DNA of 64,000 bases from Methanofollis aquaemaris (GTDB taxonomy: Archaea; Halobacteriota; Methanomicrobia; Methanomicrobiales; Methanofollaceae): contig NZ_CP036172.1 of NCBI RefSeq assembly GCF_017357525.1, positions 1,586,561 through 1,650,560 of the forward strand, in the 5' to 3' direction. Positions 1 to 64,000 of the stretch are shown here, one piece after another (within the stretch, counting starts at the first letter, position 1; each line of letters begins with the position of its first letter). Made by a program: the position numbers and the translations under genes. The notes beneath the pieces were generated by a model. It had not been told where the DNA came from, did no database searches, and worked only from the letters and a program-made list of their open reading frames with translations.

Positions 1-575
1 GGGGGCACGCCTCAAGCATACTGGATGAAAATTTCTTGTCGCTCGATCTCCGGGTGTTGAAATAGTTTAGATCCCTCTTTTCAGGACATAGGATCAGTGG
101 AGGTGCTGTTCAAGCGCCGCCCCTCGGTTATCCTCATACGTGGGGAGTCCGGGGGGTCTCCCCCCGGCGCGAGACGACGGTGAAGATTCTACGATCAAGG
201 GCGGCAATTGAACGTATCCTTCAGGGGCCCTGTTGCGAGGAGAGGAATCAAGTATCCCTCCGCACTCAGGAGAACTACAACGAGATATTTTCATCACGTA
301 TGCTTGAACCCGGGGTTCATGAACAATTCTACAAGGCTGAGATTCTTATTATTTCTCAGAATTCATCAAGATCTGCACCCTGCAATGTCAGCATCGAACA
401 CATTGAAGGACACCATCCCCCTTTATACAACCCGAAATAAATTCTCGCTGAAAACTTGAACCAACCTATTCAATCCCTCTCTCGAACAGAATCGATGAAC
501 TCATCATCGTCTGCAGCCCACACACATCGCCCATATCTTCTTATATCATCTCAACCATGCTCAATCGTGGTTTCC
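1..575. repeat. Intergenic repeat region, no convincing gene
   Basis: No convincing coding sequence is seen before the GerW gene. The stretch holds copies of two dispersed repeat families that recur in this window. One is a 'tttcatc..gtatgcttgaacccggggttcatg' type motif at about 284-345 (plus) and, inverted, at about 1-40. The other is a GC-rich block at about 110-220, with 'ccccccggcgcgaga' followed by 'gacggtgaag', that closely resembles 55905-55990. The short open frames here lack a recognisable start context. Confidence 0.6.
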
Positions 576-590
576 ATGACAGGAGAAGAG

Positions 591-986
591 ATGGTCAGAG
601 TAACCGCCGAAGAGCTCAGGAACTTCATCACAGCAAAGGCGGTCATTGGTGAACCCCTCGACCTTGGAGATAAGGTCGTCTTTTCGATCGCACGATTCGG
701 GTTTGCTTTCGGTGCCGGAGCAGGAAGAGGAAAAGAATCTGAGAAAGGCGGAGAAGGAGTGGGAGAAGGAGGAGGAGCAGGAGGGGGTGTCGATCCTATC
801 GCTCTGCTCGTCGTCCATAAGGATGTAAAGGGCCCAGGAGGCGTCCAGATCTTTCCGATGACCAAGAAAGGGATGGTCGCGGAAGTGATCGAGACGATCG
901 GGGAGAGCATCCCGCCGGTGATCGAGCAACTGGCCTCTGTCATCGGAGAGAAAAAGCAGGAAGCAGAGAAACCTGAAGAGGAGTAG
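591..986 (+). CDS. GerW (YtfJ)-family protein
   Basis: A small cytosolic protein of 131 residues. After a conserved opening (GEPLDLGDKVVF, then FGFAFGAGAG), a Gly-rich stretch and a DPIALLVV core lead to a C-terminal IPPVIEQL helix and a charged Glu/Lys tail. This is the layout of the GerW/YtfJ family (PF09579), whose role outside spore formers is unknown. The start at 591 is chosen because GGAG sits 5 bases upstream; an ATG at 576 is possible and the frame stays open to 456. It is followed 12 bases later by a DUF2953 protein, its usual neighbour in bacteria and archaea, so the pair probably acts together. Confidence 0.8.
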   Translation: MVRVTAEELRNFITAKAVIGEPLDLGDKVVFSIARFGFAFGAGAGRGKESEKGGEGVGEGGGAGGGVDPIALLVVHKDVKGPGGVQIFPMTKKGMVAEVIETIGESIPPVIEQLASVIGEKKQEAEKPEEE

Positions 987-998
987 TCGTCCAGAACC

Positions 999-1652
999 AT
1001 GGGAGGCAGCGAAATAATCCTCCTCTGCACCCTTCTAGGATTTGTCGGCCTCTTCATGTTCCTGATCCTCCTCATACCATTACGGATCAGAGGAGGCGGA
1101 TCGTTTGAGGGCGGAGACTGGGCGATCGCCCTCACTGCGAATTGGGCGGCCGCGGGGATCAGAGTGGAAGGCGGAGAGAAGTGGAAGATGACCTTCCTCC
1201 TCAGCAGGACACCGGTGATGAGAGTGTGCCTGCCTTCAGATGAAAAAATTCTTGAGACAGAGGAAGCGGAAGCGGAGGAAGAAGTGACGTTGCCGGGTCT
1301 GAAAGCGGTCAGAGAGGCAGGCTCGACACTCCCATATCTATTCCAGTATTTCAGGCAGATCATTGCCCATACCGGCCTTGAAAAAGTCTCTCTCTGGTTT
1401 CGCGGGGGATTCGGAGACCCGGTTACAACCGGCGAAGTTTTCGGTGCAGTGCAGGCATTGAACGGAGTTCTGTGGCCGACACCAATACACCTGAAGATGG
1501 AACCCCTCTTCGCAGAGGGTGAACCCGCCGGAGAGGGGGAGATCGCCTTCAACATCAGACGACCGGTTGCTCTCCTCGTCTCCGGGGCACGCCTGATCAT
1601 TCAGCCTGAAGTCCGCACCACCATCCAGAGAGCAACACGGAGAGACGAATGA
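999..1652 (+). CDS. DUF2953 membrane-anchored protein
   Basis: A protein of 217 residues with one N-terminal membrane helix (about residues 5-28, rich in Leu/Phe/Ile) ending in PLRIRGGG, followed by a soluble region. The middle carries an acidic stretch (EEAEAEEE). The C-terminal half has the family's 'VSLWFRGGFGDPVTTG' signature, then 'FGAVQALNG', matching DUF2953 (PF11167). Function is unknown; the family is repeatedly found beside GerW. The gene follows GerW by 12 bases and its stop overlaps the next start (ATGA), so the three form one operon. Confidence 0.8.
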   Translation: MGGSEIILLCTLLGFVGLFMFLILLIPLRIRGGGSFEGGDWAIALTANWAAAGIRVEGGEKWKMTFLLSRTPVMRVCLPSDEKILETEEAEAEEEVTLPGLKAVREAGSTLPYLFQYFRQIIAHTGLEKVSLWFRGGFGDPVTTGEVFGAVQALNGVLWPTPIHLKMEPLFAEGEPAGEGEIAFNIRRPVALLVSGARLIIQPEVRTTIQRATRRDE

Positions 1653-1888
1653 AAGATATCGTCGTCGGAGAAGCAGTCGTCACCGGTGACAGGGCAGTGG
1701 TTCCCTTCATAAAAGAAATCGAACTCTCGGGCGCGGGAGGGATCCTCTATTCGGCGCGACCGGTCGCTCTCATCGTCGCTGAAACCGGGAGTACGCTTCT
1801 CTTCCGTCTCGACACCGGGGTGTCCCTCTCTGAAGAGACGATCCACAAGGGGGTAGAACAGGCCTCTGATGCCCTCAAGAGAGAATGA
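1649..1888 (+). CDS. Small GerW-operon protein, possible short GerW paralogue
   Basis: A protein of 79 residues whose ATG overlaps the DUF2953 stop by 4 bases. The sequence (VVGEAVVTGDRAVVPFIKEI, then GAGGILYSARPVALIVA) has the same order of elements as GerW: a 'gdrAVVPF' strand, a Gly-rich turn, a 'PVALIV' strand and a final helix. It may be a minimal GerW-like domain. This is inferred from pattern only. It has no membrane segment or Cys. Confidence 0.6.
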   Translation: MKDIVVGEAVVTGDRAVVPFIKEIELSGAGGILYSARPVALIVAETGSTLLFRLDTGVSLSEETIHKGVEQASDALKRE

Positions 1889-2797
1889 AACCGGCTCTGT
1901 TGAATACCTCTTCTGGAGTGACCATGAGGGGCTGCTCACACCCTTGCCCATATGTGATGGTTCGGCAGAGGACGGGAACCCCCTCTGAACAATCACCGCC
2001 AGCCTCCTCCCCTATCGCAATCCCGGGGGTTCCAGGGGCAGAGCCCCCGGCGTAAGCGTGCGGGAAGGCACGTCGATCAGAAGATCTTTTGAACAATTTT
2101 CATCGCGTATGCTTGAGCCAGGGGTTCATGCCTGATTCAAAAGAGCCATCAGACCAATATCTCCACAGAAAGAACACCTCCCACTGTTACCTCATGATCA
2201 CCCTAACCCCTGAAGCGTGAAAGGCGGTTGCAACACTTAGTAGCAAGTCACGAACAAAAGACCACCAATAAATGCGCTTGAACGACGAAAATTTTTGACC
2301 GCGAAAAAATCCTCTGTACTAATCTTTGTGCGGGAGGCTGACCGCCCCCTGGTTCCCCACGTGAAGAGAGCGCCGGGGACGCCAACACCCTCTCCATGAT
2401 CTCCCCTCTGCCTTCCCGACCCAATCGCAATCCCAGGGGTCCGGGGGTAGCGCCCCCGGCGCGAGGGTGGGGGAAGGCATGGGATCGGACAAGCCGTCCC
2501 ACAGAAAAACGAAGAAATTTTTGCCACTCTCTCGCACCGGGGGGAGACACCCCGGACCCCCCCCGCAGCGAGGATAGAGGCGGGGCGGCGACGAAGTGAT
2601 GATCCCTCGCTGCCCCACCGTGAAGAGTGTAATCAACAGCCCCCCGGCCAGACATTTGAGGGGTGACTCGCCACTCGATCGAGTTCTCAGTCAAGAAACC
2701 CTGGCTTAAAGAAGATGGGATCGAGCCTATGGAAGTCATGATGATACATTACATGACGGCACCTGGCGGCGGTGACCCTCGGCGCTCTGCGGCGGAC
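1889..2797. repeat. Long intergenic region made of dispersed repeats
   Basis: About 900 bases with no supportable gene between the GerW operon and a convergent methyltransferase. 1910-2060 resembles 12050-12200 over roughly 120 bases ('ggcagaggac', then 'ccctctgaac'). 2093-2150 is a copy of the 'ttttcatcgcgtatgcttga' repeat. 2340-2640 holds GC-rich blocks of the 'ccggcgcgag..ggggaaggc' type. Open frames across it, on both strands, follow the repeats and show no protein-like features. Confidence 0.6.
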
Positions 2798-3628
2798 CTA
2801 ATCCTCCTCTTTTTCCCACCATATGTGCGCAGCGCGCGAGCGTTCCCGCATGACCAGGCCGTCTCCCTCCGCGACAAGCCACCACCCCAGGGCCTCGCGC
2901 ACCACCTTTTCCTGTCCTGCATCGGTCACCCCGAACTTCGGAGCATAGTGGACAAGGGCCTCCTCAAGATCTCTAAAATGTTCTTCCTCGAAGAGAGGCA
3001 TCATGCTCAGGTTCGGATGGAGCCCCATCTGCCAGAGGAGATTAAAGACCACGTCGGCCTTCGGGACCGGACAGTATGGTGCTCCATGGAGGGAAGGCCA
3101 GATCTCGAGGTAGTGCCGTTCCCATCCGGGGAGATCAGCGAACCAGAAGAGATGCACCGATTCTGAGGAGACGGCGTCCATCTTCTTCAGGGCCGCCGCG
3201 AGGTCTTCCATCGCAAGGGAGAACGAGGCAATGACAAGGTCGTACGGCCCCTCCAGATCGCGGGCGGGCACCACCGCCTCCCACCGCTTCTGCACCACCC
3301 GTATGTTCTTCTGACCACTTGCACCGGTTTTTTCTTCGATAACCGACACCATTCCTGCAGCAGGTTCCACTGCGGTGACCGACTTCACCCGCCCGGCGAT
3401 AGGAAGAGCAAGGGTTCCGGGGCCGGCACCAATATCGAGGACCGAGATCCCCGAAGCCAGAGGGAGGAGGGCCAGCGTCGCGGCCACCCGCTCAGCCGGC
3501 ACCCTGTACTCTGCCGCCACCCTTCTTTTGCCCCAGAGATCTCTTCCAGTCCTGAAACCCGGGACCGAATGATTCTCTCTGATCATCTCCGCCCAGACCC
3601 TATTCCAGTCCGTCTCCCCTGCTTCCAT
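2798..3628 (-). CDS. Class I SAM-dependent methyltransferase
   Basis: A soluble protein of 276 residues. The SAM-binding motif I is clear at about residues 62-72 (VLDIGAGPGTL), followed by TAVEPAAGM (motif II acidic residue) and 'YDLVIASFSLAM' (motif IV). The N-terminal region (VWAEMI, then RDLWGKRRVAAEY) and the Trp-rich end resemble archaeal methyltransferases found near metal-uptake or cofactor genes. The substrate cannot be told. It is monocistronic, faces convergent repeat DNA downstream, and has no clear Shine-Dalgarno, suggesting a short or absent leader. Confidence 0.75.
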   Translation of the reverse strand: MEAGETDWNRVWAEMIRENHSVPGFRTGRDLWGKRRVAAEYRVPAERVAATLALLPLASGISVLDIGAGPGTLALPIAGRVKSVTAVEPAAGMVSVIEEKTGASGQKNIRVVQKRWEAVVPARDLEGPYDLVIASFSLAMEDLAAALKKMDAVSSESVHLFWFADLPGWERHYLEIWPSLHGAPYCPVPKADVVFNLLWQMGLHPNLSMMPLFEEEHFRDLEEALVHYAPKFGVTDAGQEKVVREALGWWLVAEGDGLVMRERSRAAHIWWEKEED

Positions 3629-3741
3629 GGACTATAATAGATTTGAAGAGACAAAAAAATGGTTCTAGCCCCCTTATGATCCACAGATGGGGATAAGGCT
3701 CATATGCAGGACCGGACAATCACTCTCCGGTGACGCTGCCT

Positions 3742-3921
3742 ATGGACAAGACTGGTGTTGCAATGATTGTCGTGGGGTTGGTCCTGATTGCCGCCGGCAT
3801 CTACGGGATCACCCTCCTCACCCCTGAAGTGGTGACCTTCCTGATCGGTCTCATCGAACTCGCCATCGTGATCATCGGCCTCGGACTCCTCGTGGTCGGC
3901 GTGATCATGGCAAAAGAGTGA
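3742..3921 (+). CDS. Small two-helix membrane protein
   Basis: A protein of 59 residues, almost all membrane: helix 1 about residues 6-24 (VAMIVVGLVLIAAGIYGI) and helix 2 about 32-54 (LIGLIELAIVIIGLGLLVVG). The ATG at 3742 is preferred because GGTGA lies 8 bases upstream. An in-frame GTG at 3730 would add four residues. No family is recognised. It is divergent from the methyltransferase and convergent with the next gene. Confidence 0.6.
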   Translation: MDKTGVAMIVVGLVLIAAGIYGITLLTPEVVTFLIGLIELAIVIIGLGLLVVGVIMAKE

Positions 3922-4099
3922 TCATTATTCTGGAGCACAGACAGCGGGCCTTCATACCCCTGTCCATTTTCTCCTGCAGAAATGAGTGATGAAAAATAGT
4001 TCTTCAGTTTTTCGGTCCGACGCCCCCCCGCCGATCTTCGCCGTGGGGGAGTTCGGGGGGTCGCTCCCCGACACTCGCACCTCAGAAATACTACAGAGC

Positions 4100-5257
4100 C
4101 TATTTCTCGTTCTCCTTCGCCTTCTTCCACGAGCGAAAGATCACCGCACCGGCAATCACCGCAACGACAAGAATGAGCACAACAGCGGTTATCGGGAAGG
4201 ACTGACCCTCTCCCTCTCCACCGGTCGGGAGCGTGGCCTTGACCCCGATCATGACGGTCGTCGAGTAGGTGTTCCCGTCGGCATCCTTATAATCGATGAC
4301 TAGGGGGACTTCGGTGGCGTTCTCCACCTTGAAGGTGACATCGAAGTTTGCAAGGTCGTCAGGGTCGAGAGACGCAACCGGATAGACCTGGTTCGGGTCC
4401 ACAGGCACTGCCGGGTCACCAGTGGTGATCACCACCGCCTTCGCCACCTCGAGACCGGTGTTGGTGACATCGCCGTTCGCCCGGTAGTGCCCCCCTTCTG
4501 CAGTGACTTCAACCCCTGAGACCACGATCTCGGCCCGCTTTTTGTCCTCTGAGAAGACAATCGGGAGGGGCACCTCGATGTCCCGCTGGTTGTCGCCGTT
4601 CCGGTAACGGAGGGTGAAGACCAGATCAGTCTCTTCAGCAGGAGTAATGTTGAAGGTGACCTCGCCAGCCTGGTCAGGCTCAAGGGCGCCGATGAAGGCG
4701 CTCGTCGGGGTGACCTCAAGGCTCTGACCTGACGGTACGACCGAGACACCGTTGATCGGGCCGGCACGCGGGTTGCTCACCGACACCCGCACGATCTCCT
4801 TCTTGTCCCTGACAAATGAGTCAGGTCTGGAGGTGACAGAGAACCGCGGCTCTGTCCCGTCCACCTTCACCGGGACAGGATACCTCAGTGACCCTGCATC
4901 TCTGAAGTCGAGGACAAAGACCGGGTAAAAGGTTCCTTCATTCAGCGAGGCCTTTACCCTGAAGGTGAAGGTGGCCTCGTTCCCCGGCCCCAGGGCTCCG
5001 AATGTCTGATAAGGGTTATTGATGACTGCCACGTTCTTCTCAGTATACAACCGAGCACTGCTGATCGGGACACTCTCTTCGGCGGTGTTCTTTATCGTCA
5101 CGGTGACCGTCGCCTCGTCGCCAGGCATCAGAAGTGCCGGATCGGTCTGGAACCCGAGGACCGTCACTCTCGCCGCATTCTCCTCACCGTTGACTGCCGC
5201 CGCAGTTGTCGGAAGGAGAAAGAGGAAGACCATGAAAAATATCCACATCGCCCGCAT
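4100..5257 (-). CDS. Exported COG1361/S-layer-like protein with C-terminal membrane anchor
   Basis: A protein of 385 residues with a signal peptide (about 1-21, ending TTAAAV), tandem Ig-like beta domains, and a C-terminal membrane helix (about 355-377, ITAVVLILVVAVIAGAVIF) followed by a short basic tail. The repeated 'PGDEATVTVTIKNTAEE' and 'LEPDQAGEVTFNITPAE' patterns are typical of COG1361/CARDB-like archaeal envelope proteins. The outside domain probably binds a partner near the S-layer. It directly follows a Yip1-family gene, whose stop abuts its ATG, so the two are co-transcribed. Confidence 0.75.
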   Translation of the reverse strand: MRAMWIFFMVFLFLLPTTAAAVNGEENAARVTVLGFQTDPALLMPGDEATVTVTIKNTAEESVPISSARLYTEKNVAVINNPYQTFGALGPGNEATFTFRVKASLNEGTFYPVFVLDFRDAGSLRYPVPVKVDGTEPRFSVTSRPDSFVRDKKEIVRVSVSNPRAGPINGVSVVPSGQSLEVTPTSAFIGALEPDQAGEVTFNITPAEETDLVFTLRYRNGDNQRDIEVPLPIVFSEDKKRAEIVVSGVEVTAEGGHYRANGDVTNTGLEVAKAVVITTGDPAVPVDPNQVYPVASLDPDDLANFDVTFKVENATEVPLVIDYKDADGNTYSTTVMIGVKATLPTGGEGEGQSFPITAVVLILVVAVIAGAVIFRSWKKAKENEK

Positions 5258-5926
5258 CTAGAGAACTCCCAGCGACCAGATCTGAATGATGATATATATC
5301 CCCACCGGCACCCCGACGGTGATGGCCGCGTTGCGCAGGGTGAGGGAGCGTGCATGCCGCATCCCGAAGATCCAGATGTTCGCGGACCAGAGGATAAATA
5401 GAATCCCAAGAATTGCGGACATCATGGTCATCGGAGAACTGGCGATCGCCTGGCCAAATGCCTCCGCTCCGGCCGGGGTGGTCGGGTCGACCTGCGGGAG
5501 TACAATGGAGGGGGCGTAATAGAGGATGGCCACAGACGAGAGCACATACCCTAAGACCATCGGGAGAAAGCCATAGCCCACTGCCTCAAAACTCTTTTTT
5601 ATATCGCCTACACCCCTTAAAACCGCTGAAAGGAGATGGAAAACGATTACGAACAGAATAAAAATGAAAATCGTACCTATAAGAGAGAACAAAGCCGCAA
5701 TGACTCCTCCAATCCAGAGAAACGACTGGGCCTCGGGGGGAAGAAGCGGCCCCATGATCCCGACCATCGTGTATGCACCCGGTGCTGCAGCAAGCCCGGC
5801 TAGCAGGACAAACAGCAACGGGAACTTCAGTCCGGCCTCCTGACCCGCCCTCTCTCTGAAGAAAGCATCGGGGTTGAGAAGGAGGTCGACAATCCAGTGA
5901 CTCATGGTGATCTCTGGAACGTCCAT
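5258..5926 (-). CDS. Yip1-family membrane protein
   Basis: A protein of 222 residues with about five membrane helices. The opening (VDLLLNPDAFFRER) and the central 'SFEAVGYGFLPMVLGYVLS' are typical of archaeal and bacterial Yip1-domain proteins (PF04893). A second in-frame ATG at 5905 may be the true start, because a TATA-like ATATTTATA sits about 33 bases upstream of it. Yip1 proteins in archaea often precede COG1361-type exported proteins, as here, suggesting a role in envelope assembly or export that is not yet defined. Confidence 0.75.
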   Translation of the reverse strand: MDVPEITMSHWIVDLLLNPDAFFRERAGQEAGLKFPLLFVLLAGLAAAPGAYTMVGIMGPLLPPEAQSFLWIGGVIAALFSLIGTIFIFILFVIVFHLLSAVLRGVGDIKKSFEAVGYGFLPMVLGYVLSSVAILYYAPSIVLPQVDPTTPAGAEAFGQAIASSPMTMMSAILGILFILWSANIWIFGMRHARSLTLRNAAITVGVPVGIYIIIQIWSLGVL

Positions 5927-5946
5927 GCCATATAAATATAAGGCGC

Positions 5947-6315
5947 TTATTCCTCCAGCGCCAGGAGGATCGCCTTCCTGAAGATTATCTCAGGAACGAC
6001 GCATCCCGCATGTGCACCGGAGGCATAGGCAATCTCCGGATGACCGAGTTCCTCCATCCTTGATGGGCCGGTGCAGTAGGCCGCGGCACCCGCGACTTCG
6101 TCAACCAGATCCTCCAATGGGATCTCATTGAAGAAGACCTCGGATCTGTCGTCAGCGGTCTCTTCCACCCTTATCTCAATCTCGATCCCGTTCTCCTCAA
6201 GGAGAGGGCGCATCTCACTCAAGACCGCACCCAGTGAGCGACCGGTATCGGTGGTGCGATACTGACATCTCACCCCCACGCCCCGACGCCAGAGGACAAC
6301 AAACCGGTTTTTCAT
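5947..6315 (-). CDS. DUF2703-family protein
   Basis: A soluble protein of 122 residues. It contains 'CQYRTTDTGRSL' near the N-terminus and a 'SEVFFNEIPLEDLV' core, as in DUF2703 (PF10865), a family with a thioredoxin-like arrangement and conserved Cys. Further Cys lie at 'AAYCTGPSRM' and 'AGCVVPEIIFRKAI'. The start at 6315 is chosen for the strong Shine-Dalgarno GGGAGGT 6 bases upstream; the frame is open to 6375. Function unknown; possibly metal or redox related. Confidence 0.7.
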   Translation of the reverse strand: MKNRFVVLWRRGVGVRCQYRTTDTGRSLGAVLSEMRPLLEENGIEIEIRVEETADDRSEVFFNEIPLEDLVDEVAGAAAYCTGPSRMEELGHPEIAYASGAHAGCVVPEIIFRKAILLALEE

Positions 6316-6398
6316 CAGGCTACCTCCCGGTTCCGCATCAACATACCCCACAGGATTGAGAGCAGACCATATCAACCTGCGCCGGGGGGAACATCAGG

Positions 6399-8183
6399 TC
6401 ACCCCCGCTTTCTGAGATAAGCCTGCACCTTCTCCGACTCGATCCATCCCTTATCAAGACGGTCAATGATCTCATCGATGATCCTGGCCTGTTCAAGGAT
6501 CCGCTCCGTATCTTCCTCTGTGCAGTTGAGATCGGCAAGCCCAACGATCACCGAGAGGGGGTTTCTGATCTCATCCCCGAGAGTGGCGAACTGGGCGATG
6601 TTCCGATCGATCTGAGCATATGCCTCTTCACGGGCCTGCTCCATCTCCCGGCGCTCGGTGACGTCACGCACCACCCCCTGGATCCCGGTCACCACACCTC
6701 CGATCATGATGGGGGCGGCATTGATCTCGAGGTACCTGGGGGATCCGTCCTTCGCACGGATAGAGACCGCAACACCTTCAACCGCGTTGCCACCTTTAAG
6801 AGCACTATTTGCCTCTTCCACTATTTTTCGCCAGTTTTCATCGAGATCGACAAAGTATGATTTCCCGACGAACTCTTCTGGATCATAACCGGCAACCCTC
6901 CTGATAGAGGGGGAGAGATAGGTATACCGCCCTTCTGCGTCGGTGATAAATATTATATCGAAACTGCGCTCTGCAATCCCACGGAACATCTCCTCGCTTT
7001 TTCTCAGGGCAATTTCGGTCTTTTTTCTCACGCTAACAGTATATCCCAGAAACGTAACCAGGAGAAGAAGGATCACAAGAGCAAAGATCACCACCGTCAG
7101 GACGTCGCGATCAATCTCGACGGCCGTCTTGGGGGCATTGATCACTATGCTCCCGGCCGGGAGATCCGACTCCTGAAGATCGAACCGTTCTAACTGGTGA
7201 TAATCGAAGGTGTACACCCCTTGCAGATCTTTTTTGATCGGGATTGTCGAAGCGGACTCGCCCTCGAGGATCCGCAGGGCCGTTCCACCCGCTGCAGTCC
7301 CCTGCTCTCTCCCTGAGGTGAGACGGCCACCTATCAGCCCTTCACCCAGATAGATATTCCAGACCCCATAGACAGGAACCGAAGAGGCATTTGAAACATC
7401 GCTGATCACTTCGGCATAATCATACGAGGTGCCGTCAGGGTCCAGATAATAGGTCATCAGGAGGACGACCGCATCGGGAGGGAGAGTTGAGACATCTTCC
7501 AGAGTCTGGTCAAAACTCTGCTCCGCCGGCGAGATGATCTCAATACGACCGCGATATTCTTCGGCCGCCCTCTCGATCACCTTCTGATTGGAAAGACCGG
7601 TCTCTGATCGGTCGTTGACGACATAGACTCTCCGCACGTCTGGATCAAGGGTGATGGCGGCATGTATGGTGCCGACCACATCGTAGGCCTCGACAATCCC
7701 GGTGCAGTCTTCCCAGTCATCAAGGTACGAGTCTTCGAAGTAGTTCACCCCGCAGAACACGACCGGGACACCCGGAAAGAGGTCGTCGTGATATTCGCGC
7801 AGAAAATGGAAGGCGTACTCGTCGGAGCAGATGATCACGTCAAAAGAGGTACCTGCATACTTGACCTTCAAAAGGTCGAGCATCTTCTCTGCATACCCGG
7901 GCGAGTCCACCCGTGGCATATCCATATATTCAATGTACAGATCGACGTCCTGTTCCGGGCCGTCCAGAACCGAACACACCCCGTCCGTCACATCGTCGCT
8001 CCAGGAGAGACCGTCATAGTAGGAATGAAGAAGAAGGACATTGTGATGATTGTCCGGGACAGTTGCTCCGACCGGTGAAAAAGGGGTGATTATAAGGGAA
8101 AATAAAATGAGAACCAGGAGGAAAACCTTCCAGACGCCACCCCTGCCGTCGGAACCGGGCCTTCCTGTCATCTTCTCAGGCAC
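6399..8183 (-). CDS. Periplasmic-binding-like / PAS sensor with degenerate HisKA tail
   Basis: A protein of 594 residues. Order: signal or membrane helix (about 18-38), an extracytoplasmic domain resembling ABC substrate-binding proteins (about 45-350, NHHNVLLLHSYYDG onward), a second membrane helix (about 363-387), one PAS domain (about 398-520) and a short helical HisKA-like tail. The tail reads ATLGDEIRNPLSVIVGLADL, so the usual phospho-accepting His is Asp, and no ATPase domain follows. It should sense an outside ligand but cannot act as a standard kinase. Starts at 8183 (GTG) and 8171 (ATG) are both possible. It lies 9 bases after the aminotransferase. Confidence 0.75.
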   Translation of the reverse strand: MPEKMTGRPGSDGRGGVWKVFLLVLILFSLIITPFSPVGATVPDNHHNVLLLHSYYDGLSWSDDVTDGVCSVLDGPEQDVDLYIEYMDMPRVDSPGYAEKMLDLLKVKYAGTSFDVIICSDEYAFHFLREYHDDLFPGVPVVFCGVNYFEDSYLDDWEDCTGIVEAYDVVGTIHAAITLDPDVRRVYVVNDRSETGLSNQKVIERAAEEYRGRIEIISPAEQSFDQTLEDVSTLPPDAVVLLMTYYLDPDGTSYDYAEVISDVSNASSVPVYGVWNIYLGEGLIGGRLTSGREQGTAAGGTALRILEGESASTIPIKKDLQGVYTFDYHQLERFDLQESDLPAGSIVINAPKTAVEIDRDVLTVVIFALVILLLLVTFLGYTVSVRKKTEIALRKSEEMFRGIAERSFDIIFITDAEGRYTYLSPSIRRVAGYDPEEFVGKSYFVDLDENWRKIVEEANSALKGGNAVEGVAVSIRAKDGSPRYLEINAAPIMIGGVVTGIQGVVRDVTERREMEQAREEAYAQIDRNIAQFATLGDEIRNPLSVIVGLADLNCTEEDTERILEQARIIDEIIDRLDKGWIESEKVQAYLRKRG

Positions 8184-8192
8184 CGCCTCGCT

Positions 8193-9335
8193 CTAATTCC
8201 CACTCTTCCAGAGCCTGATACGGTGCATCGCCTCTTTCAGGGTCTCAAGGGAGGCCGCATAACTGACCCGTATCCAGCCAGGAGCGTTGAAGGCACTGCC
8301 CGGCGTCGCAGCCACGTGCGCCTTGTTGAGCCACTCGTGAGCGATGGCCATGTCGTCGCCTTCCACCTTCACGAAGGCGTAGAAGGCACCGTCCGGTGGG
8401 GCGACCGTGTAGCCCATCGAACCGAACTCGTCGAGCATGTACATCCGGCGCCGCTCGAACTCCTGCCGCATTGCCTCGACACAGGACTGGTCGCCGGTGA
8501 GGGCCGCCACCCCGCCCCACATCACGAAGGTGGTCGGATGAGAGACAGAGTGCTGCTGGACCTTGACCATCTGGCGGAGGATCGGCAGCGGTGCCACCGC
8601 ATAGCCAAGCCGCCACCCGGTCATCGCATAGGCCTTCGAGAACCCATTGATGGTTACCGTCCGCTCGGCCATGTCGCCGATGGAAGCAAGAGAGAGATGT
8701 TCTCTCCCATAGATGAGTTTCTCGTAGATCTCGTCTGAAAGGGCGATGAGATCATAATCTTCACAGAGGTCGGCGACCAGTTTGAGCGATGCCTGCGAGA
8801 GGACGGTTCCAGCCGGGTTGGATGGGGAGTTGACCACGATCATCCTGGTCTTCTGCCCCACCCGTTCAAGGATCGAGTCGTCGATCTGGAAGTCAGGCTC
8901 ATCCATCATATGATGGACGACCCGGCCTCCGGCCATCTGGACGCAGGGTTCATAACTAACCCAGGCGGGGTCCGGGAGGATGACCTCATCGCCGGGGTTG
9001 AGGCATGCCTGCATCACCTCATAAATGGCACTCTTGGCCCCGCAGGTGGCGATGACCTGTTCGGGCCCGCAGGGGATCCGGTTCTCGGTCCGGCACTTCT
9101 CCGCCACCGCGTGCAGGAGTTCGGGGATACCGTTTGAAGGGGCATAGTGCGTCTCGCCCCTCTTCAAGGCATCACAGCAGGCCTGCACGATGTGTTCCGG
9201 GGTATCGAAGTCGGGCTCGCCGATAGAGAGAGAGATCACGTCGATCCCCTCTCTCTTCATCCGCTTGGCGGCGTCCGAGATCTCGATCGTCGCCGACGGG
9301 GCGACAGCACCGACCTTCTCAGAGAGGGCTCTCAT
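8193..9335 (-). CDS. Class I/II PLP-dependent aminotransferase (aspartate aminotransferase-like)
   Basis: A protein of 380 residues, the usual length for fold-type I aminotransferases. The PLP-binding Lys is in '[16 protein letters not shown]'; the substrate-binding '[15 protein letters not shown]' and '[12 protein letters not shown]' blocks and the C-terminal 'WIRVSYAAS' Arg are all present. It probably moves an amino group between aspartate or another amino acid and 2-oxoglutarate. Its ATG overlaps the end of ribH by 4 bases, placing it in the riboflavin operon; specificity is not decided by sequence. Confidence 0.85.
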
Positions 9336-9739
9336 CCTAATCTCTGCACCATCTTGATGGCCGACTCGACCGCACGCTTTGCATAGTCGATCCGCTCGTT
9401 GGCCTCAAGTCTGGTCATGCCAGGCCCGGAGATCCCGAGAGCTACGGGCTTGTTGTATTCTAGGGAGAGGTCGATGATCTTACGGGCGGCGTGCTGGACC
9501 ACGATCTCGTCGTGCTGCGTCGCACCTTCGATGACGCAGCCGATGGTCACGACGGCGTCGACCTTCCCGTCTTCCAGCATCTTCTTGATCGCAAGGGGCA
9601 TGTCGTAGGCGCCGGGCACATAGAAGCACTCGGTCACCTCTGCGCCCAGGAACTTCGCGTGCTCCCGGCCCTCGATCTCCATCATATAGGTGATGTCGCG
9701 GTTGAATTCCGCCACGACGAAGCCAAGTTTGATTGTCAT
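9332..9739 (-). CDS. ribH: 6,7-dimethyl-8-ribityllumazine synthase
   Basis: A protein of 135 residues, the short archaeal form. It joins the dihydroxybutanone phosphate and ribityl-aminopyrimidine precursors to make lumazine, the step before riboflavin. Landmarks are 'VAEFNRDIT' at the N-terminus, '[17 protein letters not shown]' (substrate loop), '[16 protein letters not shown]' (with the catalytic His) and '[12 protein letters not shown]'. It lies 51 bases downstream of ribC and overlaps the next aminotransferase, consistent with a flavin or F420 precursor operon. Confidence 0.92.
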
Positions 9740-9790
9740 GGTGATCTCCTCGATTGATCCTTTTTCCGGTCTTCTTTTATTCCTGCCGGT

Positions 9791-11376
<1,586 letters not shown>

Positions 11377-11489
11377 AGGTACAGGTTTGATTTGCCGTAC
11401 GTGGCAATGTAGATTGCCCCCGGTAGGGGCCGGGACAAGGCATAACCGTCCCGCCCCCCTATCTTGGAAGAAGACCTGGAGATAAAATC

Positions 11490-11879
11490 ATGCCAGATGT
11501 TGCGGTCATCACAGGATCGGCCTCGGACAGCGCAATCGCCGAGAAGGCCACATCTATGCTCACTGAATACGGGATCTCATATGATGTCCAGGTGATCTCG
11601 GCCCACCGGGATCCTGAGCGCCTGGACGAGTATGTGAAGGCCTCGGACGCGAAGGTCTTCATCTGCATCGCCGGGATGTCGGCGGCCCTCCCCGGCGTCG
11701 TCGCGTCCAAAACAAAGAAACCGGTGATCGGGGTGCCGGTCTCAGGCAAACTCCTCGGCGGCCTCGACGCCCTCCTCTCGGTGGTGCAGATGCCGAAGGG
11801 GGTGCCGGTTGCGTGTGTCGCCGTGGACGGCGGCGAGAACGCTGCTCACCTTGCGGCACGGATCCTGGGCGTGGCGTAA
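11490..11879 (+). CDS. purE: 5-(carboxyamino)imidazole ribonucleotide mutase / AIR carboxylase
   Basis: A protein of 129 residues acting in purine biosynthesis, at the carboxylation of aminoimidazole ribonucleotide. The active site blocks are all present: '[14 protein letters not shown]' (phosphate binding), '[14 protein letters not shown]' (catalytic His), '[14 protein letters not shown]' and '[25 protein letters not shown]'-type end. Start supported by GGAG 8 bases upstream of the ATG. It stands alone, divergent from the riboflavin operon, and is followed by a repeat-filled gap. Confidence 0.93.
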
Positions 11880-12245
11880 AGGTCACACCGGGGGTTCACG
11901 CATCCGTACCTCCTCATGACTGGGTGGAGACGGTGGATGGAAGAGCATGATGAGAAAAGAGCGCATGAAGAGCGTGGTGCCCCCTATCTTCGCCGCGGAG
12001 GATCTTGCATTGGGGGCGTGCCCCCCCCGACATAATTCAGGTGAACCCCTCTATTCGGCTCTGTCGCATTCCTCTTCTGAGTAAACACGAGGGATTGACC
12101 ACACCCTTTCCCCTGCACGACAGATCGGCAGAGGACAGGATCACCCTCTGAACGATTACCCCGCCTCCCTATCTCAATCGCAACCCTGGAGCCCATGGGC
12201 TGCCTGAGTTCTCTCCCGAATGCATCCCTGATATTGCGGCACCCT
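11880..12245. repeat. Intergenic gap with dispersed repeats
   Basis: About 360 bases between convergent purE and the MBL hydrolase. 12050-12200 is a diverged copy of 1900-2060 (both with 'ggctctgt', 'cctcttctg', 'ggcagaggac' and 'ccctctgaac' in the same order). 11975-12025 holds a GC-rich block ending in a run of Cs. No gene supported. Confidence 0.55.
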
Positions 12246-12965
12246 TCAGAGTTCGAACTGCTCCATATCCATCGCAAGGTGCGGGGTGTCCCACGCGAGG
12301 AGGTGGCTCGCATGGGTGCACCGGAACTCGGCAGGCGCCAGTTCTTCGGCGAGTTGCAGGGCGTCGGCATAGTTCATGTGCTTGGTGATGGTGAACCCTT
12401 CAGGTACAATGGTGTCCAGAACCAGGAGGTCGGCGCCGGAGAGGCACGCTTTGCTGGCGCGGGAGAGGCGGGCGCTGGTGTCGGCAGTAAGGGCGAGGAC
12501 CGCACCCTCGTATTCGACCCGCACCCCAAAAGTCGGCATGGGGGGATGGTTGACCGGGAAGAGTGTGATCCTGGCACCGAAGAGGTCGAAGGGGCGGTAC
12601 GGCTCGACGGTGTGTTTGTCCAGGGGGAGGAACGAGAAGACCGAACCCGCGTACTCCATCGTCGGGGCCGCAGCATAGACCGGTGGGATCTTCTGGACCC
12701 GGTAAAATTCGCCGTAGCCCATGAAGTGGTCGTAATGGCCGTGGGTCCAGATGACGGCGTCGATGTGGGGCGAGCCAGCGGCCATGAGTTGGGCCCGCAG
12801 GTCAGGGCCGGTATCGACCAGAATATGCTTCTCTCCGACCTCGATGAGCGTCGCTGAGCGGAGCCGTTGCCGGCCGTTGGTACGCGCAAAGGTACAGACC
12901 GGGCAGGAGCACCCGATCTTCGGCGTGCCGATGGCGTCCCCTGTCCCGAGCAACGTGACTTTCAT
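12246..12965 (-). CDS. MBL-fold metallohydrolase (PhnP-like phosphodiesterase)
   Basis: A protein of 239 residues. It carries 'LLGTGDAIGTP' then a 'CSCPVC' zinc-knuckle-like loop, typical of PhnP/YcbX-like hydrolases, the metal-binding motif 'WTHGHYDHFMGY' (HxHxDH), 'HPPMPTFGVRVEYEG' and 'ALTADTS' with the later metal Asp, and a final His in 'CTHASHLLAWDTP'. It likely hydrolyses a cyclic or other phosphodiester. The start at 12965 (MKVTLLG) is one base after the stop of the AAA ATPase gene, so it is the last gene of that operon; the frame is open further upstream to 13022. Confidence 0.82.
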   Translation of the reverse strand: MKVTLLGTGDAIGTPKIGCSCPVCTFARTNGRQRLRSATLIEVGEKHILVDTGPDLRAQLMAAGSPHIDAVIWTHGHYDHFMGYGEFYRVQKIPPVYAAAPTMEYAGSVFSFLPLDKHTVEPYRPFDLFGARITLFPVNHPPMPTFGVRVEYEGAVLALTADTSARLSRASKACLSGADLLVLDTIVPEGFTITKHMNYADALQLAEELAPAEFRCTHASHLLAWDTPHLAMDMEQFEL

Positions 12966-12966
12966 G

Positions 12967-14271
12967 TTATCCCCACGAACACCCGCGGATGACGCTCCGG
13001 TTCGCCACCTGGGCGAACGCACTCTCGATATCCTCCTGGGAGACTGTGCGGCGGCCGTCCATCAGGGCCGAGAGCACCGCCTCCTTGACGGTCATCTTCA
13101 GGTCGGCACCTGAGAAACCCTCGGTTCGTGCGGCGACGGTGTCGAGGTCGCACTTGCACGCAAGGGTCCGGGTGACCGTCCTGAGGATTGCCGCACGCAT
13201 CGCCTCGTCAGGGAGGCCAAACTCCACGACCTCGTCGAAACGACGCCAGGCCGCCTGATCGAGGAGTTGCGGGTGGTTCGTAGCCCCGATAAGGAGGACA
13301 CCGTTTCTGACCAGACTGACCTTGTCGATGTTTTTGAGGAGCATGTTCACCGCCCGCTTCATCGCCCCGTGGTCGTCGGAGACGCGGCTCTTGGCCACAA
13401 AGTCGAACTCGTCGATGAAGAGGATACAGGGAGAGAGGTTTCTGGCGAGATCGAAGATCCGGTCGATGTTCTTTGAGGTCTCGCCCAGATACTGCGAGGT
13501 GATCATCGAGAGGCGCACCTCCAGCACCGGCATATGAAGTTCGTGGGAGATGGCAAGAGCGAGCGAGGTCTTGCCGGTGCCCGGAGGGCCGACGAAGAGA
13601 AGTTTGCCGACCTCGGCGATATTGTGCTCTTTCAGGAAGTCACGGTTCTCGATCGCGGTCCTGATCCGTCTGATCACCTCGAGTTGGTCCTCGGTGCAAA
13701 CAAGGCCGTCCATCTGCTGCTCGATCTCTGAAGAGGCGTTGACGATGACAAGTTCCAGGGCCTCGTTCATCTTCTCGTCCTTTGCGGTGAGGCTTGCGAT
13801 TTTGTGGTCGAGGTAGGCCCTGGAGTCGGCGAACCTGGGGTTCTTCGCCCTGACCTCCTCGTATTTCACCTCAAGGGAGTCGTAGTCCCCAACGTAAAAG
13901 GCGAGCACCGGATTCTTCTCCACCATCTCTTTCCCGCCATGGGTGGCGAACCACACCGACGCCGCACGGAGGTCGGTGAGGTGATACTGGAGTTTGAGGG
14001 TATCAAACTCGACGAAAGGATTTTTGACGAGATCTTTGAGCGGTTCCTCCGAAGAGCCAACCGCCCGCTTGAGCAGACCTTCGGTGATCATGACCGGACG
14101 CTTCACCTCGGCGGCATCGGGGCCGGCGAGGAAGAGGGTCCGGCATTGAGGAGGGAGGTCGTCCAGATCGAGCTGAGGATTCGTGTTGTAGACCTCAGCC
14201 GTCAGGAGATGCTCTATCAGACGAAGGACTTCGTCTCTGTTGTCAGCACATGGCATGGGTTCCAACATCAC
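12967..14271 (-). CDS. AAA-family ATPase (CDC48/FtsH-like single domain)
   Basis: A protein of 434 residues. The first 200 residues are unrecognised, mostly helical with a charged stretch. The AAA module follows: Walker A 'VGPPGTGKTSLAL', Walker B 'CILFIDEFDFVAKS', sensor 1 'VLLIGATNHPQLLD', Arg finger region 'AAWRRFDEVVEF' and the lid helix with 'TEGFSGADLKMTVKEAV'. It is probably a hexameric unfoldase or remodeller. Starts at 14268 or 14256 are possible. It sits between methionine aminopeptidase and an MBL hydrolase, a link to protein maturation worth noting. Confidence 0.8.
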   Translation of the reverse strand: MMLEPMPCADNRDEVLRLIEHLLTAEVYNTNPQLDLDDLPPQCRTLFLAGPDAAEVKRPVMITEGLLKRAVGSSEEPLKDLVKNPFVEFDTLKLQYHLTDLRAASVWFATHGGKEMVEKNPVLAFYVGDYDSLEVKYEEVRAKNPRFADSRAYLDHKIASLTAKDEKMNEALELVIVNASSEIEQQMDGLVCTEDQLEVIRRIRTAIENRDFLKEHNIAEVGKLLFVGPPGTGKTSLALAISHELHMPVLEVRLSMITSQYLGETSKNIDRIFDLARNLSPCILFIDEFDFVAKSRVSDDHGAMKRAVNMLLKNIDKVSLVRNGVLLIGATNHPQLLDQAAWRRFDEVVEFGLPDEAMRAAILRTVTRTLACKCDLDTVAARTEGFSGADLKMTVKEAVLSALMDGRRTVSQEDIESAFAQVANRSVIRGCSWG

Positions 14272-14301
14272 CTATGGTGGGGGAGTATCAATAATACTAT
14301 C

Positions 14302-15177
14302 TCATCGGGTCGTCACAATGGCGCCGTCTGCGGTGACGATGAGGGTGTGCTCGGCCTGCGATACGAAGGAACCCTCCACATCATGGAGTACCGGGTAGCC
14401 GTAGACGACTCCCTGCCGCACCAGCCCTGCAAGAGCAAGTTCGATCTTCTCCTGCGGGAGCCAGCGGCGGGAAAACGGCATGCCCCGCCGATCTCTCACT
14501 TTCGAGAGGATGCGCTTTGCTGAGGGGAGGCGTACCGGTTTTACGTCGACCTGCTGGTAGATCTCGATCCTGGAACGGTCGCCCACCCGCCCGCTGCCGG
14601 TGGTGGCGAAGGGTTCGATGGCGATGGCCATGCCTTCCTCGAGGACGGCCCCCCCCTGGATCCCGATGTTCGGGATAGTGGGGTCGGTGTGGATCGAGTA
14701 CGATGCCAGGCCGTGGCCGGTGAGGTTTGCCACCGGCTGATATCCTCTTCCTTCGATCTCGGCCTGGATCGCCGCACCGATCTCGCCGGTGGTGACGCCG
14801 GGTCTGACCAGGTCGATCGCCCGGTCGAGAGCGGCCCTGGAGGCCTCGACCAGGTCGGCGTGTCCGCCGAGGTCGACCGAGAGGGCGGTGTCGGCGATAC
14901 AGCCCTCGATGGCGACGCCGAGGTCGAGTTTGACCAGGTCGCCCTCGGCAAAAATCCGTTCGTCGCCTGCCGAGGCGGTGTCGTGGGCAGCGTCGGCGTT
15001 GAGCGAGAGGTTGAGGGGGAAGGCGATCTGGGCGCCGGCGTCCAGGATCTTTCCTTCCATGGTCTCTACGACTTCGAGGACCGAGGCCCCGACCGTCACC
15101 ATCTTCTCGCCGTCGTGCAGGATCGTGTGTGCAAGACGACCTGCTTCCAGATAATATTCCATCTCTTCTTCGTTCAT
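14302..15177 (-). CDS. map: Methionine aminopeptidase, type II
   Basis: A protein of 291 residues that removes the initiator Met from new proteins. Metal ligands appear in order: Asp in 'VKLDLGVAIEGCIADTALS' (two Asp), His in 'NLTGHGLASYSIH', Glu in 'AIAIEPFATTGSG' and the final Glu in 'AEHTLIVTAD' context. The insert between them is typical of the archaeal type II enzyme. Its ATG overlaps the end of the Xaa-Pro peptidase gene by 4 bases. Confidence 0.92.
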   Translation of the reverse strand: MNEEEMEYYLEAGRLAHTILHDGEKMVTVGASVLEVVETMEGKILDAGAQIAFPLNLSLNADAAHDTASAGDERIFAEGDLVKLDLGVAIEGCIADTALSVDLGGHADLVEASRAALDRAIDLVRPGVTTGEIGAAIQAEIEGRGYQPVANLTGHGLASYSIHTDPTIPNIGIQGGAVLEEGMAIAIEPFATTGSGRVGDRSRIEIYQQVDVKPVRLPSAKRILSKVRDRRGMPFSRRWLPQEKIELALAGLVRQGVVYGYPVLHDVEGSFVSQAEHTLIVTADGAIVTTR

Positions 15178-16307
15178 AAGATCAGATCCCGTGTATACCG
15201 GGTAAAGCGGTCAAAGCCCGACTGCGTGACCGCACCCATATTTTCAACTCGTATGCCGCCGATGCCCGGATAGTAGAGGCCGGGCTCGACGGTCACGACG
15301 TTTCCGGCCTCGAGGGGGGCGCCGGAGGGGGAGAGCGAGGGGCCCTCGTGGACTTCGAGCCCAACCCCGTGGCCGAGGGAGTGGATGAACCCTCGGTTCT
15401 CGCTCTCGTACCCCTTCTCCTTGAAAAGGTCGACAACAGCGTTGTGGACGGCCGACCCCTCGACGCCGGCGGCGATGAGGGACTCGCCCAGGGCCACGGC
15501 CTCGCAGACGGCGGCGTGCATCCCGGCGATCTCAGGGGAAGGTTCGCCTTTCACGACTGTCCGGGTCATGTCGGCATGGTAGCCGGTCGCGTCGTGCTGG
15601 GGGAAGAGGTCGATGACGACCGGTTCGTCTTCGAGAAGCGGGCCGTCGCCCTGGCGGTGCGGCATCGCCGTCTCTTTCCCGCAGGAGACGATGGTGTCTC
15701 TCGCGGTGTAGCCGCGCTCCATCAGGTAGGTGTGCATCGCCGTCCGCACCCCCCCGGAGGTGAGCGGGGCGTCATCGAGGTAGAGCACCCCATTTTTCGG
15801 AGTCGAGCGCCGGATCATCGATATCCCGATGTCCATCGCTGTCTCGGTCGCCTGCTGTGCGGCCCTGATCGCGGCGAGTTCGCGGGAGGTCTTGACGGCC
15901 CGCATCGAGCGGACCGCGCCTTTCTCGTCGGCGACGACCCCGGTCTGCTCTTCGAGGAGTTTGCCAAGCCAGTACGGGAAAGATTTCGGGACCATGACGG
16001 GGCCCTCCCCGACAAGCGAAACGGCGGTGCGGGCAAGGGCCCGCCAGGGGTCTTTCTCTTCGTCCAGGAATTTCAGAAATCCCGACTCGGCCCGGGTCAC
16101 CGGGATAGCCGAGGACTCGGTGGCCGCCCGCTCGTATTCCATCTGGGGTACGACAAGCATCCCGGTCTCGCCTCTTTTCTTCAGGTACAGGAGGGGATCG
16201 GAAACCTGGAACCCGGTGAGGTACCTGAAGTCCGCGTCCGCCGAGGAGGCATAGAGCAGATATGCCGAACATTCGGCGGCAGCAAGAGCATCGTCCAGTT
16301 TTTCCAT
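15174..16307 (-). CDS. Xaa-Pro aminopeptidase (M24 family)
   Basis: A protein of 377 residues from the preferred start at 16307 (MEKLDDALAA); the frame is open to 16391 but the extra residues look untranslated. An N-terminal creatinase-like domain is followed by the pita-bread peptidase fold. Metal ligands: 'VVIDLFPQHDATGYHADMTR' (two Asp), His in 'HSLGHGVGLEVHEG', Glu in 'NVVTVEPGLYYPGIG' and Glu in 'GGIRVENMG'. It should cleave N-terminal residues before proline. First gene of an operon with methionine aminopeptidase, an AAA ATPase and an MBL hydrolase. Confidence 0.88.
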   Translation of the reverse strand: MEKLDDALAAAECSAYLLYASSADADFRYLTGFQVSDPLLYLKKRGETGMLVVPQMEYERAATESSAIPVTRAESGFLKFLDEEKDPWRALARTAVSLVGEGPVMVPKSFPYWLGKLLEEQTGVVADEKGAVRSMRAVKTSRELAAIRAAQQATETAMDIGISMIRRSTPKNGVLYLDDAPLTSGGVRTAMHTYLMERGYTARDTIVSCGKETAMPHRQGDGPLLEDEPVVIDLFPQHDATGYHADMTRTVVKGEPSPEIAGMHAAVCEAVALGESLIAAGVEGSAVHNAVVDLFKEKGYESENRGFIHSLGHGVGLEVHEGPSLSPSGAPLEAGNVVTVEPGLYYPGIGGIRVENMGAVTQSGFDRFTRYTRDLIL

Positions 16308-16400
16308 GAGATCATCCGTGCCGGAAGGTATTCCGGCCGTTCTGTGTAGGTATGGCCGGGAGACCACAAGTACTTTTAGAAGGACGCACAAGTACGATCG

Positions 16401-16649
16401 ATGGAGGAAGCGGACAAACAGGTCTTCAAATGGAAGTTCTGGAAACTCACGATCGTCCTGAACATCATCATCATCATGGTTGCCCTCGCGATAGGGCTCT
16501 TCTTCAAACTGCCTTCACCCCTCGGACCATCCATCGCCACCGTCCTCATCCTCGCAGACCTCCCGCTCATCTGGTACTTCAGGAAGGACTATTACCGGAC
16601 CAAGGCGTGGCTGGACGTCCATGCCGGGCCGTCGGAGAAGGATGATTGA
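16401..16649 (+). CDS. Small two-helix membrane protein
   Basis: A protein of 82 residues with two membrane helices (about 15-35 and 43-59) between charged ends. The stop is 2 bases before the HTH gene, so the two are co-transcribed. No family is recognised; the pairing suggests a role with that regulator. Confidence 0.6.
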   Translation: MEEADKQVFKWKFWKLTIVLNIIIIMVALAIGLFFKLPSPLGPSIATVLILADLPLIWYFRKDYYRTKAWLDVHAGPSEKDD

Positions 16650-16651
16650 TC

Positions 16652-16951
16652 ATGCTTGAGAAACTGAAGACAGAGATCGAACTGCTGGGCCGGCACCTCG
16701 AGGTGCTCAGGGTGGTCGCGGCCCACCAACCGATCGGGATCATGAAACTCGCCGATATCCTGGGCCTCCCCTATCATCGGGTCCGCTACTCGTTGCGGGT
16801 CCTCGAAGGGATGGGGTACATCAGGGCCTCGTCCTCAGGGGCGGTGGCGACCGAGCGCGCGCTCGAGTACCTCGACGGCCTGGACACCGAGATCGACGAG
16901 ATGATCGAACTTCTCGAGGGGATGCGCGACGCCCCATCCCATAATCTTTAA
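16652..16951 (+). CDS. Winged-helix transcription regulator
   Basis: A protein of 99 residues. The HTH runs through 'HLEVLRVVAAHQPIGIMKL' and 'ILGLPYHRVRYSLRVLEG' (recognition helix), with wing 'MGYIRASSSGAVATE', then a C-terminal coiled helix (YLDGLDTEIDEMIELLEGM) that may dimerise. The ATG at 16652 is preferred to a TTG at 16646. Typical of small archaeal regulators whose targets are not known. A tRNA follows 41 bases downstream. Confidence 0.75.
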   Translation: MLEKLKTEIELLGRHLEVLRVVAAHQPIGIMKLADILGLPYHRVRYSLRVLEGMGYIRASSSGAVATERALEYLDGLDTEIDEMIELLEGMRDAPSHNL

Positions 16952-16992
16952 TAGGAACGAAAAGATAGGTATTAGGGCGCAAGATGCGCATT

Positions 16993-17065
16993 GCCGCCAT
17001 AACTCAGTTGGTAGAGTGGCTGGCTGTTAACCAGCATGTCACAGGTTCGAGTCCTGTTGGCGGCG
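16993..17065 (+). tRNA. tRNA-Asn (GTT)
   Basis: Cloverleaf seen by hand: acceptor GCCGCCA pairs with TGGCGGC, D stem ACTC/GAGT, anticodon stem GCTGG/CCAGC around CTGTTAA (anticodon GTT), T stem ACAGG/CCTGT with TTCGAGT loop, discriminator G. CCA is not encoded. No intron. A T-rich run (about 17068-17080) follows and may end transcription. Confidence 0.95.
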
Positions 17066-17534
17066 TATCTTCTTCTTTTGTGAATTCAACGCTGAAAGAG
17101 AGCGTATGCTCCGTTGTGGTACGGTCTTAGAGAGCCCGGACTTCGACATACGTCTGATATAATCGAGGGCGGCAACACCCCCCTCATGTTCATCGATTAT
17201 GCCTTCCCGGCCCAATCTTCATTCCGGGGGTCCGGTGGCTGCGACCGGAGGGAACTTGAGAACACGGAAAATCGAAGATTTTCCTGTTCAGGCAAATCTT
17301 TGATTTGCCATGGACCCGCAGGTCTTCGATAGAGCCCCCGGCGCGATTGATACGGGAAGGAACGTCGATCAGACGGGCCGCCCCACCAGAAGGGTGATGA
17401 TTTCTCAATTGCTCTCTCCCGCCGGCGGAGACCCCCGGACCCCCCACGGCGAAGATAGGCCGAGGCAGGCGAGGCACCCCCTCCCGATCGTGAGTTCCGG
17501 GATATGCCCTCAGCCTATTTTTCCCATATCGTTT
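17066..17534. repeat. Intergenic repeat region with two hairpins
   Basis: About 470 bases without a gene. 17185-17400 is related to 51690-51830: both run 'tcatgttcat', 'ccttccc..cccaat', a 'ggaggga.cttgagaa' block, then 'gagcccccg.gcgcgat'. Here two extra perfect stems lie side by side: GGAAAATC/GATTTTCC at 17266-17284 and GGCAAATC/GATTTGCC at 17291-17309. 17410-17470 carries the GC-rich '.ccccacggcgaagatagg' block. Confidence 0.6.
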
Positions 17535-17957
17535 TCACCCGACCGACGACGTGCTCTCGTACAGCACGGCCCCTTCAGGAGTCATGATCGTGATCGAGAT
17601 CCCGACACATTCTCCTTTCTCCCTCGGCACACCGATCACGATCGGGTCGGCGGCGTCGACCCCCTCGAAGCGTTGCCGGTCCACATTCGCCCGGGTGGTG
17701 TCGTCCACCCGCACCTCGTAGATCACCAGATAGTCGGAGACGTCCGTGCCGGTCGGGACGAACGAGAAGACGACCCGATCGTCAAACGCACCTGCCGTCT
17801 CGTAAAAGGGTCCGATCTCGCCAGCGGCGATATCGACGCGGGCCGGTTTTTCCACAGGCGTGGGCGGGTGCTCGGGCGGCGGTGCGGTGCAGCCCGAGAC
17901 GAGGAGGGCGGCACACAGACAGCAGAGAAGGACGAGGGGTGTGGGTCGGATGTTCAT
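17535..17957 (-). CDS. Small lipoprotein, unknown function
   Basis: A protein of 140 residues. The start at 17957 gives a signal peptide ending in the lipobox LLVSGC (Cys at about residue 23), followed by a Pro-rich linker and a beta-rich domain with 'VVFSFVPTGTDVSDYLVIYE'. The frame is open further upstream to 18071 but that part is out of keeping with a signal peptide. No family recognised; expected on the outer face of the membrane. Confidence 0.65.
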   Translation of the reverse strand: MNIRPTPLVLLCCLCAALLVSGCTAPPPEHPPTPVEKPARVDIAAGEIGPFYETAGAFDDRVVFSFVPTGTDVSDYLVIYEVRVDDTTRANVDRQRFEGVDAADPIVIGVPREKGECVGISITIMTPEGAVLYESTSSVG

Positions 17958-18067
17958 CGCAGGATAAACGTGGGGGAGAGAAAAAAATGTGATGGGAGGG
18001 CAGGTTCCACCGCCGGAAGAGATAGAGACCCGCGCCGAGCGGGCCATCAGATCAGAACGGTAAATAA

Positions 18068-18427
18068 TCACTCTTCAGGGCTGTCCACCTCAGGACACCT
18101 CTCCCCCTGGCTCCGTCCGCATCCAGCGATCCGGATCGCCTTCCCGTGGACGAGGGCGTCGGCGACTTTGCGTCTGGCCTCGTGGAGGTCGCGCCAGAGG
18201 GTCTTTCTTGAGACGCCGACCGCTTCGGCTGCCGCCGTCTGGTCCATATCCTCCAGATCGACGAGCCTGAGGGCCTCCACCTCCTCGGGGAGGAGGAGGA
18301 CAACCTCTTCGGGCCGCCCGCAGAGGGGGCCGAAGCACCGGAACGAGGCGCCACCCTGAATCATCCGGCGAGCCCTGGGTCGCCCTCTCCCGCGACCGCA
18401 GCACCTGCCCTCGCCACTGTCATCCAT
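18068..18427 (-). CDS. DUF134 / UPF0251 HTH protein
   Basis: A protein of 119 residues. An N-terminal Arg/Cys-rich part (RCCGRGRGRP) leads to 'LRLVDLEDMDQTAAAEAVGV' and a sigma-factor-like HTH (SRKTLWRDLHEARRKVADAL), the signature of DUF134 (PF02001). These proteins occur next to NifX-like and MinD-type genes, as here, and may regulate them or bind nucleic acid with a metal. Its ATG overlaps the TGA of the upstream ATPase gene by 1 base. A longer frame continues upstream in the same phase but is a shadow of that gene. Confidence 0.82.
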   Translation of the reverse strand: MDDSGEGRCCGRGRGRPRARRMIQGGASFRCFGPLCGRPEEVVLLLPEEVEALRLVDLEDMDQTAAAEAVGVSRKTLWRDLHEARRKVADALVHGKAIRIAGCGRSQGERCPEVDSPEE

Positions 18428-19293
18428 CAAAGACCAAGCTCCTCTGCAAGCTTCTCTTTGATCTGATATAGGGCCTCTGACGCCGGCGACTCGGTTGAGG
18501 TGACCGGCACGCCCCGGCGCACTGCGGCCACCACCGACGGGTCGAAGGGCACCTTGCCGAGAAGGAGAAGTCCTTCGTCCTTGCAGACACGTTCGATCTC
18601 CCCGCATACGTTGGCTTCGAGATCGAAACGGTTGATGACCACAAAGATCCGCACGCCGAAGCGCCGGGAGACGTTGACGACTCGTTTGAGGTCGTGGAGG
18701 GCCGAGAGTCCGGGCTCGGTGACAACCACCACAGCGTCCATCCCGCTGACCGTCGAGATGAGCGGGCATCCGATGCCGGGCGGCCCGTCGGCAAGGAGAA
18801 GCCGGCTCTCGCCGGCCATCGCCTCGGCCTGTTTTCGCACCTCGTGGACGAGCAGCCCCGAGTTGCCTGAACCAGGGTAGAGCCTCGCGTGGGAGAGGTG
18901 GCCGCGGGTGGTCGAGGAGGCGAGTACCTCGCCGGCCTGGTACGGCTGCATCGTCACCGCCTCGGCGGGGCAGACGTGGACGCAGACACCGCATCCCTCG
19001 CATTTCAAGGGGTCGACACAATACTCCTTCGCCTCTTCATGGATCGCACCGAACCGACAGGCGGCCTGGCAGCGCCCACAGAAGAGACAGAGTTCATGAT
19101 CGATCTCAGCCTTCTCCAGTCCCATGAAGGGTTCGGAACCGATCAGATCGCCGTCGAGAAGAAGCCCGAGATTGGCGGCTTCTACATCGCAGTCGGCGAG
19201 CACCTGCCCGTTCGCGAAGAGGTCGGCAAGGGCGGCGGTGACCATCGTCTTCCCGGTCCCGCCCTTCCCGCTGATCACGGCAAGCCTGATCAT
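18427..19293 (-). CDS. MinD/ParA-type ATPase with 2x[4Fe-4S] ferredoxin insert (second copy)
   Basis: A protein of 288 residues. Deviant Walker A '[18 protein letters not shown]', then a ferredoxin insert with two Cys clusters ('[11 protein letters not shown]' and '[16 protein letters not shown]'), then Walker B-like '[17 protein letters not shown]'. Such proteins are thought to assemble or load Fe-S or other metal clusters. A frame upstream to 19353 exists but the start at 19293 ([12 protein letters not shown]) is natural and overlaps the preceding gene by 4 bases. Partner of the near neighbour at 19290-20141, with which it may form a heterodimer. Confidence 0.85.
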
Positions 19294-20141
19294 GCCCTCA
19301 CCTCGCAGCGCCTCGCGACCTCGACCCAGAGTTCGGCGAACCGTTCCTCCCATCCGGGGAGATCGCGGGCGATGAGTCCGCCCCGATTCTGGACCGCCGC
19401 GACGCCGCGGTCGAAGGGGATGGTCATCAGGACCGGGAGGTCGTGCTCGGAGCAGAAGGTAAGGGCCGTCTCGTCCTCGCCGTCGCTCCGGTTGATCACC
19501 ACGCCGGCCGGAACCCCGAGGGCCGCGGCCGCCCTCACCGCGAGGTCGAGGTCGTGGAGGCCGAAGGGTGTCGACTCAGTGACCAGGATGCAGAAGTCGG
19601 AGCCTTCGAGGGTCTCTATCACCGGGCAGGCGACACCCGGCGAGGCGTCGTAGACGATCCGTCCTTCTTCACCTGCCGCTTCCTTGGCGGCGGCGACGAC
19701 CTTCGGCGCCAGGACTTCGCCCTCATGCATCACGCCCGAGACCAGGGTGAGACCGGGGAGGGGATGCGAGGTGTTGACCACGCCGACCTCTCGCCCGACC
19801 TCGGTGACGGCCCCGGACGGACAGACCAGGAGACATCCGCCGCACGAGTGACAGAGTTCGGCGAAGAAGAGGACGCGGTCTTTGAGGACGGTGAGCGCCC
19901 CGTACCGGCAGAAATGCCCGCACTCCCCGCAGAGGGTGCAGCGTTCGGGATCGATCGCGGGGACCGGGACCGGCACCCCTTTCTCCTCACTTTCTCCGGG
20001 AAAAAAGAGATGGAGGTTGGGCTCTTCCACGTCGCAGTCGACGAGGGTCACCCCGCCCCTCCGTGCGAGGGCATAGGCAAGGTTTGCCGAGACCGTCGTC
20101 TTCCCGGTCCCTCCTTTCCCGCTGGCTACCACGATCTTCAT
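19290..20141 (-). CDS. MinD/ParA-type ATPase with 2x[4Fe-4S] ferredoxin insert (first copy)
   Basis: A protein of 283 residues, paralogue of the next gene. '[19 protein letters not shown]' (Walker A), Cys clusters in '[16 protein letters not shown]' and '[16 protein letters not shown]', then '[19 protein letters not shown]'. It sits 8 bases after the NifX-like gene. This ATPase pair with NifX-like and DUF134 proteins is a set widely shared by methanogens and anaerobic bacteria; the link to a particular metal cofactor is inferred. Confidence 0.85.
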
Positions 20142-20149
20142 ATCGACGG

Positions 20150-20491
20150 TCAGAGGATCTCTGAGAGGTCGCCCTGTGTATAGTCCTCAAGGGCCTGGGC
20201 AACGGTCGCGGCGTTCCCAAAGCTGTAGACCTTGATCCCGGCCGCCTTGAGAGCGGTGGCGGCGTTGCCACCGAGTTGGCCGGTGAGCAGAACGGTGGCG
20301 CCGTGGTCGACGAGCACCTGAGCGGAACGGGGGCCGACGCCGCCTGCGGCATCGACGAGTTCGTTCTTGACCGAGACAAAGGTTCCGGCATCGGTGTCGG
20401 CAAAGATAAAGTACGGCGCCCGGCCAAACCTGGGCTCGACCGCGGCCTCAGCGCCCTCTCCCTTCGCGGTGATGCAGACGATCAATGACAT
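20150..20491 (-). CDS. NifX/NifB-type iron-molybdenum cofactor-like protein
   Basis: A protein of 113 residues with the NifB/NifX fold (PF02579): '[20 protein letters not shown]' opens, '[20 protein letters not shown]' and '[17 protein letters not shown]' follow. Members bind a metal cluster precursor. No nif structural genes are visible nearby, so a nitrogenase role is not supported by the window; a role in general Fe-S or cofactor handling is more likely. It overlaps the previous gene by 10 bases. Confidence 0.85.
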
Positions 20492-20850
20492 CCCCCGTCG
20501 CAGTTGTCGTGTCCCTCTTCGCCCTGGGTGCAGGTGCTCTCCCCTGAAGTGAGGTGACCGGCGGCGTACTCCGCGGCTACGGCGTCGATCTCCCCGGCGA
20601 TCCCGATGAAGACCTCCACCCCGTTTGCGTGGAAGAGGTCGACGGCCCGCGGGCCCATACCACCGGCGATGACGGCGTTGACACCGTGCTCGGCGAGGAA
20701 CGCCGGGAGGCGTCCGGGCTCATGGCCGGGGCTGAGAAGGTCGGCCTGCCTGGCGAGGTTCCCGCCTTCCACTTCAAAGATCGCGTATTTCTCACAGTGT
20801 CCAAAATGTGCTGAGACGATCTCTCCGTCTTTTGCAATCGCGAGTTTCAT
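20482..20850 (-). CDS. NifX/NifB-type protein with Cys/His tail
   Basis: A protein of 122 residues. The NifX fold is seen in 'DGEIVSAHFGHCEKYAIFEV', 'NAVIAGGMGPRAVDLFHANG' and 'VEVFIGIAGEIDAVAAEYAA'. The C-terminus adds a Cys/His tail ([16 protein letters not shown]) likely to bind metal. First gene of the five-gene cluster running leftwards to 18068. Confidence 0.85.
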   Translation of the reverse strand: MKLAIAKDGEIVSAHFGHCEKYAIFEVEGGNLARQADLLSPGHEPGRLPAFLAEHGVNAVIAGGMGPRAVDLFHANGVEVFIGIAGEIDAVAAEYAAGHLTSGESTCTQGEEGHDNCDGGCH

Positions 20851-21062
20851 CTATATTCCACCTCCGCGACCGGCGGGGGCCTGGCCGTGCCGCCGGTGCA
20901 CAGACATAATTTGTACTCATATGCGCATAAAGAAAAACCCTCCGGTCCTGGCACCAGGTGAGGACGGTGACGACCCTCTTCTGGCGAGAGCGATGCACGA
21001 CTTCATAGGAGCGCACAAATTATTTCAGGGGACAGGGCGATGTATATCAGTCTCATCTTTCC

Positions 21063-21134
21063 GGGCCCGTAGCTTAGTGGTGGAGCGTCCGGCTCATAAC
21101 CGGACGGCCGTGGGTTCGAATCCCTCCGGGCCCA
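21063..21134 (+). tRNA. tRNA with CAT anticodon (Met or agmatidine Ile2)
   Basis: Acceptor GGGCCCG/CGGGCCC, D stem GCTT/GAGC, anticodon stem TCCGG/CCGGA with CTCATAA loop (anticodon CAT), T stem GTGGG/CCCTC with TTCGAAT loop, discriminator A. The second pair of the T stem is a T-T mismatch. The CAU anticodon alone does not say whether this is elongator Met or an Ile2 tRNA read with a modified C. The 3' 50 bases are copied at 25913-25962 at the far end of an integrated element; CCA not encoded. Confidence 0.9.
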
Positions 21135-21135
21135 T
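21085..21135 (+). repeat. attL-type direct repeat (51 bp, in tRNA gene)
   Basis: The left repeat starts in the D stem at 'gcgtccggctcataaccg' and ends at the T after the discriminator A. It is identical base for base to 25913-25963. The bases on both sides differ (A/T before, G/C after), so the shared block is exactly 51 bases. Confidence 0.85.
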
Positions 21136-21730
21136 GTTATTTTGGATAAATATTGTTTAAAAGCAGTCAAATTCTACATATAACGGTTAAAATACAATAT
21201 TATCCAAATCGGGGCACTTAAATTCCATAATTTTACAGATCTCCATCCCCCTCTCCCGACAATGTGAAAGCGCATATTCTCCTTTTTCCCCCGTATTCCT
21301 TTTCTTTTGTCCTGATATCTCATTTCCTTCTACTTTTCTACTGTCCGTACAGTTCTGTATCTGTCCGGACAGTTTCGGATCGTCCGAACACCTCATGTAA
21401 CGTGGGCCGTGCGTGAGGAGGACTCCATTGAATGATGCGCCACCCGTCCGCTGATATGTCGGCGCTCTTGACCCTCCTCCATACTCTCTGAACCCCAGTA
21501 GAGGAGATCCTCTTTAGGCCTCCGTCCTTGATCCGTCTATTCAGATGTCCTTCTTGCTGGGAGGGAGCGATCTCCCCAACTAACCTCTGGCCTCCATACT
21601 ATCCAAGAGAATACTCCTTCAAAACAAGAGAAATAGAGGAGAAGAGAATAGAAAAGAAGAAATATCCTAGGAGAGGAAAAGGAGAGTTCTCCAAGAGAAA
21701 TAGAAATTACACAGGAGAAAAGAAGAGTAA
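21136..21730. other. Left arm of the element, non-coding, with operator-like dyads and purine-rich tract
   Basis: No gene is well supported. 21340-21387 holds three neighbouring dyads: ACTGTCCGTACAGT (imperfect), CTGTCCGGACAG (perfect, 21361-21372) and TCGGA-TCG-TCCGA (21375-21387), each with GTCCG, spaced 19-20 bases apart. 21610-21770 is almost pure A/G on the plus strand, rich in 'aggagaagag'-like words. A weak 69-codon frame on the minus strand (21187-21396) runs through the dyads and is not called. Confidence 0.5.
21340..21387. promoter_or_regulatory. Three tandem GTCCG dyads, possible operator
   Basis: GTCCG occurs at 21343, 21363 and 21382, each as part of an inverted repeat. A spacing of 19-20 bases, about two helical turns, puts them on one face of the DNA. 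This resembles a multi-site operator or a plasmid iteron-like site of the element. Function inferred. Confidence 0.35.
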
Positions 21731-21778
21731 AAAAGAGAGAAAGTCTCACAGACTTCAGAGAAGAGAACAGACGCCTCT

Positions 21779-22018
21779 ATGGTGAAGAAACAGATCTATG
21801 GATGCGGAAAGGTCAATCCGCTCACGGCGGGGAGAGAGTTCGGCCAGATCGTGGACGGAGCGATCGCGCAGTTCATCTCGCAGTCGGATGAAAAAATCAC
21901 TTTCAAGATCGAGATCGAAGTGGAGGATGAGAAAGATTTTGATGAGAACCTTCAGCAGGGGACACGGTAGAACCGTGCTGTCCTCCACATCAAAAAAGCA
22001 GAGTCTAAAGCGGAATGA
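21779..22018 (+). pseudogene. Remnant of DUF499 ATPase C-terminus with in-frame TAG
   Basis: An open frame of 63 codons (21779-21970) reads IYGCGKVNPLTAGREFGQI, then 'DGAIAQFISQSDEKITFKIE'. It then continues past a TAG (21968-21970) as NRAVLHIKKAESKAE to a TGA at 22016. This resembles the last part of DUF499 proteins (phage-defence associated ATPases, over 900 residues), which end with an 'itleIea..p.Gf....vr.v.eN...L.f' pattern. The TAG stands where a Glu (GAG) before 'eN' would be expected. The body of the gene is absent. Read as a decayed leftover of an earlier defence gene; homology is by eye and not confirmed. Confidence 0.5.
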
Positions 22019-22199
22019 AGAAAATTCTCCATTTTTTCTCCACCTTGTTCAAGATAATGACGATATCCTTGGAGGGATGATAAACGCCCATACAATCCCC
22101 TTCAGGGTAGATGAAAGAGAAAACATCCCCCTCAATACCATCTAAGAAAATCATTGAATTAATGACTTAGATTAAATAAAATCATCGAGATCCAATGGA

Positions 22200-25100
22200 T
22201 TAGTGGAAATCGCTGTTAGAATACAAAATATTCTTAGAGGTATAATTGATATAACCCGCATTAAATTTCGTCTCATCAGAAATTAGAGGCGACTTAATTG
22301 CCAAAAATGACTGCTGCCCCTCTATCCACTGTAATATTAAGTCCCTTTGTTTTTGGGTAAAGTTAATTTCACGAATTAAGTCTTCGACTTCATCGATACA
22401 GAACCCCCTTAGTTTTGCACGGAATATAAACAGAATGGGATCAAGGATTGTATTATCGATGGATCGTATTTTATCAAATATCTGAGATTTATCATAATAA
22501 CTGGCATTAACAGATTTAAACTTGTAGGAGCAAATATATTGTTCATACTCCACCATTGGGGCGATTATGAGGAACAGGTTGAATAAATCATCAGCGGTAT
22601 AATTGATAACATATTTCTGAAAAGCATCCATCATATGTTGGAAATGTTCTGAGAATGGTGAGTTTTGTATTGGTATTGTATTTGTTGACCACGGAACAGG
22701 AATAAGTTGCATCTGCTGGCAAAGATATGAAATGCGACTAAGAACTATACTGGGATCATGAGTATTACAGATCAAATCTGTCAAATTTGAAAAAACGCAA
22801 TCAATAATTGATGAAGTCAATACAGGAGAAGTGCCGTGGATAATATTAACCGAGAACAAAACCCCTGGGCCATATGTTTCAATAATATCATCTAATGGTA
22901 TAATCTGATAATAAACCCCATCCAAGGCATTAAACCGGTTATTTTTACATAGTGAGTAAATTTGTCTTTTATTTTCTTGAAAAACTTCAAATATCAACTT
23001 ATCCAATCCAAGGTGATCTGAAACGATTTTTTTCTCCTTTATCTCATAGTAGAATGAAAAGTAAGGGAGAACCGAAAATACACTTAATGCAGAAGATGCT
23101 CTATCATTTTCACTACAATTTATGCCATTGGATATATACTCAATCAAAGATTTACGAATGGGAATTATATTGACAGTATCTGCGGTCACCAATGGATATA
23201 TAAGCTCATTAATAGGCATGCTTTCATTGAAATAGGATCCATTCTGTTTCGCATCTAGATTCAAGTCAATGCATAAGGCCATACAAGAAAAAACTATGTT
23301 TTTCGTCACATCAGGAGAAGGCGCAATAAACTCAAGAGAACGCACAACAAAGGATAAAAGATTGAATCGAGATTGAAGATTCATTCCTTCACTTGCATCA
23401 AGAATTAAAGACAGCAATTCATTCGCAGCATCTTCTTGATTTCTATTCTGGATTTGGAGAGATAATTGGGCGACTAAATCCCATTCGCCATTACTTATTT
23501 TTGGCAATAGGAAGTTACCCAGATCTTCAGGAGACTTATAATTCCTGACCAAAAAATATGCAGTAAAATATTCTAAAAAGGTTCTATGTGTGAATTGGTA
23601 TAGGTTATCACTGATACCAGGGGAACCCACTTCAGAAAATACCCATGCTCGACCTTTACAAAACTTAACAAATTTCTTTGCAGTTAACAAGGCCATATCA
23701 GGGTCATCATATCTTTTAGGATAGAGATAATTCTCTGTTAATTCTATGAACGTTCTTTCTGGGACACCCGTTTGTAGTTTCTCATTTGAATACACTTCAT
23801 TAGCAATGTACATCAGTGTTGGTCTTAAATGGGCTTCAAAGGAGACATCAGAATCTATTCCTCTTATTTTATCCCACCTCTCAAATAGCAATTCAGAACA
23901 TTTTCCATAGACATCAGGACGATTTTTAGGGATATATCCTTCTCCACGGTATAATTCACACATTAATGATAGCATGAGTGGGTTTGAACGCAAATCCTTC
24001 ACACTAATACTTTCATTTAAGAAAGAAACGACATTTTCAACTATTTCTTTATCATCCGAGTTCAGATTATGTTTGAACCATTTCTCAACATATTCCTTCA
24101 CTTGTTTGTTGTTAAAATCAGAGATATAGTACTTCTTAAACCGATCTTTGCTTAGGGGGGCCTGTTCATATCCTACTTTTCTCGATGTCACAAGTATAGG
24201 AACAGATGGGTATAGATCGCAGAATGACTCTATGTTATCACTAATAGTCCGCCTCTTACTGGTGTCTAATAGTTCATCAAGACCATCAAAAATTACAAAT
24301 GCCCGTCCATTCATCAATAAATATTCAAAAGCTCCAGCAGGGGGTTTTTGTTGATACAAACTTCTTGAGATTTCTTCGATATATTCAAGAATTGAACAAT
24401 GGTTGGACTCGAATTTAGTCCCATAATCACGTAATACTACCAGTATTGGCGTAACATCTCTTCCACCAAGTTGTTTAGATGTAAAACCTCTTCCAAAATC
24501 ATAACACAATTTGTAGGTTAGAGTTGTCTTCCCAGCACCAGGATCACCCAAAACAACCGAACGATATATCAAAGAGACAAAATCCTCACAGGCTATCAAT
24601 TTGCGATTTTCAACATCTGGACTCATTGAATCTAAAAAATTAGGGAAAACATAAAGGTCATCAAGAAGTATTTTTTCTGCGTTTTTGAAGTGTGCTGTGC
24701 TTAAATACTTATAACGTTCAGTAACTTGGCGTCGATATTTCCTTTCAAATTCAAGATATTGTTGCACGGTAGGTTTATCATTGCTTTCAAGTTTTCGAAT
24801 ATTGTAGTTTAAATTCTCTAACTCATCCTGCAACATCCTAAATCTGAGATTTTCCATCATTTCATGCGCGAAAAGACTGCCTCTCCTAATATCCTCCACA
24901 TATACATTTGCGCAACCTGCTATTAATGCATCAAAAAGAGAATCCGAAATTTTGACGATATTGTCTTCGGTTAGATCTAAATGAAGTAACAATAATTTTC
25001 CGAATTCACGACGTATCATATCAATATTCGCGTCATGATCTTTTTTTAGGACTTTTGCAGAAAATATTTGCCTAACAACAGTTTCCACTTCCTGAGATCG

Positions 25101-25286
25101 AAGGAAAACCTCGATCTGCCTTACATCATGCCCATTGTTTGTTTCAATTTTCTCAACAGCAGAACTAACAATATCAGAAAGTTCTCTGTCGGTTTGAAGA
25201 TCTCGTCGAAATTTCCTAGATACTTCACCAAATAATTGGAAGGTAGCATTAGAAATTACACCAATAATAGCCTCAGCAATCACCAC
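22200..25286 (-). CDS. NACHT-domain STAND NTPase, probable defence protein
   Basis: A protein of 1,028 residues. An N-terminal region (about 1-240) of unknown fold, opening with a short hydrophobic stretch (AEAIIGVISNATFQLFGEVS), leads to a NACHT NTPase: Walker A 'VLGDPGAGKTTLTYKLC' (247-254), Walker B 'VIFDGLDELLD' (331-340), then 'ILVTSRKVGYEQ'. About 570-600 carries 'QFTHRTFLEYFTAYFLV', a common NACHT helical signature. The last 400 residues are helical with no recognised repeats and probably sense a target. Starts at GTG with GGGAG upstream. Codon and base use is far more AT-rich than in all neighbours. It is the only large gene of the element, so an antiphage role is likely but inferred. 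Confidence 0.8.
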   Translation of the reverse strand: MVIAEAIIGVISNATFQLFGEVSRKFRRDLQTDRELSDIVSSAVEKIETNNGHDVRQIEVFLRSQEVETVVRQIFSAKVLKKDHDANIDMIRREFGKLLLLHLDLTEDNIVKISDSLFDALIAGCANVYVEDIRRGSLFAHEMMENLRFRMLQDELENLNYNIRKLESNDKPTVQQYLEFERKYRRQVTERYKYLSTAHFKNAEKILLDDLYVFPNFLDSMSPDVENRKLIACEDFVSLIYRSVVLGDPGAGKTTLTYKLCYDFGRGFTSKQLGGRDVTPILVVLRDYGTKFESNHCSILEYIEEISRSLYQQKPPAGAFEYLLMNGRAFVIFDGLDELLDTSKRRTISDNIESFCDLYPSVPILVTSRKVGYEQAPLSKDRFKKYYISDFNNKQVKEYVEKWFKHNLNSDDKEIVENVVSFLNESISVKDLRSNPLMLSLMCELYRGEGYIPKNRPDVYGKCSELLFERWDKIRGIDSDVSFEAHLRPTLMYIANEVYSNEKLQTGVPERTFIELTENYLYPKRYDDPDMALLTAKKFVKFCKGRAWVFSEVGSPGISDNLYQFTHRTFLEYFTAYFLVRNYKSPEDLGNFLLPKISNGEWDLVAQLSLQIQNRNQEDAANELLSLILDASEGMNLQSRFNLLSFVVRSLEFIAPSPDVTKNIVFSCMALCIDLNLDAKQNGSYFNESMPINELIYPLVTADTVNIIPIRKSLIEYISNGINCSENDRASSALSVFSVLPYFSFYYEIKEKKIVSDHLGLDKLIFEVFQENKRQIYSLCKNNRFNALDGVYYQIIPLDDIIETYGPGVLFSVNIIHGTSPVLTSSIIDCVFSNLTDLICNTHDPSIVLSRISYLCQQMQLIPVPWSTNTIPIQNSPFSEHFQHMMDAFQKYVINYTADDLFNLFLIIAPMVEYEQYICSYKFKSVNASYYDKSQIFDKIRSIDNTILDPILFIFRAKLRGFCIDEVEDLIREINFTQKQRDLILQWIEGQQSFLAIKSPLISDETKFNAGYINYTSKNILYSNSDFH

Positions 25287-25912
25287 TCAGATCTCCCTTA
25301 AGATCAATACCAAACCTTCTGTGAGAGCAAATAAAATCCTTTCCTTTTAATAAAATTTTAAAAAGAATTCAAATCATCCTAATCGACAGGAGATAGCATA
25401 ATACGAGATCAAATAGGAACAAAAAAGATCCCCAAAGATTTTGAGATTTATGCTGTTATAAAAAGACCGCAAATACTCTAAAATTAAGAAGGCACGTAAT
25501 ATCTTTATTGGGCTCTGTAGAAACCCTCACCATTTCTAGGTACGAGCGTGATTCAACCGCCTTCCCCCATCTTCTCGCCGGGGGCTAGCACCCCGGACCC
25601 CTGGGATGAAGATAGGGCCGGGAAGGCAAAATCAATCGTCATGAAGAGCGTAATGCCGCCCCTCGCCTATCTTCGCGCGGGGGGACCGGGGGGCGGCCAG
25701 CCCCCCGCAGAGATATTCAGCAAGAGGTTTTCTACAAGGCCCTTTATTGAGCGAATTCGTTTGTTAAACTATAGAAGTGCCATGTTCTTTCATGCTGAGG
25801 AAACCGAAAGGAGCATTCCTCCCGCCTTCTGCATGAATTTTTCCGCGTGTGTTTTTTCGTCTTGATTTATTTCCGATATGGCCTTCTTCTTGAATTATCT
25901 CGCCATTCTGTT
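25287..25912. repeat. Right arm of the element: promoter region, GC-rich repeat blocks, possible ferritin-like scrap
   Basis: 25287-25500 is AT-rich and should hold the NACHT promoter ('aaaggaaaggattttattt' on the minus strand). 25545-25740 carries the same GC-rich dispersed repeat as the chromosome ('ccccggacccctgggatga', 'cgaagatagg'-type). Just inside the right repeat, the minus strand of 25803-25897 reads FKKKAISEINQDEKTHAEKF and so on to a stop, with no start; this has a ferritin or rubrerythrin-like look but is too short to be sure. Confidence 0.4.
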
Positions 25913-25963
25913 GCGTCCGGCTCATAACCGGACGGCCGTGGGTTCGAATCCCTCCGGGCCCAT
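25913..25963 (+). repeat. attR-type direct repeat (51 bp tRNA fragment)
   Basis: A perfect copy of the 3' 50 bases of the CAT tRNA plus one base. It lacks the acceptor 5' strand and the 5' part of the D arm, so it is not a functional tRNA gene. It marks the right end of the element. Confidence 0.85.
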
Positions 25964-25999
25964 CTTTTCCTTCATAATCGTTCCCGAGTATCCATCAGA

Positions 26000-26839
26000 T
26001 CAGCCAACGGCGTCGTTTCCTTTTTGCTCCTGCAGGTCGCCCCGTCGCCGCCAGAAGAGGTACCCCAGCAGCGCCGAGACCACCGCGAGCCCGAGCCCGA
26101 ACTCGGTCGTGATATAGAGCGTCGCCCCGGCCGGGACGGTCAGAGGGTCGAAGACGCCCTGGATGAGAAGGTTATGGCTGCCATGATACAGCACCGCCGG
26201 CCAGAAACTGCCAGAACGGAGCCTGAGCCAGGCGAGCATGGTGGCGATCCCGACGATGGAGACAGTGAAGCAGAGGAGAGCGTACGAGGTCTGGGTGCCC
26301 GAAGTGTAGAGCCCAACAAGGATGAGCGGATAGTGCCACACGCCCCAGATGAGCCCGGAGAGGAGAGCAGTGCGGGTGAAGGTGGTGCACCGGTACAGCC
26401 CCGGCACCAGCACCCCGCGCCACCCGAGTTCCTCCCCGAGACCCAGAAATATGCTCTGCGGGAGGGCGAGCAACGCCGCACCGACCAGCATAAAGGCGAC
26501 ACCGTCACCCAGGATACTGCCCGGCCCAATGAACCAGACCGGGAGATAGATCACAAGACAGTAGAGAAGCGGGATGAGAAGGGCGAAGAGCAGGTATCGG
26601 AGGGGGCCGGGCGGCCACCCCATCCCCCGCAGGGAACGTTCAAAGACCATCTGGGTGATCAAACCCGCTACGGCCGGCGACCACATCAGGCCGACGACCA
26701 GCGCGGGTTCAAGATCACCGGCGGCGGCGATCAGGTACCAGAAGACCGAACTGAAGGCAAAGACCAGCACCACATAGAGGCCGACTTTGAAGATGGCACG
26801 CCGCCGGGCCGTCTCAGATACAGCATCTCGACGATCCAT
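26000..26839 (-). CDS. CPBP-family intramembrane metalloprotease
   Basis: A protein of 279 residues with about eight membrane helices. The CPBP (Abi, PF02517) motif 1 is 'GLGEELGWRGVL' (two Glu plus Arg), motif 2 holds 'LIWGVWHYPLIL' (His) and motif 3 has 'LYHGSHNLLIQG' (His). In eukaryotes relatives cut prenylated proteins; in archaea the substrate is unknown. A strong GGGAGG lies 4 bases upstream of the ATG at 26839. It follows the integrated element but has host-like base composition. Confidence 0.85.
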   Translation of the reverse strand: MDRRDAVSETARRRAIFKVGLYVVLVFAFSSVFWYLIAAAGDLEPALVVGLMWSPAVAGLITQMVFERSLRGMGWPPGPLRYLLFALLIPLLYCLVIYLPVWFIGPGSILGDGVAFMLVGAALLALPQSIFLGLGEELGWRGVLVPGLYRCTTFTRTALLSGLIWGVWHYPLILVGLYTSGTQTSYALLCFTVSIVGIATMLAWLRLRSGSFWPAVLYHGSHNLLIQGVFDPLTVPAGATLYITTEFGLGLAVVSALLGYLFWRRRGDLQEQKGNDAVG

Positions 26840-26918
26840 GAACCTCCCTGGTCACTGAGATGATATGGGGATATCGATCCCCCCGACCGGTTCCCCTCGA
26901 TACATGGTGGGCTGAACA

Positions 26919-27821
26919 CTACCTCGTCTCAGAGTCGGCATAATAATTCGCGAGCACCACCCCGGCGATGATCAGGACGCTCGCAACGGCGTGGTAGGAG
27001 AGGAACGTCTCCTGCAACACGAGCACACCAGCAACCACCGAGACCACGACCGAGAGGTTCTGGATGATGCCCACCTGCGCCGCTTCCAGTTCTTTCAGGC
27101 TGTACATCGCGAGAAACGAGGTCGCAACCGAGGTGAAGAGGGCGAGGTACAGGATCTCAATGAGAAAATCGGTACTTCCGAGCAGCACGAGCGTGCCGTC
27201 AAGGTCCAGGCCCTCGCACCCCACCGCCGCAGCGAGAAAAACCACACATCCGCAGAGCATCATGAGAAAGGTCAGGCTCACGGGGTCGATGGTGCGGGAG
27301 AGACGTCGGCCCATCACGATGTACAGGGAGGTAGCAAAGACCGAGAGGACGGTCAGGACCAGACCCAGGGTGCTGACCCCAGCCTCGCCGATCCCCTCCA
27401 TCAGGAAGAGGAAGACGATCCCCGCGATGGAGACGAAGAAGCAGACGAACTGTTTCGCATTGACCCGTTCCCCCAGGAGCACGAGACCGAGGACCCCTAC
27501 ACAGACCGGCGTGAAGGCCGAGATGATCCCCGCCTCCGACGAGGATATCGAGAGTAGACCAAAGGCCTGCAGAGAGAAGAAGAGGATCGGTTGGGCAAGA
27601 AGAAGGACCATGAGATCGCGGAGCCCAGTTCTCGGAAGACGCACGCTGATCACCCCGGCCGCGACCAGGGCCAGCATCACCAGAAACGAGAGGGTGAAAC
27701 GGAAGGCAAGCGTCGTGAACGGTTCGGCAGAGTCCAGGGACTCCTTGACGAAGAGGAAACTCAGACCGATAAAGGAGGCATTCAAAACGGCTGCCAGGTA
27801 CGCGATCGTCCTTTGATCCAT
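26919..27821 (-). CDS. EamA/DMT-family transporter
   Basis: A protein of 300 residues from the start at 27821 (MDQRTIAYLAAVLNA). Ten membrane helices in two EamA halves: 'FIGLSFLFVKESLDSAEPFT' is the first signature, followed by 'SSSEAGIISAFTPVCVGVLG' in the first half, and 'LEAAQVGIIQNLSVVVSVV' in the second. It likely exports metabolites or amino acids; specificity is not visible. 79 bases upstream of the CPBP protease on the same strand. Confidence 0.85.
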   Translation of the reverse strand: MDQRTIAYLAAVLNASFIGLSFLFVKESLDSAEPFTTLAFRFTLSFLVMLALVAAGVISVRLPRTGLRDLMVLLLAQPILFFSLQAFGLLSISSSEAGIISAFTPVCVGVLGLVLLGERVNAKQFVCFFVSIAGIVFLFLMEGIGEAGVSTLGLVLTVLSVFATSLYIVMGRRLSRTIDPVSLTFLMMLCGCVVFLAAAVGCEGLDLDGTLVLLGSTDFLIEILYLALFTSVATSFLAMYSLKELEAAQVGIIQNLSVVVSVVAGVLVLQETFLSYHAVASVLIIAGVVLANYYADSETR

Positions 27822-28181
27822 GAAATCCCAATAAATTGTGAGAACCGAGCAGATACGTCTTTTGAAGCACACACGCTGAATAATTCGGGATTTATTCTCA
27901 TCACCACATCAGGTCCGGATTCGCAGACCTGGCACGATTGCGGCCCGGTACCCCCCAGGAGAGGAAAAATGGCGATGGACATGATCCATGAATGTTCGAC
28001 CGCCACGATACACGGGATCGCGCTGAAAGAACGTTCTCAGGAAAAAAGAGGAGACCCGGAAAAAATACCGGAATATCGAAATTTCATGCAACGGCCGTAC
28101 GGTCTGGCCCGCCTTCCGGCCAACCCCGTCACCGGTAGATATATATGTTTATTTTTATATTTCGGTGTGTCTGGTGATTAC
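27822..28181. other. Intergenic gap with probable divergent promoters
   Basis: 360 bases between the divergent DMT transporter and the next gene. TATA-like 'agatatatatg' (about 28138) and 'tttttatatt' (about 28152) lie shortly before the downstream ATG at 28182. The open frame seen across the middle, continuous with the downstream gene, shows no protein-like character. Nothing else is recognised. Confidence 0.5.
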
Positions 28182-28760
28182 ATGGTCACTCGTGAAGAGA
28201 TCTATAACGAATCAAAACGGGAGATCGCGGACAGTCTCCCAAAAATTCTCGTAGAGATCGTCATCGCATTCCTGATCTGGCTCTTTTCAGTTTACATCTT
28301 CATTCCACTCGCCGGAACACTGAGCGACCCGACCTTCCTCGGCCTGATCGGGCTCCAGTCACTGATCTCAGGGATCGTCATCGTCGCGCTCATCATCATC
28401 TTCATTGCCATCCTCAAGGAGGTCATCGACGTCACCAACGCCATTGCAGGGTATGCGACGCTCGCCTTTACCAAAGGTGAAGTTTCAAGTGACAAACTGA
28501 GCCGTTACCAGAGCGGGTTCAGGCTGATCGGTTACGTGCTCCTTGCCATCATCGCTTACCTCTTCTTCCTGCCGCTGATCGCCGGCATCCTCGGAGTACT
28601 CGCCGGCGTGATCTTGGTGCTCCTGGTCATCTGGGCGATCATCGTCCTCTTCCAGGCGGGGAGGATCTTCTCGGCAGAGATCGAAGAAAAGGCCGCCGAT
28701 TTTTCAAAGCGCGTTGAAAAACTGAAAGAAGAAGGGGAACCAGAGGAGAAAAAAGCGTGA
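28182..28760 (+). CDS. Multi-helix membrane protein with charged tail
   Basis: A protein of 192 residues with four membrane helices (about 22-44, 57-82, 115-136, 138-160) followed by a Lys/Glu-rich tail. 'GGTGA' lies 5 bases before the chosen ATG at 28182. No domain recognised; the repeated 'VIVALIIIFIAILKEVIDV' and 'GILGVLAGVILVLLVIW' helices are ordinary. The next two genes follow closely (18 bases, then an overlap). Confidence 0.65.
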   Translation: MVTREEIYNESKREIADSLPKILVEIVIAFLIWLFSVYIFIPLAGTLSDPTFLGLIGLQSLISGIVIVALIIIFIAILKEVIDVTNAIAGYATLAFTKGEVSSDKLSRYQSGFRLIGYVLLAIIAYLFFLPLIAGILGVLAGVILVLLVIWAIIVLFQAGRIFSAEIEEKAADFSKRVEKLKEEGEPEEKKA

Positions 28761-28778
28761 AAACGTGACAGGCCGGAC

Positions 28779-29033
28779 ATGAAAAGAATCCCCATTTTTT
28801 CCATTCTTCTGATGATCACGCTTGGTCTCACCGTCATCATTCCACATTTCCCGTTCCTCCTCGAATCGGCGGCATCGGCCCTCGGGATCGGTTTCGATCA
28901 GGTGCTCGCCCTCTTCATCGTCTTCATGCTCCTGCTGGCGATCCTTCTCTGTGTCCTCTTTGTCCTGGAGTCTGTCGCCATCCTCAGAGCACACTTCCCA
29001 TCCGCCCGGAGCAGGCCGGAGAGACAGTCGTGA
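28779..29033 (+). CDS. Small two-helix membrane protein
   Basis: A protein of 84 residues with two membrane helices (about 5-24 and 40-66). Its stop overlaps the GTG start of the AI-2E-type permease by 4 bases, so the two are translated together. No family recognised; perhaps an accessory subunit. Confidence 0.6.
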   Translation: MKRIPIFSILLMITLGLTVIIPHFPFLLESAASALGIGFDQVLALFIVFMLLLAILLCVLFVLESVAILRAHFPSARSRPERQS

Positions 29034-30034
29034 CCGGGGATGTCTCTCTCTCATCGCTCGCCTGCCTCCTCGTCATCGTGGCTATCCTGACGGCGGGCAT
29101 GCACCTCGCCGCCGCCCTGGTGAACCCCGTCCTCTTCGCGTTCGTCCTCTCAATCCTCACCACCCCCATCGTCCACCGCCTCGAAGCAAAAGGCATGCCC
29201 AGGTGGACGGCCGCGCTCGTCTGCGTCGGGGCGATCGTCGGGATCAGCCTGGCCCTGATCGCCTTTCTGAGCGCTTCGGTCATCCAGCTGGACCGGGCGC
29301 TCCCTGCCTACCAGGATCTCTTGAAGACACAGACCACCGGCCTTCAGGCAATGCTCGCCGGATGGGGGATCGATCTCGACCTCCAACCGCCCACATCATC
29401 AGAACAGGGATCGTTCATCCCACCCCTCGAAACGATCCTCACCGACCTCTCAGCCCTGGTGATCGATTTTCTGGTGATCATCATCGTCACCGTCTTCATG
29501 CTCCTCGAAGTCTCTGGCATCGAAAGAGAGAAGGAAATAACACCGTCGGTTGCAGACCTCCTCATCGGGTTCGGTGAGAAGTTGAACGGCTACGTGACCG
29601 CGAAATTCAGGGCCAGTCTGGCGACCGGTCTCATCACGACCGGCATTTTTCTGGTCATAGGTATCGAGACGCCGTTCCTGTGGGGACTGCTCATCTTTCT
29701 GCTGAGTTTCATCCCGTTCCTCGGGCTTCCCATCGCCTCCGTCCCTCCCATCGGACTGGCATGGCTGCAACACGGACTGGGCGGCGCACTCATCGTCCTG
29801 GTCGGGATCGCCGTCGTCGACCTTGTCTCCAGGAGCGTGTTCATCTCCGAACCCCCCGAACGGAGACTCGAACTCTCGCCGCTCGTCATCGTTCTCTCGG
29901 TCTTCTTCTGGACCTGGGTGCTGGGTGTCCCCGGACTGTTTCTGGCAGTCCCGCTCACGCTGATGGCGAAGGCCGTGCTGGAATACTCCGATGAAACCCG
30001 GTGGATCGCCGGTCTCCTTGGGCCCGCAGAATAA
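29030..30034 (+). CDS. AI-2E-family transporter (TerC/YdiK/PerM type)
   Basis: A protein of 334 residues with about eight membrane helices. N-terminal pair of helices, a 'NPVLFAFVLSILTTPIVHRL' segment, a central outside loop with a 'YQDLLKTQT' helix, and the C-terminal 'FIPFLGLPIASVPPIGLAW' plus 'LEYSDETRWI' are typical of the AI-2E transporter family (PF01594). Some members export peptides, quorum signals or sodium. GTG start, overlapping the preceding gene. Confidence 0.8.
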   Translation: MTGDVSLSSLACLLVIVAILTAGMHLAAALVNPVLFAFVLSILTTPIVHRLEAKGMPRWTAALVCVGAIVGISLALIAFLSASVIQLDRALPAYQDLLKTQTTGLQAMLAGWGIDLDLQPPTSSEQGSFIPPLETILTDLSALVIDFLVIIIVTVFMLLEVSGIEREKEITPSVADLLIGFGEKLNGYVTAKFRASLATGLITTGIFLVIGIETPFLWGLLIFLLSFIPFLGLPIASVPPIGLAWLQHGLGGALIVLVGIAVVDLVSRSVFISEPPERRLELSPLVIVLSVFFWTWVLGVPGLFLAVPLTLMAKAVLEYSDETRWIAGLLGPAE

Positions 30035-30330
30035 TGGGGAAGACAGGCGTCAGGCGGAAAGTCGCCGGAAAAACACTCGGCACCGCCACCCTCATCGCGA
30101 TCTTCCTCATCCTCGCAGGATCACTCGTGATGCGGATCCTGCATTTCTCCAGGGGTGCACTCGCCGTGGCCGGCGGACTGATCCTCCTTGTCCTCGCTCT
30201 GCGCATGTGCTTGCCGGCGGGGAGAAAGAAACCCCCGGCCCAATGAACGAGGAGCGCCTCATGGAAATGGCCATCCCGCTCCTCCTCAACCCGATCGGTA
30301 TGAACATAACGGTGGAAGGATTCCCCAAAC
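30034..30330 (+). pseudogene. Truncated MarC-family remnant
   Basis: A frame of 70 codons from the ATG overlapping the AI-2E stop holds 'GTATLIAIFLILAGSLVMRI' and 'ALAVAGGLILLVLALRM', the second and third helices of MarC (UPF0056). It ends at a TGA (30244). The next phase continues with 'ERLMEMAIPLLLNPIGMN', the following MarC segment, then runs into a dispersed repeat (about 30350-30440). MarC proteins are about 200 residues; the N-terminal helix and the last half are missing. Called a frameshifted relic, by eye. Confidence 0.5.
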
Positions 30331-30510
30331 CCCACACACACCCTTTACGATCGTTTTTCTCTTTGCTTGTCTCTCCTTTGCCTTCCCCACCCGATCCCGG
30401 AGGAGTACGGGGACTCGAACCCCCGGCGAAGGCGAAAAGGAAGGCGAATATTCAGAGGGACACAACGACAGAAGGATAAAAATTTCAACAGAGCCAAAAA
30501 AGAGAGTGGT

Positions 30511-31110
30511 TCAGAAATTGGGCGGCAAAAGTACGCCGTTGATCCCGTAGACTACGCCGTTGCCAGCCTCGATCTCTGACGTGGCCACCCTGATGCCGTT
30601 CACCGTCACATTGCCACCGACGGTTGCAACCTCGATCGAGGTTCCAGCAAGTGTCGTCAGGTTTGTGGGTGCTGCAAAATCAGCCGGAGTATACGTGCCT
30701 TCCACGATGTGACCGAGGACTAAAGGCCGCAGATCAATCTCAGGATATGCCCGCATCTCGGTCTCCTTGTCCCGTGGGATATACTCCTCCACCCCCTCAT
30801 CGAGCGGTACAAAGATCGTATACGGTCCCGGACCGGAAAGATCCTCATTGACCTCGGTCAGGTACACGAAGTCGAGAAAGGTGCGGTAGCTCCCGGCCTT
30901 AATCATCTCATTGACCAGGGTGTCGGCAACCTCAGCCGATGTCCCGGTCTCGTTCTCCATCCCGATGACCGCGGCAGGTGTTTCCTCCGCCGTTGTTTCG
31001 ACCGGAAGAGGTGTTGGTGTCGGTGTCGACGGTGCCTGCTGGGTACAACCCGCAATGAATGCCACTCCTACAACACAGAGGAGCACATAGAGCAGGATCA
31101 ATTTTTTCAT
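30511..31110 (-). CDS. Fasciclin-domain lipoprotein
   Basis: A protein of 199 residues from the start at 31110 (MKKLIL...). Signal peptide with lipobox 'VAFIAGC', a Thr/Pro-rich linker (PSTPTPTPLPVETTAEE), then one fasciclin domain: 'LDFVYLTEVNEDLSGPGPYT' with 'FVPLDEGVEEY' (motif H1), 'VLGHIVEGTY' and a closing 'GVVYGINGVLLPPN' (motif H2). Such proteins act in cell adhesion or envelope binding. Monocistronic. Confidence 0.85.
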   Translation of the reverse strand: MKKLILLYVLLCVVGVAFIAGCTQQAPSTPTPTPLPVETTAEETPAAVIGMENETGTSAEVADTLVNEMIKAGSYRTFLDFVYLTEVNEDLSGPGPYTIFVPLDEGVEEYIPRDKETEMRAYPEIDLRPLVLGHIVEGTYTPADFAAPTNLTTLAGTSIEVATVGGNVTVNGIRVATSEIEAGNGVVYGINGVLLPPNF

Positions 31111-31324
31111 CCCAAATCCCCCCATATTCCGCTGAGCGGTTTTACTATCCAGAACACAATCTCACATATATACATTTTTATAATTGACGTGCCCCGCCCA
31201 CTGCAGAAGAAACCCCGGAAACAAAGACTGAGGGCTATAATTCTTCTATCTTCAGATCCGCCGCCAGCATTTCACCCAAACATAAAAGCAGGCAGATAAA
31301 TACCCCCACACCCCAGTCCCTTCT

Positions 31325-32344
31325 ATGCAATGCCCGGTCTGCGGTGCCGCCTGTCTTCAGGACGCAGGTTCGGTGCTCGACACCCTCCAGAACGTCTTCG
31401 CCCCCTGCGACAGGTGCGCCGCCGTCCCCCTCGACAAACGCCGTCCTCTCCCCGCGGATTATGAACCGGCACCCCCCTGCCGATGCGGGCACCGGTTCAT
31501 CGACGACGTCTTCGCCGCCTGCTACCTGATCTTCATCGAAGAAGGGATCTTCACCGGCGCTGAGGCGCTCGGTGCCATCGCCACCCCGGTCGTCAACCCC
31601 GGGTTTGTGATGGCCTCCCCTCCTTTCCTCCCCCAGCATAGTCTCGTCATCCTCTCCCCGCACCCGAACCTCACAGCGGCCGACCGGATCGTCCGCGAGG
31701 TGCCTGAAGTGCAGGGGGTTGTCCGGACAGGCGCGACCGTCCCGGGTGTCGGACCCGATGGAGCCCTCGCCTCCCACACCCTGCTGGCAGGCTGCGACGT
31801 CCAGGCAAACATCTTCCCGACATCTTTCGGAGACCTTGTGGTGTACAAGGAACTCTCGTGTCTCCACCTCGAGTTCCCGCTCCCTGCCAATCCGAAGATC
31901 CGCGCCGTCGAACGGGCATTACGACGCGAGAAGCCGAGCGTCTTTGTCGATGCCTGTTGCGGGGCCGGCACCCTCGGCCTCGCCGCCGCGCTCGCGGGAA
32001 CCCCCGAAGTCGTCTTCAACGACGCCTACGGCCCGGCGACCTTCTGGACGGCGGTCAACCTCATGGTAAACCGCAAAGCACTGCTCATCGATGAGGTCAT
32101 CCTCCATTCCGAACGTAGCGACCTTCCTGCAGTCAGCAGTGAGCCAATCCTCGTTGCCGAAGGCCTCGGAGAACAACACATCGCCGTTTACCTGGGTGAC
32201 TTCAATCGCCTCCCGGCCGCCTTCCCACCGGCTTCCCGGAGCCTTACCGCGCTTGACATCTTTGGAAAAGAGGAAAACCAGGCCTGCGCGGCCGCGCTCG
32301 ATCGGTGGAAGAATGCCGGGGGAGGGAAGGCATTTATCCCGTGA
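31325..32344 (+). CDS. Zn-finger plus methyltransferase-like protein of methanogens
   Basis: A protein of 339 residues. It opens with a Cys-rich section ('CPVCGAAC' and 'CDRCAAVP', with 'CRCGHRF') and later has a SAM-binding-like motif 'FVDACCGAGTLGLAAALAG' followed by 'EVVFNDAYGPATFWT'. This suggests a methyltransferase acting on RNA or protein, but no precise family is recognised. A TATA-like 'gataaatac' at about 31295 puts transcription start at the ATG, so it is probably leaderless. The SRP RNA gene follows directly. Confidence 0.6.
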   Translation: MQCPVCGAACLQDAGSVLDTLQNVFAPCDRCAAVPLDKRRPLPADYEPAPPCRCGHRFIDDVFAACYLIFIEEGIFTGAEALGAIATPVVNPGFVMASPPFLPQHSLVILSPHPNLTAADRIVREVPEVQGVVRTGATVPGVGPDGALASHTLLAGCDVQANIFPTSFGDLVVYKELSCLHLEFPLPANPKIRAVERALRREKPSVFVDACCGAGTLGLAAALAGTPEVVFNDAYGPATFWTAVNLMVNRKALLIDEVILHSERSDLPAVSSEPILVAEGLGEQHIAVYLGDFNRLPAAFPPASRSLTALDIFGKEENQACAAALDRWKNAGGGKAFIP

Positions 32345-32358
32345 GCCATAGTATATAT

Positions 32359-32666
32359 GGGGACTAGCCTGGGTGGTTAGGCGTCACCTGTAAGCCGAAA
32401 ACGCCGATACGCGGCGGGCGAAGTCCGAGGAAGGCCTTGGCGATCTGTAGGCGCCCTGTGCTTCCCGACTGAGAAGCCTTGTCCCATGAGGTCGATGGCC
32501 AGGGATCGATGCTCCGTAGGGAGCGGAGACCTGTTGTCGCGGAAACCGGTCCAGGCCCGGAAGGGAGCAGACTTACCGTGAACATACGGCGCCCATGGGA
32601 GTGCGGGGTGGAGAAGGGGAGCCCCGGCAAGTGCAGGCACGCATTGTCGACCAAGGACACGTCCCC
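32359..32666 (+). ncRNA. Signal recognition particle (7S) RNA
   Basis: About 308 bases. The ends pair (GGGGAC at 32359 with GTCCCC at 32661). Near the start, 'ctgggtggttaggcg' and the later 'cacctgtaagccg' form the 5' domain. Helix 8 carries the SRP54-binding core 'ggtccaggcccggaaggga' and 'gcagactt'. A TATA-like element at about 32331 is 25-28 bases before the first base. The mdh start codon is only 14 bases past the 3' end. Confidence 0.93.
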
Positions 32667-32680
32667 AACTATTGATTTCT

Positions 32681-33625
32681 ATGGCAAAAGTCACGATCAT
32701 CGGAGCCACCGGGAGACTGGGCTCTTTTGCATCCCATCCCATCGCCGGGATCCCGCGTGTGGACGAGGTTCTCCTTATGGGAAGACCGGGCAGAGAAAAC
32801 CTGCTTGCCGGACTTGCTCACGACCTCACCGACTCGTGTGCTGCCAGAGGGATCTGGACTGAAATCTCTTCAAGCACCAGAGAAGAGGACTGCGCCGACT
32901 CAGATATCATCGTGATCACCGCAGGTGCTCCGCGGCACGAAGGGCAGGACCGTATCGATCTCGCCCTCGCAAATGCCAGGATCATCAGACCTATCGCGGA
33001 GTCGGTCGGACGCCACGCCCCGAACGCTATCGTCATGATGGTTACGAACCCGGTCGACGTGATGACCGCGGTCGCCCTCCGATACTCGGGGATGGAGCCA
33101 AAACAGGTCTTCGGCCTGGGTACCCATCTCGACTCGATGCGACTCAAGGCGCTCATCGCCGATTACTTCCATGTCCATGTGAGCGAGGTCCACACCAGGA
33201 TCATCGGCGAACATGGGGAGAGCATGGTCCCGCTCTGGTCGGCAACGACGATCGGCGGCATCAGGATCTCGAACCTGCCGGCATTTTCGGGCCTGCCGAT
33301 GGACGAGATGATGCAGCGGGTCAAGAGCAGCGGGAGTTTTATTATCAAGAACAACGGGGCTACTATTTACGGCCCTGGCGACGCAATCGCCACCCTCGTC
33401 GAGACGATTCTGGGCAACGAGAACCGGATCCTCACGGTCTCCAGTTACATCAAGAGCGAAGTCCACAATGTCGGCGACGCCTGTATCGGGGTGCCGGCGC
33501 GGGTCAACCGCAGGGGTGTCTTTCCGGTACCGATCCGGATCGAGGAGAGCGAACTCGATGCCTTCCGCAGTTCTGTCGGAAAGATCCGGGCAATCACCGG
33601 AGAAATTCTGGAAAAATTGGAATAA
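32681..33625 (+). CDS. mdh: Malate dehydrogenase (LDH/MDH family)
   Basis: A protein of 314 residues. N-terminal dinucleotide fold with 'VTIIGATGRLGSFAS', 'VITAGAPRHEGQDRIDLALA' (substrate loop), 'VTNPVDVMT' and the catalytic His in 'TRIIGEHGESMVPLWS'. It interconverts malate and oxaloacetate, in methanogens mainly for the partial citric acid cycle. The ATG at 32681 is preferred over a TTG at 32672. The leader, if any, must lie in the SRP RNA. Convergent with aEF-1beta, only 2 bases apart at the stops. Confidence 0.9.
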   Translation: MAKVTIIGATGRLGSFASHPIAGIPRVDEVLLMGRPGRENLLAGLAHDLTDSCAARGIWTEISSSTREEDCADSDIIVITAGAPRHEGQDRIDLALANARIIRPIAESVGRHAPNAIVMMVTNPVDVMTAVALRYSGMEPKQVFGLGTHLDSMRLKALIADYFHVHVSEVHTRIIGEHGESMVPLWSATTIGGIRISNLPAFSGLPMDEMMQRVKSSGSFIIKNNGATIYGPGDAIATLVETILGNENRILTVSSYIKSEVHNVGDACIGVPARVNRRGVFPVPIRIEESELDAFRSSVGKIRAITGEILEKLE

Positions 33626-33627
33626 TT

Positions 33628-33888
33628 TTAGATCATCCGGTTGACATCGGTGATCTCGGCGCTCGCGATGCCTTCGACACCGGCGAGCTCGGACTCAAGC
33701 GCGTCAGTCGCACCTTCTTCGTCCTCGATGACCGCGGCGACCTTCAGTGCCGAGAGACCAAAACCGATCGGCTCCTCCTGAATGTCGTCAACGCCCGGTG
33801 CTGCAGCCCTGACCGCTTCTTTCAACGCCTCGATCGGAATTTCGGCTGATTCGGGCATCAGTTTCAGAATGACTGCCACTTTTCCCAT
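33628..33888 (-). CDS. ef1b: Translation elongation factor 1-beta (aEF-1beta)
   Basis: A protein of 86 residues, the archaeal single-domain nucleotide exchange factor for aEF-1alpha. It begins 'MGKVAVILKLMPESAEI' and holds 'IQEEPIGFGLSALKVAAVIE' and a final 'GIASAEITDVNRMI'. The start at 33888 matches the family's natural N-terminus. It lies 5 bases after a small Zn-ribbon gene, the usual partner. Confidence 0.93.
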   Translation of the reverse strand: MGKVAVILKLMPESAEIPIEALKEAVRAAAPGVDDIQEEPIGFGLSALKVAAVIEDEEGATDALESELAGVEGIASAEITDVNRMI

Positions 33889-33893
33889 ATTCT

Positions 33894-34049
33894 TCACGGC
33901 CCCTGGAACCCGCACTTGGTACAGGTGTATCCGATGCTCTGTTCCCTGCACTGCGGGCAGCGCCTGATCTCATTCCCACATTTCGGACACGCAAACTTGG
34001 TTGCTCCGCCTTCCGCGAGCGGGGCATTACATGAGGTGCATTTCTCCAT
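33894..34049 (-). CDS. Small Zn-ribbon translation-associated protein (HVO_2753-like)
   Basis: A protein of 51 residues with four CxxC knuckles: CTSC, CPKC, CPQC and CTKC, enough for two zinc sites. Family COG2888, found throughout archaea beside aEF-1beta, binds RNA and is thought to act in translation. Start at 34049 (MEKCTSC) or 34055 (MAMEK) - both near equal. Confidence 0.85.
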   Translation of the reverse strand: MEKCTSCNAPLAEGGATKFACPKCGNEIRRCPQCREQSIGYTCTKCGFQGP

Positions 34050-34101
34050 AGCCATAGAAAATCCCCAACAAAGAGTTATTGATCTTTGCACCTAGCGACA
34101 A

Positions 34102-34692
34102 TTAAATGCTTGGATGGACGCGGGTGCAGACCACCCGCTCTTCTCTGAGGAGCGCAGCAAGGCGGCCTGCTGAACGCCCGTTGACTATTTTAGCCCAGAT
34201 ATGATGCTCAAAGAGATACGAAAGGAGGGAAAGGTCGACCTCCTCACAGGCATAGGGCTCAAAAACTTCCGAGACAAATGTGCCGTCTTTCGTAAGCCCA
34301 TCAACCGATTTAACCATTACAAGAGGGATTCCGAGTTCGCCGGCGACCCAGGCGGCGATGGTGTCGGAGGTGATCTCCCAGGAGTGGGGGAGAGGGTCGC
34401 GGGCTCGCATGAGGGTGTACGGAAGAAGAACTGAAGGACGGTCAGGGACTACCAGGTCTCCGGTCGGGTGCAGCCCGAATGAAGAGAGGTACCACCCATA
34501 GGCCTCCATCGCTGAGATGGCCATCCAGTGGGCCGGGGTGGATGGGGGATCGAGGGCGCGGACGGCGTCGGCGAACCCTCCACCCCCGGGAACGATCAGG
34601 GCAGGCCGGCCTGCGTCGATGATCTCGTCGACGACCGCGCCGGCACGGTCCATCAGGCTCCCTCCGATCTTGACGACGACCGCCGTTTCCAT
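34102..34692 (-). CDS. mfnE: Amino acid kinase family protein, probably MfnE
   Basis: A protein of 196 residues. It opens 'METAVVVKIGGSLMDRAG' (the amino acid kinase phosphate loop), followed by 'ALIVPGGGGFADAVR' and 'LPHSWEITSDTIAAWVA'. The size and the early stop after a single domain match MfnE, a kinase of methanofuran side-chain synthesis in methanogens; other small kinases of the family remain possible. A longer frame starts at 34737 but METAVVV is the natural start. Confidence 0.65.
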   Translation of the reverse strand: METAVVVKIGGSLMDRAGAVVDEIIDAGRPALIVPGGGGFADAVRALDPPSTPAHWMAISAMEAYGWYLSSFGLHPTGDLVVPDRPSVLLPYTLMRARDPLPHSWEITSDTIAAWVAGELGIPLVMVKSVDGLTKDGTFVSEVFEPYACEEVDLSLLSYLFEHHIWAKIVNGRSAGRLAALLREERVVCTRVHPSI

Positions 34693-34745
34693 AGGATCAA
34701 GGTGGGTGAGAGGGATATAAAAAGCAGGGCGGGCCACAGAGATCC

Positions 34746-36416
34746 ATGCTGCGGCGCGCCCCCCTCTGCCTGCTCATCGCCTTAACACTCCTCGCCGCGC
34801 CGGTGGCGGCTGTCCAGATCGTCGAGTTCTGTCCCGACCCCTACCGCGCCGGAGAGCCGGACGAGTATTTTGTCCTTGAAGCGGAGGGAAGTCTCGATGG
34901 TGTCGCCGTCACCGACGGCGAAGGGACGCTCAAGTTTCCGCCGAACTCAATGGCTACAGGCCAGGTGACAGTAGCCAGAGAGGCGACCGGATTCCTCCGG
35001 ACCCATGGCCGTCTCCCCGACTATGAGATCCTGGACACCGACCCCACCGTCTCCGGGGTGCTCGGGGGGGGGCGGTTCAGGCTGGCCAACAAAGAGGACA
35101 GCATCGCTCTTCTCATTGACGGGGCCACCGTCCAGGAGGTCGAATGGCCCGAGGATGTCGAGGCCAGGGAAGGGCAGGTCCACTTCCTCGAGGGTGGCGT
35201 CTGGGATCCCCACCCCCGACTCCTGGGCCAGTCGCGCTTTTTTCCCGAGACCTTCGAGAACGCCACCGTCACCCTCTTCGTCTCCCCTGATTGCTCGTAC
35301 GAGGTCTTTGAGAGTGCTCTCGGTACGGCGAAGAAAAGGGTCGAGGTCAATGTCTATGAGTTCACCCATCCCGGGATCGCAGCGATGCTTGCAGAGGCCG
35401 GAGACCGGGGTGTCGAGGTCTCGGTCCTTCTGGAGGGTGGGCCGGTCGGTGGGATCTCCCCCGAGGAAGAGGCGGTCGCGGCGACACTCACCGCCCACGG
35501 GGCCGAGGTCAGGATGATGACCTCGACCCCTGAGGCCCATGCGAAGTACCGTTTCGACCATGCCAAGTACTTCGTCGTCGACAACGAGAGTGTCCTGATC
35601 ACCTCGGAGAATTTCAAACCAAGTGGGATCCCTGAACCCGGTATGAGAGGAAACCGGGGTTGGGGCGCGTGGGTGGAGGACACGAGGGTCGCGAGATATT
35701 TTGCGACCGTCTACAGGTGGGACACCAGAGGCGGCGACATTGCCGCCGCGCCCACCGGCGGGAGGCCCGGAGAGGACGGCGGTTATGAAGAGTATGACCC
35801 GGCCTTCTCCCCTCTGACCGTCAGGGGGGCGCGGGTGACACCGATCCTCGCCCCGGAAACAAGTTCTATGGTCGTCAATCTCATTGCCGAAGCAGATGAA
35901 CAGGTTCTCATCGAGCAGGCATCCATCAGAAACAGCACTGCGGGTGGACCAAACCGGTTCCTGGCCGCGGCGATCGATGCCGCCAGGCGGGGGGTCGAGG
36001 TGCGGGTGCTCCTTGACGCTGCCTGGTTCAATGTCGAGGGCGCAAAGGACAACGATGAGATGGTGACCTGGATCAACGAGGTCGCCAGGACAGAGAAACT
36101 CCCACTTGAGGCGAGGTGCATCGACCTGGACGCCGCCGGACTTGTCAAGGTCCACACCAAGGGCGTGATCGTCGACAACAGCAGCGTGCTCATCTCAAGT
36201 ATCAACTGGAACGACAACTCGGCAGATTTCAACCGGGAGGCCGGCGTCATCATCGAACATCCGGAGGCCGCTGGATATTTTGTCGCTGCCTTCGAAGCCG
36301 ACTGGGAGGCAGGGGGACAAACTCTGAATGAGACCTACGATAGCAGACTCATATGGGCAGCCGGTATCGTCTTCGTCTTCTTTATCCTCTACCTGTTGAG
36401 GAGGAAAAGGCGTTAA
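34746..36416 (+). CDS. Exported, membrane-anchored PLD-family protein with lamin-tail-like domain
   Basis: A protein of 556 residues. Signal peptide (about 1-22), a lamin-tail-like beta domain (about 24-150, 'QIVEFCPDPYRAGEPDEYF'), then two phospholipase D halves with 'HAKYFVVDNESVLITSENF' and 'HTKGVIVDNSSVLISSINWN' (HxK motifs present, the downstream Asp/Asn present), and a C-terminal membrane helix (about 533-549) followed by basic residues. It acts outside the cell, as a lipase or nuclease. Both HKD motifs look complete. Divergent from the mfnE gene by 53 bases. Confidence 0.82.
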   Translation: MLRRAPLCLLIALTLLAAPVAAVQIVEFCPDPYRAGEPDEYFVLEAEGSLDGVAVTDGEGTLKFPPNSMATGQVTVAREATGFLRTHGRLPDYEILDTDPTVSGVLGGGRFRLANKEDSIALLIDGATVQEVEWPEDVEAREGQVHFLEGGVWDPHPRLLGQSRFFPETFENATVTLFVSPDCSYEVFESALGTAKKRVEVNVYEFTHPGIAAMLAEAGDRGVEVSVLLEGGPVGGISPEEEAVAATLTAHGAEVRMMTSTPEAHAKYRFDHAKYFVVDNESVLITSENFKPSGIPEPGMRGNRGWGAWVEDTRVARYFATVYRWDTRGGDIAAAPTGGRPGEDGGYEEYDPAFSPLTVRGARVTPILAPETSSMVVNLIAEADEQVLIEQASIRNSTAGGPNRFLAAAIDAARRGVEVRVLLDAAWFNVEGAKDNDEMVTWINEVARTEKLPLEARCIDLDAAGLVKVHTKGVIVDNSSVLISSINWNDNSADFNREAGVIIEHPEAAGYFVAAFEADWEAGGQTLNETYDSRLIWAAGIVFVFFILYLLRRKRR

Positions 36417-36457
36417 TCAGCCTGTTCGGATCCTGAGAAAAAGAGAGTTCTTTGCGT

Positions 36458-36691
36458 TCAGATCGCCTCAGCAACTTCCTGAGGCCTGCACTCGTAGATG
36501 ATCTGGCGTGCGTCCTTGAAGTTGAACTTCTCGATGATGAGATTGTTCTCCTTCAGCCTCTTCAGGGCATATCTGACCGTCCGCGGAGCAAGACTCGAGT
36601 TCCTGACGAGATCTTTGTGCGTCATCGCACCACCGTCCTCAAGGATCAGAAGTACCTTCCTCGAGGAGGGAGGGAGGGAGGTTTGGTGCAT
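36458..36691 (-). CDS. Small winged-helix regulator
   Basis: A protein of 77 residues. HTH: 'SSRKVLLILEDGGAMTHKDL', recognition helix 'SLAPRTVRYALKRLKENNL', wing 'IIEKFNFKDARQIIYECRP'. It is divergent from the next gene across a 70-base gap. A GTTAAC-aac-GTTAAC dyad (36700-36714) sits just in front of its start, suggesting self-regulation. Confidence 0.75.
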   Translation of the reverse strand: MHQTSLPPSSRKVLLILEDGGAMTHKDLVRNSSLAPRTVRYALKRLKENNLIIEKFNFKDARQIIYECRPQEVAEAI

Positions 36692-36699
36692 ACACTATA

Positions 36700-36714
36700 G
36701 TTAACAACGTTAAC
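36700..36714. promoter_or_regulatory. GTTAAC-N3-GTTAAC operator-like dyad
   Basis: Two palindromic GTTAAC hexamers 3 bases apart, between the wHTH gene (start 36691) and the TATA-like 'acatatataaaag' at about 36731-36743. That TATA reads in both directions: on the minus strand the expected transcription start falls in the dyad, so binding would block the regulator's own gene; on the plus strand it points to a leaderless start at 36762. Confidence 0.5.
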
Positions 36715-36761
36715 ATAAGAAGGTATCGGGCACATATATAAAAGATCACAATATATTTACT

Positions 36762-37121
36762 ATGCTTGATCTCCCCGAAAAACGCGCCCTCATCATCCTG
36801 ATCGGAATATCGACCCTTCTTCTTCTTGTTCATGCGGGTCTCGATCATGTGGGGAGCGCGGCCTTTGCCACGCCCTGGAGCCCTGATGTAGAGGACGGCA
36901 CCTTCGTCCTCCTCCGCGGCGAGGTGGGAAATGTGCGCGCCCTGAGTGGCGGTCACCTCCTCGCAGAGGTGAACGGGACACGGGTTTTCCTGCCTGCCGG
37001 AGTCGCGGCCAGGGTGGAGGTCAAAGAAGGAACTTTTGTGCAGGTCGCGGGAACAGTCCAGACCTATCAGGGGAAAAAAGAAGTGGTGGTCAGGTCGGCC
37101 TCTGACCTCACCCTCATTTGA
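36762..37121 (+). CDS. Membrane-anchored OB-fold-like protein
   Basis: A protein of 119 residues with an N-terminal membrane helix (about 8-27) and an outside beta domain whose spacing of 'FVLLRGEVGNVRALSGG', 'LAEVNGTRVFLPAG' and 'FVQVAGTVQTYQGKKEVVV' is OB-fold like. The family is unknown. Overlaps the DASS transporter gene by 8 bases at the 3' ends. Confidence 0.6.
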   Translation: MLDLPEKRALIILIGISTLLLLVHAGLDHVGSAAFATPWSPDVEDGTFVLLRGEVGNVRALSGGHLLAEVNGTRVFLPAGVAARVEVKEGTFVQVAGTVQTYQGKKEVVVRSASDLTLI

Positions 37122-38634
37122 TCGGCATCGTCGCCCAGTCGGGGAGGGCCGGGGTGAAGCCGAGGGCCCACATCACGACGGTGAAGATGAAGAAGGTCCA
37201 GAGTCCGACCCCGATGAAGTTGAGCACCCAGCCCGAGCGCATCAGGTCCTTCATGTCGATGTACCCCGAGGCATAGGCGACGGCGTTCGGCGGTGTGGCA
37301 ACCGGGAGCATGAAGGCCATCGAGGTACAGACGGCCACGGTGAGCATCAACATGTAGGGGTGGATCCCCATCGAGACCGAGGTGACCGCCATGATCGGCA
37401 TCATCAGGGAGGCCATCGCCGTGTTGGAGGTCACCTCGGTGAGGAGCGAGACAGCGATCCCGACGATCAGGACAAGCAGGACAATGGGCAGTCCACCGAA
37501 CATGGCGAGTTGTTCGACGATCACGTTCGCAAGTCCGCTCTTGATGAAGGCGACCGAGAGACAGATCCCGCCGCCGAAGAGGATAAGAATCCCCCAGGGG
37601 ATCTTCACCGCCCATTCCCAGTCCATCGTGTAGATTCCCTTCTTGCGGTCCACCGGGAGGAGGAAGAGGAGGAGGGCGCCGGCAATCGCTATAGTCGAGT
37701 CGTGGATGCCCGGGAAGATCATGTCCAGACCCGGGATCGTGAAGTCGCCGAGGTACTTGGTCTTCGCAAAGATCCAGGCAAGGGCCGTGAGGACAAAGAC
37801 CATCAGGGTCCACCGCTCGCCGCGGCTCATACGGCCGAGGTCCTCCATCTGGTGGTCGATGATATCCTCGGCATGGGCTACTTTTGTGGGAAGGTGGCGG
37901 TATGAGCCATAGGTGAGCCAGAACCAGGTGAGCGGGATGAAGATCATGACCAGCGGGACGCCAAACTTCATCCACGAGAAGAAGTCGATCGCCGGGGCAG
38001 CCGGGAAGAGTGCCTTCATCTGGGCGGCGAAGATCCCGTTGGGCGGGGTGCCGATGAGGGTGGCGATCCCGCCGATGTTCGCCGCATAGGCGATGGAAAT
38101 AACGATAGCCTCAGAGAAATCCCGCTGCTGCGGGGTCATGTCTTTGAGAAGGGTGCTGGCATTGGGGATGATGGTGGTGATGATCGCGATCGCGATCGGG
38201 ATCATCATCATCGCCGTAGCGGTGTTGGATATCCACATCGAGAGGAAGGCGGTCGCAATCATGAACCCGAGGATCAGTCGTCTCGGACTCGTTCCAACCA
38301 CTTTTATGATGTTGAGGGCGATTCTGCGGTGGAGACCCCATCGCTGCATCGACATGGCGATGATGAAGCCGCCCATAAAGAGGAAGATAACTTTGTCGGC
38401 ATAGGGTGCCGTCGCCTCCGTCGGTGTCAGGACACCGAGGGCAGGGAAGAGCACCACAGGTAGGAGGGCGGTTGCCTCAAGGGGAACGGCTTCGGTGATC
38501 CACCAGATGATCATCAGAAGCGTGACGGCGGCGACATATCTCGCCGACGTCGGGAGCACGGTCTGGTCGATGGGGGCAAAAACGAGTGCCAAAAACACAA
38601 GCACCCCAAGGACTCTCCCTACCGTTTTTTTCAT
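37114..38634 (-). CDS. DASS (SLC13)-family sodium:anion symporter
   Basis: A protein of 506 residues with about 12 membrane segments. The 'ITEAVPLEATALLPVVLFPA' and 'STNTATAMMMIPI'-type region ('WISNTATAMMMIPIAIAI', sodium and substrate site 1) and its second copy 'TEVTSNTAMASLMMPIMA' are diagnostic. Substrates are usually dicarboxylates, sulfate or phosphate; not decided here. Monocistronic, with AT-rich promoter DNA upstream (about 38640-38800). Confidence 0.9.
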   Translation of the reverse strand: MKKTVGRVLGVLVFLALVFAPIDQTVLPTSARYVAAVTLLMIIWWITEAVPLEATALLPVVLFPALGVLTPTEATAPYADKVIFLFMGGFIIAMSMQRWGLHRRIALNIIKVVGTSPRRLILGFMIATAFLSMWISNTATAMMMIPIAIAIITTIIPNASTLLKDMTPQQRDFSEAIVISIAYAANIGGIATLIGTPPNGIFAAQMKALFPAAPAIDFFSWMKFGVPLVMIFIPLTWFWLTYGSYRHLPTKVAHAEDIIDHQMEDLGRMSRGERWTLMVFVLTALAWIFAKTKYLGDFTIPGLDMIFPGIHDSTIAIAGALLLFLLPVDRKKGIYTMDWEWAVKIPWGILILFGGGICLSVAFIKSGLANVIVEQLAMFGGLPIVLLVLIVGIAVSLLTEVTSNTAMASLMMPIMAVTSVSMGIHPYMLMLTVAVCTSMAFMLPVATPPNAVAYASGYIDMKDLMRSGWVLNFIGVGLWTFFIFTVVMWALGFTPALPDWATMPIK

Positions 38635-38914
38635 CGGATTGAAAGATTGGAATTGGTAATATTTCTAATATTCTCTTTGGATGCAGAAACGGACACATTA
38701 TCCATTAATCTCCGATTTTAAGATAAATTTCTGATTTTTCAAGTATATAAACCGATATCTCGCCCAAAAATAATATCCCCATATCTTCGGGACTGCGGCA
38801 AATAACCTGATCAGAGGCGTTTTTCTGGATCTGATCGAAAAAAATGAGTTCAGATGTCCAGAGAGTTCTACAGATGTCCAAAAAAAGTGAAATCACCGCA
38901 GGAACGGGTCAGAG

Positions 38915-39730
38915 TTACTTACCCCCTTCTGCAGCCTCAATACCTTCACTTTGGTCACCTGAAAGGTTCAAATCAAGGAATGGCCCCCTTGATGGCAGGG
39001 AAAGATCCAATTCTGGAGTTATATCAAGCAGAACCCTGACGCGCTCTGTCGTGCACCCGAGGAGGTGGCCGCCACCGTTCCGGTCATCGGAAAGAAAATG
39101 GAGATGAAAACCTGATACACCGACTCCCTCCAGATACGCAGGGAGATAGAAACCGACTATCGTCCCTTCAGTCCGATCAAAGGAGAAGACATGCTGGTCT
39201 GCAGTCACTTCGACAAGAGGCGGATACGGGGCCTCCTGCCGGTCTACGCTCCTGGCCGTGAGGTTGGCAAAGGTGCCTTCGACCACCACGGCGCACGGGA
39301 GATTCTCTGAGGGGAGTGCGTCCCGGATCGCCGCTTCGAGGGTCGGCAGATCGAGGGGCCCCGAGAGCTCGAGGGTGATGTCTGGACTGAAGGACGTGAC
39401 CGATGCATAGGGAGTTCGTACCGTAGGATCAACAGCATGCACTGATCCGTCACCGCACACCTGCCAGGCCCTGCCGTCCAGGATGATCAACTCGCCGTCA
39501 AGGGTGTTGAGGGTACCGATCCCGGTGTCGCCCTTCTCCAGCAGGGTGCCGATCTCGGTCTCACCGTCGTACACTCCTTGAAGAAGGGCACTGAGAGTCG
39601 AAACCTGAAACAGTGTCTCACTCTCCCCGATGTTCCCGGCAAAACTATCATAAAAAGAGGAGGAAGCGAAGATTCCGGCCACCGCAATGACCATCAAGAA
39701 GAGGGCAAGTTTCCATTCCTGGGGTTTCAT
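38915..39730 (-). CDS. budA: Acetolactate decarboxylase with N-terminal membrane anchor
   Basis: A protein of 271 residues. A membrane helix (about 7-30) is followed by 'LFQVSTLSALLQGVYDGE' and 'LLEKGDTGIGTLNTLDGELI', the signature of acetolactate decarboxylase, and by the zinc site 'GFHLHFLSDDRNGGGHLL' (HxH...H). It turns 2-acetolactate into acetoin. The anchor puts the active domain on the outer face, an odd place for a metabolic enzyme. Its start overlaps the preceding Rsm22-like gene by 4 bases. Confidence 0.85.
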   Translation of the reverse strand: MKPQEWKLALFLMVIAVAGIFASSSFYDSFAGNIGESETLFQVSTLSALLQGVYDGETEIGTLLEKGDTGIGTLNTLDGELIILDGRAWQVCGDGSVHAVDPTVRTPYASVTSFSPDITLELSGPLDLPTLEAAIRDALPSENLPCAVVVEGTFANLTARSVDRQEAPYPPLVEVTADQHVFSFDRTEGTIVGFYLPAYLEGVGVSGFHLHFLSDDRNGGGHLLGCTTERVRVLLDITPELDLSLPSRGPFLDLNLSGDQSEGIEAAEGGK

Positions 39731-41040
39731 GGGTCGTTCCCTCTGCCAAGAGGGGTGACCGTCGTCTTCTTTCCGACGATCACCGAATAGGTGTCGACTT
39801 CCTTGTTGTACTTCACCTTTACATTAGCGAAGAAGAGAAGATCCCCATATTCTGCAGTCAGGAGAGACGCATTCTCTTCGTTCATGGCATACTCCGGAAG
39901 GACGGCATACACCGGTTTCTTCGTCGTCCCGTCACAGATCTTGACTACATGTCGTTTCTCGTCCCCGATCTCCCCCGACATCCTGGCGGCACAGAGGTTG
40001 ACCTGCCTGCCGACATGAGAGGAGAGGGCACCGAGATGGGCCGACTTCGCCGGTCTCTCCAGATCTCCCCAGCGCGTGAGGCCGTCAGCGCGCAGCACGG
40101 CATACGAGACCTTGATATCGGTGTTCCTGAACCGATACCCTTCTTTTCCGGCGACAAGGGCCTCCATGAGTCTTGGGGGTCTGATCTCCGGGCCGCTCTC
40201 GAAGGTCCAGCAACGTTCGGGCTGGCAGGGGGCACCCCAGAGATAGGTGCAGGGGGCATAGACTGTCATCCCGCTGCCGACGAGGGCGCGCTGCACCTCG
40301 CGCAGGCCGGTCGAGGTCTCTTTCTCGGCGGGCTCGGCGAGGAGAATCGATCCCTCCGGGGAGAGGAATCGGGCATATCCGGCAACAAGATCAGCTTTTT
40401 CCTCCGATCCAAGGCCCCGGAGTTCATTGAGGACATTGGAAAATACGATGAGGTCGAAAGAGCCCGTGAGGACGTCCTCAGGCGGGTTACAGAGGTCGGC
40501 CATGACCGGATCCCTGACTGAAACCACCCCTTTGTGTCCGGCATATGGCCTGACAATCGCCGCGTAAGCCTCAAGGTTTTCCTCAGACCGGTCAAGACCG
40601 GTGACCTCAGCGGTCGCTCCTTCAAGTCTCCCGAAATAATCAACGACCGCGGCCGAGACGACGCCCGGACCGCATCCCACATCGAGTACCCTCAGATGGC
40701 GGGGAAGGAGCCCCTCGGTCACGAGACGGTGAAGGAGAAGTTCGGTCTGGACAAGGTAGACCGGGGTGTGATAGGCCAGATAGGCGAAGACATTATAGCC
40801 CTTCTCGTACGAGATCTCCCGCCGTCGGCCCCGAGCCCAGTACTGCCCTTTCTGGGCGACGACCGCCGCCCTGATCCGTTCGAGGACGACCCTGTCGTCC
40901 CAGGCCTTCCCGGTTTTTCTGCCGATGTATTCTTCGATCAACCGTTCAAGCCGTCTCGGCACCCGTGGAGCCGAAAAAAAGACCTCCTGTTTCCTGGCCC
41001 CCTCAGGAGAAAGGAGAAGTGGGTCAGAGGGTCGCGTCAT
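39727..41040 (-). CDS. Rsm22/METTL17-type methyltransferase-like protein
   Basis: A protein of 437 residues from the start at 41040 (MTRPSDPLLL). 'ERLIEEYIGRKTGKAW' and 'QTELLLHRLV' precede SAM motif I 'VLDVGCGPGVVSAAVVDYFG'. The Cys cluster 'APCTYLWGAPCQPERCW' matches the Fe-S type zone of Rsm22/METTL17, factors for small ribosomal subunit assembly. Downstream it is joined by a small beta-rich tail. Starts further upstream are possible as the frame is open to 41172. Confidence 0.8.
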   Translation of the reverse strand: MTRPSDPLLLSPEGARKQEVFFSAPRVPRRLERLIEEYIGRKTGKAWDDRVVLERIRAAVVAQKGQYWARGRRREISYEKGYNVFAYLAYHTPVYLVQTELLLHRLVTEGLLPRHLRVLDVGCGPGVVSAAVVDYFGRLEGATAEVTGLDRSEENLEAYAAIVRPYAGHKGVVSVRDPVMADLCNPPEDVLTGSFDLIVFSNVLNELRGLGSEEKADLVAGYARFLSPEGSILLAEPAEKETSTGLREVQRALVGSGMTVYAPCTYLWGAPCQPERCWTFESGPEIRPPRLMEALVAGKEGYRFRNTDIKVSYAVLRADGLTRWGDLERPAKSAHLGALSSHVGRQVNLCAARMSGEIGDEKRHVVKICDGTTKKPVYAVLPEYAMNEENASLLTAEYGDLLFFANVKVKYNKEVDTYSVIVGKKTTVTPLGRGNDP

Positions 41041-41071
41041 AGAGAATGTATCGCTTCCTGCCCATATACGC

Positions 41072-43243
41072 TTACGGGCCGGTGACATCCCCCGAGGAGA
41101 CGAGACCGGTGATACACCCGGTCTCATCCCGCACGATGGTATTGTGCCAGAGAACCTCCACCTCACGCCCATCTCTGGTGATGACAGGGGTGGTCTCTTC
41201 CTCGGGTGGGACGACGACCCCCTCCATCAACCGTCTGAAATTTCCTTCAAACCTCTCCCTGAGGGAGGCCGGGACGAGAGTTGCAAACCAATTCTTCCCC
41301 ACAAGTTCATCTTCACGGTACCCGAGGATCCGGCACCCCATCCGATTCATCCGCTCGATCGTCCCATCGGTTCTGATCACCGCGATCATCACCCCGGCCA
41401 CCTCGAGGTAGCGCTCGGCCCGGTCACGCTCCATTCGCACTCTTTCCTGGGCATGGATGCGGCCGATCACATTACTGACCTGCGCGGCGACCGTCTCAAG
41501 GGCATGCGTGGCGTAGGCCGGGACCACAGCATGGTGACGGGATGCTACAACCAGGACTGCAACCGGCAGACCCTGACACATGATCGGCCTGGAAGCCACG
41601 ACAGCAAGTGTCTCATCTGCAAAAGGACCAAGTGCCGGATCGGTTGTCGCAAGCACGACACCAGGACAGGATTTCACCTCTCCCTCAAGGAAAGGACCCA
41701 CCGCCGGACCCGCAGGAACCCTGGCCATTGCTTCAGAGAATTTTTCGGAGAGACCGGACGCACCGACAAGAATCAGGTCACCAGTTGTCTCGTCGACCGC
41801 AAAGACAACACCGGCCTCCATTCCTGACACCTGAAGAGAGGTCTTGAGGCAGAGAGAGAGAGCCTCACCAAGGCCCGTCGCCGATCCCAGAGCCAGAGCA
41901 AGGTCTCGCTGCTCGCGCAGGAGGAGATCGGCCCTTACATGAGTTGTGATGTCGCAGATGATGGAGAGGATATACTTTAACTCGCCGTCCCCACCTGAGA
42001 TCGGGATCTTCTTGACCTGAAGGAAATGTTTTTCTCTCCCTTTGAGGGTGACCGCAGTCTCAGGGCATTCATAAGGGACCATCCGCTTTCGGACCTCTTC
42101 CTCCCCGCAGGACATGAAAGGAACGAGGTGAGGGGGGAAGATCTCCTCGTCTCTCTTCCCGGTGAACTCTTTCGAGCACATCCCCGCAAATTCCTCAGCC
42201 GCCCGATTGAAGAAGACATAGGTTCCTTCTCTGACCTCTTTGACAAAGACCATATCAGGGATGTTCTGGACGATCGAATGGAGAAACGACTTCCAACCTC
42301 GCATGCGCCGTTCTGCCTGCTGTCGCTCGGTGACATCCCTGGCCACCATCCGATAACCGGCAAAACACCCTATCTCATCAAAATTGGGAGTGCCGCTCGC
42401 TTCAAAGACGATCCTGCCACCATTCCGATGCATCATCGGAATTGAAACCATGGAAAAGGGCTTCTTCGAATGGAGATGTTCTTCGAGACGTTTTTTCACC
42501 TTCTCATGCTCTGCCGGAGGGACGAAGTCCATGATATTGTGCCCTTCGACTTCTTCAGGAGCATAGCCAAGAAGGTCAAAACTCTTCGGGCTGACATAGA
42601 CAAAGGTCCAGGCCTCGTCTATATTCCAGATGATGTCGTTGATGTCCTCGACAAGGGCCCTGAACTTCGCTTCTCCCTCCCTGAGTGCCTCTTCTGAACG
42701 CTTCTGCTCGGTGATGTCTTCGAGAAGAATGGTGATTCCCGGACTGCCGTCATTGAAGACAGTCGAAAGGACTTTCATCCTGAAGAAGAGTTCGCCATCA
42801 GCCCTGAGAAACCGGACCTCCTCGACGACATCCTGCCCTTCGAGGGCGGCCTCGATACGGCCCCGGATCAGGGGGTGATCAAAGGCTGAGAGGCGGGACT
42901 CACCCAGGGGTTTTCCGACCACTTCATCCCGGGTGGCCTGAACGACCTCAAGGACACGGTCGTTGGCCTGGACAACGGTGAATTCATGGTTGAGGACGAA
43001 GACACCATCCGCGGAGAGGTTGATCACCGCCGAGAGGGGGACGCGCTGGGAGAGATAGAAGACCTTGGCCTTGCCATAGGTGCGCATCTCCAACTCACCG
43101 GCGATGAGGAGCATATCAAGATATCTGGAGACGGTGTTTCTGTTGACCCCGAGGCCCCTTGAGAGATCGCTGACCGACATGCCACGCGGATTCGCCTTCA
43201 GTCGGTCCAGGATCCGGGAGATCTCTTCAGGATAGGGGTTCAT
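41072..43243 (-). CDS. HTH plus multi-PAS/GAF sensor-regulator without kinase domain
   Basis: A protein of 723 residues. An N-terminal winged helix (about 5-55, with 'VSDLSRGLGVNRNTVSRYLD') is followed by PAS 1 (about 70-185), PAS 2 (about 195-310), PAS 3 (about 325-440), a GAF domain (about 460-605) and PAS 4 (about 610-723). No HisKA or ATPase domain exists. This is the HTH-first, multi-PAS design common in Methanomicrobiales, a one-component regulator sensing redox or small ligands. Start at 43243 (MNPYPEE) is chosen; the frame runs on to 43480 without features. Confidence 0.8.
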   Translation of the reverse strand: MNPYPEEISRILDRLKANPRGMSVSDLSRGLGVNRNTVSRYLDMLLIAGELEMRTYGKAKVFYLSQRVPLSAVINLSADGVFVLNHEFTVVQANDRVLEVVQATRDEVVGKPLGESRLSAFDHPLIRGRIEAALEGQDVVEEVRFLRADGELFFRMKVLSTVFNDGSPGITILLEDITEQKRSEEALREGEAKFRALVEDINDIIWNIDEAWTFVYVSPKSFDLLGYAPEEVEGHNIMDFVPPAEHEKVKKRLEEHLHSKKPFSMVSIPMMHRNGGRIVFEASGTPNFDEIGCFAGYRMVARDVTERQQAERRMRGWKSFLHSIVQNIPDMVFVKEVREGTYVFFNRAAEEFAGMCSKEFTGKRDEEIFPPHLVPFMSCGEEEVRKRMVPYECPETAVTLKGREKHFLQVKKIPISGGDGELKYILSIICDITTHVRADLLLREQRDLALALGSATGLGEALSLCLKTSLQVSGMEAGVVFAVDETTGDLILVGASGLSEKFSEAMARVPAGPAVGPFLEGEVKSCPGVVLATTDPALGPFADETLAVVASRPIMCQGLPVAVLVVASRHHAVVPAYATHALETVAAQVSNVIGRIHAQERVRMERDRAERYLEVAGVMIAVIRTDGTIERMNRMGCRILGYREDELVGKNWFATLVPASLRERFEGNFRRLMEGVVVPPEEETTPVITRDGREVEVLWHNTIVRDETGCITGLVSSGDVTGP

Positions 43244-43735
43244 GCCATATTTAATCTGCCACCGGCCAGTACTTATCGGTTTCGCTGATGCGAGGCATTG
43301 TGCTCGACCATATTGCCTCACCTCAATGCAAGGCAATAAACGAAAATAATATATATCACTAAAAGCAACATAGTGATCGCCGGTGCCTTGTCGGACACGG
43401 GGAAGTTCGAACAGGGCGGCAGCAACAGACAGGAACACACAGCAGCAGGCACCAGTTATCACCTGAGCACGATAATTCACCTACGAACTATCACCTAACT
43501 CAAAGAGGCATCATGACACACAGGCGGCGCCTGCATGCTACCACCTCTCAATACGTCAACATTCATCCGGCGGGGGGGCGGACACCCTCCCACCTGTGCA
43601 ACAATACACGTACACTCCTCATAGGGGGGATCTATCCCCCCAATTCCCACTCCTGACAGACATTTCTCCGACATCTTCAGATCAATACGAGTATCTCTCT
43701 GTATGCCCCAATGACACAGACGAGAGGTACGCGAG
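43244..43735. other. Divergent intergenic region with hairpin
   Basis: About 490 bases between two divergent genes. A TATA-like AT-run 'aataatatatatcac' lies at about 43347. A strong GC hairpin (GGGGGGAT/ATCCCCCC, 43624-43641) lies before the TPR gene and could act in its leader. No gene is supported; the weak frames are AT-free shadows. Confidence 0.5.
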
Positions 43736-46027
43736 ATGGAGATCACCGTTGCACGCAGCTTCTTCTGGGAGCATATTTGGGCCACCCTCTGGGAAGAGAA
43801 CGACGCGGACCCCGAGGAGTCAGCACTCCTTCATCTCTTTCTCATCAGACGGGGGCGTGACATTGGTTTTGCTGCCCATGTCGCCACAGAGGCATTCTCG
43901 GATGAACAAGCGAAGAAGAAGTTCAGAGAAGCACTTTCGAGGGCACTCTCCAGAGATGTCCCGGAACTCGCAGGGAAGGAGCGAACAGACTATTTCTGGC
44001 ATTGTTATATCGAGAAACTCGAGAGAGGAGACCTCCGCGGCGCACGGATGATGGAGACGGCCCTTGCCGCAGGCGTCGGGACCGATGACGGCTATCTTGC
44101 CCCACCGGTCCCGGCAGGGGAATCTCCGGGGATGCGGTGCTGGACACAGCAGGAGAAGGCGATCGTGACCCACCTGGCCAGGTGGTCAGACCTCTACTTC
44201 GAGGCGCCTTTCTTCACCGACTTTCCGAAGACCCAGATCATCCCGGCAGAACTTGAAACCGCCTCATTTACCTTCGTCACCCTTGGAAAATTGCTCGGAG
44301 GTGCGATACCACCAGGCGGTGCAGAATCATTCGAGAAGTATGTCGACGACGCAGCGGCAAGTATCGCCCTCTTCTGGTTTATCGGGATGAAGAGAAAGGA
44401 ACAGATCGCTCTTCTCAACACCACATATCCTTTCTCTATCGAGGAAGAGACTCTGGATGCTTTCGTCGACCTTTTTGACGACTATGAAACGCTCCTTGAG
44501 GATGCCACCGATCTGGTCAGGCGAGGGTTTGGCGAAGAGGCCAGGACGGTTTACGCCTATATCATCCTCCATGATCGGAACCCGATCCATAGACACGCGG
44601 CATACACAAACCTGGCCGTACTCTTCAGAGATGATGACGAAACCGGCAGGGCGGTCGAATGTGCGGAACGGGCCCTCTCCGTCCTGGAGGCCGGAGCAGA
44701 TCCTGATCCGCATCTTCTCGCTCTCGCCAGAAAAGACGTCGGAGAGACCAATTTTCTGGACGGAAATATCGAGAGCGCAGGAATTGCCATCTCCTCAGCC
44801 ATCCGGGCGGCAGAAGATCTCCCCCCTGAACAGGCCGCCCCGCTCCTCTGGGGAATCGCCTCATCCCTGCGGCGGATCGGACAATTTGAAGACGAGTACG
44901 CTGTTCTGACCAGGGTTCTGGATCTTGAAGATACCGGTGAGGCCATGGACGCCGCCATGGAGAGACTCTTCTCTATGGACCAATACGCTAAGCCGAACGG
45001 CACCTTCGACCGGAAAGGGCTGTTCGAAGTCGAGAAGAGACGTAAATATCTCGATTATTTCGGGAAAGGAGCTGCACTTCTCCAGACCTTCCAGTTCGAG
45101 CGGGCGATCACATGCTTTGAGGCGGCGCTCTCCCTCTCCAGGGACCCCGAACTCCTCAGGAACACCGGGATCGCCCACCGCCTCTATGGTTCGCCCGAGA
45201 AGGCCCGGACCCTCCTGGAGGAGGTGCTCGAGGGTTGCTCGGACGACCTCTATGCCCTTGTCCACCTTGGCCTCCTCGTCGGCGGGGATAGAGGAAGAGA
45301 TCGGATCAGAACGGCGGTGGACGAGGCTGTCAGGCAGGGTGCCGACCTCGCCCTGGTGCTTTACCCGGTGGTGCAACATGCCGCCTTCAGCCCGGAGGAC
45401 GGGATCATCACCAAGATTGAGCGATACGCCGACCTTCCGACACAGGAGGGGAAGCGCAGTCTCTTCTACCTCGGGGTCGGCACCGCCCTCGCTGACCTGG
45501 GCTTTCAGCAGGAGGCAAACACCTGCTACCGCCGCGCCCTGAAGGCGAACCCACCCGCACCGGTGCGGGCGCGGGTGCTCAGGAACATAGGTGCCCTGGC
45601 CGCCGACGGGGACGAATATGAGCGCGCCGCCTCGCTCCTCGGGCAGGCCCTCCTGGCTGCCCCCAGAGATCCGACGGTCTGGCACCGCCTCTCCCGCGTC
45701 AGGACGGCCCTCGGCGATGCAGGCGGGGCGGCCGAAGCAGCAAGAGAGGCCGCACGCCTTGCCCCGACAGACGAAACATATCAGCAGGAGAAGGTCCTCA
45801 GGGCCGCAAAAGAAGAGGTGCCACCTCCGGCGCCGGAGGATCCAATCGCAGCAGAACTCATCACCGCAGGCGAACGTCTGATCGAGCACCAGGCAGGGGT
45901 ACCGGCCGCGCTCAGGGCCTATGCAGCCGCCGCCGCCCGACTCGGCCTCGACCCGGATGAGCAGACCCGCGAAGGGAACGCCCTCTCAGAGCGGGCGAGA
46001 CTCTTCACCCTCATTAGAGGCGCCTGA
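43736..46027 (+). CDS. TPR-repeat protein
   Basis: A protein of 763 residues. The first 250 residues are helical and unrecognised; the middle and end consist of TPR-like repeats ('HAAYTNLAVLFRDDDETGRA', 'GTALADLGFQQEANTCYRRA', 'WHRLSRVRTALGDAGGAAEA'), about eight in all. The start has GAGGT 7 bases upstream. It is likely a scaffold for protein contacts. It converges with the next gene and their 3' ends overlap by 42 bases. Confidence 0.75.
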   Translation: MEITVARSFFWEHIWATLWEENDADPEESALLHLFLIRRGRDIGFAAHVATEAFSDEQAKKKFREALSRALSRDVPELAGKERTDYFWHCYIEKLERGDLRGARMMETALAAGVGTDDGYLAPPVPAGESPGMRCWTQQEKAIVTHLARWSDLYFEAPFFTDFPKTQIIPAELETASFTFVTLGKLLGGAIPPGGAESFEKYVDDAAASIALFWFIGMKRKEQIALLNTTYPFSIEEETLDAFVDLFDDYETLLEDATDLVRRGFGEEARTVYAYIILHDRNPIHRHAAYTNLAVLFRDDDETGRAVECAERALSVLEAGADPDPHLLALARKDVGETNFLDGNIESAGIAISSAIRAAEDLPPEQAAPLLWGIASSLRRIGQFEDEYAVLTRVLDLEDTGEAMDAAMERLFSMDQYAKPNGTFDRKGLFEVEKRRKYLDYFGKGAALLQTFQFERAITCFEAALSLSRDPELLRNTGIAHRLYGSPEKARTLLEEVLEGCSDDLYALVHLGLLVGGDRGRDRIRTAVDEAVRQGADLALVLYPVVQHAAFSPEDGIITKIERYADLPTQEGKRSLFYLGVGTALADLGFQQEANTCYRRALKANPPAPVRARVLRNIGALAADGDEYERAASLLGQALLAAPRDPTVWHRLSRVRTALGDAGGAAEAAREAARLAPTDETYQQEKVLRAAKEEVPPPAPEDPIAAELITAGERLIEHQAGVPAALRAYAAAAARLGLDPDEQTREGNALSERARLFTLIRGA

Positions 46028-46849
46028 GACGAGAGTGCGCCGCACCGCCGCGACCAGGTCGGCGGTGTCGGTCACCACCTCGGCCGACTCTTCGAGCATC
46101 AGGTTGACATGTTCGCAGGGTCCGGCCCGGCGGAAATCAGTTCTCAGGGCCACGGCCGGGATGCCGCGCCCGGCCGCATACCCCATCTCCCACGAAGTTC
46201 CCGAATCGGCATCCGCACCGTCCACGACCGCAAGGACGAGATCGACACCGCGAAGAACCTCCACATGGCGCTCGAAGATTTGCCGGCGACCGCCCATATC
46301 GCAAACCGCCCCGTCGTCCCCCGCCTCCTGCGGGAGATAGACCTCGTAGCGGTGCTCCTCAAGGAGGTCGCGCACCTGCCGGTTGAACGCCCGCTCGGCC
46401 TCGGAGAAGAGGGGCGCGGCAAAGTAGATATGGTAACGCGCGAAGTCGTAGACATCGACCGCCTCGATCTCAGGGAACCTGGAGAGGAAGGCACCGCGTC
46501 CAGGAACCCGCGCATCGTACCAGGTCCGGTTCACCCCGCAACAAGGGGAGGAGTCGACGCCGACGATACAGAGGGGGGGACCGCGAGCGGCGATGACCCT
46601 CCACACCTCCTCTTCCATCCGGTCGAGGACGGCGCAAAAGTCCGGGGTATCGAGGCGCTCCACGAAGGTCGAGGGCGGACGGGGGCGCCCCAGGTAGGCG
46701 GTCTCAGGACAGGGGAGAGGGACGACCTCAATCCCGAAGCGTCGGCAGCGCTCCAGCACTCTCCTGAAGGCTTCGAGATCTGCGGGCCCGGTGATCCCCT
46801 CGGCACGGAGGGAGGAGTCGAGGACGCATGGTGCGCAGAGGACATACAT
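45986..46849 (-). CDS. DUF523-like / nucleoside 2-deoxyribosyltransferase-like fusion
   Basis: A protein of 287 residues. The N-terminal half has a Cys pattern ('CAPCVLDSSLRAEGI', 'PLPCPETAYLGRPRP', 'VDSSPCCGV') like DUF523. The C-terminal half opens 'HIYFAAPLFSEAERAFNRQ' and carries 'VDGADADSGTSWEMGYAAG', typical of nucleoside 2-deoxyribosyltransferases. The fusion suggests handling of modified nucleosides. Divergent from Tsr3 by only 30 bases. Confidence 0.7.
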   Translation of the reverse strand: MYVLCAPCVLDSSLRAEGITGPADLEAFRRVLERCRRFGIEVVPLPCPETAYLGRPRPPSTFVERLDTPDFCAVLDRMEEEVWRVIAARGPPLCIVGVDSSPCCGVNRTWYDARVPGRGAFLSRFPEIEAVDVYDFARYHIYFAAPLFSEAERAFNRQVRDLLEEHRYEVYLPQEAGDDGAVCDMGGRRQIFERHVEVLRGVDLVLAVVDGADADSGTSWEMGYAAGRGIPAVALRTDFRRAGPCEHVNLMLEESAEVVTDTADLVAAVRRTLVSGASNEGEESRPL

Positions 46850-46879
46850 TCATCTTCACTCTGTCCCAAACCGAGATAG

Positions 46880-47371
46880 ATGATACGCCTCTATGCCTTC
46901 AGGGACAACTCCTGCGACCCCAGGAAGTGCACGGTCAAGAGGATGGAGAAGTGGGAGATGGTGAGGGTGGTCGACTCCCTCGACCGCATCCCTCGTTCCT
47001 CGCTCATCCTCGACCCGACGGCCGAGCAGGCCCTCTCCCCGGCAGACAGGGGCATCCCCTCGATCACTGCACTCGACTGTTCCTGGGAGGTGCTTGATAC
47101 CCGGACGATCAAACGGTGGCCGACCCGCCGGGCCCTCCCGTACCTCGTCGCCGCCAACCCGGTGAACTTCGGCAGGCCGCTGCGCCTCACCTCGGTCGAA
47201 GCCTTTGCAGCGGCGCTGTACATTCTCGGTGAGGAGGATCAGGCCAGACAGGTTCTCTCCAAGTTCAACTGGGGCCTGCACTTCCTCGAACTGAACGCCG
47301 AACCCCTCGGCGAGTACGCGGCGGCGAAAAATTCTGCCGAGGTCGTGGAGATCCAGAGTTATTACCTCTGA
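46880..47371 (+). CDS. tsr3: Tsr3-family rRNA aminocarboxypropyltransferase (DUF367)
   Basis: A protein of 163 residues. 'RDNSCDPRKCTVKRM' (characteristic opening), 'LILDPTAEQALSPAD', 'GIPSITALDCSWE' and 'RALPYLVAANPVNFGRP' with 'FNWGLHFLELN' all belong to Tsr3, which transfers an aminocarboxypropyl group from SAM onto a hypermodified uridine of small-subunit rRNA. Length is standard for archaea. It converges with the 2TM gene, their ends adjoining. Confidence 0.9.
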   Translation: MIRLYAFRDNSCDPRKCTVKRMEKWEMVRVVDSLDRIPRSSLILDPTAEQALSPADRGIPSITALDCSWEVLDTRTIKRWPTRRALPYLVAANPVNFGRPLRLTSVEAFAAALYILGEEDQARQVLSKFNWGLHFLELNAEPLGEYAAAKNSAEVVEIQSYYL

Positions 47372-47647
47372 TCACCTTTTCTTCTCCTTCTCCATATATT
47401 CCCGCACCTTTCGCTCCTCCCACTCAGGCCCCAGGATACGCCCACCCAGAAACGTCCCCACAGCATGAAAGAGGAGCCCGACTCCCCAGAAGAGAGTCAC
47501 CCAGTAGAACCACCATGCTCCGGGCGAAGTGACCGCATTGATCGCGAAGAGCAAGAGGTTGACGACCAGATAGATCCCCAAATGTTCATAGAATCCCCGC
47601 AGTTCCCGCACCCTTTTCTGTGCCCGTTCATACGATTCTTCTTCCAT
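47372..47647 (-). CDS. 2TM-domain protein
   Basis: A protein of 91 residues with two membrane helices (about 22-42 and 48-68) and a basic/acidic end. 'ARKRVRELRGFYEHLGIYL'-type opening (here AQKRVRELRGFYEHLGIYLV) and 'FGRWILGPEWEERKV' style end match the 2TM domain family (PF13239), small proteins often tied to membrane regulators. Function unknown. Confidence 0.7.
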   Translation of the reverse strand: MEEESYERAQKRVRELRGFYEHLGIYLVVNLLLFAINAVTSPGAWWFYWVTLFWGVGLLFHAVGTFLGGRILGPEWEERKVREYMEKEKKR

Positions 47648-47653
47648 AATTAT

Positions 47654-47785
47654 TCACCTCCAGATCCGTAGCGCCGGGATGCCCGCACAGGCGATCATCT
47701 CCGGGCGGGCGGGGTTCACGTACTCTTTCACCATCATTCTTGCCGAAAAATGGGGGGCGGTGCTCTTGATAACCCCCTCCACTGT
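47654..47785 (-). pseudogene. Possible C-terminal scrap of an alpha-glucan phosphorylase
   Basis: A minus-strand frame contains 'VIKSTAPHFSARMMVKEYVN', which recalls the last helix of alpha-glucan phosphorylases ('SIRTIAPRFSTRRMVKEYVE' type). Nothing upstream of it resembles the rest of that 500-plus residue enzyme. It is best read as a small relic; the match is by eye, and the residues after NP do not fit. Confidence 0.35.
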
Positions 47786-47842
47786 TTCATCAGGTCTCCG
47801 TTCATCAGGTTCGTCCGGATGCGGCCAGGAGATATATAGATA

Positions 47843-47857
47843 TGGCATATTATGCCA
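47843..47857. promoter_or_regulatory. TGGCATA-T-TATGCCA inverted repeat
   Basis: A perfect 7-base inverted repeat around one T, 12 bases after a TATA-like 'gatatatagat'. It is 86 bases before the C39-like gene. Possibly a regulator site for it; no direct proof. Confidence 0.35.
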
Positions 47858-47942
47858 CATTCAAAATATTCTCCATTAGAGACGACTTCTATGCCTCAAA
47901 TCATCAAATTTAAATAAAAATAGAATAAAGGATCGCAAGACC

Positions 47943-48572
47943 ATGGATAAAATATATATAAAATCACAAACATCAAAGCCCGCCGCCACGCCCGACTCTC
48001 TGGCAGGAGGAGGAAGAAATACACAGAAGGTGCTCCTGACGATCGTGCTCCTCATCGGGTTGACCTCCACGATGATCGGGATGGCAGTGGCCTGCACCTT
48101 CCCTGACCTCTTCCTGAAAAATTCTTCTTCCGCCGGAGATGAACTGACAGGTGTCCCGGATGTACGGCAGAGCAATGGGGACGGATCGGCTGCCGCCGCA
48201 TTCCAGGGGGTGATGGCTTTCTATGGGATTGACCGGGGAGAACAGGAATGGCGGGAGGCCATCGGCCCGTCTACCGACATCAAAGAAAAGGCAACGGCAA
48301 TGGCATCCGCAGCAAGAGAGCAGGGTTTTGAAGCAGATGTGATGGAGGGGATCGGAACCGACGAACTGACAGCCCTGATCGCGGAGGGAGTCCCCGTGAT
48401 CGTCCCGCTCGACGGAAAACAGTATGTCATTGTCGTCGGGAAAGACACGGAGGCATTCATTCTCGAAGACCCTGCAACCTTTGGTGGGCGCACGCATCTA
48501 AAGAGAGACGAGTTTGCCGCACGCTGGATCGGAGGGACCGCAGTCGCGATCAGGAGCATGACCCGCGACTGA
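47943..48572 (+). CDS. C39-peptidase-like protein lacking catalytic residues, membrane-anchored
   Basis: A protein of 209 residues. A membrane helix (about 30-52) is followed by a C39/papain-like domain: 'GVPDVRQSNGDGSAAAAFQG' is the segment where an active peptidase has Q...CG, but here the Cys is Ser, and 'GKQYVIVVGKD' has Gln where His is expected, while 'ILEDP' is kept. It may bind peptides but should not cut. Its 3' end overlaps the next gene by 23 bases. Confidence 0.65.
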   Translation: MDKIYIKSQTSKPAATPDSLAGGGRNTQKVLLTIVLLIGLTSTMIGMAVACTFPDLFLKNSSSAGDELTGVPDVRQSNGDGSAAAAFQGVMAFYGIDRGEQEWREAIGPSTDIKEKATAMASAAREQGFEADVMEGIGTDELTALIAEGVPVIVPLDGKQYVIVVGKDTEAFILEDPATFGGRTHLKRDEFAARWIGGTAVAIRSMTRD

Positions 48573-49290
48573 GGTCACCGCCTTCCGTCGTCCACGCGGC
48601 AAGGTCGCCGGCAATCCCTTCGTTGAGAGAATACCGCGTCGTTCGGCCCTCGCGTTCCTCCATCATAAATCCATCCTCCTCCAGTTTTTTCATATGCCAG
48701 TGGACCGCGGGGCCTGAGATCCCGACGATTTCGGCGACCTCTTTCCTCGACATCCCTGGCTGCCTGAGGACTTCACAGAGGATCTGCCGTGTGGTCGGGT
48801 TCATGAGATGTTTGAGCAAACGCTGCTGGGTCAGGGTGTACGTTCCGCTATTTTCATAATACATCAGGCGGCCGTCTTCCTGGAGGACGGCGACCTTGTG
48901 ATTCTGGTGGAGAATACCCAGATGATACCTGAGCGTGCCCATCGGCGTACCGGTAGTGGCCGAGAGGGCGCGCAGATGGATGCCGGGCCGCGCCCTGATG
49001 CACCGGTAGATCGCACCTCTCACTGGATGATCGAGGAGCGAACTTCCACCCTGTCGAGAGCGGAGGAAGAACCAGATACCCGACCAGGTGAAGAGATCAA
49101 GGGGGGCGATACAGAGACTGTACACCAGGACATAGAGAGGGAGTTCCCAGGGGGCAACTTCCACAGGAGTGAGTGGTTCTCCTGTCGGCGGACGATCATA
49201 CCCGGGGGTGACGATATAGGCTCCAGCGCCCTGGACCAGCATGATCAGACAAAAAAGAAACAGAGCAGATCGTCGGTCCATGTGATTCAC
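48550..49290 (-). CDS. Membrane protein with two winged-helix domains
   Basis: A protein of 246 residues. Two membrane helices (about 8-24 and 50-77) precede two winged helices: 'RPGIHLRALSATTGTPMGTL' with 'RYHLGILHQN' and, further, 'QPGMSRKEVAEIVGISGPAV' with 'HWHMKKLEEDG'. This design, a membrane-bound DNA-binding protein with HTH pairs, recurs in methanogens and is thought to sense outside signals. Follows the exported beta protein (49287-50009) by a 4-base overlap, so the two form an operon. Confidence 0.75.
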   Translation of the reverse strand: MNHMDRRSALFLFCLIMLVQGAGAYIVTPGYDRPPTGEPLTPVEVAPWELPLYVLVYSLCIAPLDLFTWSGIWFFLRSRQGGSSLLDHPVRGAIYRCIRARPGIHLRALSATTGTPMGTLRYHLGILHQNHKVAVLQEDGRLMYYENSGTYTLTQQRLLKHLMNPTTRQILCEVLRQPGMSRKEVAEIVGISGPAVHWHMKKLEEDGFMMEEREGRTTRYSLNEGIAGDLAAWTTEGGDLSRGSCS

Positions 49291-50009
49291 CCGACATACG
49301 TCCTGAAACTATAGTTGTGGGCCACCGGGATCCTGGGGCCGCTCACCCGATAATACCATGTGCCGCCTTCGACACCATCCTGGTCCGAGATCCGCAGGAA
49401 TATTCTTCCATTTTTCTTCCCGTCGTCGATATCTCTGAAGGTGCCGAGCAGGCCCGAGGGGTGCCAGACAGAGAGGGAGAGATCCTGCTCGCTTTCCCCC
49501 CAATCGAGATCGACCCAGTGGTGTCTGGTGCCTTCAGGCACCTCCTGGGCATAGTACACCGGGGCGCTCGATCTGGAGGTTCCCTCGCGGTTGACCAGAT
49601 TATAGATCGGGACGGTCTCTGTCATACCTGATGCCGAAGAAAACACAATCCCTGTTTCCACCGCCACTTCAGGCGCGTCGTCACGTATAATCACCATATC
49701 CCCACTATCCCCGGCCATCGTGATCGTGACCTCAGAGGACGAAAGAACGACTTCCTCGACAGGGACGACCCTGTATGCATAGTCAATATATGAGAGAGAA
49801 GGGTAGGAGTCGATGAGGGCGTCGTTGGAGGCCGCCACATCGGTGATGATAATAAAATTCTCAGGGGGTTCCTCGTGGAACACAACTGGATCATACTCTA
49901 TGAATATCTCTACTGTCTCGACGTGCTCATCCTCCGAAGCGACCGATGGGGTCAGAAGACAGACCAGCACCAGCATCCAGAGAAGAGCCCGCCATTTCAT
50001 AGGTACCAT
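49287..50009 (-). CDS. Exported beta-rich protein, partner of membrane HTH
   Basis: A protein of 240 residues from the preferred start (MVPMKWRA at 50009). Signal peptide ends near 'TPSVASE'; the rest is beta-rich with 'DAPEVAVETGIVFSSASG' and, near the end, 'DLDWGESEQDLSLSVWHPSG', which resembles a carbohydrate or pre-peptidase type domain. No close family recognised. It may be the outside sensor for the membrane HTH downstream. Confidence 0.65.
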   Translation of the reverse strand: MVPMKWRALLWMLVLVCLLTPSVASEDEHVETVEIFIEYDPVVFHEEPPENFIIITDVAASNDALIDSYPSLSYIDYAYRVVPVEEVVLSSSEVTITMAGDSGDMVIIRDDAPEVAVETGIVFSSASGMTETVPIYNLVNREGTSRSSAPVYYAQEVPEGTRHHWVDLDWGESEQDLSLSVWHPSGLLGTFRDIDDGKKNGRIFLRISDQDGVEGGTWYYRVSGPRIPVAHNYSFRTYVG

Positions 50010-50083
50010 CTCTGCCTCACCTGATAATAAACGATCTGGCACAAGTATTTACACATCCTCTTGGTCTGACCTATTGAACGATC

Positions 50084-50127
50084 TGTAAAGGATTGTGCCA
50101 CAACTGATTTTATAATACAACTCCAAT
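50084..50127 (+). promoter_or_regulatory. ABC-cassette upstream element, copy 1
   Basis: Reads 'tgtaaaggattgtgccaca' then 'actgattttataatacaac'. It shares AGGATTGTGCCACAA and TTTTATAATACA with copy 2 (52099-52143) and AGGATTGT and TTTTATAA with copy 3. The TATA-like box is about 50 bases before the start of cassette 1. Confidence 0.6.
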
Positions 50128-50163
50128 AGATTGTTCGCCATTATAAAGTGAGATGAATAATCC

Positions 50164-50409
50164 ATGAAATGTTATGAACTTCTCTGCAAACCATTTCAAG
50201 GCGTTCTTGCCGTCGAAGACCTCAGCCTGGAGGTGCCCTGGGCGGAGTGGGGCCGCCTCATCGAGGTGAGCAAGGCCTGCACCTCCGCGGGCATTCTTGC
50301 ACACGGCTCACTCATCGCCACCGTCGACATCAAGAGCCCCAAAGCAGAACACCCTGACATAGAAGGCGTATTTCTCTCATACCCTCACGCCGCGGAGGAT
50401 GCCGCATGA
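50164..50409 (+). pseudogene. ABC ATPase shrunk by in-frame deletions
   Basis: A frame of 81 codons. Its first 26 residues match residues 1-26 of the full ATPase at 52179. A break follows, then 'EVSKACTSAGILAHG' (full-length residues about 192-206), then 'IATVDI' (about 259-264), then 'AEHPDIEGVFLSY' and the end. Walker A, signature and Walker B are all missing, so it cannot hydrolyse ATP, yet the frame stays open and couples by ATGA to the next permease. Either a decayed gene or a retained mini-protein. Confidence 0.65.
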
Positions 50410-51497
50410 GAACCGAAGGTCTCAGGGTCATCGCCGGCAAGGAGTTCCATGATCATGTCAGGAGCAGACGTTTTCTCAGCCTCCTCGGGATCATGCTCGT
50501 CATCGCCGCCGTCGGCCTGGCCTCGGGCACGGTCCAGTATCACAAAGACCTGAACAACTACAACCAGGCACGTGTAGCGGTCGGCGATGATGAACTTGCA
50601 CAGACCCCACTCATCACGAAACCTTCGCCGCTCTTTGCCTTCTACGAGATGGCACTTCTCCTCTCCTCTCTTGGTGCCGTCACCGGGATCGCGATGGGCT
50701 TCGACCTCGTGACCAGAGAGAAGGAGAGCAAGTCCCTCAAGATCCTTCTCTCCCACCCGATCTATCGCGACGAGGTGATCACCGGCAAGGCCCTCGGTGG
50801 CGCCGCGGCAATCGCCCTCGCAATTCTTCTGTTCGTCGGGGTCTCGTTTGCGGTGCTGCTCGCATCAGGGGTCGTGCCCGATCTTGACGAGTCGATACGG
50901 ATCTTGATCTTCGGACTGCTCTCATTCCTGATGATCGTCTCCTTCTTCGCCCTCGCCCTCTTCTTCTCGACGGTCACGAAGACAAGCGGGAGCGCCCTGG
51001 TTTCCACGCTCATCGTCTTCATCACCCTCTCCTCGGCCACCTATCTGGCCACGTCGAGCGCGGGGATCACCCTCCTCATCGGCGACCCCCCGGAGATGTC
51101 CGGGATAGAGTATCAATACTCCTTCATGACAGGCCCGAACAGCGAGACCGGGATCATGGGCATATCGGACGAAGGGATGGCGCCGGGAGAGTTCGAGGAG
51201 AGGATGGAGGAATATGAAATAGAGTCTAAGGCCTACCAGGGCAAGAGACAGGCGATAGAGGATATGTTCAACCTCATCTCCCCGGACCGAAATTACCAGG
51301 AACTTACCTTCGCGGTGGTCAGACCAGGACTTGTCGCGGCGACCCTCGCTGACGGAGAGATCGTCTCTGAAGACGGCCTCTCCGCACTTTTCACTCTGCT
51401 CGGGAGTCTTGCAAGCAACATCGTCGCCATCCTCGTCTTCCCCGCGGCCTTCTTCGGGCTTTCATGGATACGTTTCGTACGGGAGGACATTCGATGA
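50406..51497 (+). CDS. ABC-2 permease, cassette 1
   Basis: A protein of 363 residues with six membrane helices. Conserved parts across all eight paralogues are present: 'GKEFHDHVRSRRF' at the cytosolic start, 'MGFDLVTREKESKSLKILL' with 'SHPIYRDEVITGKALGG' between helices 2 and 3, and 'FFGLSWIRFVREDIR' at the end. The outside loop after helix 5 is unlike those of the others. Its own ATPase is broken, so it may rely on the ATPase of another cassette. Confidence 0.85.
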   Translation: MRTEGLRVIAGKEFHDHVRSRRFLSLLGIMLVIAAVGLASGTVQYHKDLNNYNQARVAVGDDELAQTPLITKPSPLFAFYEMALLLSSLGAVTGIAMGFDLVTREKESKSLKILLSHPIYRDEVITGKALGGAAAIALAILLFVGVSFAVLLASGVVPDLDESIRILIFGLLSFLMIVSFFALALFFSTVTKTSGSALVSTLIVFITLSSATYLATSSAGITLLIGDPPEMSGIEYQYSFMTGPNSETGIMGISDEGMAPGEFEERMEEYEIESKAYQGKRQAIEDMFNLISPDRNYQELTFAVVRPGLVAATLADGEIVSEDGLSALFTLLGSLASNIVAILVFPAAFFGLSWIRFVREDIR

Positions 51498-51607
51498 GGA
51501 CCGGTGTCCTCAGGATCATCGCCGGCAAGGAGTTCCAAGAGCAGGTATGGCGCCGAAGGATCGGGATCTCTATCAAAGTTCAATACTTTAAACAATGGGC
51601 TGTGTAG
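51494..51607 (+). pseudogene. Permease stub, 37 codons
   Basis: Starts with the 4-base ATGA overlap at the end of the previous permease. It has the first 14 residues of a permease (MRTGVLRIIAGKEF), then unrelated residues up to TAG at 51605. The rest of a permease is absent and a dispersed repeat follows. It shows that cassette 1 once continued into a second permease, as in cassette 3. Confidence 0.75.
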
Positions 51608-52178
51608 AAACCCTCTGGACAGTTATCTTTGACAGGGGGCGTGCTGCCCCCCGCGTCAGGAGAGGCGTGGGGACGGCGACACTCTCTTCATGTTCATTGA
51701 TTTCGCCTTCCCAGCCCAATATTCGTCCCGGGGTCTGGGGGATGCGACTGGAGGGAGCTTGAGAAAATCTCTGATTTTCGATGGAGCCCCCGCGCGATCA
51801 ATGTGGGAAGGCTGTTGGTTCACACGTGTGCCTGGAAGAGGGGAGGGGTTCTACAGAGCTAAACAATGAACATATCCCAGACATCTCTGAGGCCCGGATA
51901 TCCCCTCGAACCGAAGCGCTTCCTTCCAGGAATTCTAAACATATATCTCCCACCGGGGAGCTGGCCGCCCCCGGCGCGAGTGGATAGGGAAGGCGATGGA
52001 TGCATGGGTGCGCGACGAAGAGGCAGGAGTCTCTCAGCCATCATCCATCGCTCGATTCTGTGAGGGCAGGGTCGAGGAGTTTCTGGATGATCTCAAAGTG
52101 TAGAGGATTGTGCCACAAGTGATTTTATAATACAGTCCCAATTGATGACTCAGAGTTACAGAACAGGACGAACTATCT
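51608..52178. repeat. Gap between cassettes 1 and 2, dispersed repeats
   Basis: About 570 bases. 51690-51830 resembles 17185-17400 (with 'gagcccccgcgcgatcaa'). The upstream part has 'gggctgtgtagaaaccctc', as at 25507-25530. The stretch 51860-52060 holds short frames without protein character. The cassette 2 element lies at its end. Confidence 0.55.
52099..52143 (+). promoter_or_regulatory. ABC-cassette upstream element, copy 2
   Basis: Reads 'tgtagaggattgtgccaca' then 'agtgattttataatacagt'. About 32 of 36 bases match copy 1 and its position before the ATPase start is alike. 'AGGATTGTGCCACAA' may be a regulator site and 'TTTTATAATA' the TATA box. Confidence 0.6.
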
Positions 52179-53093
52179 ATGATACGTTGTGACCATCTCT
52201 GCAAGATCTATAATGGCGTTCCCGCCGTCGACGACCTCTGCCTTGAAGTGCCTGAAGGTGAGGTCTTTGGCCTCCTCGGCCCGAACGGCGCCGGTAAGAG
52301 CACCACCATCCTCATGCTCACCGGCCTCATCGAGCCTACGTCAGGCGCATGCTACATCGACGACCTCGAGGTCGCCACCCACCCCATCGAGGTGAAAAAG
52401 AAGATCGGCTACATGCCTGAAGACGTCGGGTTCTACCCCACCCTCACCGCCGAGGAGAACCTCGAGTACTCAGCAAAACTCTATGGCATGGGAAAGGAGC
52501 GCAAAGAGCGGATCAAAGAACTTCTCGCCCTCGTAGGGCTCGAAGGCGTCACCAAGGAGGTCGGGGGGTTCTCGAAGGGGATGAGGCAGCGCCTCGGCAT
52601 CGCCAAGGCCCTCATCAACCACCCGACGGCCATCATCCTCGACGAACCCACCGCAAATCTCGACCCCCAGGGCGTCGCAGACTACCGGAGGATCATCAGG
52701 CAGGTCGCCGACCAGGGCACCACTGTCCTGGTCTCCTCCCACATCCTCTCTGAGGTGAGCAAGGTCTGCACCTCCGCAGGCATCCTGGCCCACGGAAAAC
52801 TCGTCGCACATGGTACCTGGGACGAACTCGCACACATCGGCGGCGATGAGAAGATCGTCATCCACATCGAGACGCGCACCCCCATGCCTGACCTCCAGAG
52901 CCCTGCACTCGTTGCCGCAGAGTTCGCGGAGAACCGACACCGTGCACGACTCGTTGCCACCGTCGACATCAGGGACGAACTCGCCGACGTCCTCGCCGAA
53001 GCGGGGGTTGCGATCAGGAGCCTCGAAGCAGAACACCCCGACATCGAGGACGTATTCCTCTCATATTATCACGCTGAGGAGGATGCCACGTGA
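52179..53093 (+). CDS. ABC exporter ATPase, cassette 2
   Basis: A protein of 304 residues, CcmA/NodI-type. Walker A 'GPNGAGKSTT' (34-43), Q-loop zone 'YMPEDVGFYPTLT' (the usual Gln replaced by Glu), signature 'FSKGMRQRLGIAKAL' (131-145), Walker B 'AIILDEPTANLDPQG' (151-165), switch His in 'LVSSHILSE' (188). About 80 C-terminal residues form an extra domain. It differs from the 56457 ATPase at about ten residues. Its stop overlaps the GTG of the next permease. Confidence 0.92.
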   Translation: MIRCDHLCKIYNGVPAVDDLCLEVPEGEVFGLLGPNGAGKSTTILMLTGLIEPTSGACYIDDLEVATHPIEVKKKIGYMPEDVGFYPTLTAEENLEYSAKLYGMGKERKERIKELLALVGLEGVTKEVGGFSKGMRQRLGIAKALINHPTAIILDEPTANLDPQGVADYRRIIRQVADQGTTVLVSSHILSEVSKVCTSAGILAHGKLVAHGTWDELAHIGGDEKIVIHIETRTPMPDLQSPALVAAEFAENRHRARLVATVDIRDELADVLAEAGVAIRSLEAEHPDIEDVFLSYYHAEEDAT

Positions 53094-54214
53094 GGACCGA
53101 AGGCCTCAGGGTCATCGCCGCAAAGGAGTTCCGCGACCACATCAGGAGCAGGAGGTTCCACATCCTCCTCGCGATCTTCCTGGTCATCGCCGCCGTCGGA
53201 CTCATCGACGGATCAGTACAGTATAATAAGCAGATCGAAGACTACAACGAACGCCTGGCCCAGGCCTCGGACGACCCGATGATGGAGATGGGGCACGGTT
53301 ACTTCGACTGGAAGCCCTCCATCCTCTCAGCCTTCTTCAGGATGTCCATGCTCATCGTCACCGTCGGGATCGTCCTCGGATGTGCAATGGGTTTCGACCT
53401 CATCTCGCGTGAGAAAGAGAGTAAATCCCTGAAGATCCTCCTCTCCCACCCGGTGTACCGCGATGAGGTGATCAACGGCAAGGCCCTCGGGGGCATCGCA
53501 GCCATCGCCCTCGCAATGGGGATCATGCTCGCCCTCTCCTTTGCCGTCATTCTCATCTTCGGGATCGTCCCGAACCTCGACGAGAGTGTACGGATCCTGC
53601 TCTTCGGCGGGCTTTCGTTCCTGCTCATCTTCTCGTACTTCGCGATCGCCCTCTTCATGTCGACGGTCGCAAAGGACAGCAGCAACGCCCTCATCTACAC
53701 CCTCATCGTCTTCATCGTCCTCTCCACCCTCATCCCGGCCATCGCCACCAACGAGAGCGTGATGAACACCGTCATCGGCGAACCGCCGGAATTCCCTGAT
53801 ATGGACAGAGTTTATTACGGCGATACATTCGGCGTCTCAAGTGTCAAGACGTCCTCTTCGACGGATGAGCCAATAGACACCTCAGAGATCGACCGGGCCT
53901 GGGAAGAGTACGAGGAGAAGTCGAGAGCCTACTGGGAGAAGAGACGCGCCTTCACCGACACCTTCAACCTGCTCTCGCCTGCCAGCAACTATCAACAGAT
54001 GGCGATGGCCGTGACCAACCCGCGCTCTGCCATTGCACTCCAGAACACAGGCGGTTATGATCCGGATATGTATGAAGACCTCCCTGAGAGCGGACTTGCG
54101 ATCCTCGCAAGCCTCCTGGGAGTCCTTGCAAAGTACATCATCGCCCTGTTCGTGGTCCCCGCCGCGTTCTTCGGGCTGGCATGGATCAGGTTCATGCGGG
54201 AGGATATCAGATGA
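53090..54214 (+). CDS. ABC-2 permease, cassette 2
   Basis: A protein of 374 residues, six membrane helices. 'GKEFRDHIRSRRFHILLAIF', 'AMGFDLISREKESKSLKILL' and 'SHPVYRDEVINGKALGGIA' as in the family; end 'FFGLAWIRFMREDIR'. Very like the first permease of cassette 3 (57368). The outside loop has 'YEEKSRAYWEKRRAFTDTFN' and 'LLSPASNYQQM', shared in outline by all members. Start GTG overlapping the ATPase; the following exported protein overlaps its stop. Confidence 0.88.
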   Translation: MRTEGLRVIAAKEFRDHIRSRRFHILLAIFLVIAAVGLIDGSVQYNKQIEDYNERLAQASDDPMMEMGHGYFDWKPSILSAFFRMSMLIVTVGIVLGCAMGFDLISREKESKSLKILLSHPVYRDEVINGKALGGIAAIALAMGIMLALSFAVILIFGIVPNLDESVRILLFGGLSFLLIFSYFAIALFMSTVAKDSSNALIYTLIVFIVLSTLIPAIATNESVMNTVIGEPPEFPDMDRVYYGDTFGVSSVKTSSSTDEPIDTSEIDRAWEEYEEKSRAYWEKRRAFTDTFNLLSPASNYQQMAMAVTNPRSAIALQNTGGYDPDMYEDLPESGLAILASLLGVLAKYIIALFVVPAAFFGLAWIRFMREDIR

Positions 54215-55659
54215 AAGAAAGAATTGAAAAGGGGCTCGCAGTTCTCTGCACGGCCCTCATGCTCCTGCCCCTCCTGGTCGCCGCACCGGCGGCGGCCCTG
54301 GATAACCAGGCAGACGGGAAGGTCTCCATCCACTGCGACTTCCCCGGCCAGGTGATCGAAGCCGGAGAGACGGCGACCTTCACCCTCTCAGTGACCAACA
54401 ACGGCAAGACCGATCAGATGAAGATGTGGACCGAGTCCTTTGCCGGGTGCAGGGATTGGGAGATGCGCTATGTCGACGGGAAGACCGAAGTGAACAAAGT
54501 TTCCATCTCGCCGGGCGGATCAAAGAGCGTCACCCTTGAGGTCGAGACCGCGGCCGACACGTCGATCGGCGATTACCCCGTGAAAGCCCGTATCGGCGAC
54601 GGCTCGATCTGGCTCCATGTAGGTATTTCAAAGACCCACACCGGCGAACTCGGCACCCTCGAACTCACCGTCACCGACAAGGACGGCGAGAAGGTGAAGG
54701 GTGCAACCGTCCTGATCTATGAGGACAAACATGCCGAACCTTCCGATAAGGTGATGACCACCGCGGACGGCAAGATCAGCACCGGTCTCCCGCAGGGGAT
54801 CTACGATCTCGTCATCGAGAAGGCCGGATACAAAGGGGCCGAGAAGAAGGACGTCAAGGTGAAGTGCGGGATCACCACCGACGCCGGGACCGTGATGTTG
54901 GAGAAGTCCCCCTACGCGGCCGAGGTCAACATCAAGTCCCCGACCATTACTTCACCGGTTGGAAGGAACGCGATCTTTGAACTGGGTCTGAAGAACGCAG
55001 GTACCGGTGACGACACCTACACTCTCTCAACAAAGGATCTCCCTGAGGGATGGTATGCGCGCTACAAGGAATCAGCCACTGCCTCGGGCGACCTTTCCGA
55101 GATCTTCCTGCGGGCCGGCGAGGAGAAGACCCTCTATCTTGAGGCGATTCCCCCTTACGGTAGCGGCACCGGCGACTACACCTTCCAGGCCTTCATCGGT
55201 TCTTCGGCAGGAGAATACTCCGATGAACTGACCGCAAAACTCCGCGGGAGTTATGAGATGCGGGTCTCGGCCGATCGGTATCGATACGAGACCGACATGG
55301 GTGGCACGGTCAGCTTCGACCTCAAGGTGAGGAACGCAGGCACGGCGGGAGCGTTGACCGGGATCGGCTTTGAAGTGATGGCCCCACAGGGGTGGAGCGC
55401 CACCGTGACCCCGGCCAACATCACAAGCCTCCAGCCCGGAGATCGGGAGACCGTGAAGGTGACGGTGGCACCCCCCTCCAACATTGTCGCCTCAGATTAC
55501 AAGGTCAGCGTCAAGGTGATCTCTGACCAGGGCGAACAGGAAGAAGAGTTCAGAATCGTCGTGAAGGAGCAATCTTTCGCGGCCATCCTCGGGATCCTCC
55601 TGCTGGTCGGGATCGCCGGTGGAGTCTGGTATTACTTCAGGAAATACCAGCGCCGTTGA
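54211..55659 (+). CDS. Exported NEW3-type (COG1470) protein with C-terminal anchor
   Basis: A protein of 482 residues. Signal peptide (about 1-28), three or more beta domains including a carboxypeptidase-regulatory-like fold ('EDKHAEPSDKVMTTADGKIS' and 'GLPQGIYDLVIEKAGYKGAE') and NEW3 repeats ('PVGRNAIFELGLKNAGTGDD', 'NAGTAGALTGIGFEVMAPQG'), then a membrane helix (about 459-478) and a short basic end. COG1470 proteins often follow ABC-2 transporters in archaea and may form the outside part. ATGA overlap with the permease. Confidence 0.82.
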   Translation: MKERIEKGLAVLCTALMLLPLLVAAPAAALDNQADGKVSIHCDFPGQVIEAGETATFTLSVTNNGKTDQMKMWTESFAGCRDWEMRYVDGKTEVNKVSISPGGSKSVTLEVETAADTSIGDYPVKARIGDGSIWLHVGISKTHTGELGTLELTVTDKDGEKVKGATVLIYEDKHAEPSDKVMTTADGKISTGLPQGIYDLVIEKAGYKGAEKKDVKVKCGITTDAGTVMLEKSPYAAEVNIKSPTITSPVGRNAIFELGLKNAGTGDDTYTLSTKDLPEGWYARYKESATASGDLSEIFLRAGEEKTLYLEAIPPYGSGTGDYTFQAFIGSSAGEYSDELTAKLRGSYEMRVSADRYRYETDMGGTVSFDLKVRNAGTAGALTGIGFEVMAPQGWSATVTPANITSLQPGDRETVKVTVAPPSNIVASDYKVSVKVISDQGEQEEEFRIVVKEQSFAAILGILLLVGIAGGVWYYFRKYQRR

Positions 55660-56456
55660 ACATTTGCCCTGGTGAATCTCTTTCAGGGCACGAATGAGGG
55701 GGCTGACCGCCTTCTCCCGTCCCTCGCGCGAAATAAAGCGCATGGGGGACGACAACACCCTCTTCTTGATCTCTCCGGGTCTATGCTTATACGGCTCTTT
55801 AGAATCTGGCATGACCCCCTGGCTCACGCATACAAGATGAAAATTACTGGATTTCTCTGGAGTGAGCGGATCTCTGCTCCCTCTTCATAGCAAGACACCT
55901 CATTGCCGCCCCCGCCTATCCTCTCTCCGTGGGGGTCAGGGGGTGAACCCCCGGCGCGAGATGACGGTGAAGGTTTTGCGATGAGGGCGGCCATTCTGAT
56001 CGGCATGCCTTCCCACACCATCATGCCGGGGGCTCTGCCCCATGACCCCCTGGAGCAAGATAGGGGCGGGAAGGCAGAGAGAAGATCATGAAGACAGGAA
56101 GCGATCCCCCCACTTATCGTGTGGCGAAGGCGGCGAGCGAACAAGGTCTCCACCGATTCTCCGATCTTGAAAAAAGAGAGAAAGCACGCGACGAGAAATT
56201 TTCATCCCACATGCCTGAGCCCAAGGTTCATGAGTGACTCCACAGAGCCCAGAAATTATTCTCCACCTCTTTCTCTCAATTTCACAGAAGCAGGGTGACT
56301 CCCAGACTCAGACTTCCCAAGAGAAATTCTAAAAAATTATTTTTTCTTCTCATCACCCCGTAAAGGATTGCACTGACATGTAGAGGATTGTTACAGAACC
56401 TATTTTATAAAAGAACTCTCATGGATCTTCAAACCAGAATATTGGAGTGAAGAACC
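55660..56456. repeat. Gap between cassettes 2 and 3, dispersed repeats
   Basis: About 800 bases. 55785-55852 (inverted) and 56196-56252 (direct) are copies of the 'ttttcat..gtatgc.tgag' repeat. 55905-55990 matches 120-220 closely ('ccccggcgcgagatgacggtgaag'). 56030-56080 has 'ggctctgccccatgacccc'. No gene. The cassette 3 element lies at the end. Confidence 0.6.
56360..56422 (+). promoter_or_regulatory. ABC-cassette upstream element, copy 3 (with doubled box)
   Basis: Two 20-base units, 'gtaaaggattgcactgaca' at 56360 and 'gtagaggattgttacagaa' at 56380, followed by 'cctattttataaaagaact'. AGGATTG is shared with copies 1 and 2; here it occurs twice at 20-base spacing, which may give stronger or different control of the six-permease operon. 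Confidence 0.55.
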
Positions 56457-57371
56457 ATGATACGTTGCGAACATCTTTGCAAGGTCTACAACGGCGTCCC
56501 GGCCGTCGACGACCTCTGCCTGGAGGTGCCTGAGGGGGAGGTCTTCGGCCTCCTCGGCCCGAACGGCGCCGGTAAGAGCACCACCATCCTCATGCTCACC
56601 GGCCTCATCGAGCCTACGTCGGGCGCCTGTTATATCGACGACCTCGAGGTCGCCACCCACCCCATCGAGGTCAAGAAGAAGATCGGATACATGCCCGAAG
56701 ACGTCGGGTTCTACCCCACCCTCACCGCCGAGGAGAACCTCGAGTACTCCGCAAAACTCTATGGCATGGGAAAGGAACGAAAAGAGCGGATCAAAGAACT
56801 CCTCGAACTCGTCGGCCTCGAGAAGGTCACCAAGGAGGTCGGCGGGTTCTCGAAGGGGATGAGGCAGCGCCTCGGCATCGCCAAGGCCCTCATCAACCAC
56901 CCGACGGCCATCATCCTCGACGAACCCACCGCAAATCTCGACCCCCAGGGCGTCGCAGACTACCGGAGGATCATCAGGCAGGTCGCAGACCAGGGCACCA
57001 CTGTCCTGGTCTCCTCCCACATCCTCTCTGAGGTGAGCAAGGTCTGCACCTCCGCAGGCATCCTGGCCCACGGAAAACTCGTCGCACATGGTACCTGGGA
57101 CGAACTCGCACACATCGGCGGCGATGAGAAGATCGTCATCCACATCGAGACGCGCACCCCCATGCCTGACCTCCAGAGCCCTGCACTCGTTGCCGCGGAG
57201 TTCGCGGAGAACCGACACCGTGCACGACTCGTTGCCACCGTCGACATCAGGGATGAACTCGCAGACACCCTTGCAAGAGCAGGAGTCGCCATCAGGAGCC
57301 TCGAAGCAGAACACCCCGACATCGAGGACGTATTCCTCTCATACTATGAGGCCGGAGAGGGAATGACATGA
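56457..57371 (+). CDS. ABC exporter ATPase, cassette 3
   Basis: A protein of 304 residues, nearly the same as 52179-53093: from about 56880 to 57250 the DNA is almost unchanged, which suggests a recent copy or gene conversion. All ATPase motifs are complete. It is the only ATPase for the six permeases that follow. ATGA overlap with the first permease. Confidence 0.92.
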   Translation: MIRCEHLCKVYNGVPAVDDLCLEVPEGEVFGLLGPNGAGKSTTILMLTGLIEPTSGACYIDDLEVATHPIEVKKKIGYMPEDVGFYPTLTAEENLEYSAKLYGMGKERKERIKELLELVGLEKVTKEVGGFSKGMRQRLGIAKALINHPTAIILDEPTANLDPQGVADYRRIIRQVADQGTTVLVSSHILSEVSKVCTSAGILAHGKLVAHGTWDELAHIGGDEKIVIHIETRTPMPDLQSPALVAAEFAENRHRARLVATVDIRDELADTLARAGVAIRSLEAEHPDIEDVFLSYYEAGEGMT

Positions 57372-58468
57372 GGAGCGGGGGCCTCAGGGTCATCGCCGCC
57401 AAGGAATTCCGTGACCATATCAGGAGCAGGAGGTTTCACATCCTCCTCGCGATCTTCCTGGTCATCGCCGCCGTCGGACTCATCGACGGATCGATCCAGT
57501 ATAACAAGCAGATCGACGAGTACAACGAAAATTTGGCCCAAGCCTCGGACGACGAGATGGTGCCCGGGTACTTCGGGTGGAAGCCCTCCATCCTCTCGGC
57601 CTTCTTCAGGATGTCCATGCTCATCGTCACCGTCGGGGTCGTCCTCGGGTGTGCGATGGGGTTTGACCTGATCTCACGAGAAAAAGAGAGTAAGTCCCTC
57701 AAGATCCTCCTCTCTCATCCGGTGTACCGCGACGAGGTGATCAATGGCAAGGCCCTCGGAGGCATCGCCGCCATCGCCCTCGCGATGGCGATCGTGCTCG
57801 CTCTCTCCTTTGCGATCCTGCTCATCTTCGGGATCGTCCCGGACCTCGACGAGAGTGTACGGATCCTGCTCTTTGGCGGGCTTTCGTTCCTGCTCATCTT
57901 CTCGTACTTCGCGATCTCGCTCTTCATGTCGACAGTCGCGAAAGACAGCAGCAACGCCCTCATCTACACCCTCATCATCTTCATCGTCCTCTCCACCCTC
58001 ATCCCGGCCATCGCCACCAACGAGAGCGTGATGAACGTCGTCATCGGAGAACCCCCAGAATTCAATGGCCCTTCCGGCCCATACGCGGTCTCAAGCTCTT
58101 CGGCAGCCTCTTCGACAGGAGAGGTAGTAGACACTTCAGAGATCGACCGGGCCTGGGAAGAGTACAGGGAGAGGTCGGATGCATACTGGGAGAAGAGACG
58201 TGCCTTCACCGACGCGGTCAACCTGCTCTCTCCCTCCTACAACTATCAGCAGATGGCGATGGCCGTGACTGAACCACGGATCTCCATTGCAGTTCAGAAT
58301 GTCGGCAGTTATTCTCCAGATATCTATGAAGACCTCCCTGAAAGCGGGCTTGCGATCCTCGGGAGTCTCATGGGAGTCCTTGTAAAGAACATCATCGCAC
58401 TCCTCGTGATCCCTGCCGCCTTCTTCGGGCTCGCATGGGTCAGGTTCATGCGGGAGGACATTCGATGA
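57368..58468 (+). CDS. ABC-2 permease 1 of 6, cassette 3
   Basis: A protein of 366 residues, 'DLISREKESKSLK' type, close relative of the cassette 2 permease (53090): membrane parts nearly identical, outside loop different near 'SSSAASSTGEVVDTSEIDRA'. Ends 'FFGLAWVRFMREDIR'. ATGA overlaps at both ends. Confidence 0.88.
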   Translation: MRSGGLRVIAAKEFRDHIRSRRFHILLAIFLVIAAVGLIDGSIQYNKQIDEYNENLAQASDDEMVPGYFGWKPSILSAFFRMSMLIVTVGVVLGCAMGFDLISREKESKSLKILLSHPVYRDEVINGKALGGIAAIALAMAIVLALSFAILLIFGIVPDLDESVRILLFGGLSFLLIFSYFAISLFMSTVAKDSSNALIYTLIIFIVLSTLIPAIATNESVMNVVIGEPPEFNGPSGPYAVSSSSAASSTGEVVDTSEIDRAWEEYRERSDAYWEKRRAFTDAVNLLSPSYNYQQMAMAVTEPRISIAVQNVGSYSPDIYEDLPESGLAILGSLMGVLVKNIIALLVIPAAFFGLAWVRFMREDIR

Positions 58469-59550
58469 GAACTGGTATCCTCAGAATCATCACAGGCAAG
58501 GAACTCCGCGACCAGATCAGGAGCAAGAAATTTCGAACTCTTTTTGCGATCTTGCTTATCATTGCTGTTGCCGGACTGATCGACGGGGCGACCTCGTACC
58601 AGGAGGGCCTTGAACGGTATAATGAGATGCAGGCAGCCGCTTCCGAAGGAGAAGAAGACTTATCATACAGTTATTATGAGGGGAAACCCTCGTTCCTTGG
58701 GGCTTTCAACATAATAGGTTATCTGCTCTCGACGGTCGCGGCAGTCCTCGGGATCGCAATGGGATTTGACCTCATCACTGCGGAGAAGGAGAGCAAATCC
58801 CTCAAGATCCTCCTCTCCCATCCAGTGTACCGCGATGAGGTGATCACCGGCAAGGCCCTTGGTGGCGCCGCAGCCATTGCCCTCGCGATGGGGATCATGC
58901 TCATCGTCTCCCTTGCCCTGATGCTTGTCTTCGGGATCGTCCCGAACTTCGAGGAGACGGTGAGGATTCTGCTCTTCGGCATCATCTCCTTCCTCGGAGT
59001 CTTCACCTTCTTCGCAATCGCCCTCTTCATGTCGACAGTCGCCCGAAACAGCGGGAACGCCCTCATCGGTTCGCTTGCAATCTTCATCGTCCTCGGGATC
59101 TTCCTTCCGTCCCTTGCCGGGAATGGTGCCCTGACCAATGCCCTCTTTGGCGAGCGGCCTGAACCACCCCAGACGAGTGGCCCCTCCACCTTCGCCGACG
59201 TAGAGGAACATAACCGACTCTGGGACGAGTACCAGGAGAAAAATAGAATTTACCAGATGAAAGTGCAGGGCCTTCACGACACGACAGACCTCCTCTCTCC
59301 CACAAGAAACTATATGGAGATGGTGGGGGCGGTGGCGGATCCGCGCGACACGGCGGCAATGGTATCCGGGGCTTTTTACCTGGACTGGGAAGACACCAAG
59401 GAATTTTACGCAACCCTCCCTGACAACGGGCTTGAGATATTCGTCGGACTGCTCGGGTCCCTCGCAAAGAACATCGTCGCCATGCTCGTCGTCCCCGCCG
59501 CCTTCTTTGGGTTGGCGTGGGTACGGTTCGCACGGGAGGACATTCGATGA
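58465..59550 (+). CDS. ABC-2 permease 2 of 6, cassette 3
   Basis: A protein of 361 residues. 'GKELRDQIRSKKFRTLFAIL', 'MGFDLITAEKESKSLKILL' (Thr-Ala in place of Ser-Arg), 'SHPVYRDEVITGKALGG' and 'FFGLAWVRFAREDIR'. The most diverged coupling segment of the six. The outside loop has 'YQEKNRIYQMKVQGLHDTTD' and 'LLSPTRNYMEM', so even the diverged copy keeps the loop pattern. Confidence 0.88.
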   Translation: MRTGILRIITGKELRDQIRSKKFRTLFAILLIIAVAGLIDGATSYQEGLERYNEMQAAASEGEEDLSYSYYEGKPSFLGAFNIIGYLLSTVAAVLGIAMGFDLITAEKESKSLKILLSHPVYRDEVITGKALGGAAAIALAMGIMLIVSLALMLVFGIVPNFEETVRILLFGIISFLGVFTFFAIALFMSTVARNSGNALIGSLAIFIVLGIFLPSLAGNGALTNALFGERPEPPQTSGPSTFADVEEHNRLWDEYQEKNRIYQMKVQGLHDTTDLLSPTRNYMEMVGAVADPRDTAAMVSGAFYLDWEDTKEFYATLPDNGLEIFVGLLGSLAKNIVAMLVVPAAFFGLAWVRFAREDIR

Positions 59551-60674
59551 GGACGCAGCCACTCAGGACCATCGCCGGCAAGGAGTTTTGCGATCACATC
59601 AAAAGCAGGAGGTTCCACCTCATCTTCGGGATCCTCCTGATCATCGCGATCGTCAGTCTGGCCTCGGGGATGGCCCAGTACCAGAAAGAACTGGAGATCT
59701 ACAACGAGGCCTACGGGAGCGTAAGCGACGAAGCTCTTGCACATATGCCCGCCGGGATGACCCCCACGCCTCTCACGGGCTTCAACCAGATGGCGTACTT
59801 CATCGGATCGCTCGGCGCCGTCATGGGGATCGCGATGGGCTTCGACCTCGTGACCAGGGAGAAGGAGAGTAAGTCACTCAAAATGCTCCTCTCCCACCCA
59901 GTCTATAGAGACGAAGTGATCAACGGCAAGGCACTCGGTGGGGCCGCAGCCATCTTCCTCGTGATGGGGATCGTACTTGTCATCTCCTTTGCCGTTCTTC
60001 TCGTCTTCGGCGTCGTCCCGAACTTCGAAGAGACCGTCAGGGTTCTTATCTTCGGAGGGCTCTCGTTCCTGATGATCTTCTCCTTCTTTATCCTCGCCCT
60101 CTTCTTCTCGACGGTGGCGAAAGATAGTGGGAGTGCCCTTGTCTCAACGCTTATCCTCTTCATCACGCTCTCCGCGGTCACGACACTGGTCATCTCCGGT
60201 CCGGGGATCACCTTCCTCATCGGCGAACCGCCTGAGCGACCGGAATCTCCCGAATTCACATTCAGCGTCTCAACCGATTCACCCGGCATGGGAAGCAGTA
60301 CGTCTATCGTCCCGGGGGATTCAGCCAGGGCGTTCGACCTGGAGGAGTACGAGGAGAAGATGGAGGATTACAGGCGCGAGTCCAGGGCATACCAGGAGAG
60401 GCGTATGGCGATCACCGACACCTTCACGATACTCTCCCCAGACCAGAACTATCAACGCCTCGCCTTTGCAGTAAACGAACCCGGCTTCGAAGCGATCTGG
60501 CAGAACCCGGGCGAGGGGCCTCCGATCGACCCCGCAACCGAACCGAAGGACGGACTCGGCATTCTCTCTGGACTCCTCGGTGCGCTTTCACAGCGGATCG
60601 TCGCCCTCTTTGTCTTTCCGGCGGCCTTCTTCGGGCTCGCGTGGGTGCGCTTTGCGCGGGAGGACATTCGATGA
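59547..60674 (+). CDS. ABC-2 permease 3 of 6, cassette 3
   Basis: A protein of 375 residues, 'DLVTREKESKSLKMLL' type, nearest by eye to the cassette 1 permease and to permease 5 ('LASGMAQYQKELEIYNEAYG'). The outside loop is long, with 'YEEKMEDYRRESRAYQERRM' and 'ILSPDQNYQRL'. Ends 'FFGLAWVRFAREDIR'. ATGA overlaps at both ends. Confidence 0.88.
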   Translation: MRTQPLRTIAGKEFCDHIKSRRFHLIFGILLIIAIVSLASGMAQYQKELEIYNEAYGSVSDEALAHMPAGMTPTPLTGFNQMAYFIGSLGAVMGIAMGFDLVTREKESKSLKMLLSHPVYRDEVINGKALGGAAAIFLVMGIVLVISFAVLLVFGVVPNFEETVRVLIFGGLSFLMIFSFFILALFFSTVAKDSGSALVSTLILFITLSAVTTLVISGPGITFLIGEPPERPESPEFTFSVSTDSPGMGSSTSIVPGDSARAFDLEEYEEKMEDYRRESRAYQERRMAITDTFTILSPDQNYQRLAFAVNEPGFEAIWQNPGEGPPIDPATEPKDGLGILSGLLGALSQRIVALFVFPAAFFGLAWVRFAREDIR

Positions 60675-61768
60675 GGACACAGATCCTCAGGATCATCGCC
60701 GGCAAGGAGTTCCGCGACCATGTCAGGAGCAGGAGGGTTCACATCATCCTCGCGATCTTCCTGGTCATCGCCGTCGTCGGGCTCATCGACGGTTCGGTGC
60801 AGTACCAGGAACAGATCGAGAGTTACAACGAGCACCTGGCCCACACCAACGATGAGATGGGACTGCCCCACTTCTTCTGGTGGAAACCATCCATCCTCTC
60901 GGCGTTCACCCGGATGTCCGGTCTCATCGCAAGCGTCGGGATCGTCCTCGGGTGCGCGATGGGCTTCGACCTCATCTCGCGCGAGAAGGAGAGCAAGTCA
61001 CTCAAACTCCTCCTCTCCCACCCGGTCTACCGCGACGAGGTGATCAACGGCAAGGCCATCGGCGGCATCGCGGCCATCGCCGCTGCGATGGGGGTCGTGC
61101 TCATCGTCTCTTTTGCGATTCTGCTCATCTTTGGCGTGGTTCCTGACTTCGACGAGAGTGCGCGTATCCTGCTCTTCGGGGTGATCTCGTTTCTGCTCGT
61201 CTTCTCGTACTTCGCGATCGCCCTCTTCATGTCGACGGTCGCGGAGAGCAGCAGCAACGCTCTTATCTACACGCTCATCATCTTCATCATCCTCTCCGTC
61301 CTCGTCCCAGCCGTCGCCACCAACCAGACGGTCCAGAAGACGATCATCGGCGAACGGCCCGAGCCGCCGGAGATATCATCCATAGACGCACCCGCACCAC
61401 ACTCCATCATGGTCAGGCCTATGGAGACGCCGAATATCGAGAGCAATGAGGCATGGAAGGATTACGAAGAGGAGTCCAGGGCCTACTGGGAGAAGAGACG
61501 GGCGGTCACCGACACCGTCAATCTGCTCTCACCCTCAAAAAATTATGAACAGATGACGAGGGCGGTCACTGAACCAGGCTATGCCGTATCGATGCTGAGC
61601 GACGATCCTTACACTTCAGACCGGCCCGAAGACCTCCCCCAGAGCGGGCTCGGGATCCTCATGGCGGTCATCGGAGAACTGGCACAATGTATCATCGCCC
61701 TTATCGTGATGCCAGCGGTCTTCTTCGGGCTCGCGTGGGTGAGGTTTGCACGGGAGGACATCAGGTGA
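60671..61768 (+). CDS. ABC-2 permease 4 of 6, cassette 3
   Basis: A protein of 365 residues, 'DLISREKESKSLKLLL' type, related to permease 1 and the cassette 2 copy. The outside loop has 'EDYEEESRAYWEKRRAVTDT'-like residues and 'LLSPSKNYEQM'. The last helix starts 'GELAQCIIALIVMPAVFFGL', with Val for Ala. The stop overlaps a GTG start. Confidence 0.88.
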   Translation: MRTQILRIIAGKEFRDHVRSRRVHIILAIFLVIAVVGLIDGSVQYQEQIESYNEHLAHTNDEMGLPHFFWWKPSILSAFTRMSGLIASVGIVLGCAMGFDLISREKESKSLKLLLSHPVYRDEVINGKAIGGIAAIAAAMGVVLIVSFAILLIFGVVPDFDESARILLFGVISFLLVFSYFAIALFMSTVAESSSNALIYTLIIFIILSVLVPAVATNQTVQKTIIGERPEPPEISSIDAPAPHSIMVRPMETPNIESNEAWKDYEEESRAYWEKRRAVTDTVNLLSPSKNYEQMTRAVTEPGYAVSMLSDDPYTSDRPEDLPQSGLGILMAVIGELAQCIIALIVMPAVFFGLAWVRFAREDIR

Positions 61769-62775
61769 GGACACAATCTATCAAAACCATAGCGGGCAAG
61801 GAGTTCCGTGACCACATCAGGAGCAAACGCTTCCACATCCTCTTCGGGATCCTGCTCGTCATCGCCCTCACTGGCCTTGTCACCGGGATGGTCCAGTACC
61901 AGAAAGACCTGAACGACTACAACCAGGCCCATGCAGATGTGAGCGAAGAAGAGATACAGGTCGGAGCCACAGACACAACACCCTCCCCCCTCACGGCCTT
62001 CAACCAGATGGGCTCTCTCATCGGTACGCTCGGCGCGGTGCTCGGGATCGCGATGGGCTTCGACCTCGTGACGAAGGAGAAGGAGAGCAAGTCGCTCAAA
62101 CTCCTCCTCTCCCATCCGGTGTATAGAGACGAGGTGATCAACGGCAAGACACTCGGCGGCGCCGCGGCCATCGCTCTTGCGATGGCGATCGTGCTCATCC
62201 TCTCGCTTGCCGTCCTCCTCATCGCGGGGGTCGTCCCCTCGTTCGAGGAGAGCGTGCATATCCTCCTCTTCAGCGGACTCTCGTTCCTGATGATCTTCTC
62301 CTTCTTCGTCCTCGCCCTCTTCTTCTCGACGGTCGCGCCGAACAACGGGAGCGCCCTGGTCTCGGCGTTCATCGTCTTCATCACCCTCTCTTCGCTGACG
62401 TCGCTGATCATCTCCACCCCGGCACTCAACCTGCTCATCGGCGACTACCCCACCGGACCGCCCCGGAGTGACAGTATGTTGAGTCCTGAGGAACAGATCG
62501 AAAAAGATAGGCTGTGGGAGGAATACCGGACTCAGAAGATCGCCCACGAACAGAAGCGTCAGGCGGTCAAAGATACGCTTTCTCTCTTCTCGCCAGACAA
62601 AAATTACCAGAAACTCACCGGTGCCGTCACCGCCCCCCACGTATCAGAAGACAATCATCGGACTCTTGCCGATCTCTTCGGGATGCTTGCCGGACACATC
62701 GTCGTCTTCTTTGTCTTCCCGGCGGCCTTCTTCGGGCTGGCATGGGTGCGCTTTGCACGGGAGGATATCAGATGA
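61765..62775 (+). CDS. ABC-2 permease 5 of 6, cassette 3
   Basis: A protein of 336 residues, the shortest complete copy, because the outside loop is short. 'DLVTKEKESKSLKLLL' type with 'GKTLGGAAAIALAMAIVLIL'. GTG start overlapping the previous stop; a longer frame upstream is a shadow. The loop retains 'LFSPDKNYQKL'. Ends 'FFGLAWVRFAREDIR'. Confidence 0.85.
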   Translation: MRTQSIKTIAGKEFRDHIRSKRFHILFGILLVIALTGLVTGMVQYQKDLNDYNQAHADVSEEEIQVGATDTTPSPLTAFNQMGSLIGTLGAVLGIAMGFDLVTKEKESKSLKLLLSHPVYRDEVINGKTLGGAAAIALAMAIVLILSLAVLLIAGVVPSFEESVHILLFSGLSFLMIFSFFVLALFFSTVAPNNGSALVSAFIVFITLSSLTSLIISTPALNLLIGDYPTGPPRSDSMLSPEEQIEKDRLWEEYRTQKIAHEQKRQAVKDTLSLFSPDKNYQKLTGAVTAPHVSEDNHRTLADLFGMLAGHIVVFFVFPAAFFGLAWVRFAREDIR

Positions 62776-63806
62776 GGGTCCAGACGCTCAGGACTATCGC
62801 GGGCAAGGAGTTCCGCGACCATGTCAGGAGCAGACGGTTCCTCGCGCTCCTTGCCGTCATCCTGATCATCACCGGGACGGGAACATTCTCAGGCATGGTC
62901 CAGTTCCATAAGAGCCTCGATAGATACCACGACGCACTGACTGTCGTCTCCGGGGAGGACGAGCCCTTCGGTACATCGACCTCCTCAAAACCCTCGATCA
63001 TGTGGGTCTTCCATATGATCGAGATGACGACGGCGACTCTCAGCGCCTTCATGGGGATCGCAATGGGTTTCGATCTCGTGACCCGTGAAAAAGAGAGTAA
63101 ATCGCTGAAGATCCTCCTCTCCAACCCGATCTACCGCGACGAGGTGATCACCGGCAAGGCACTCGGCGGGGTCGCGGCCATCGCCCTCGCCGTCGCGATC
63201 GCCCTCGGGGTGAGCTGCGCCGTCCTGCTCATCGGGGGGATCGTCCTCAGCCCAACCCAGATGATACGAACGCTTATCTTCGGCCTCTTCACCGTCCTCT
63301 TCATCGCCACCTTCTTCATGATCGCCCTCTTCTTCTCGACGATCGCATCGGAGAGCGGTACCGCCTTCATAGCCTCTGTCCTCGTCCTCGTCCTCATCGC
63401 CGTCATCCTCCCCTTCTTCGCCTACAATCCCATGGTTCTTGATGCCGTCCTCGGCGAACCGCCGGAATGTCCCGAAGAAGCCTATTCAACGGATATCTCA
63501 TATGAAGAGAGTCTTGCTCTCCTCGATGAGTATGATGCAGAGAATGAGGCCTACTGGAACACACGCAACACCCTGATCACCGCGGCGATGATCTCCTCGC
63601 CCGCGTGGATCTATAATGCGGCCACCGCTGCGGTGACGGCACTTCCTCCCGCCGACGACGGCGTGCAGGACTATAGTCCCGGAACCATCCTCTCGACCCT
63701 CCTGAACTCCTGGTATATCTTCGCCGCCCTCGTCGCCATGCTCGTCATGCCCGCGTTCTTCTTCGGGCTCGCGTGGGTAAAATTCGCGCGGATGGACCTG
63801 CGGTAA
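62772..63806 (+). CDS. ABC-2 permease 6 of 6, cassette 3
   Basis: A protein of 344 residues and the most distant member: 'DLVTREKESKSLKILLSNPI' (Asn for His), outside loop with 'DEYDAENEAYWNTRNTLITA' then 'MISSPAWIYNAAT' (the NY pattern lost), and an end 'FFFGLAWVKFARMDLR'. Last gene of the operon; a hairpin follows. Confidence 0.86.
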   Translation: MRVQTLRTIAGKEFRDHVRSRRFLALLAVILIITGTGTFSGMVQFHKSLDRYHDALTVVSGEDEPFGTSTSSKPSIMWVFHMIEMTTATLSAFMGIAMGFDLVTREKESKSLKILLSNPIYRDEVITGKALGGVAAIALAVAIALGVSCAVLLIGGIVLSPTQMIRTLIFGLFTVLFIATFFMIALFFSTIASESGTAFIASVLVLVLIAVILPFFAYNPMVLDAVLGEPPECPEEAYSTDISYEESLALLDEYDAENEAYWNTRNTLITAAMISSPAWIYNAATAAVTALPPADDGVQDYSPGTILSTLLNSWYIFAALVAMLVMPAFFFGLAWVKFARMDLR

Positions 63807-63826
63807 GGGGCACATCTCCCCCATTT

Positions 63827-63843
63827 TTATCATCGGTTGATAA
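63827..63843 (+). terminator. Hairpin after the permease operon
   Basis: TTATCA-TCGGT-TGATAA directly after a T run ('atttttat'), 20 bases beyond the stop of permease 6. Archaeal ends rely mainly on T runs; the hairpin may protect the RNA end. Confidence 0.45.
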
Positions 63844-63914
63844 TATTTCACCCGTCCGGGTCACCTCTTTGCCCCTGCAGGACCAACGCTGTCTCTTCAG
63901 CAGGTCCTGATACC

Positions 63915-64000
63915 ATGGCATGGTCAATGGAACGGAAATACGCCCTCCTCGCAGGGCTTTACATCGCAGCGCTCGTCGCCGCCAACCTCATCGGGAACAA
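63915..64000 (+). CDS. Start of a queuosine-precursor/VUT-type transporter (partial)
   Basis: Only the first 28 codons are in the window. 'RKYALLAGLYIAALVAANLI' is the opening helix seen in YhhQ/VUT family transporters of queuosine or archaeosine precursors, ending here at 'GN'. A second ATG at 63927 may be the start. The call needs the rest of the gene. Confidence 0.5.
   Translation, partial: MAWSMERKYALLAGLYIAALVAANLIGN

What the first reader, a model, noticed from the sequence alone, without database searches (positions are those of the whole stretch)
21085..25963. A 4.8-kb element integrated at a CAT tRNA, with no recognisable integrase
A perfect 51-base repeat marks both ends. The element carries a large AT-rich NACHT gene and a broken defence-type gene but no visible recombinase. 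It resembles a minimal defence island that must be moved by another element's integrase, or a remnant that lost its integrase. It would be a compact satellite-type carrier of an antiphage gene in an archaeon.
Basis: partly seen in the sequence, partly recalled or inferred. Interest (0 to 1): 0.76.

Follow-up and report, generated by a model that had tools for sequence, protein, structure and literature searches.

The report
Stranded defence element with fossil integrase
In a methanogen chromosome a 4.8-kb piece of foreign DNA carrying one immune-type gene sits at a tRNA gene between the broken ends of its own lost integrase gene; relatives carry other defence systems between the same ends, so such tRNA genes look like sockets where archaeal immune genes are swapped.

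Summary
In detail: a perfect 51-bp repeat (21085-21135, 25913-25963), the first copy inside tRNA-Met(CAT), brackets 4.8 kb holding an intact 1028-aa NACHT gene and a fragment of an HmaC-type defence ATPase; no catalytic recombinase is present. But the arms are not integrase-free. The left arm is a dead int(N), the N-terminal part of an SSV-type ('suicidal') archaeal integrase whose attachment site lies inside its own gene; the right arm is probably the first ~35 codons of int(C). Relatives show this: the same N-terminal ORF lies at Met, Val, Ala, Asn, Gly and Thr tRNAs in 56 of 232 genomes of the class, and six elements carry both int halves, in the same orientation, at 28-49-bp tRNA repeats. 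In a sister species the same tRNA-Met holds a tandem array with homologous arms but other cargo: HMA, then Druantia I. The host genome has no SSV-type integrase, so the window element is a non-autonomous, probably stranded, derivative. Movement by another element's integrase is plausible but unshown. It is a new variant of a known kind: compact SSV-type elements with interchangeable defence cargo in methanogens.

The parts
21063..21134 (+). tRNA-Met(CAT), intact; its 3' part (from 21085) is the left attachment site
   Evidence: ARAGORN, Rfam tRNA 70.4 bits
21085..21135 (+). left attachment repeat (51 bp), from the anticodon stem to one base past the tRNA 3' end
21083..21313 (-). degenerate int(N): N-terminal part of an SSV-type integrase gene reading into the tRNA; start codon lost, 5 in-frame stops
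   Evidence: profile A1 hit E 4.5e-10, 1 TGA + 4 TAA; codon alignment with the intact copy of G007
21341..21372 (.). two palindromes CTGTCCGNACAG, 20 bp apart, conserved upstream of int(N) in nearly all related loci; likely operator or arm-type site (function inferred)
   Evidence: alignment of 16 loci; the only exact matches in the window
21314..21685 (.). conserved non-coding leader of the left arm; with the int(N) part it is 83% identical to the left arm of the Druantia element of G007
21747..21984 (+). 3' remnant of an hmaC gene (open frame 21779-21970), left from an earlier HMA cargo
   Evidence: PADLOC HmaC 7.6e-10; 73.5% DNA identity to hmaC of G007
22200..25286 (-). intact NACHT-domain (STAND ATPase) gene, 1028 aa; candidate defence gene
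   Evidence: PF05729 6.5e-13; 34-35% identical homologues in Methanosarcina, 27% in Streptomyces
25819..25912 (-). right arm: probable remnant of the first ~35 codons of int(C) after the attachment site; the catalytic part is absent
   Evidence: homologous to the right arms of the G007 HMA and Druantia elements; the assignment to int(C) is by position and read-through frame, inferred
25913..25963 (+). right attachment repeat (51 bp): displaced 3' fragment of the tRNA gene

Best explanation
The 4.8-kb segment is a non-autonomous, integrase-dead derivative of an SSV-type ('suicidal integrase') integrative element. SHOWN in relatives: the element family carries its attachment site inside its integrase gene, so that integration into a tRNA 3' half splits the gene into int(N), next to the tRNA, and int(C), at the far repeat; small family members carry defence genes between the halves. 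SHOWN here: int(N) is dead, the catalytic part of int(C) is gone, an hmaC remnant points to an earlier HMA cargo, and the present cargo is a NACHT gene. INFERRED: an ancestor entered by int-catalysed integration; HMA was deleted and the NACHT gene acquired between conserved ends, as Druantia was in the sister species; the ends still form a plausible attachment pair, so the cargo could be excised or moved only by a related integrase supplied in trans or by homologous recombination between the repeats. The NACHT protein most likely acts as a STAND-ATPase sensor that triggers an abortive-type antiviral response (analogy only).
For: Left-arm DNA found 15 further loci in the class; 13 have a tRNA directly upstream (Met, Asn, Val, Ala, Gly) and one begins inside tRNA-Val. 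The conserved feature is an ORF reading into the tRNA and open through the attachment site. A full-length copy (G074) joins this N-terminus to PF16795, E 1.4e-21. Six elements have int(N) at a tRNA and int(C) at the far repeat, same orientation, repeats of 28-49 bp, sizes 5.6-17.6 kb. int(C) matches the pT26-2 integrase (3e-26), SSV6 integrase (4e-10) and an Archaeoglobus provirus integrase (3e-48). G007 array at the same tRNA: HMA | att | Druantia I, with homologous arms and no catalytic integrase seen in its contigs. The host genome has no PF16795. Sites without the element: G003, and G006 where the tRNA is followed directly by the DNA found to the right of the G007 array.
Against: int(N) itself is not recognised by Pfam, and its predicted fold is low confidence (pLDDT 55). 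The int(C) identity of the 94-bp right arm rests on position only. Whether the integrase-dead form ever moved is undecided: the left arm is less diverged between G000 and G007 than neutral sites (K 0.19 versus 0.36-0.47), but the part next to the tRNA is not (30/110 differences), so constraint on the leader is an alternative. The G007 contigs do not cover the middle of the HMA element. Defence function of this NACHT gene is untested.
Confidence: 0.85

Rival explanations
1. Trans-mobilised element: the integrase-dead ends are kept because related SSV-type integrases from other elements still excise and insert them, so this is an active non-autonomous passenger (a stronger version of the best explanation).
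For: Dead int(N) with a shared stop in G000 and the G007 Druantia element, which also share the shortened right arm, yet they lie in different hosts and slots with different cargo. The right repeat is perfect although it is not part of a working tRNA. Related integrases exist in G001 and G002. Trans excision is documented for SSV2 and pTN3 (PMC8371274).
Against: No PF16795 integrase in the host genome. The integrases of G001 and G002 sit at tRNA-Val, not tRNA-Met. Gene conversion from the tRNA could keep the repeat perfect. Divergence does not clearly exceed vertical descent with losses.
Confidence: 0.35
2. Fully stranded remnant: one integration, loss of the integrase, and cargo turnover by ordinary homologous or illegitimate recombination within a fixed chromosomal slot; no further movement (the other version of the best explanation).
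For: Dead int(N), missing int(C) catalytic part, hmaC remnant, no integrase in the genome. Integrase loss after integration is known in archaea (PMC8371274).
Against: The NACHT gene is intact while the arms decay. Tandem copies with separate attachment sites in G007 need at least one further integration or duplication.
Confidence: 0.5
3. The arms are not integrase but a tRNA-linked regulator gene of ribbon-helix-helix type and its operator that happens to lie beside tRNAs.
For: Many orphan int(N) ORFs are open and show dN/dS about 0.28; palindromes precede them.
Against: Fusion to PF16795 in G074, pairing with int(C) and tRNA repeats in six elements, and read-through of the attachment site.
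Confidence: 0.05
4. A simple tandem duplication of part of the tRNA gene with unrelated AT-rich genes between.
For: A 51-bp repeat alone could arise by duplication.
Against: Sites without the element, conserved ends with different cargo in G007, and family-wide int(N)/int(C) anatomy.
Confidence: 0.01

Closest known systems
SSV-type / suicidal integrase elements (SSV1, pTN3, pT26-2 families; PF16795)
   Same: attachment site inside the integrase gene, int split into int(N) and int(C) on integration, tRNA 3'-half target, sites of about 40-50 bp
   Different: here in methanogens, with an N-terminal part that Pfam does not recognise; cargo of the small members is defence genes; in the window element the integrase is dead
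Cis-mobilizable elements (CIMEs) of bacteria
   Same: flanked by att sites, no integrase, tandem arrays with different cargo
   Different: derived from an SSV-type element, no conjugative partner seen, mobilisation not shown
Integrase-less integrated elements of archaea (Methanococcales plasmids and others; PMC8371274)
   Same: integrated element that lost its integrase; tandem integration and module exchange are described
   Different: here the ends of the lost integrase remain and homologous ends bracket three different defence systems
HMA defence system (PADLOC)
   Same: hmaC remnant in the window; large parts of hmaA and hmaC in G007; complete hmaA in G010
   Different: in the window only ~60 codons remain
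Bacterial NACHT (bNACHT) antiphage proteins
   Same: single-gene NACHT STAND ATPase
   Different: no PADLOC model hit, only a weak NCBIfam match to EruA; function untested
P4-like and PICI satellites with defence hotspots
   Same: small element whose ends bracket exchangeable defence genes
   Different: no phage-interaction or packaging genes; SSV-type integrase

Membership tests
SSV-type (suicidal integrase) integrative element | attachment site within the integrase gene; int(N) at the tRNA and int(C) at the far end | tested here: met
   met for the family: 6 paired elements; in the window int(N) is met as a pseudogene, int(C) only as a probable short remnant
SSV-type (suicidal integrase) integrative element | PF16795 catalytic domain present (autonomous element) | tested here: not met
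   absent from the window element and from the whole host genome; hence 'derivative of', not 'autonomous member'
SSV-type (suicidal integrase) integrative element | tRNA 3'-half target with a direct repeat of about 40-50 bp | tested here: met
   51 bp perfect
Cis-mobilizable element (CIME) | flanking att sites, no recombinase | tested here: met
Cis-mobilizable element (CIME) | mobilised by a partner sharing the att site | not testable with these tools
   no reads or cultures; no partner in the genome
Phage satellite (PICI / P4-like) | helper-interference or packaging genes | tested here: not met
   no such gene recognised among the ORFs of the element
HMA defence system | complete hmaA, hmaB, hmaC | tested here: not met
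   only the hmaC 3' end in the window; hmaA and hmaC parts in G007
NACHT / STAND ATPase | NACHT domain with Walker A and B motifs | tested here: met
   PF05729 6.5e-13; GDPGAGKT and FDGLDEL stretches, conserved in the alignment
Antiphage NACHT system | protection from phage or virus | not testable with these tools
   needs an experiment

The most novel reading that the evidence does not exclude
Dead-integrase ends form a lasting 'socket' at tRNA genes of methanogens: the orphan int(N) is kept as a stand-alone DNA-binding regulator on its palindromes, and defence systems (HMA, Druantia, NACHT, restriction) are exchanged between the ends and moved in trans by integrases of kin elements.
Probability: 0.2. 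Interest if true: 0.75.

Novelty: new variant of a known kind. Interest (0 to 1): 0.55.

Why it matters
It places a NACHT gene, HMA and Druantia on a compact integrative-element chassis in archaea, extends suicidal integrases (which the 2021 review ties mainly to hyperthermophiles) to many methanogens, and gives a simple signature (int(N) ORF plus palindromes beside a tRNA) with which to find and bound archaeal defence cargo precisely. It also makes a stated puzzle testable: how elements whose integrase destroys itself on integration keep spreading.

Tried and rejected
Rfam over the element found only the tRNA. Viral contig scans with int(N) and with two int(C) sequences found no relatives, so no virus origin could be assigned. 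AlphaFold models of NACHT (pLDDT 46.9) and of int(N) (54.9) were too poor for a fold search, so the ribbon-helix-helix reading of int(N) is by eye only. A solved-structure search with int(N) gave one match (9mg8, E 9e-10) whose best stretch did not pass on its own; I did not use it. The two PF00589 integrases of the genome were considered as movers: the 309-aa one has a same-length, equally strong counterpart in G007 and is probably the chromosomal XerA; the 454-aa one has no tRNA-Met-like site near it. Horizontal transfer of the dead element, judged by divergence, is suggestive overall but not clean next to the tRNA, so not claimed. PADLOC control on ten flanking genes gave only short weak hits (best 5e-05), against long strong hits in most bounded elements. 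Of the 73 genomes that match the int(N) profile, 17 match only over the tRNA part (positions about 27-80) and I do not count them; that leaves 56 (counted by hand from the table).

Full report
OBSERVATION. The 51-bp repeat is perfect, not a chance match, and in the whole 2.75-Mb genome a 44-bp part of it occurs only at these two places. The tRNA-Met gene 21063-21134 is intact; the second copy, 25913-25963, is a displaced 3' fragment of it. The interior is AT-rich and holds a 1028-aa NACHT ORF and the last ~60 codons of an HmaC-type ATPase. Six-frame search of the genome finds only two Phage_integrase genes, 0.77 Mb and 1.09 Mb away, and no SSV-type (PF16795) domain at all.

WHAT THE ARMS ARE. 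The left arm (21136-21780), searched in 232 genomes of the class, hit 15 further loci besides those of G000 and G007. When I then looked for tRNAs, 13 of these had one directly upstream (Met, Asn, Val, Ala, Gly) and one contig begins inside tRNA-Val. Alignment shows a conserved small ORF reading towards and into the tRNA, preceded by palindromes CTGTCCGNACAG 20 bp apart. In intact copies the frame stays open through the tRNA 3' half. A profile of eight such ORFs matches 73 of 232 genomes; 17 of these match only over the tRNA part, so 56 genomes carry the N-terminal part itself (my count from that table). The window's own arm matches as a pseudogene with five stops (E 4.5e-10). In the codon alignment with the intact copy of G007 the start codon is lost, and one stop codon and a second stop position are shared with the Druantia element of G007.

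PROOF THAT THIS IS INT(N). In G074 the same N-terminus is fused to the SSV-type catalytic domain (396 aa from its start codon, PF16795 E 1.4e-21). In G092, G093, G030, G036, G023 and G001 the N-terminal ORF sits at a tRNA, and a PF16795 gene lies 5.6-17.6 kb away in the same orientation and starts at a second copy of the tRNA 3' half (repeats of 28-49 bp). That is the published anatomy of SSV-type or 'suicidal' integrases, whose gene contains its own attachment site and is split on integration (PMC8371274). The catalytic halves match the integrases of pT26-2, pTN3, SSV viruses and Archaeoglobus proviruses. So the window's left arm is a fossil int(N). The right arm (25819-25912) reads on from the attachment site and is homologous to the right arms of two G007 elements; I infer that it is the first ~35 codons of int(C), cut off before the catalytic part, but this rests on position only.

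CARGO EXCHANGE. In the sister species G007 the same tRNA-Met carries left arm - hmaA (contig L027), and, on contig L026, hmaC 3' part - right arm - attachment site - left arm - hmaA fragment with a stop - Druantia type I genes - right arm. A third contig (L025) carries a further attachment site and the right chromosomal flank; its element end differs from that of the Druantia element, so at least one more element is likely. The middle of the HMA element is not in these contigs, so the order of the contigs is inferred. The window element has the hmaC remnant and NACHT instead. Thus HMA was the earlier cargo of both derived elements and was replaced by different defence genes between homologous ends. 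In G010 hmaA with its own int(N) stands at tRNA-Val. Other bounded small elements carry a type IV restriction enzyme, a candidate defence ATPase (PDC-S59), an AlbA-like protein (by eye; weak PADLOC hits), a type II restriction-modification pair with int(C) (5.6 kb) and an Mrr-like nuclease with int(C) (6.1 kb, same genus, tRNA-Val); two of them (L110, L122) show no clear defence gene. Ten flanking chromosomal genes gave only short weak PADLOC hits. The sample is small and not random.

EMPTY SITES. G003 and G006 lack the element. In G006 the tRNA is followed directly by the DNA that lies to the right of the G007 array. The window's own right flank (a CPBP protease gene) has no match in the G003 and G006 stretches compared, so for the window itself the empty site is only approximate.

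CAN IT STILL MOVE? Undecided. For: two integrase-dead elements that share a stop codon and the shortened right arm sit in two species with different cargo; the right repeat is perfect although nothing obliges it to be; related integrases excise split elements in trans in Sulfolobus and Thermococcus (PMC8371274); intact ones occur in G001 and G002. Against: none in this genome; and the test by divergence is not clean: the left arm differs by K 0.19 between G000 and G007 against 0.36 for the intergenic DNA upstream and 0.47 for four-fold sites, but the 110 bp next to the tRNA differ as much as the outside, so constraint on the leader could explain the rest. Orphan int(N) ORFs in other genomes are often open, with dN/dS about 0.28, which hints at a retained function, although part of that signal may predate the loss of int(C).

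FUNCTION OF THE CARGO. The NACHT protein has a mainly helical predicted N-terminus and C-terminus around the ATPase; the model is too poor for more. Homologues stand in Methanosarcina and Streptomyces. By analogy with bacterial NACHT proteins it probably senses infection and triggers cell arrest or death; untested.

LIMITS. Genomes are one per species and several are fragmented; G007 is 81% complete in 360 contigs. Literature was searched only in open papers; I found no description of this family with defence cargo, which is not proof of absence.

Noticed in passing
window 50395-63808: Tandem array of repeated ~1.1-kb units (five to eight copies, 60-90% alike) at the right end of the window; the shared 3' ends read like the ends of permease-type membrane genes that have been duplicated.
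   Followed up: no
window 2010-2478, 51648-51972, 52179-52478, 56007-56756 and 25505-25741: A GC-rich interspersed repeat shared with other loci of the genus; one copy lies inside the element near its right end.
   Followed up: no
window 26000-26839: CPBP-family protease gene directly right of the right repeat; no match in the G003 and G006 stretches compared.
   Followed up: partly
L063 (G010:C51): Contig begins in tRNA-Val, then int(N), a 211-aa ORF, a decayed second attachment site and int(N), then complete hmaA: a decayed tandem.
   Followed up: partly
L111 (G154): int(N), attachment site and the start of int(C) are in one open frame at an inner repeat, as expected when tandem elements rebuild a chimeric integrase; int(C) is cut before the catalytic part.
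   Followed up: partly
L070 (G075, tRNA-Ala) and L064 (G073, tRNA-Asn): Very short bounded units of 107 and 530 bp beside the tRNA; the 530-bp one holds little besides int(N).
   Followed up: no
L039 (G000:C1 near 520123): 454-aa PF00589 integrase of the host genome with a small ORF of RHH/coiled-coil look beside it and no nearby matching tRNA.
   Followed up: no
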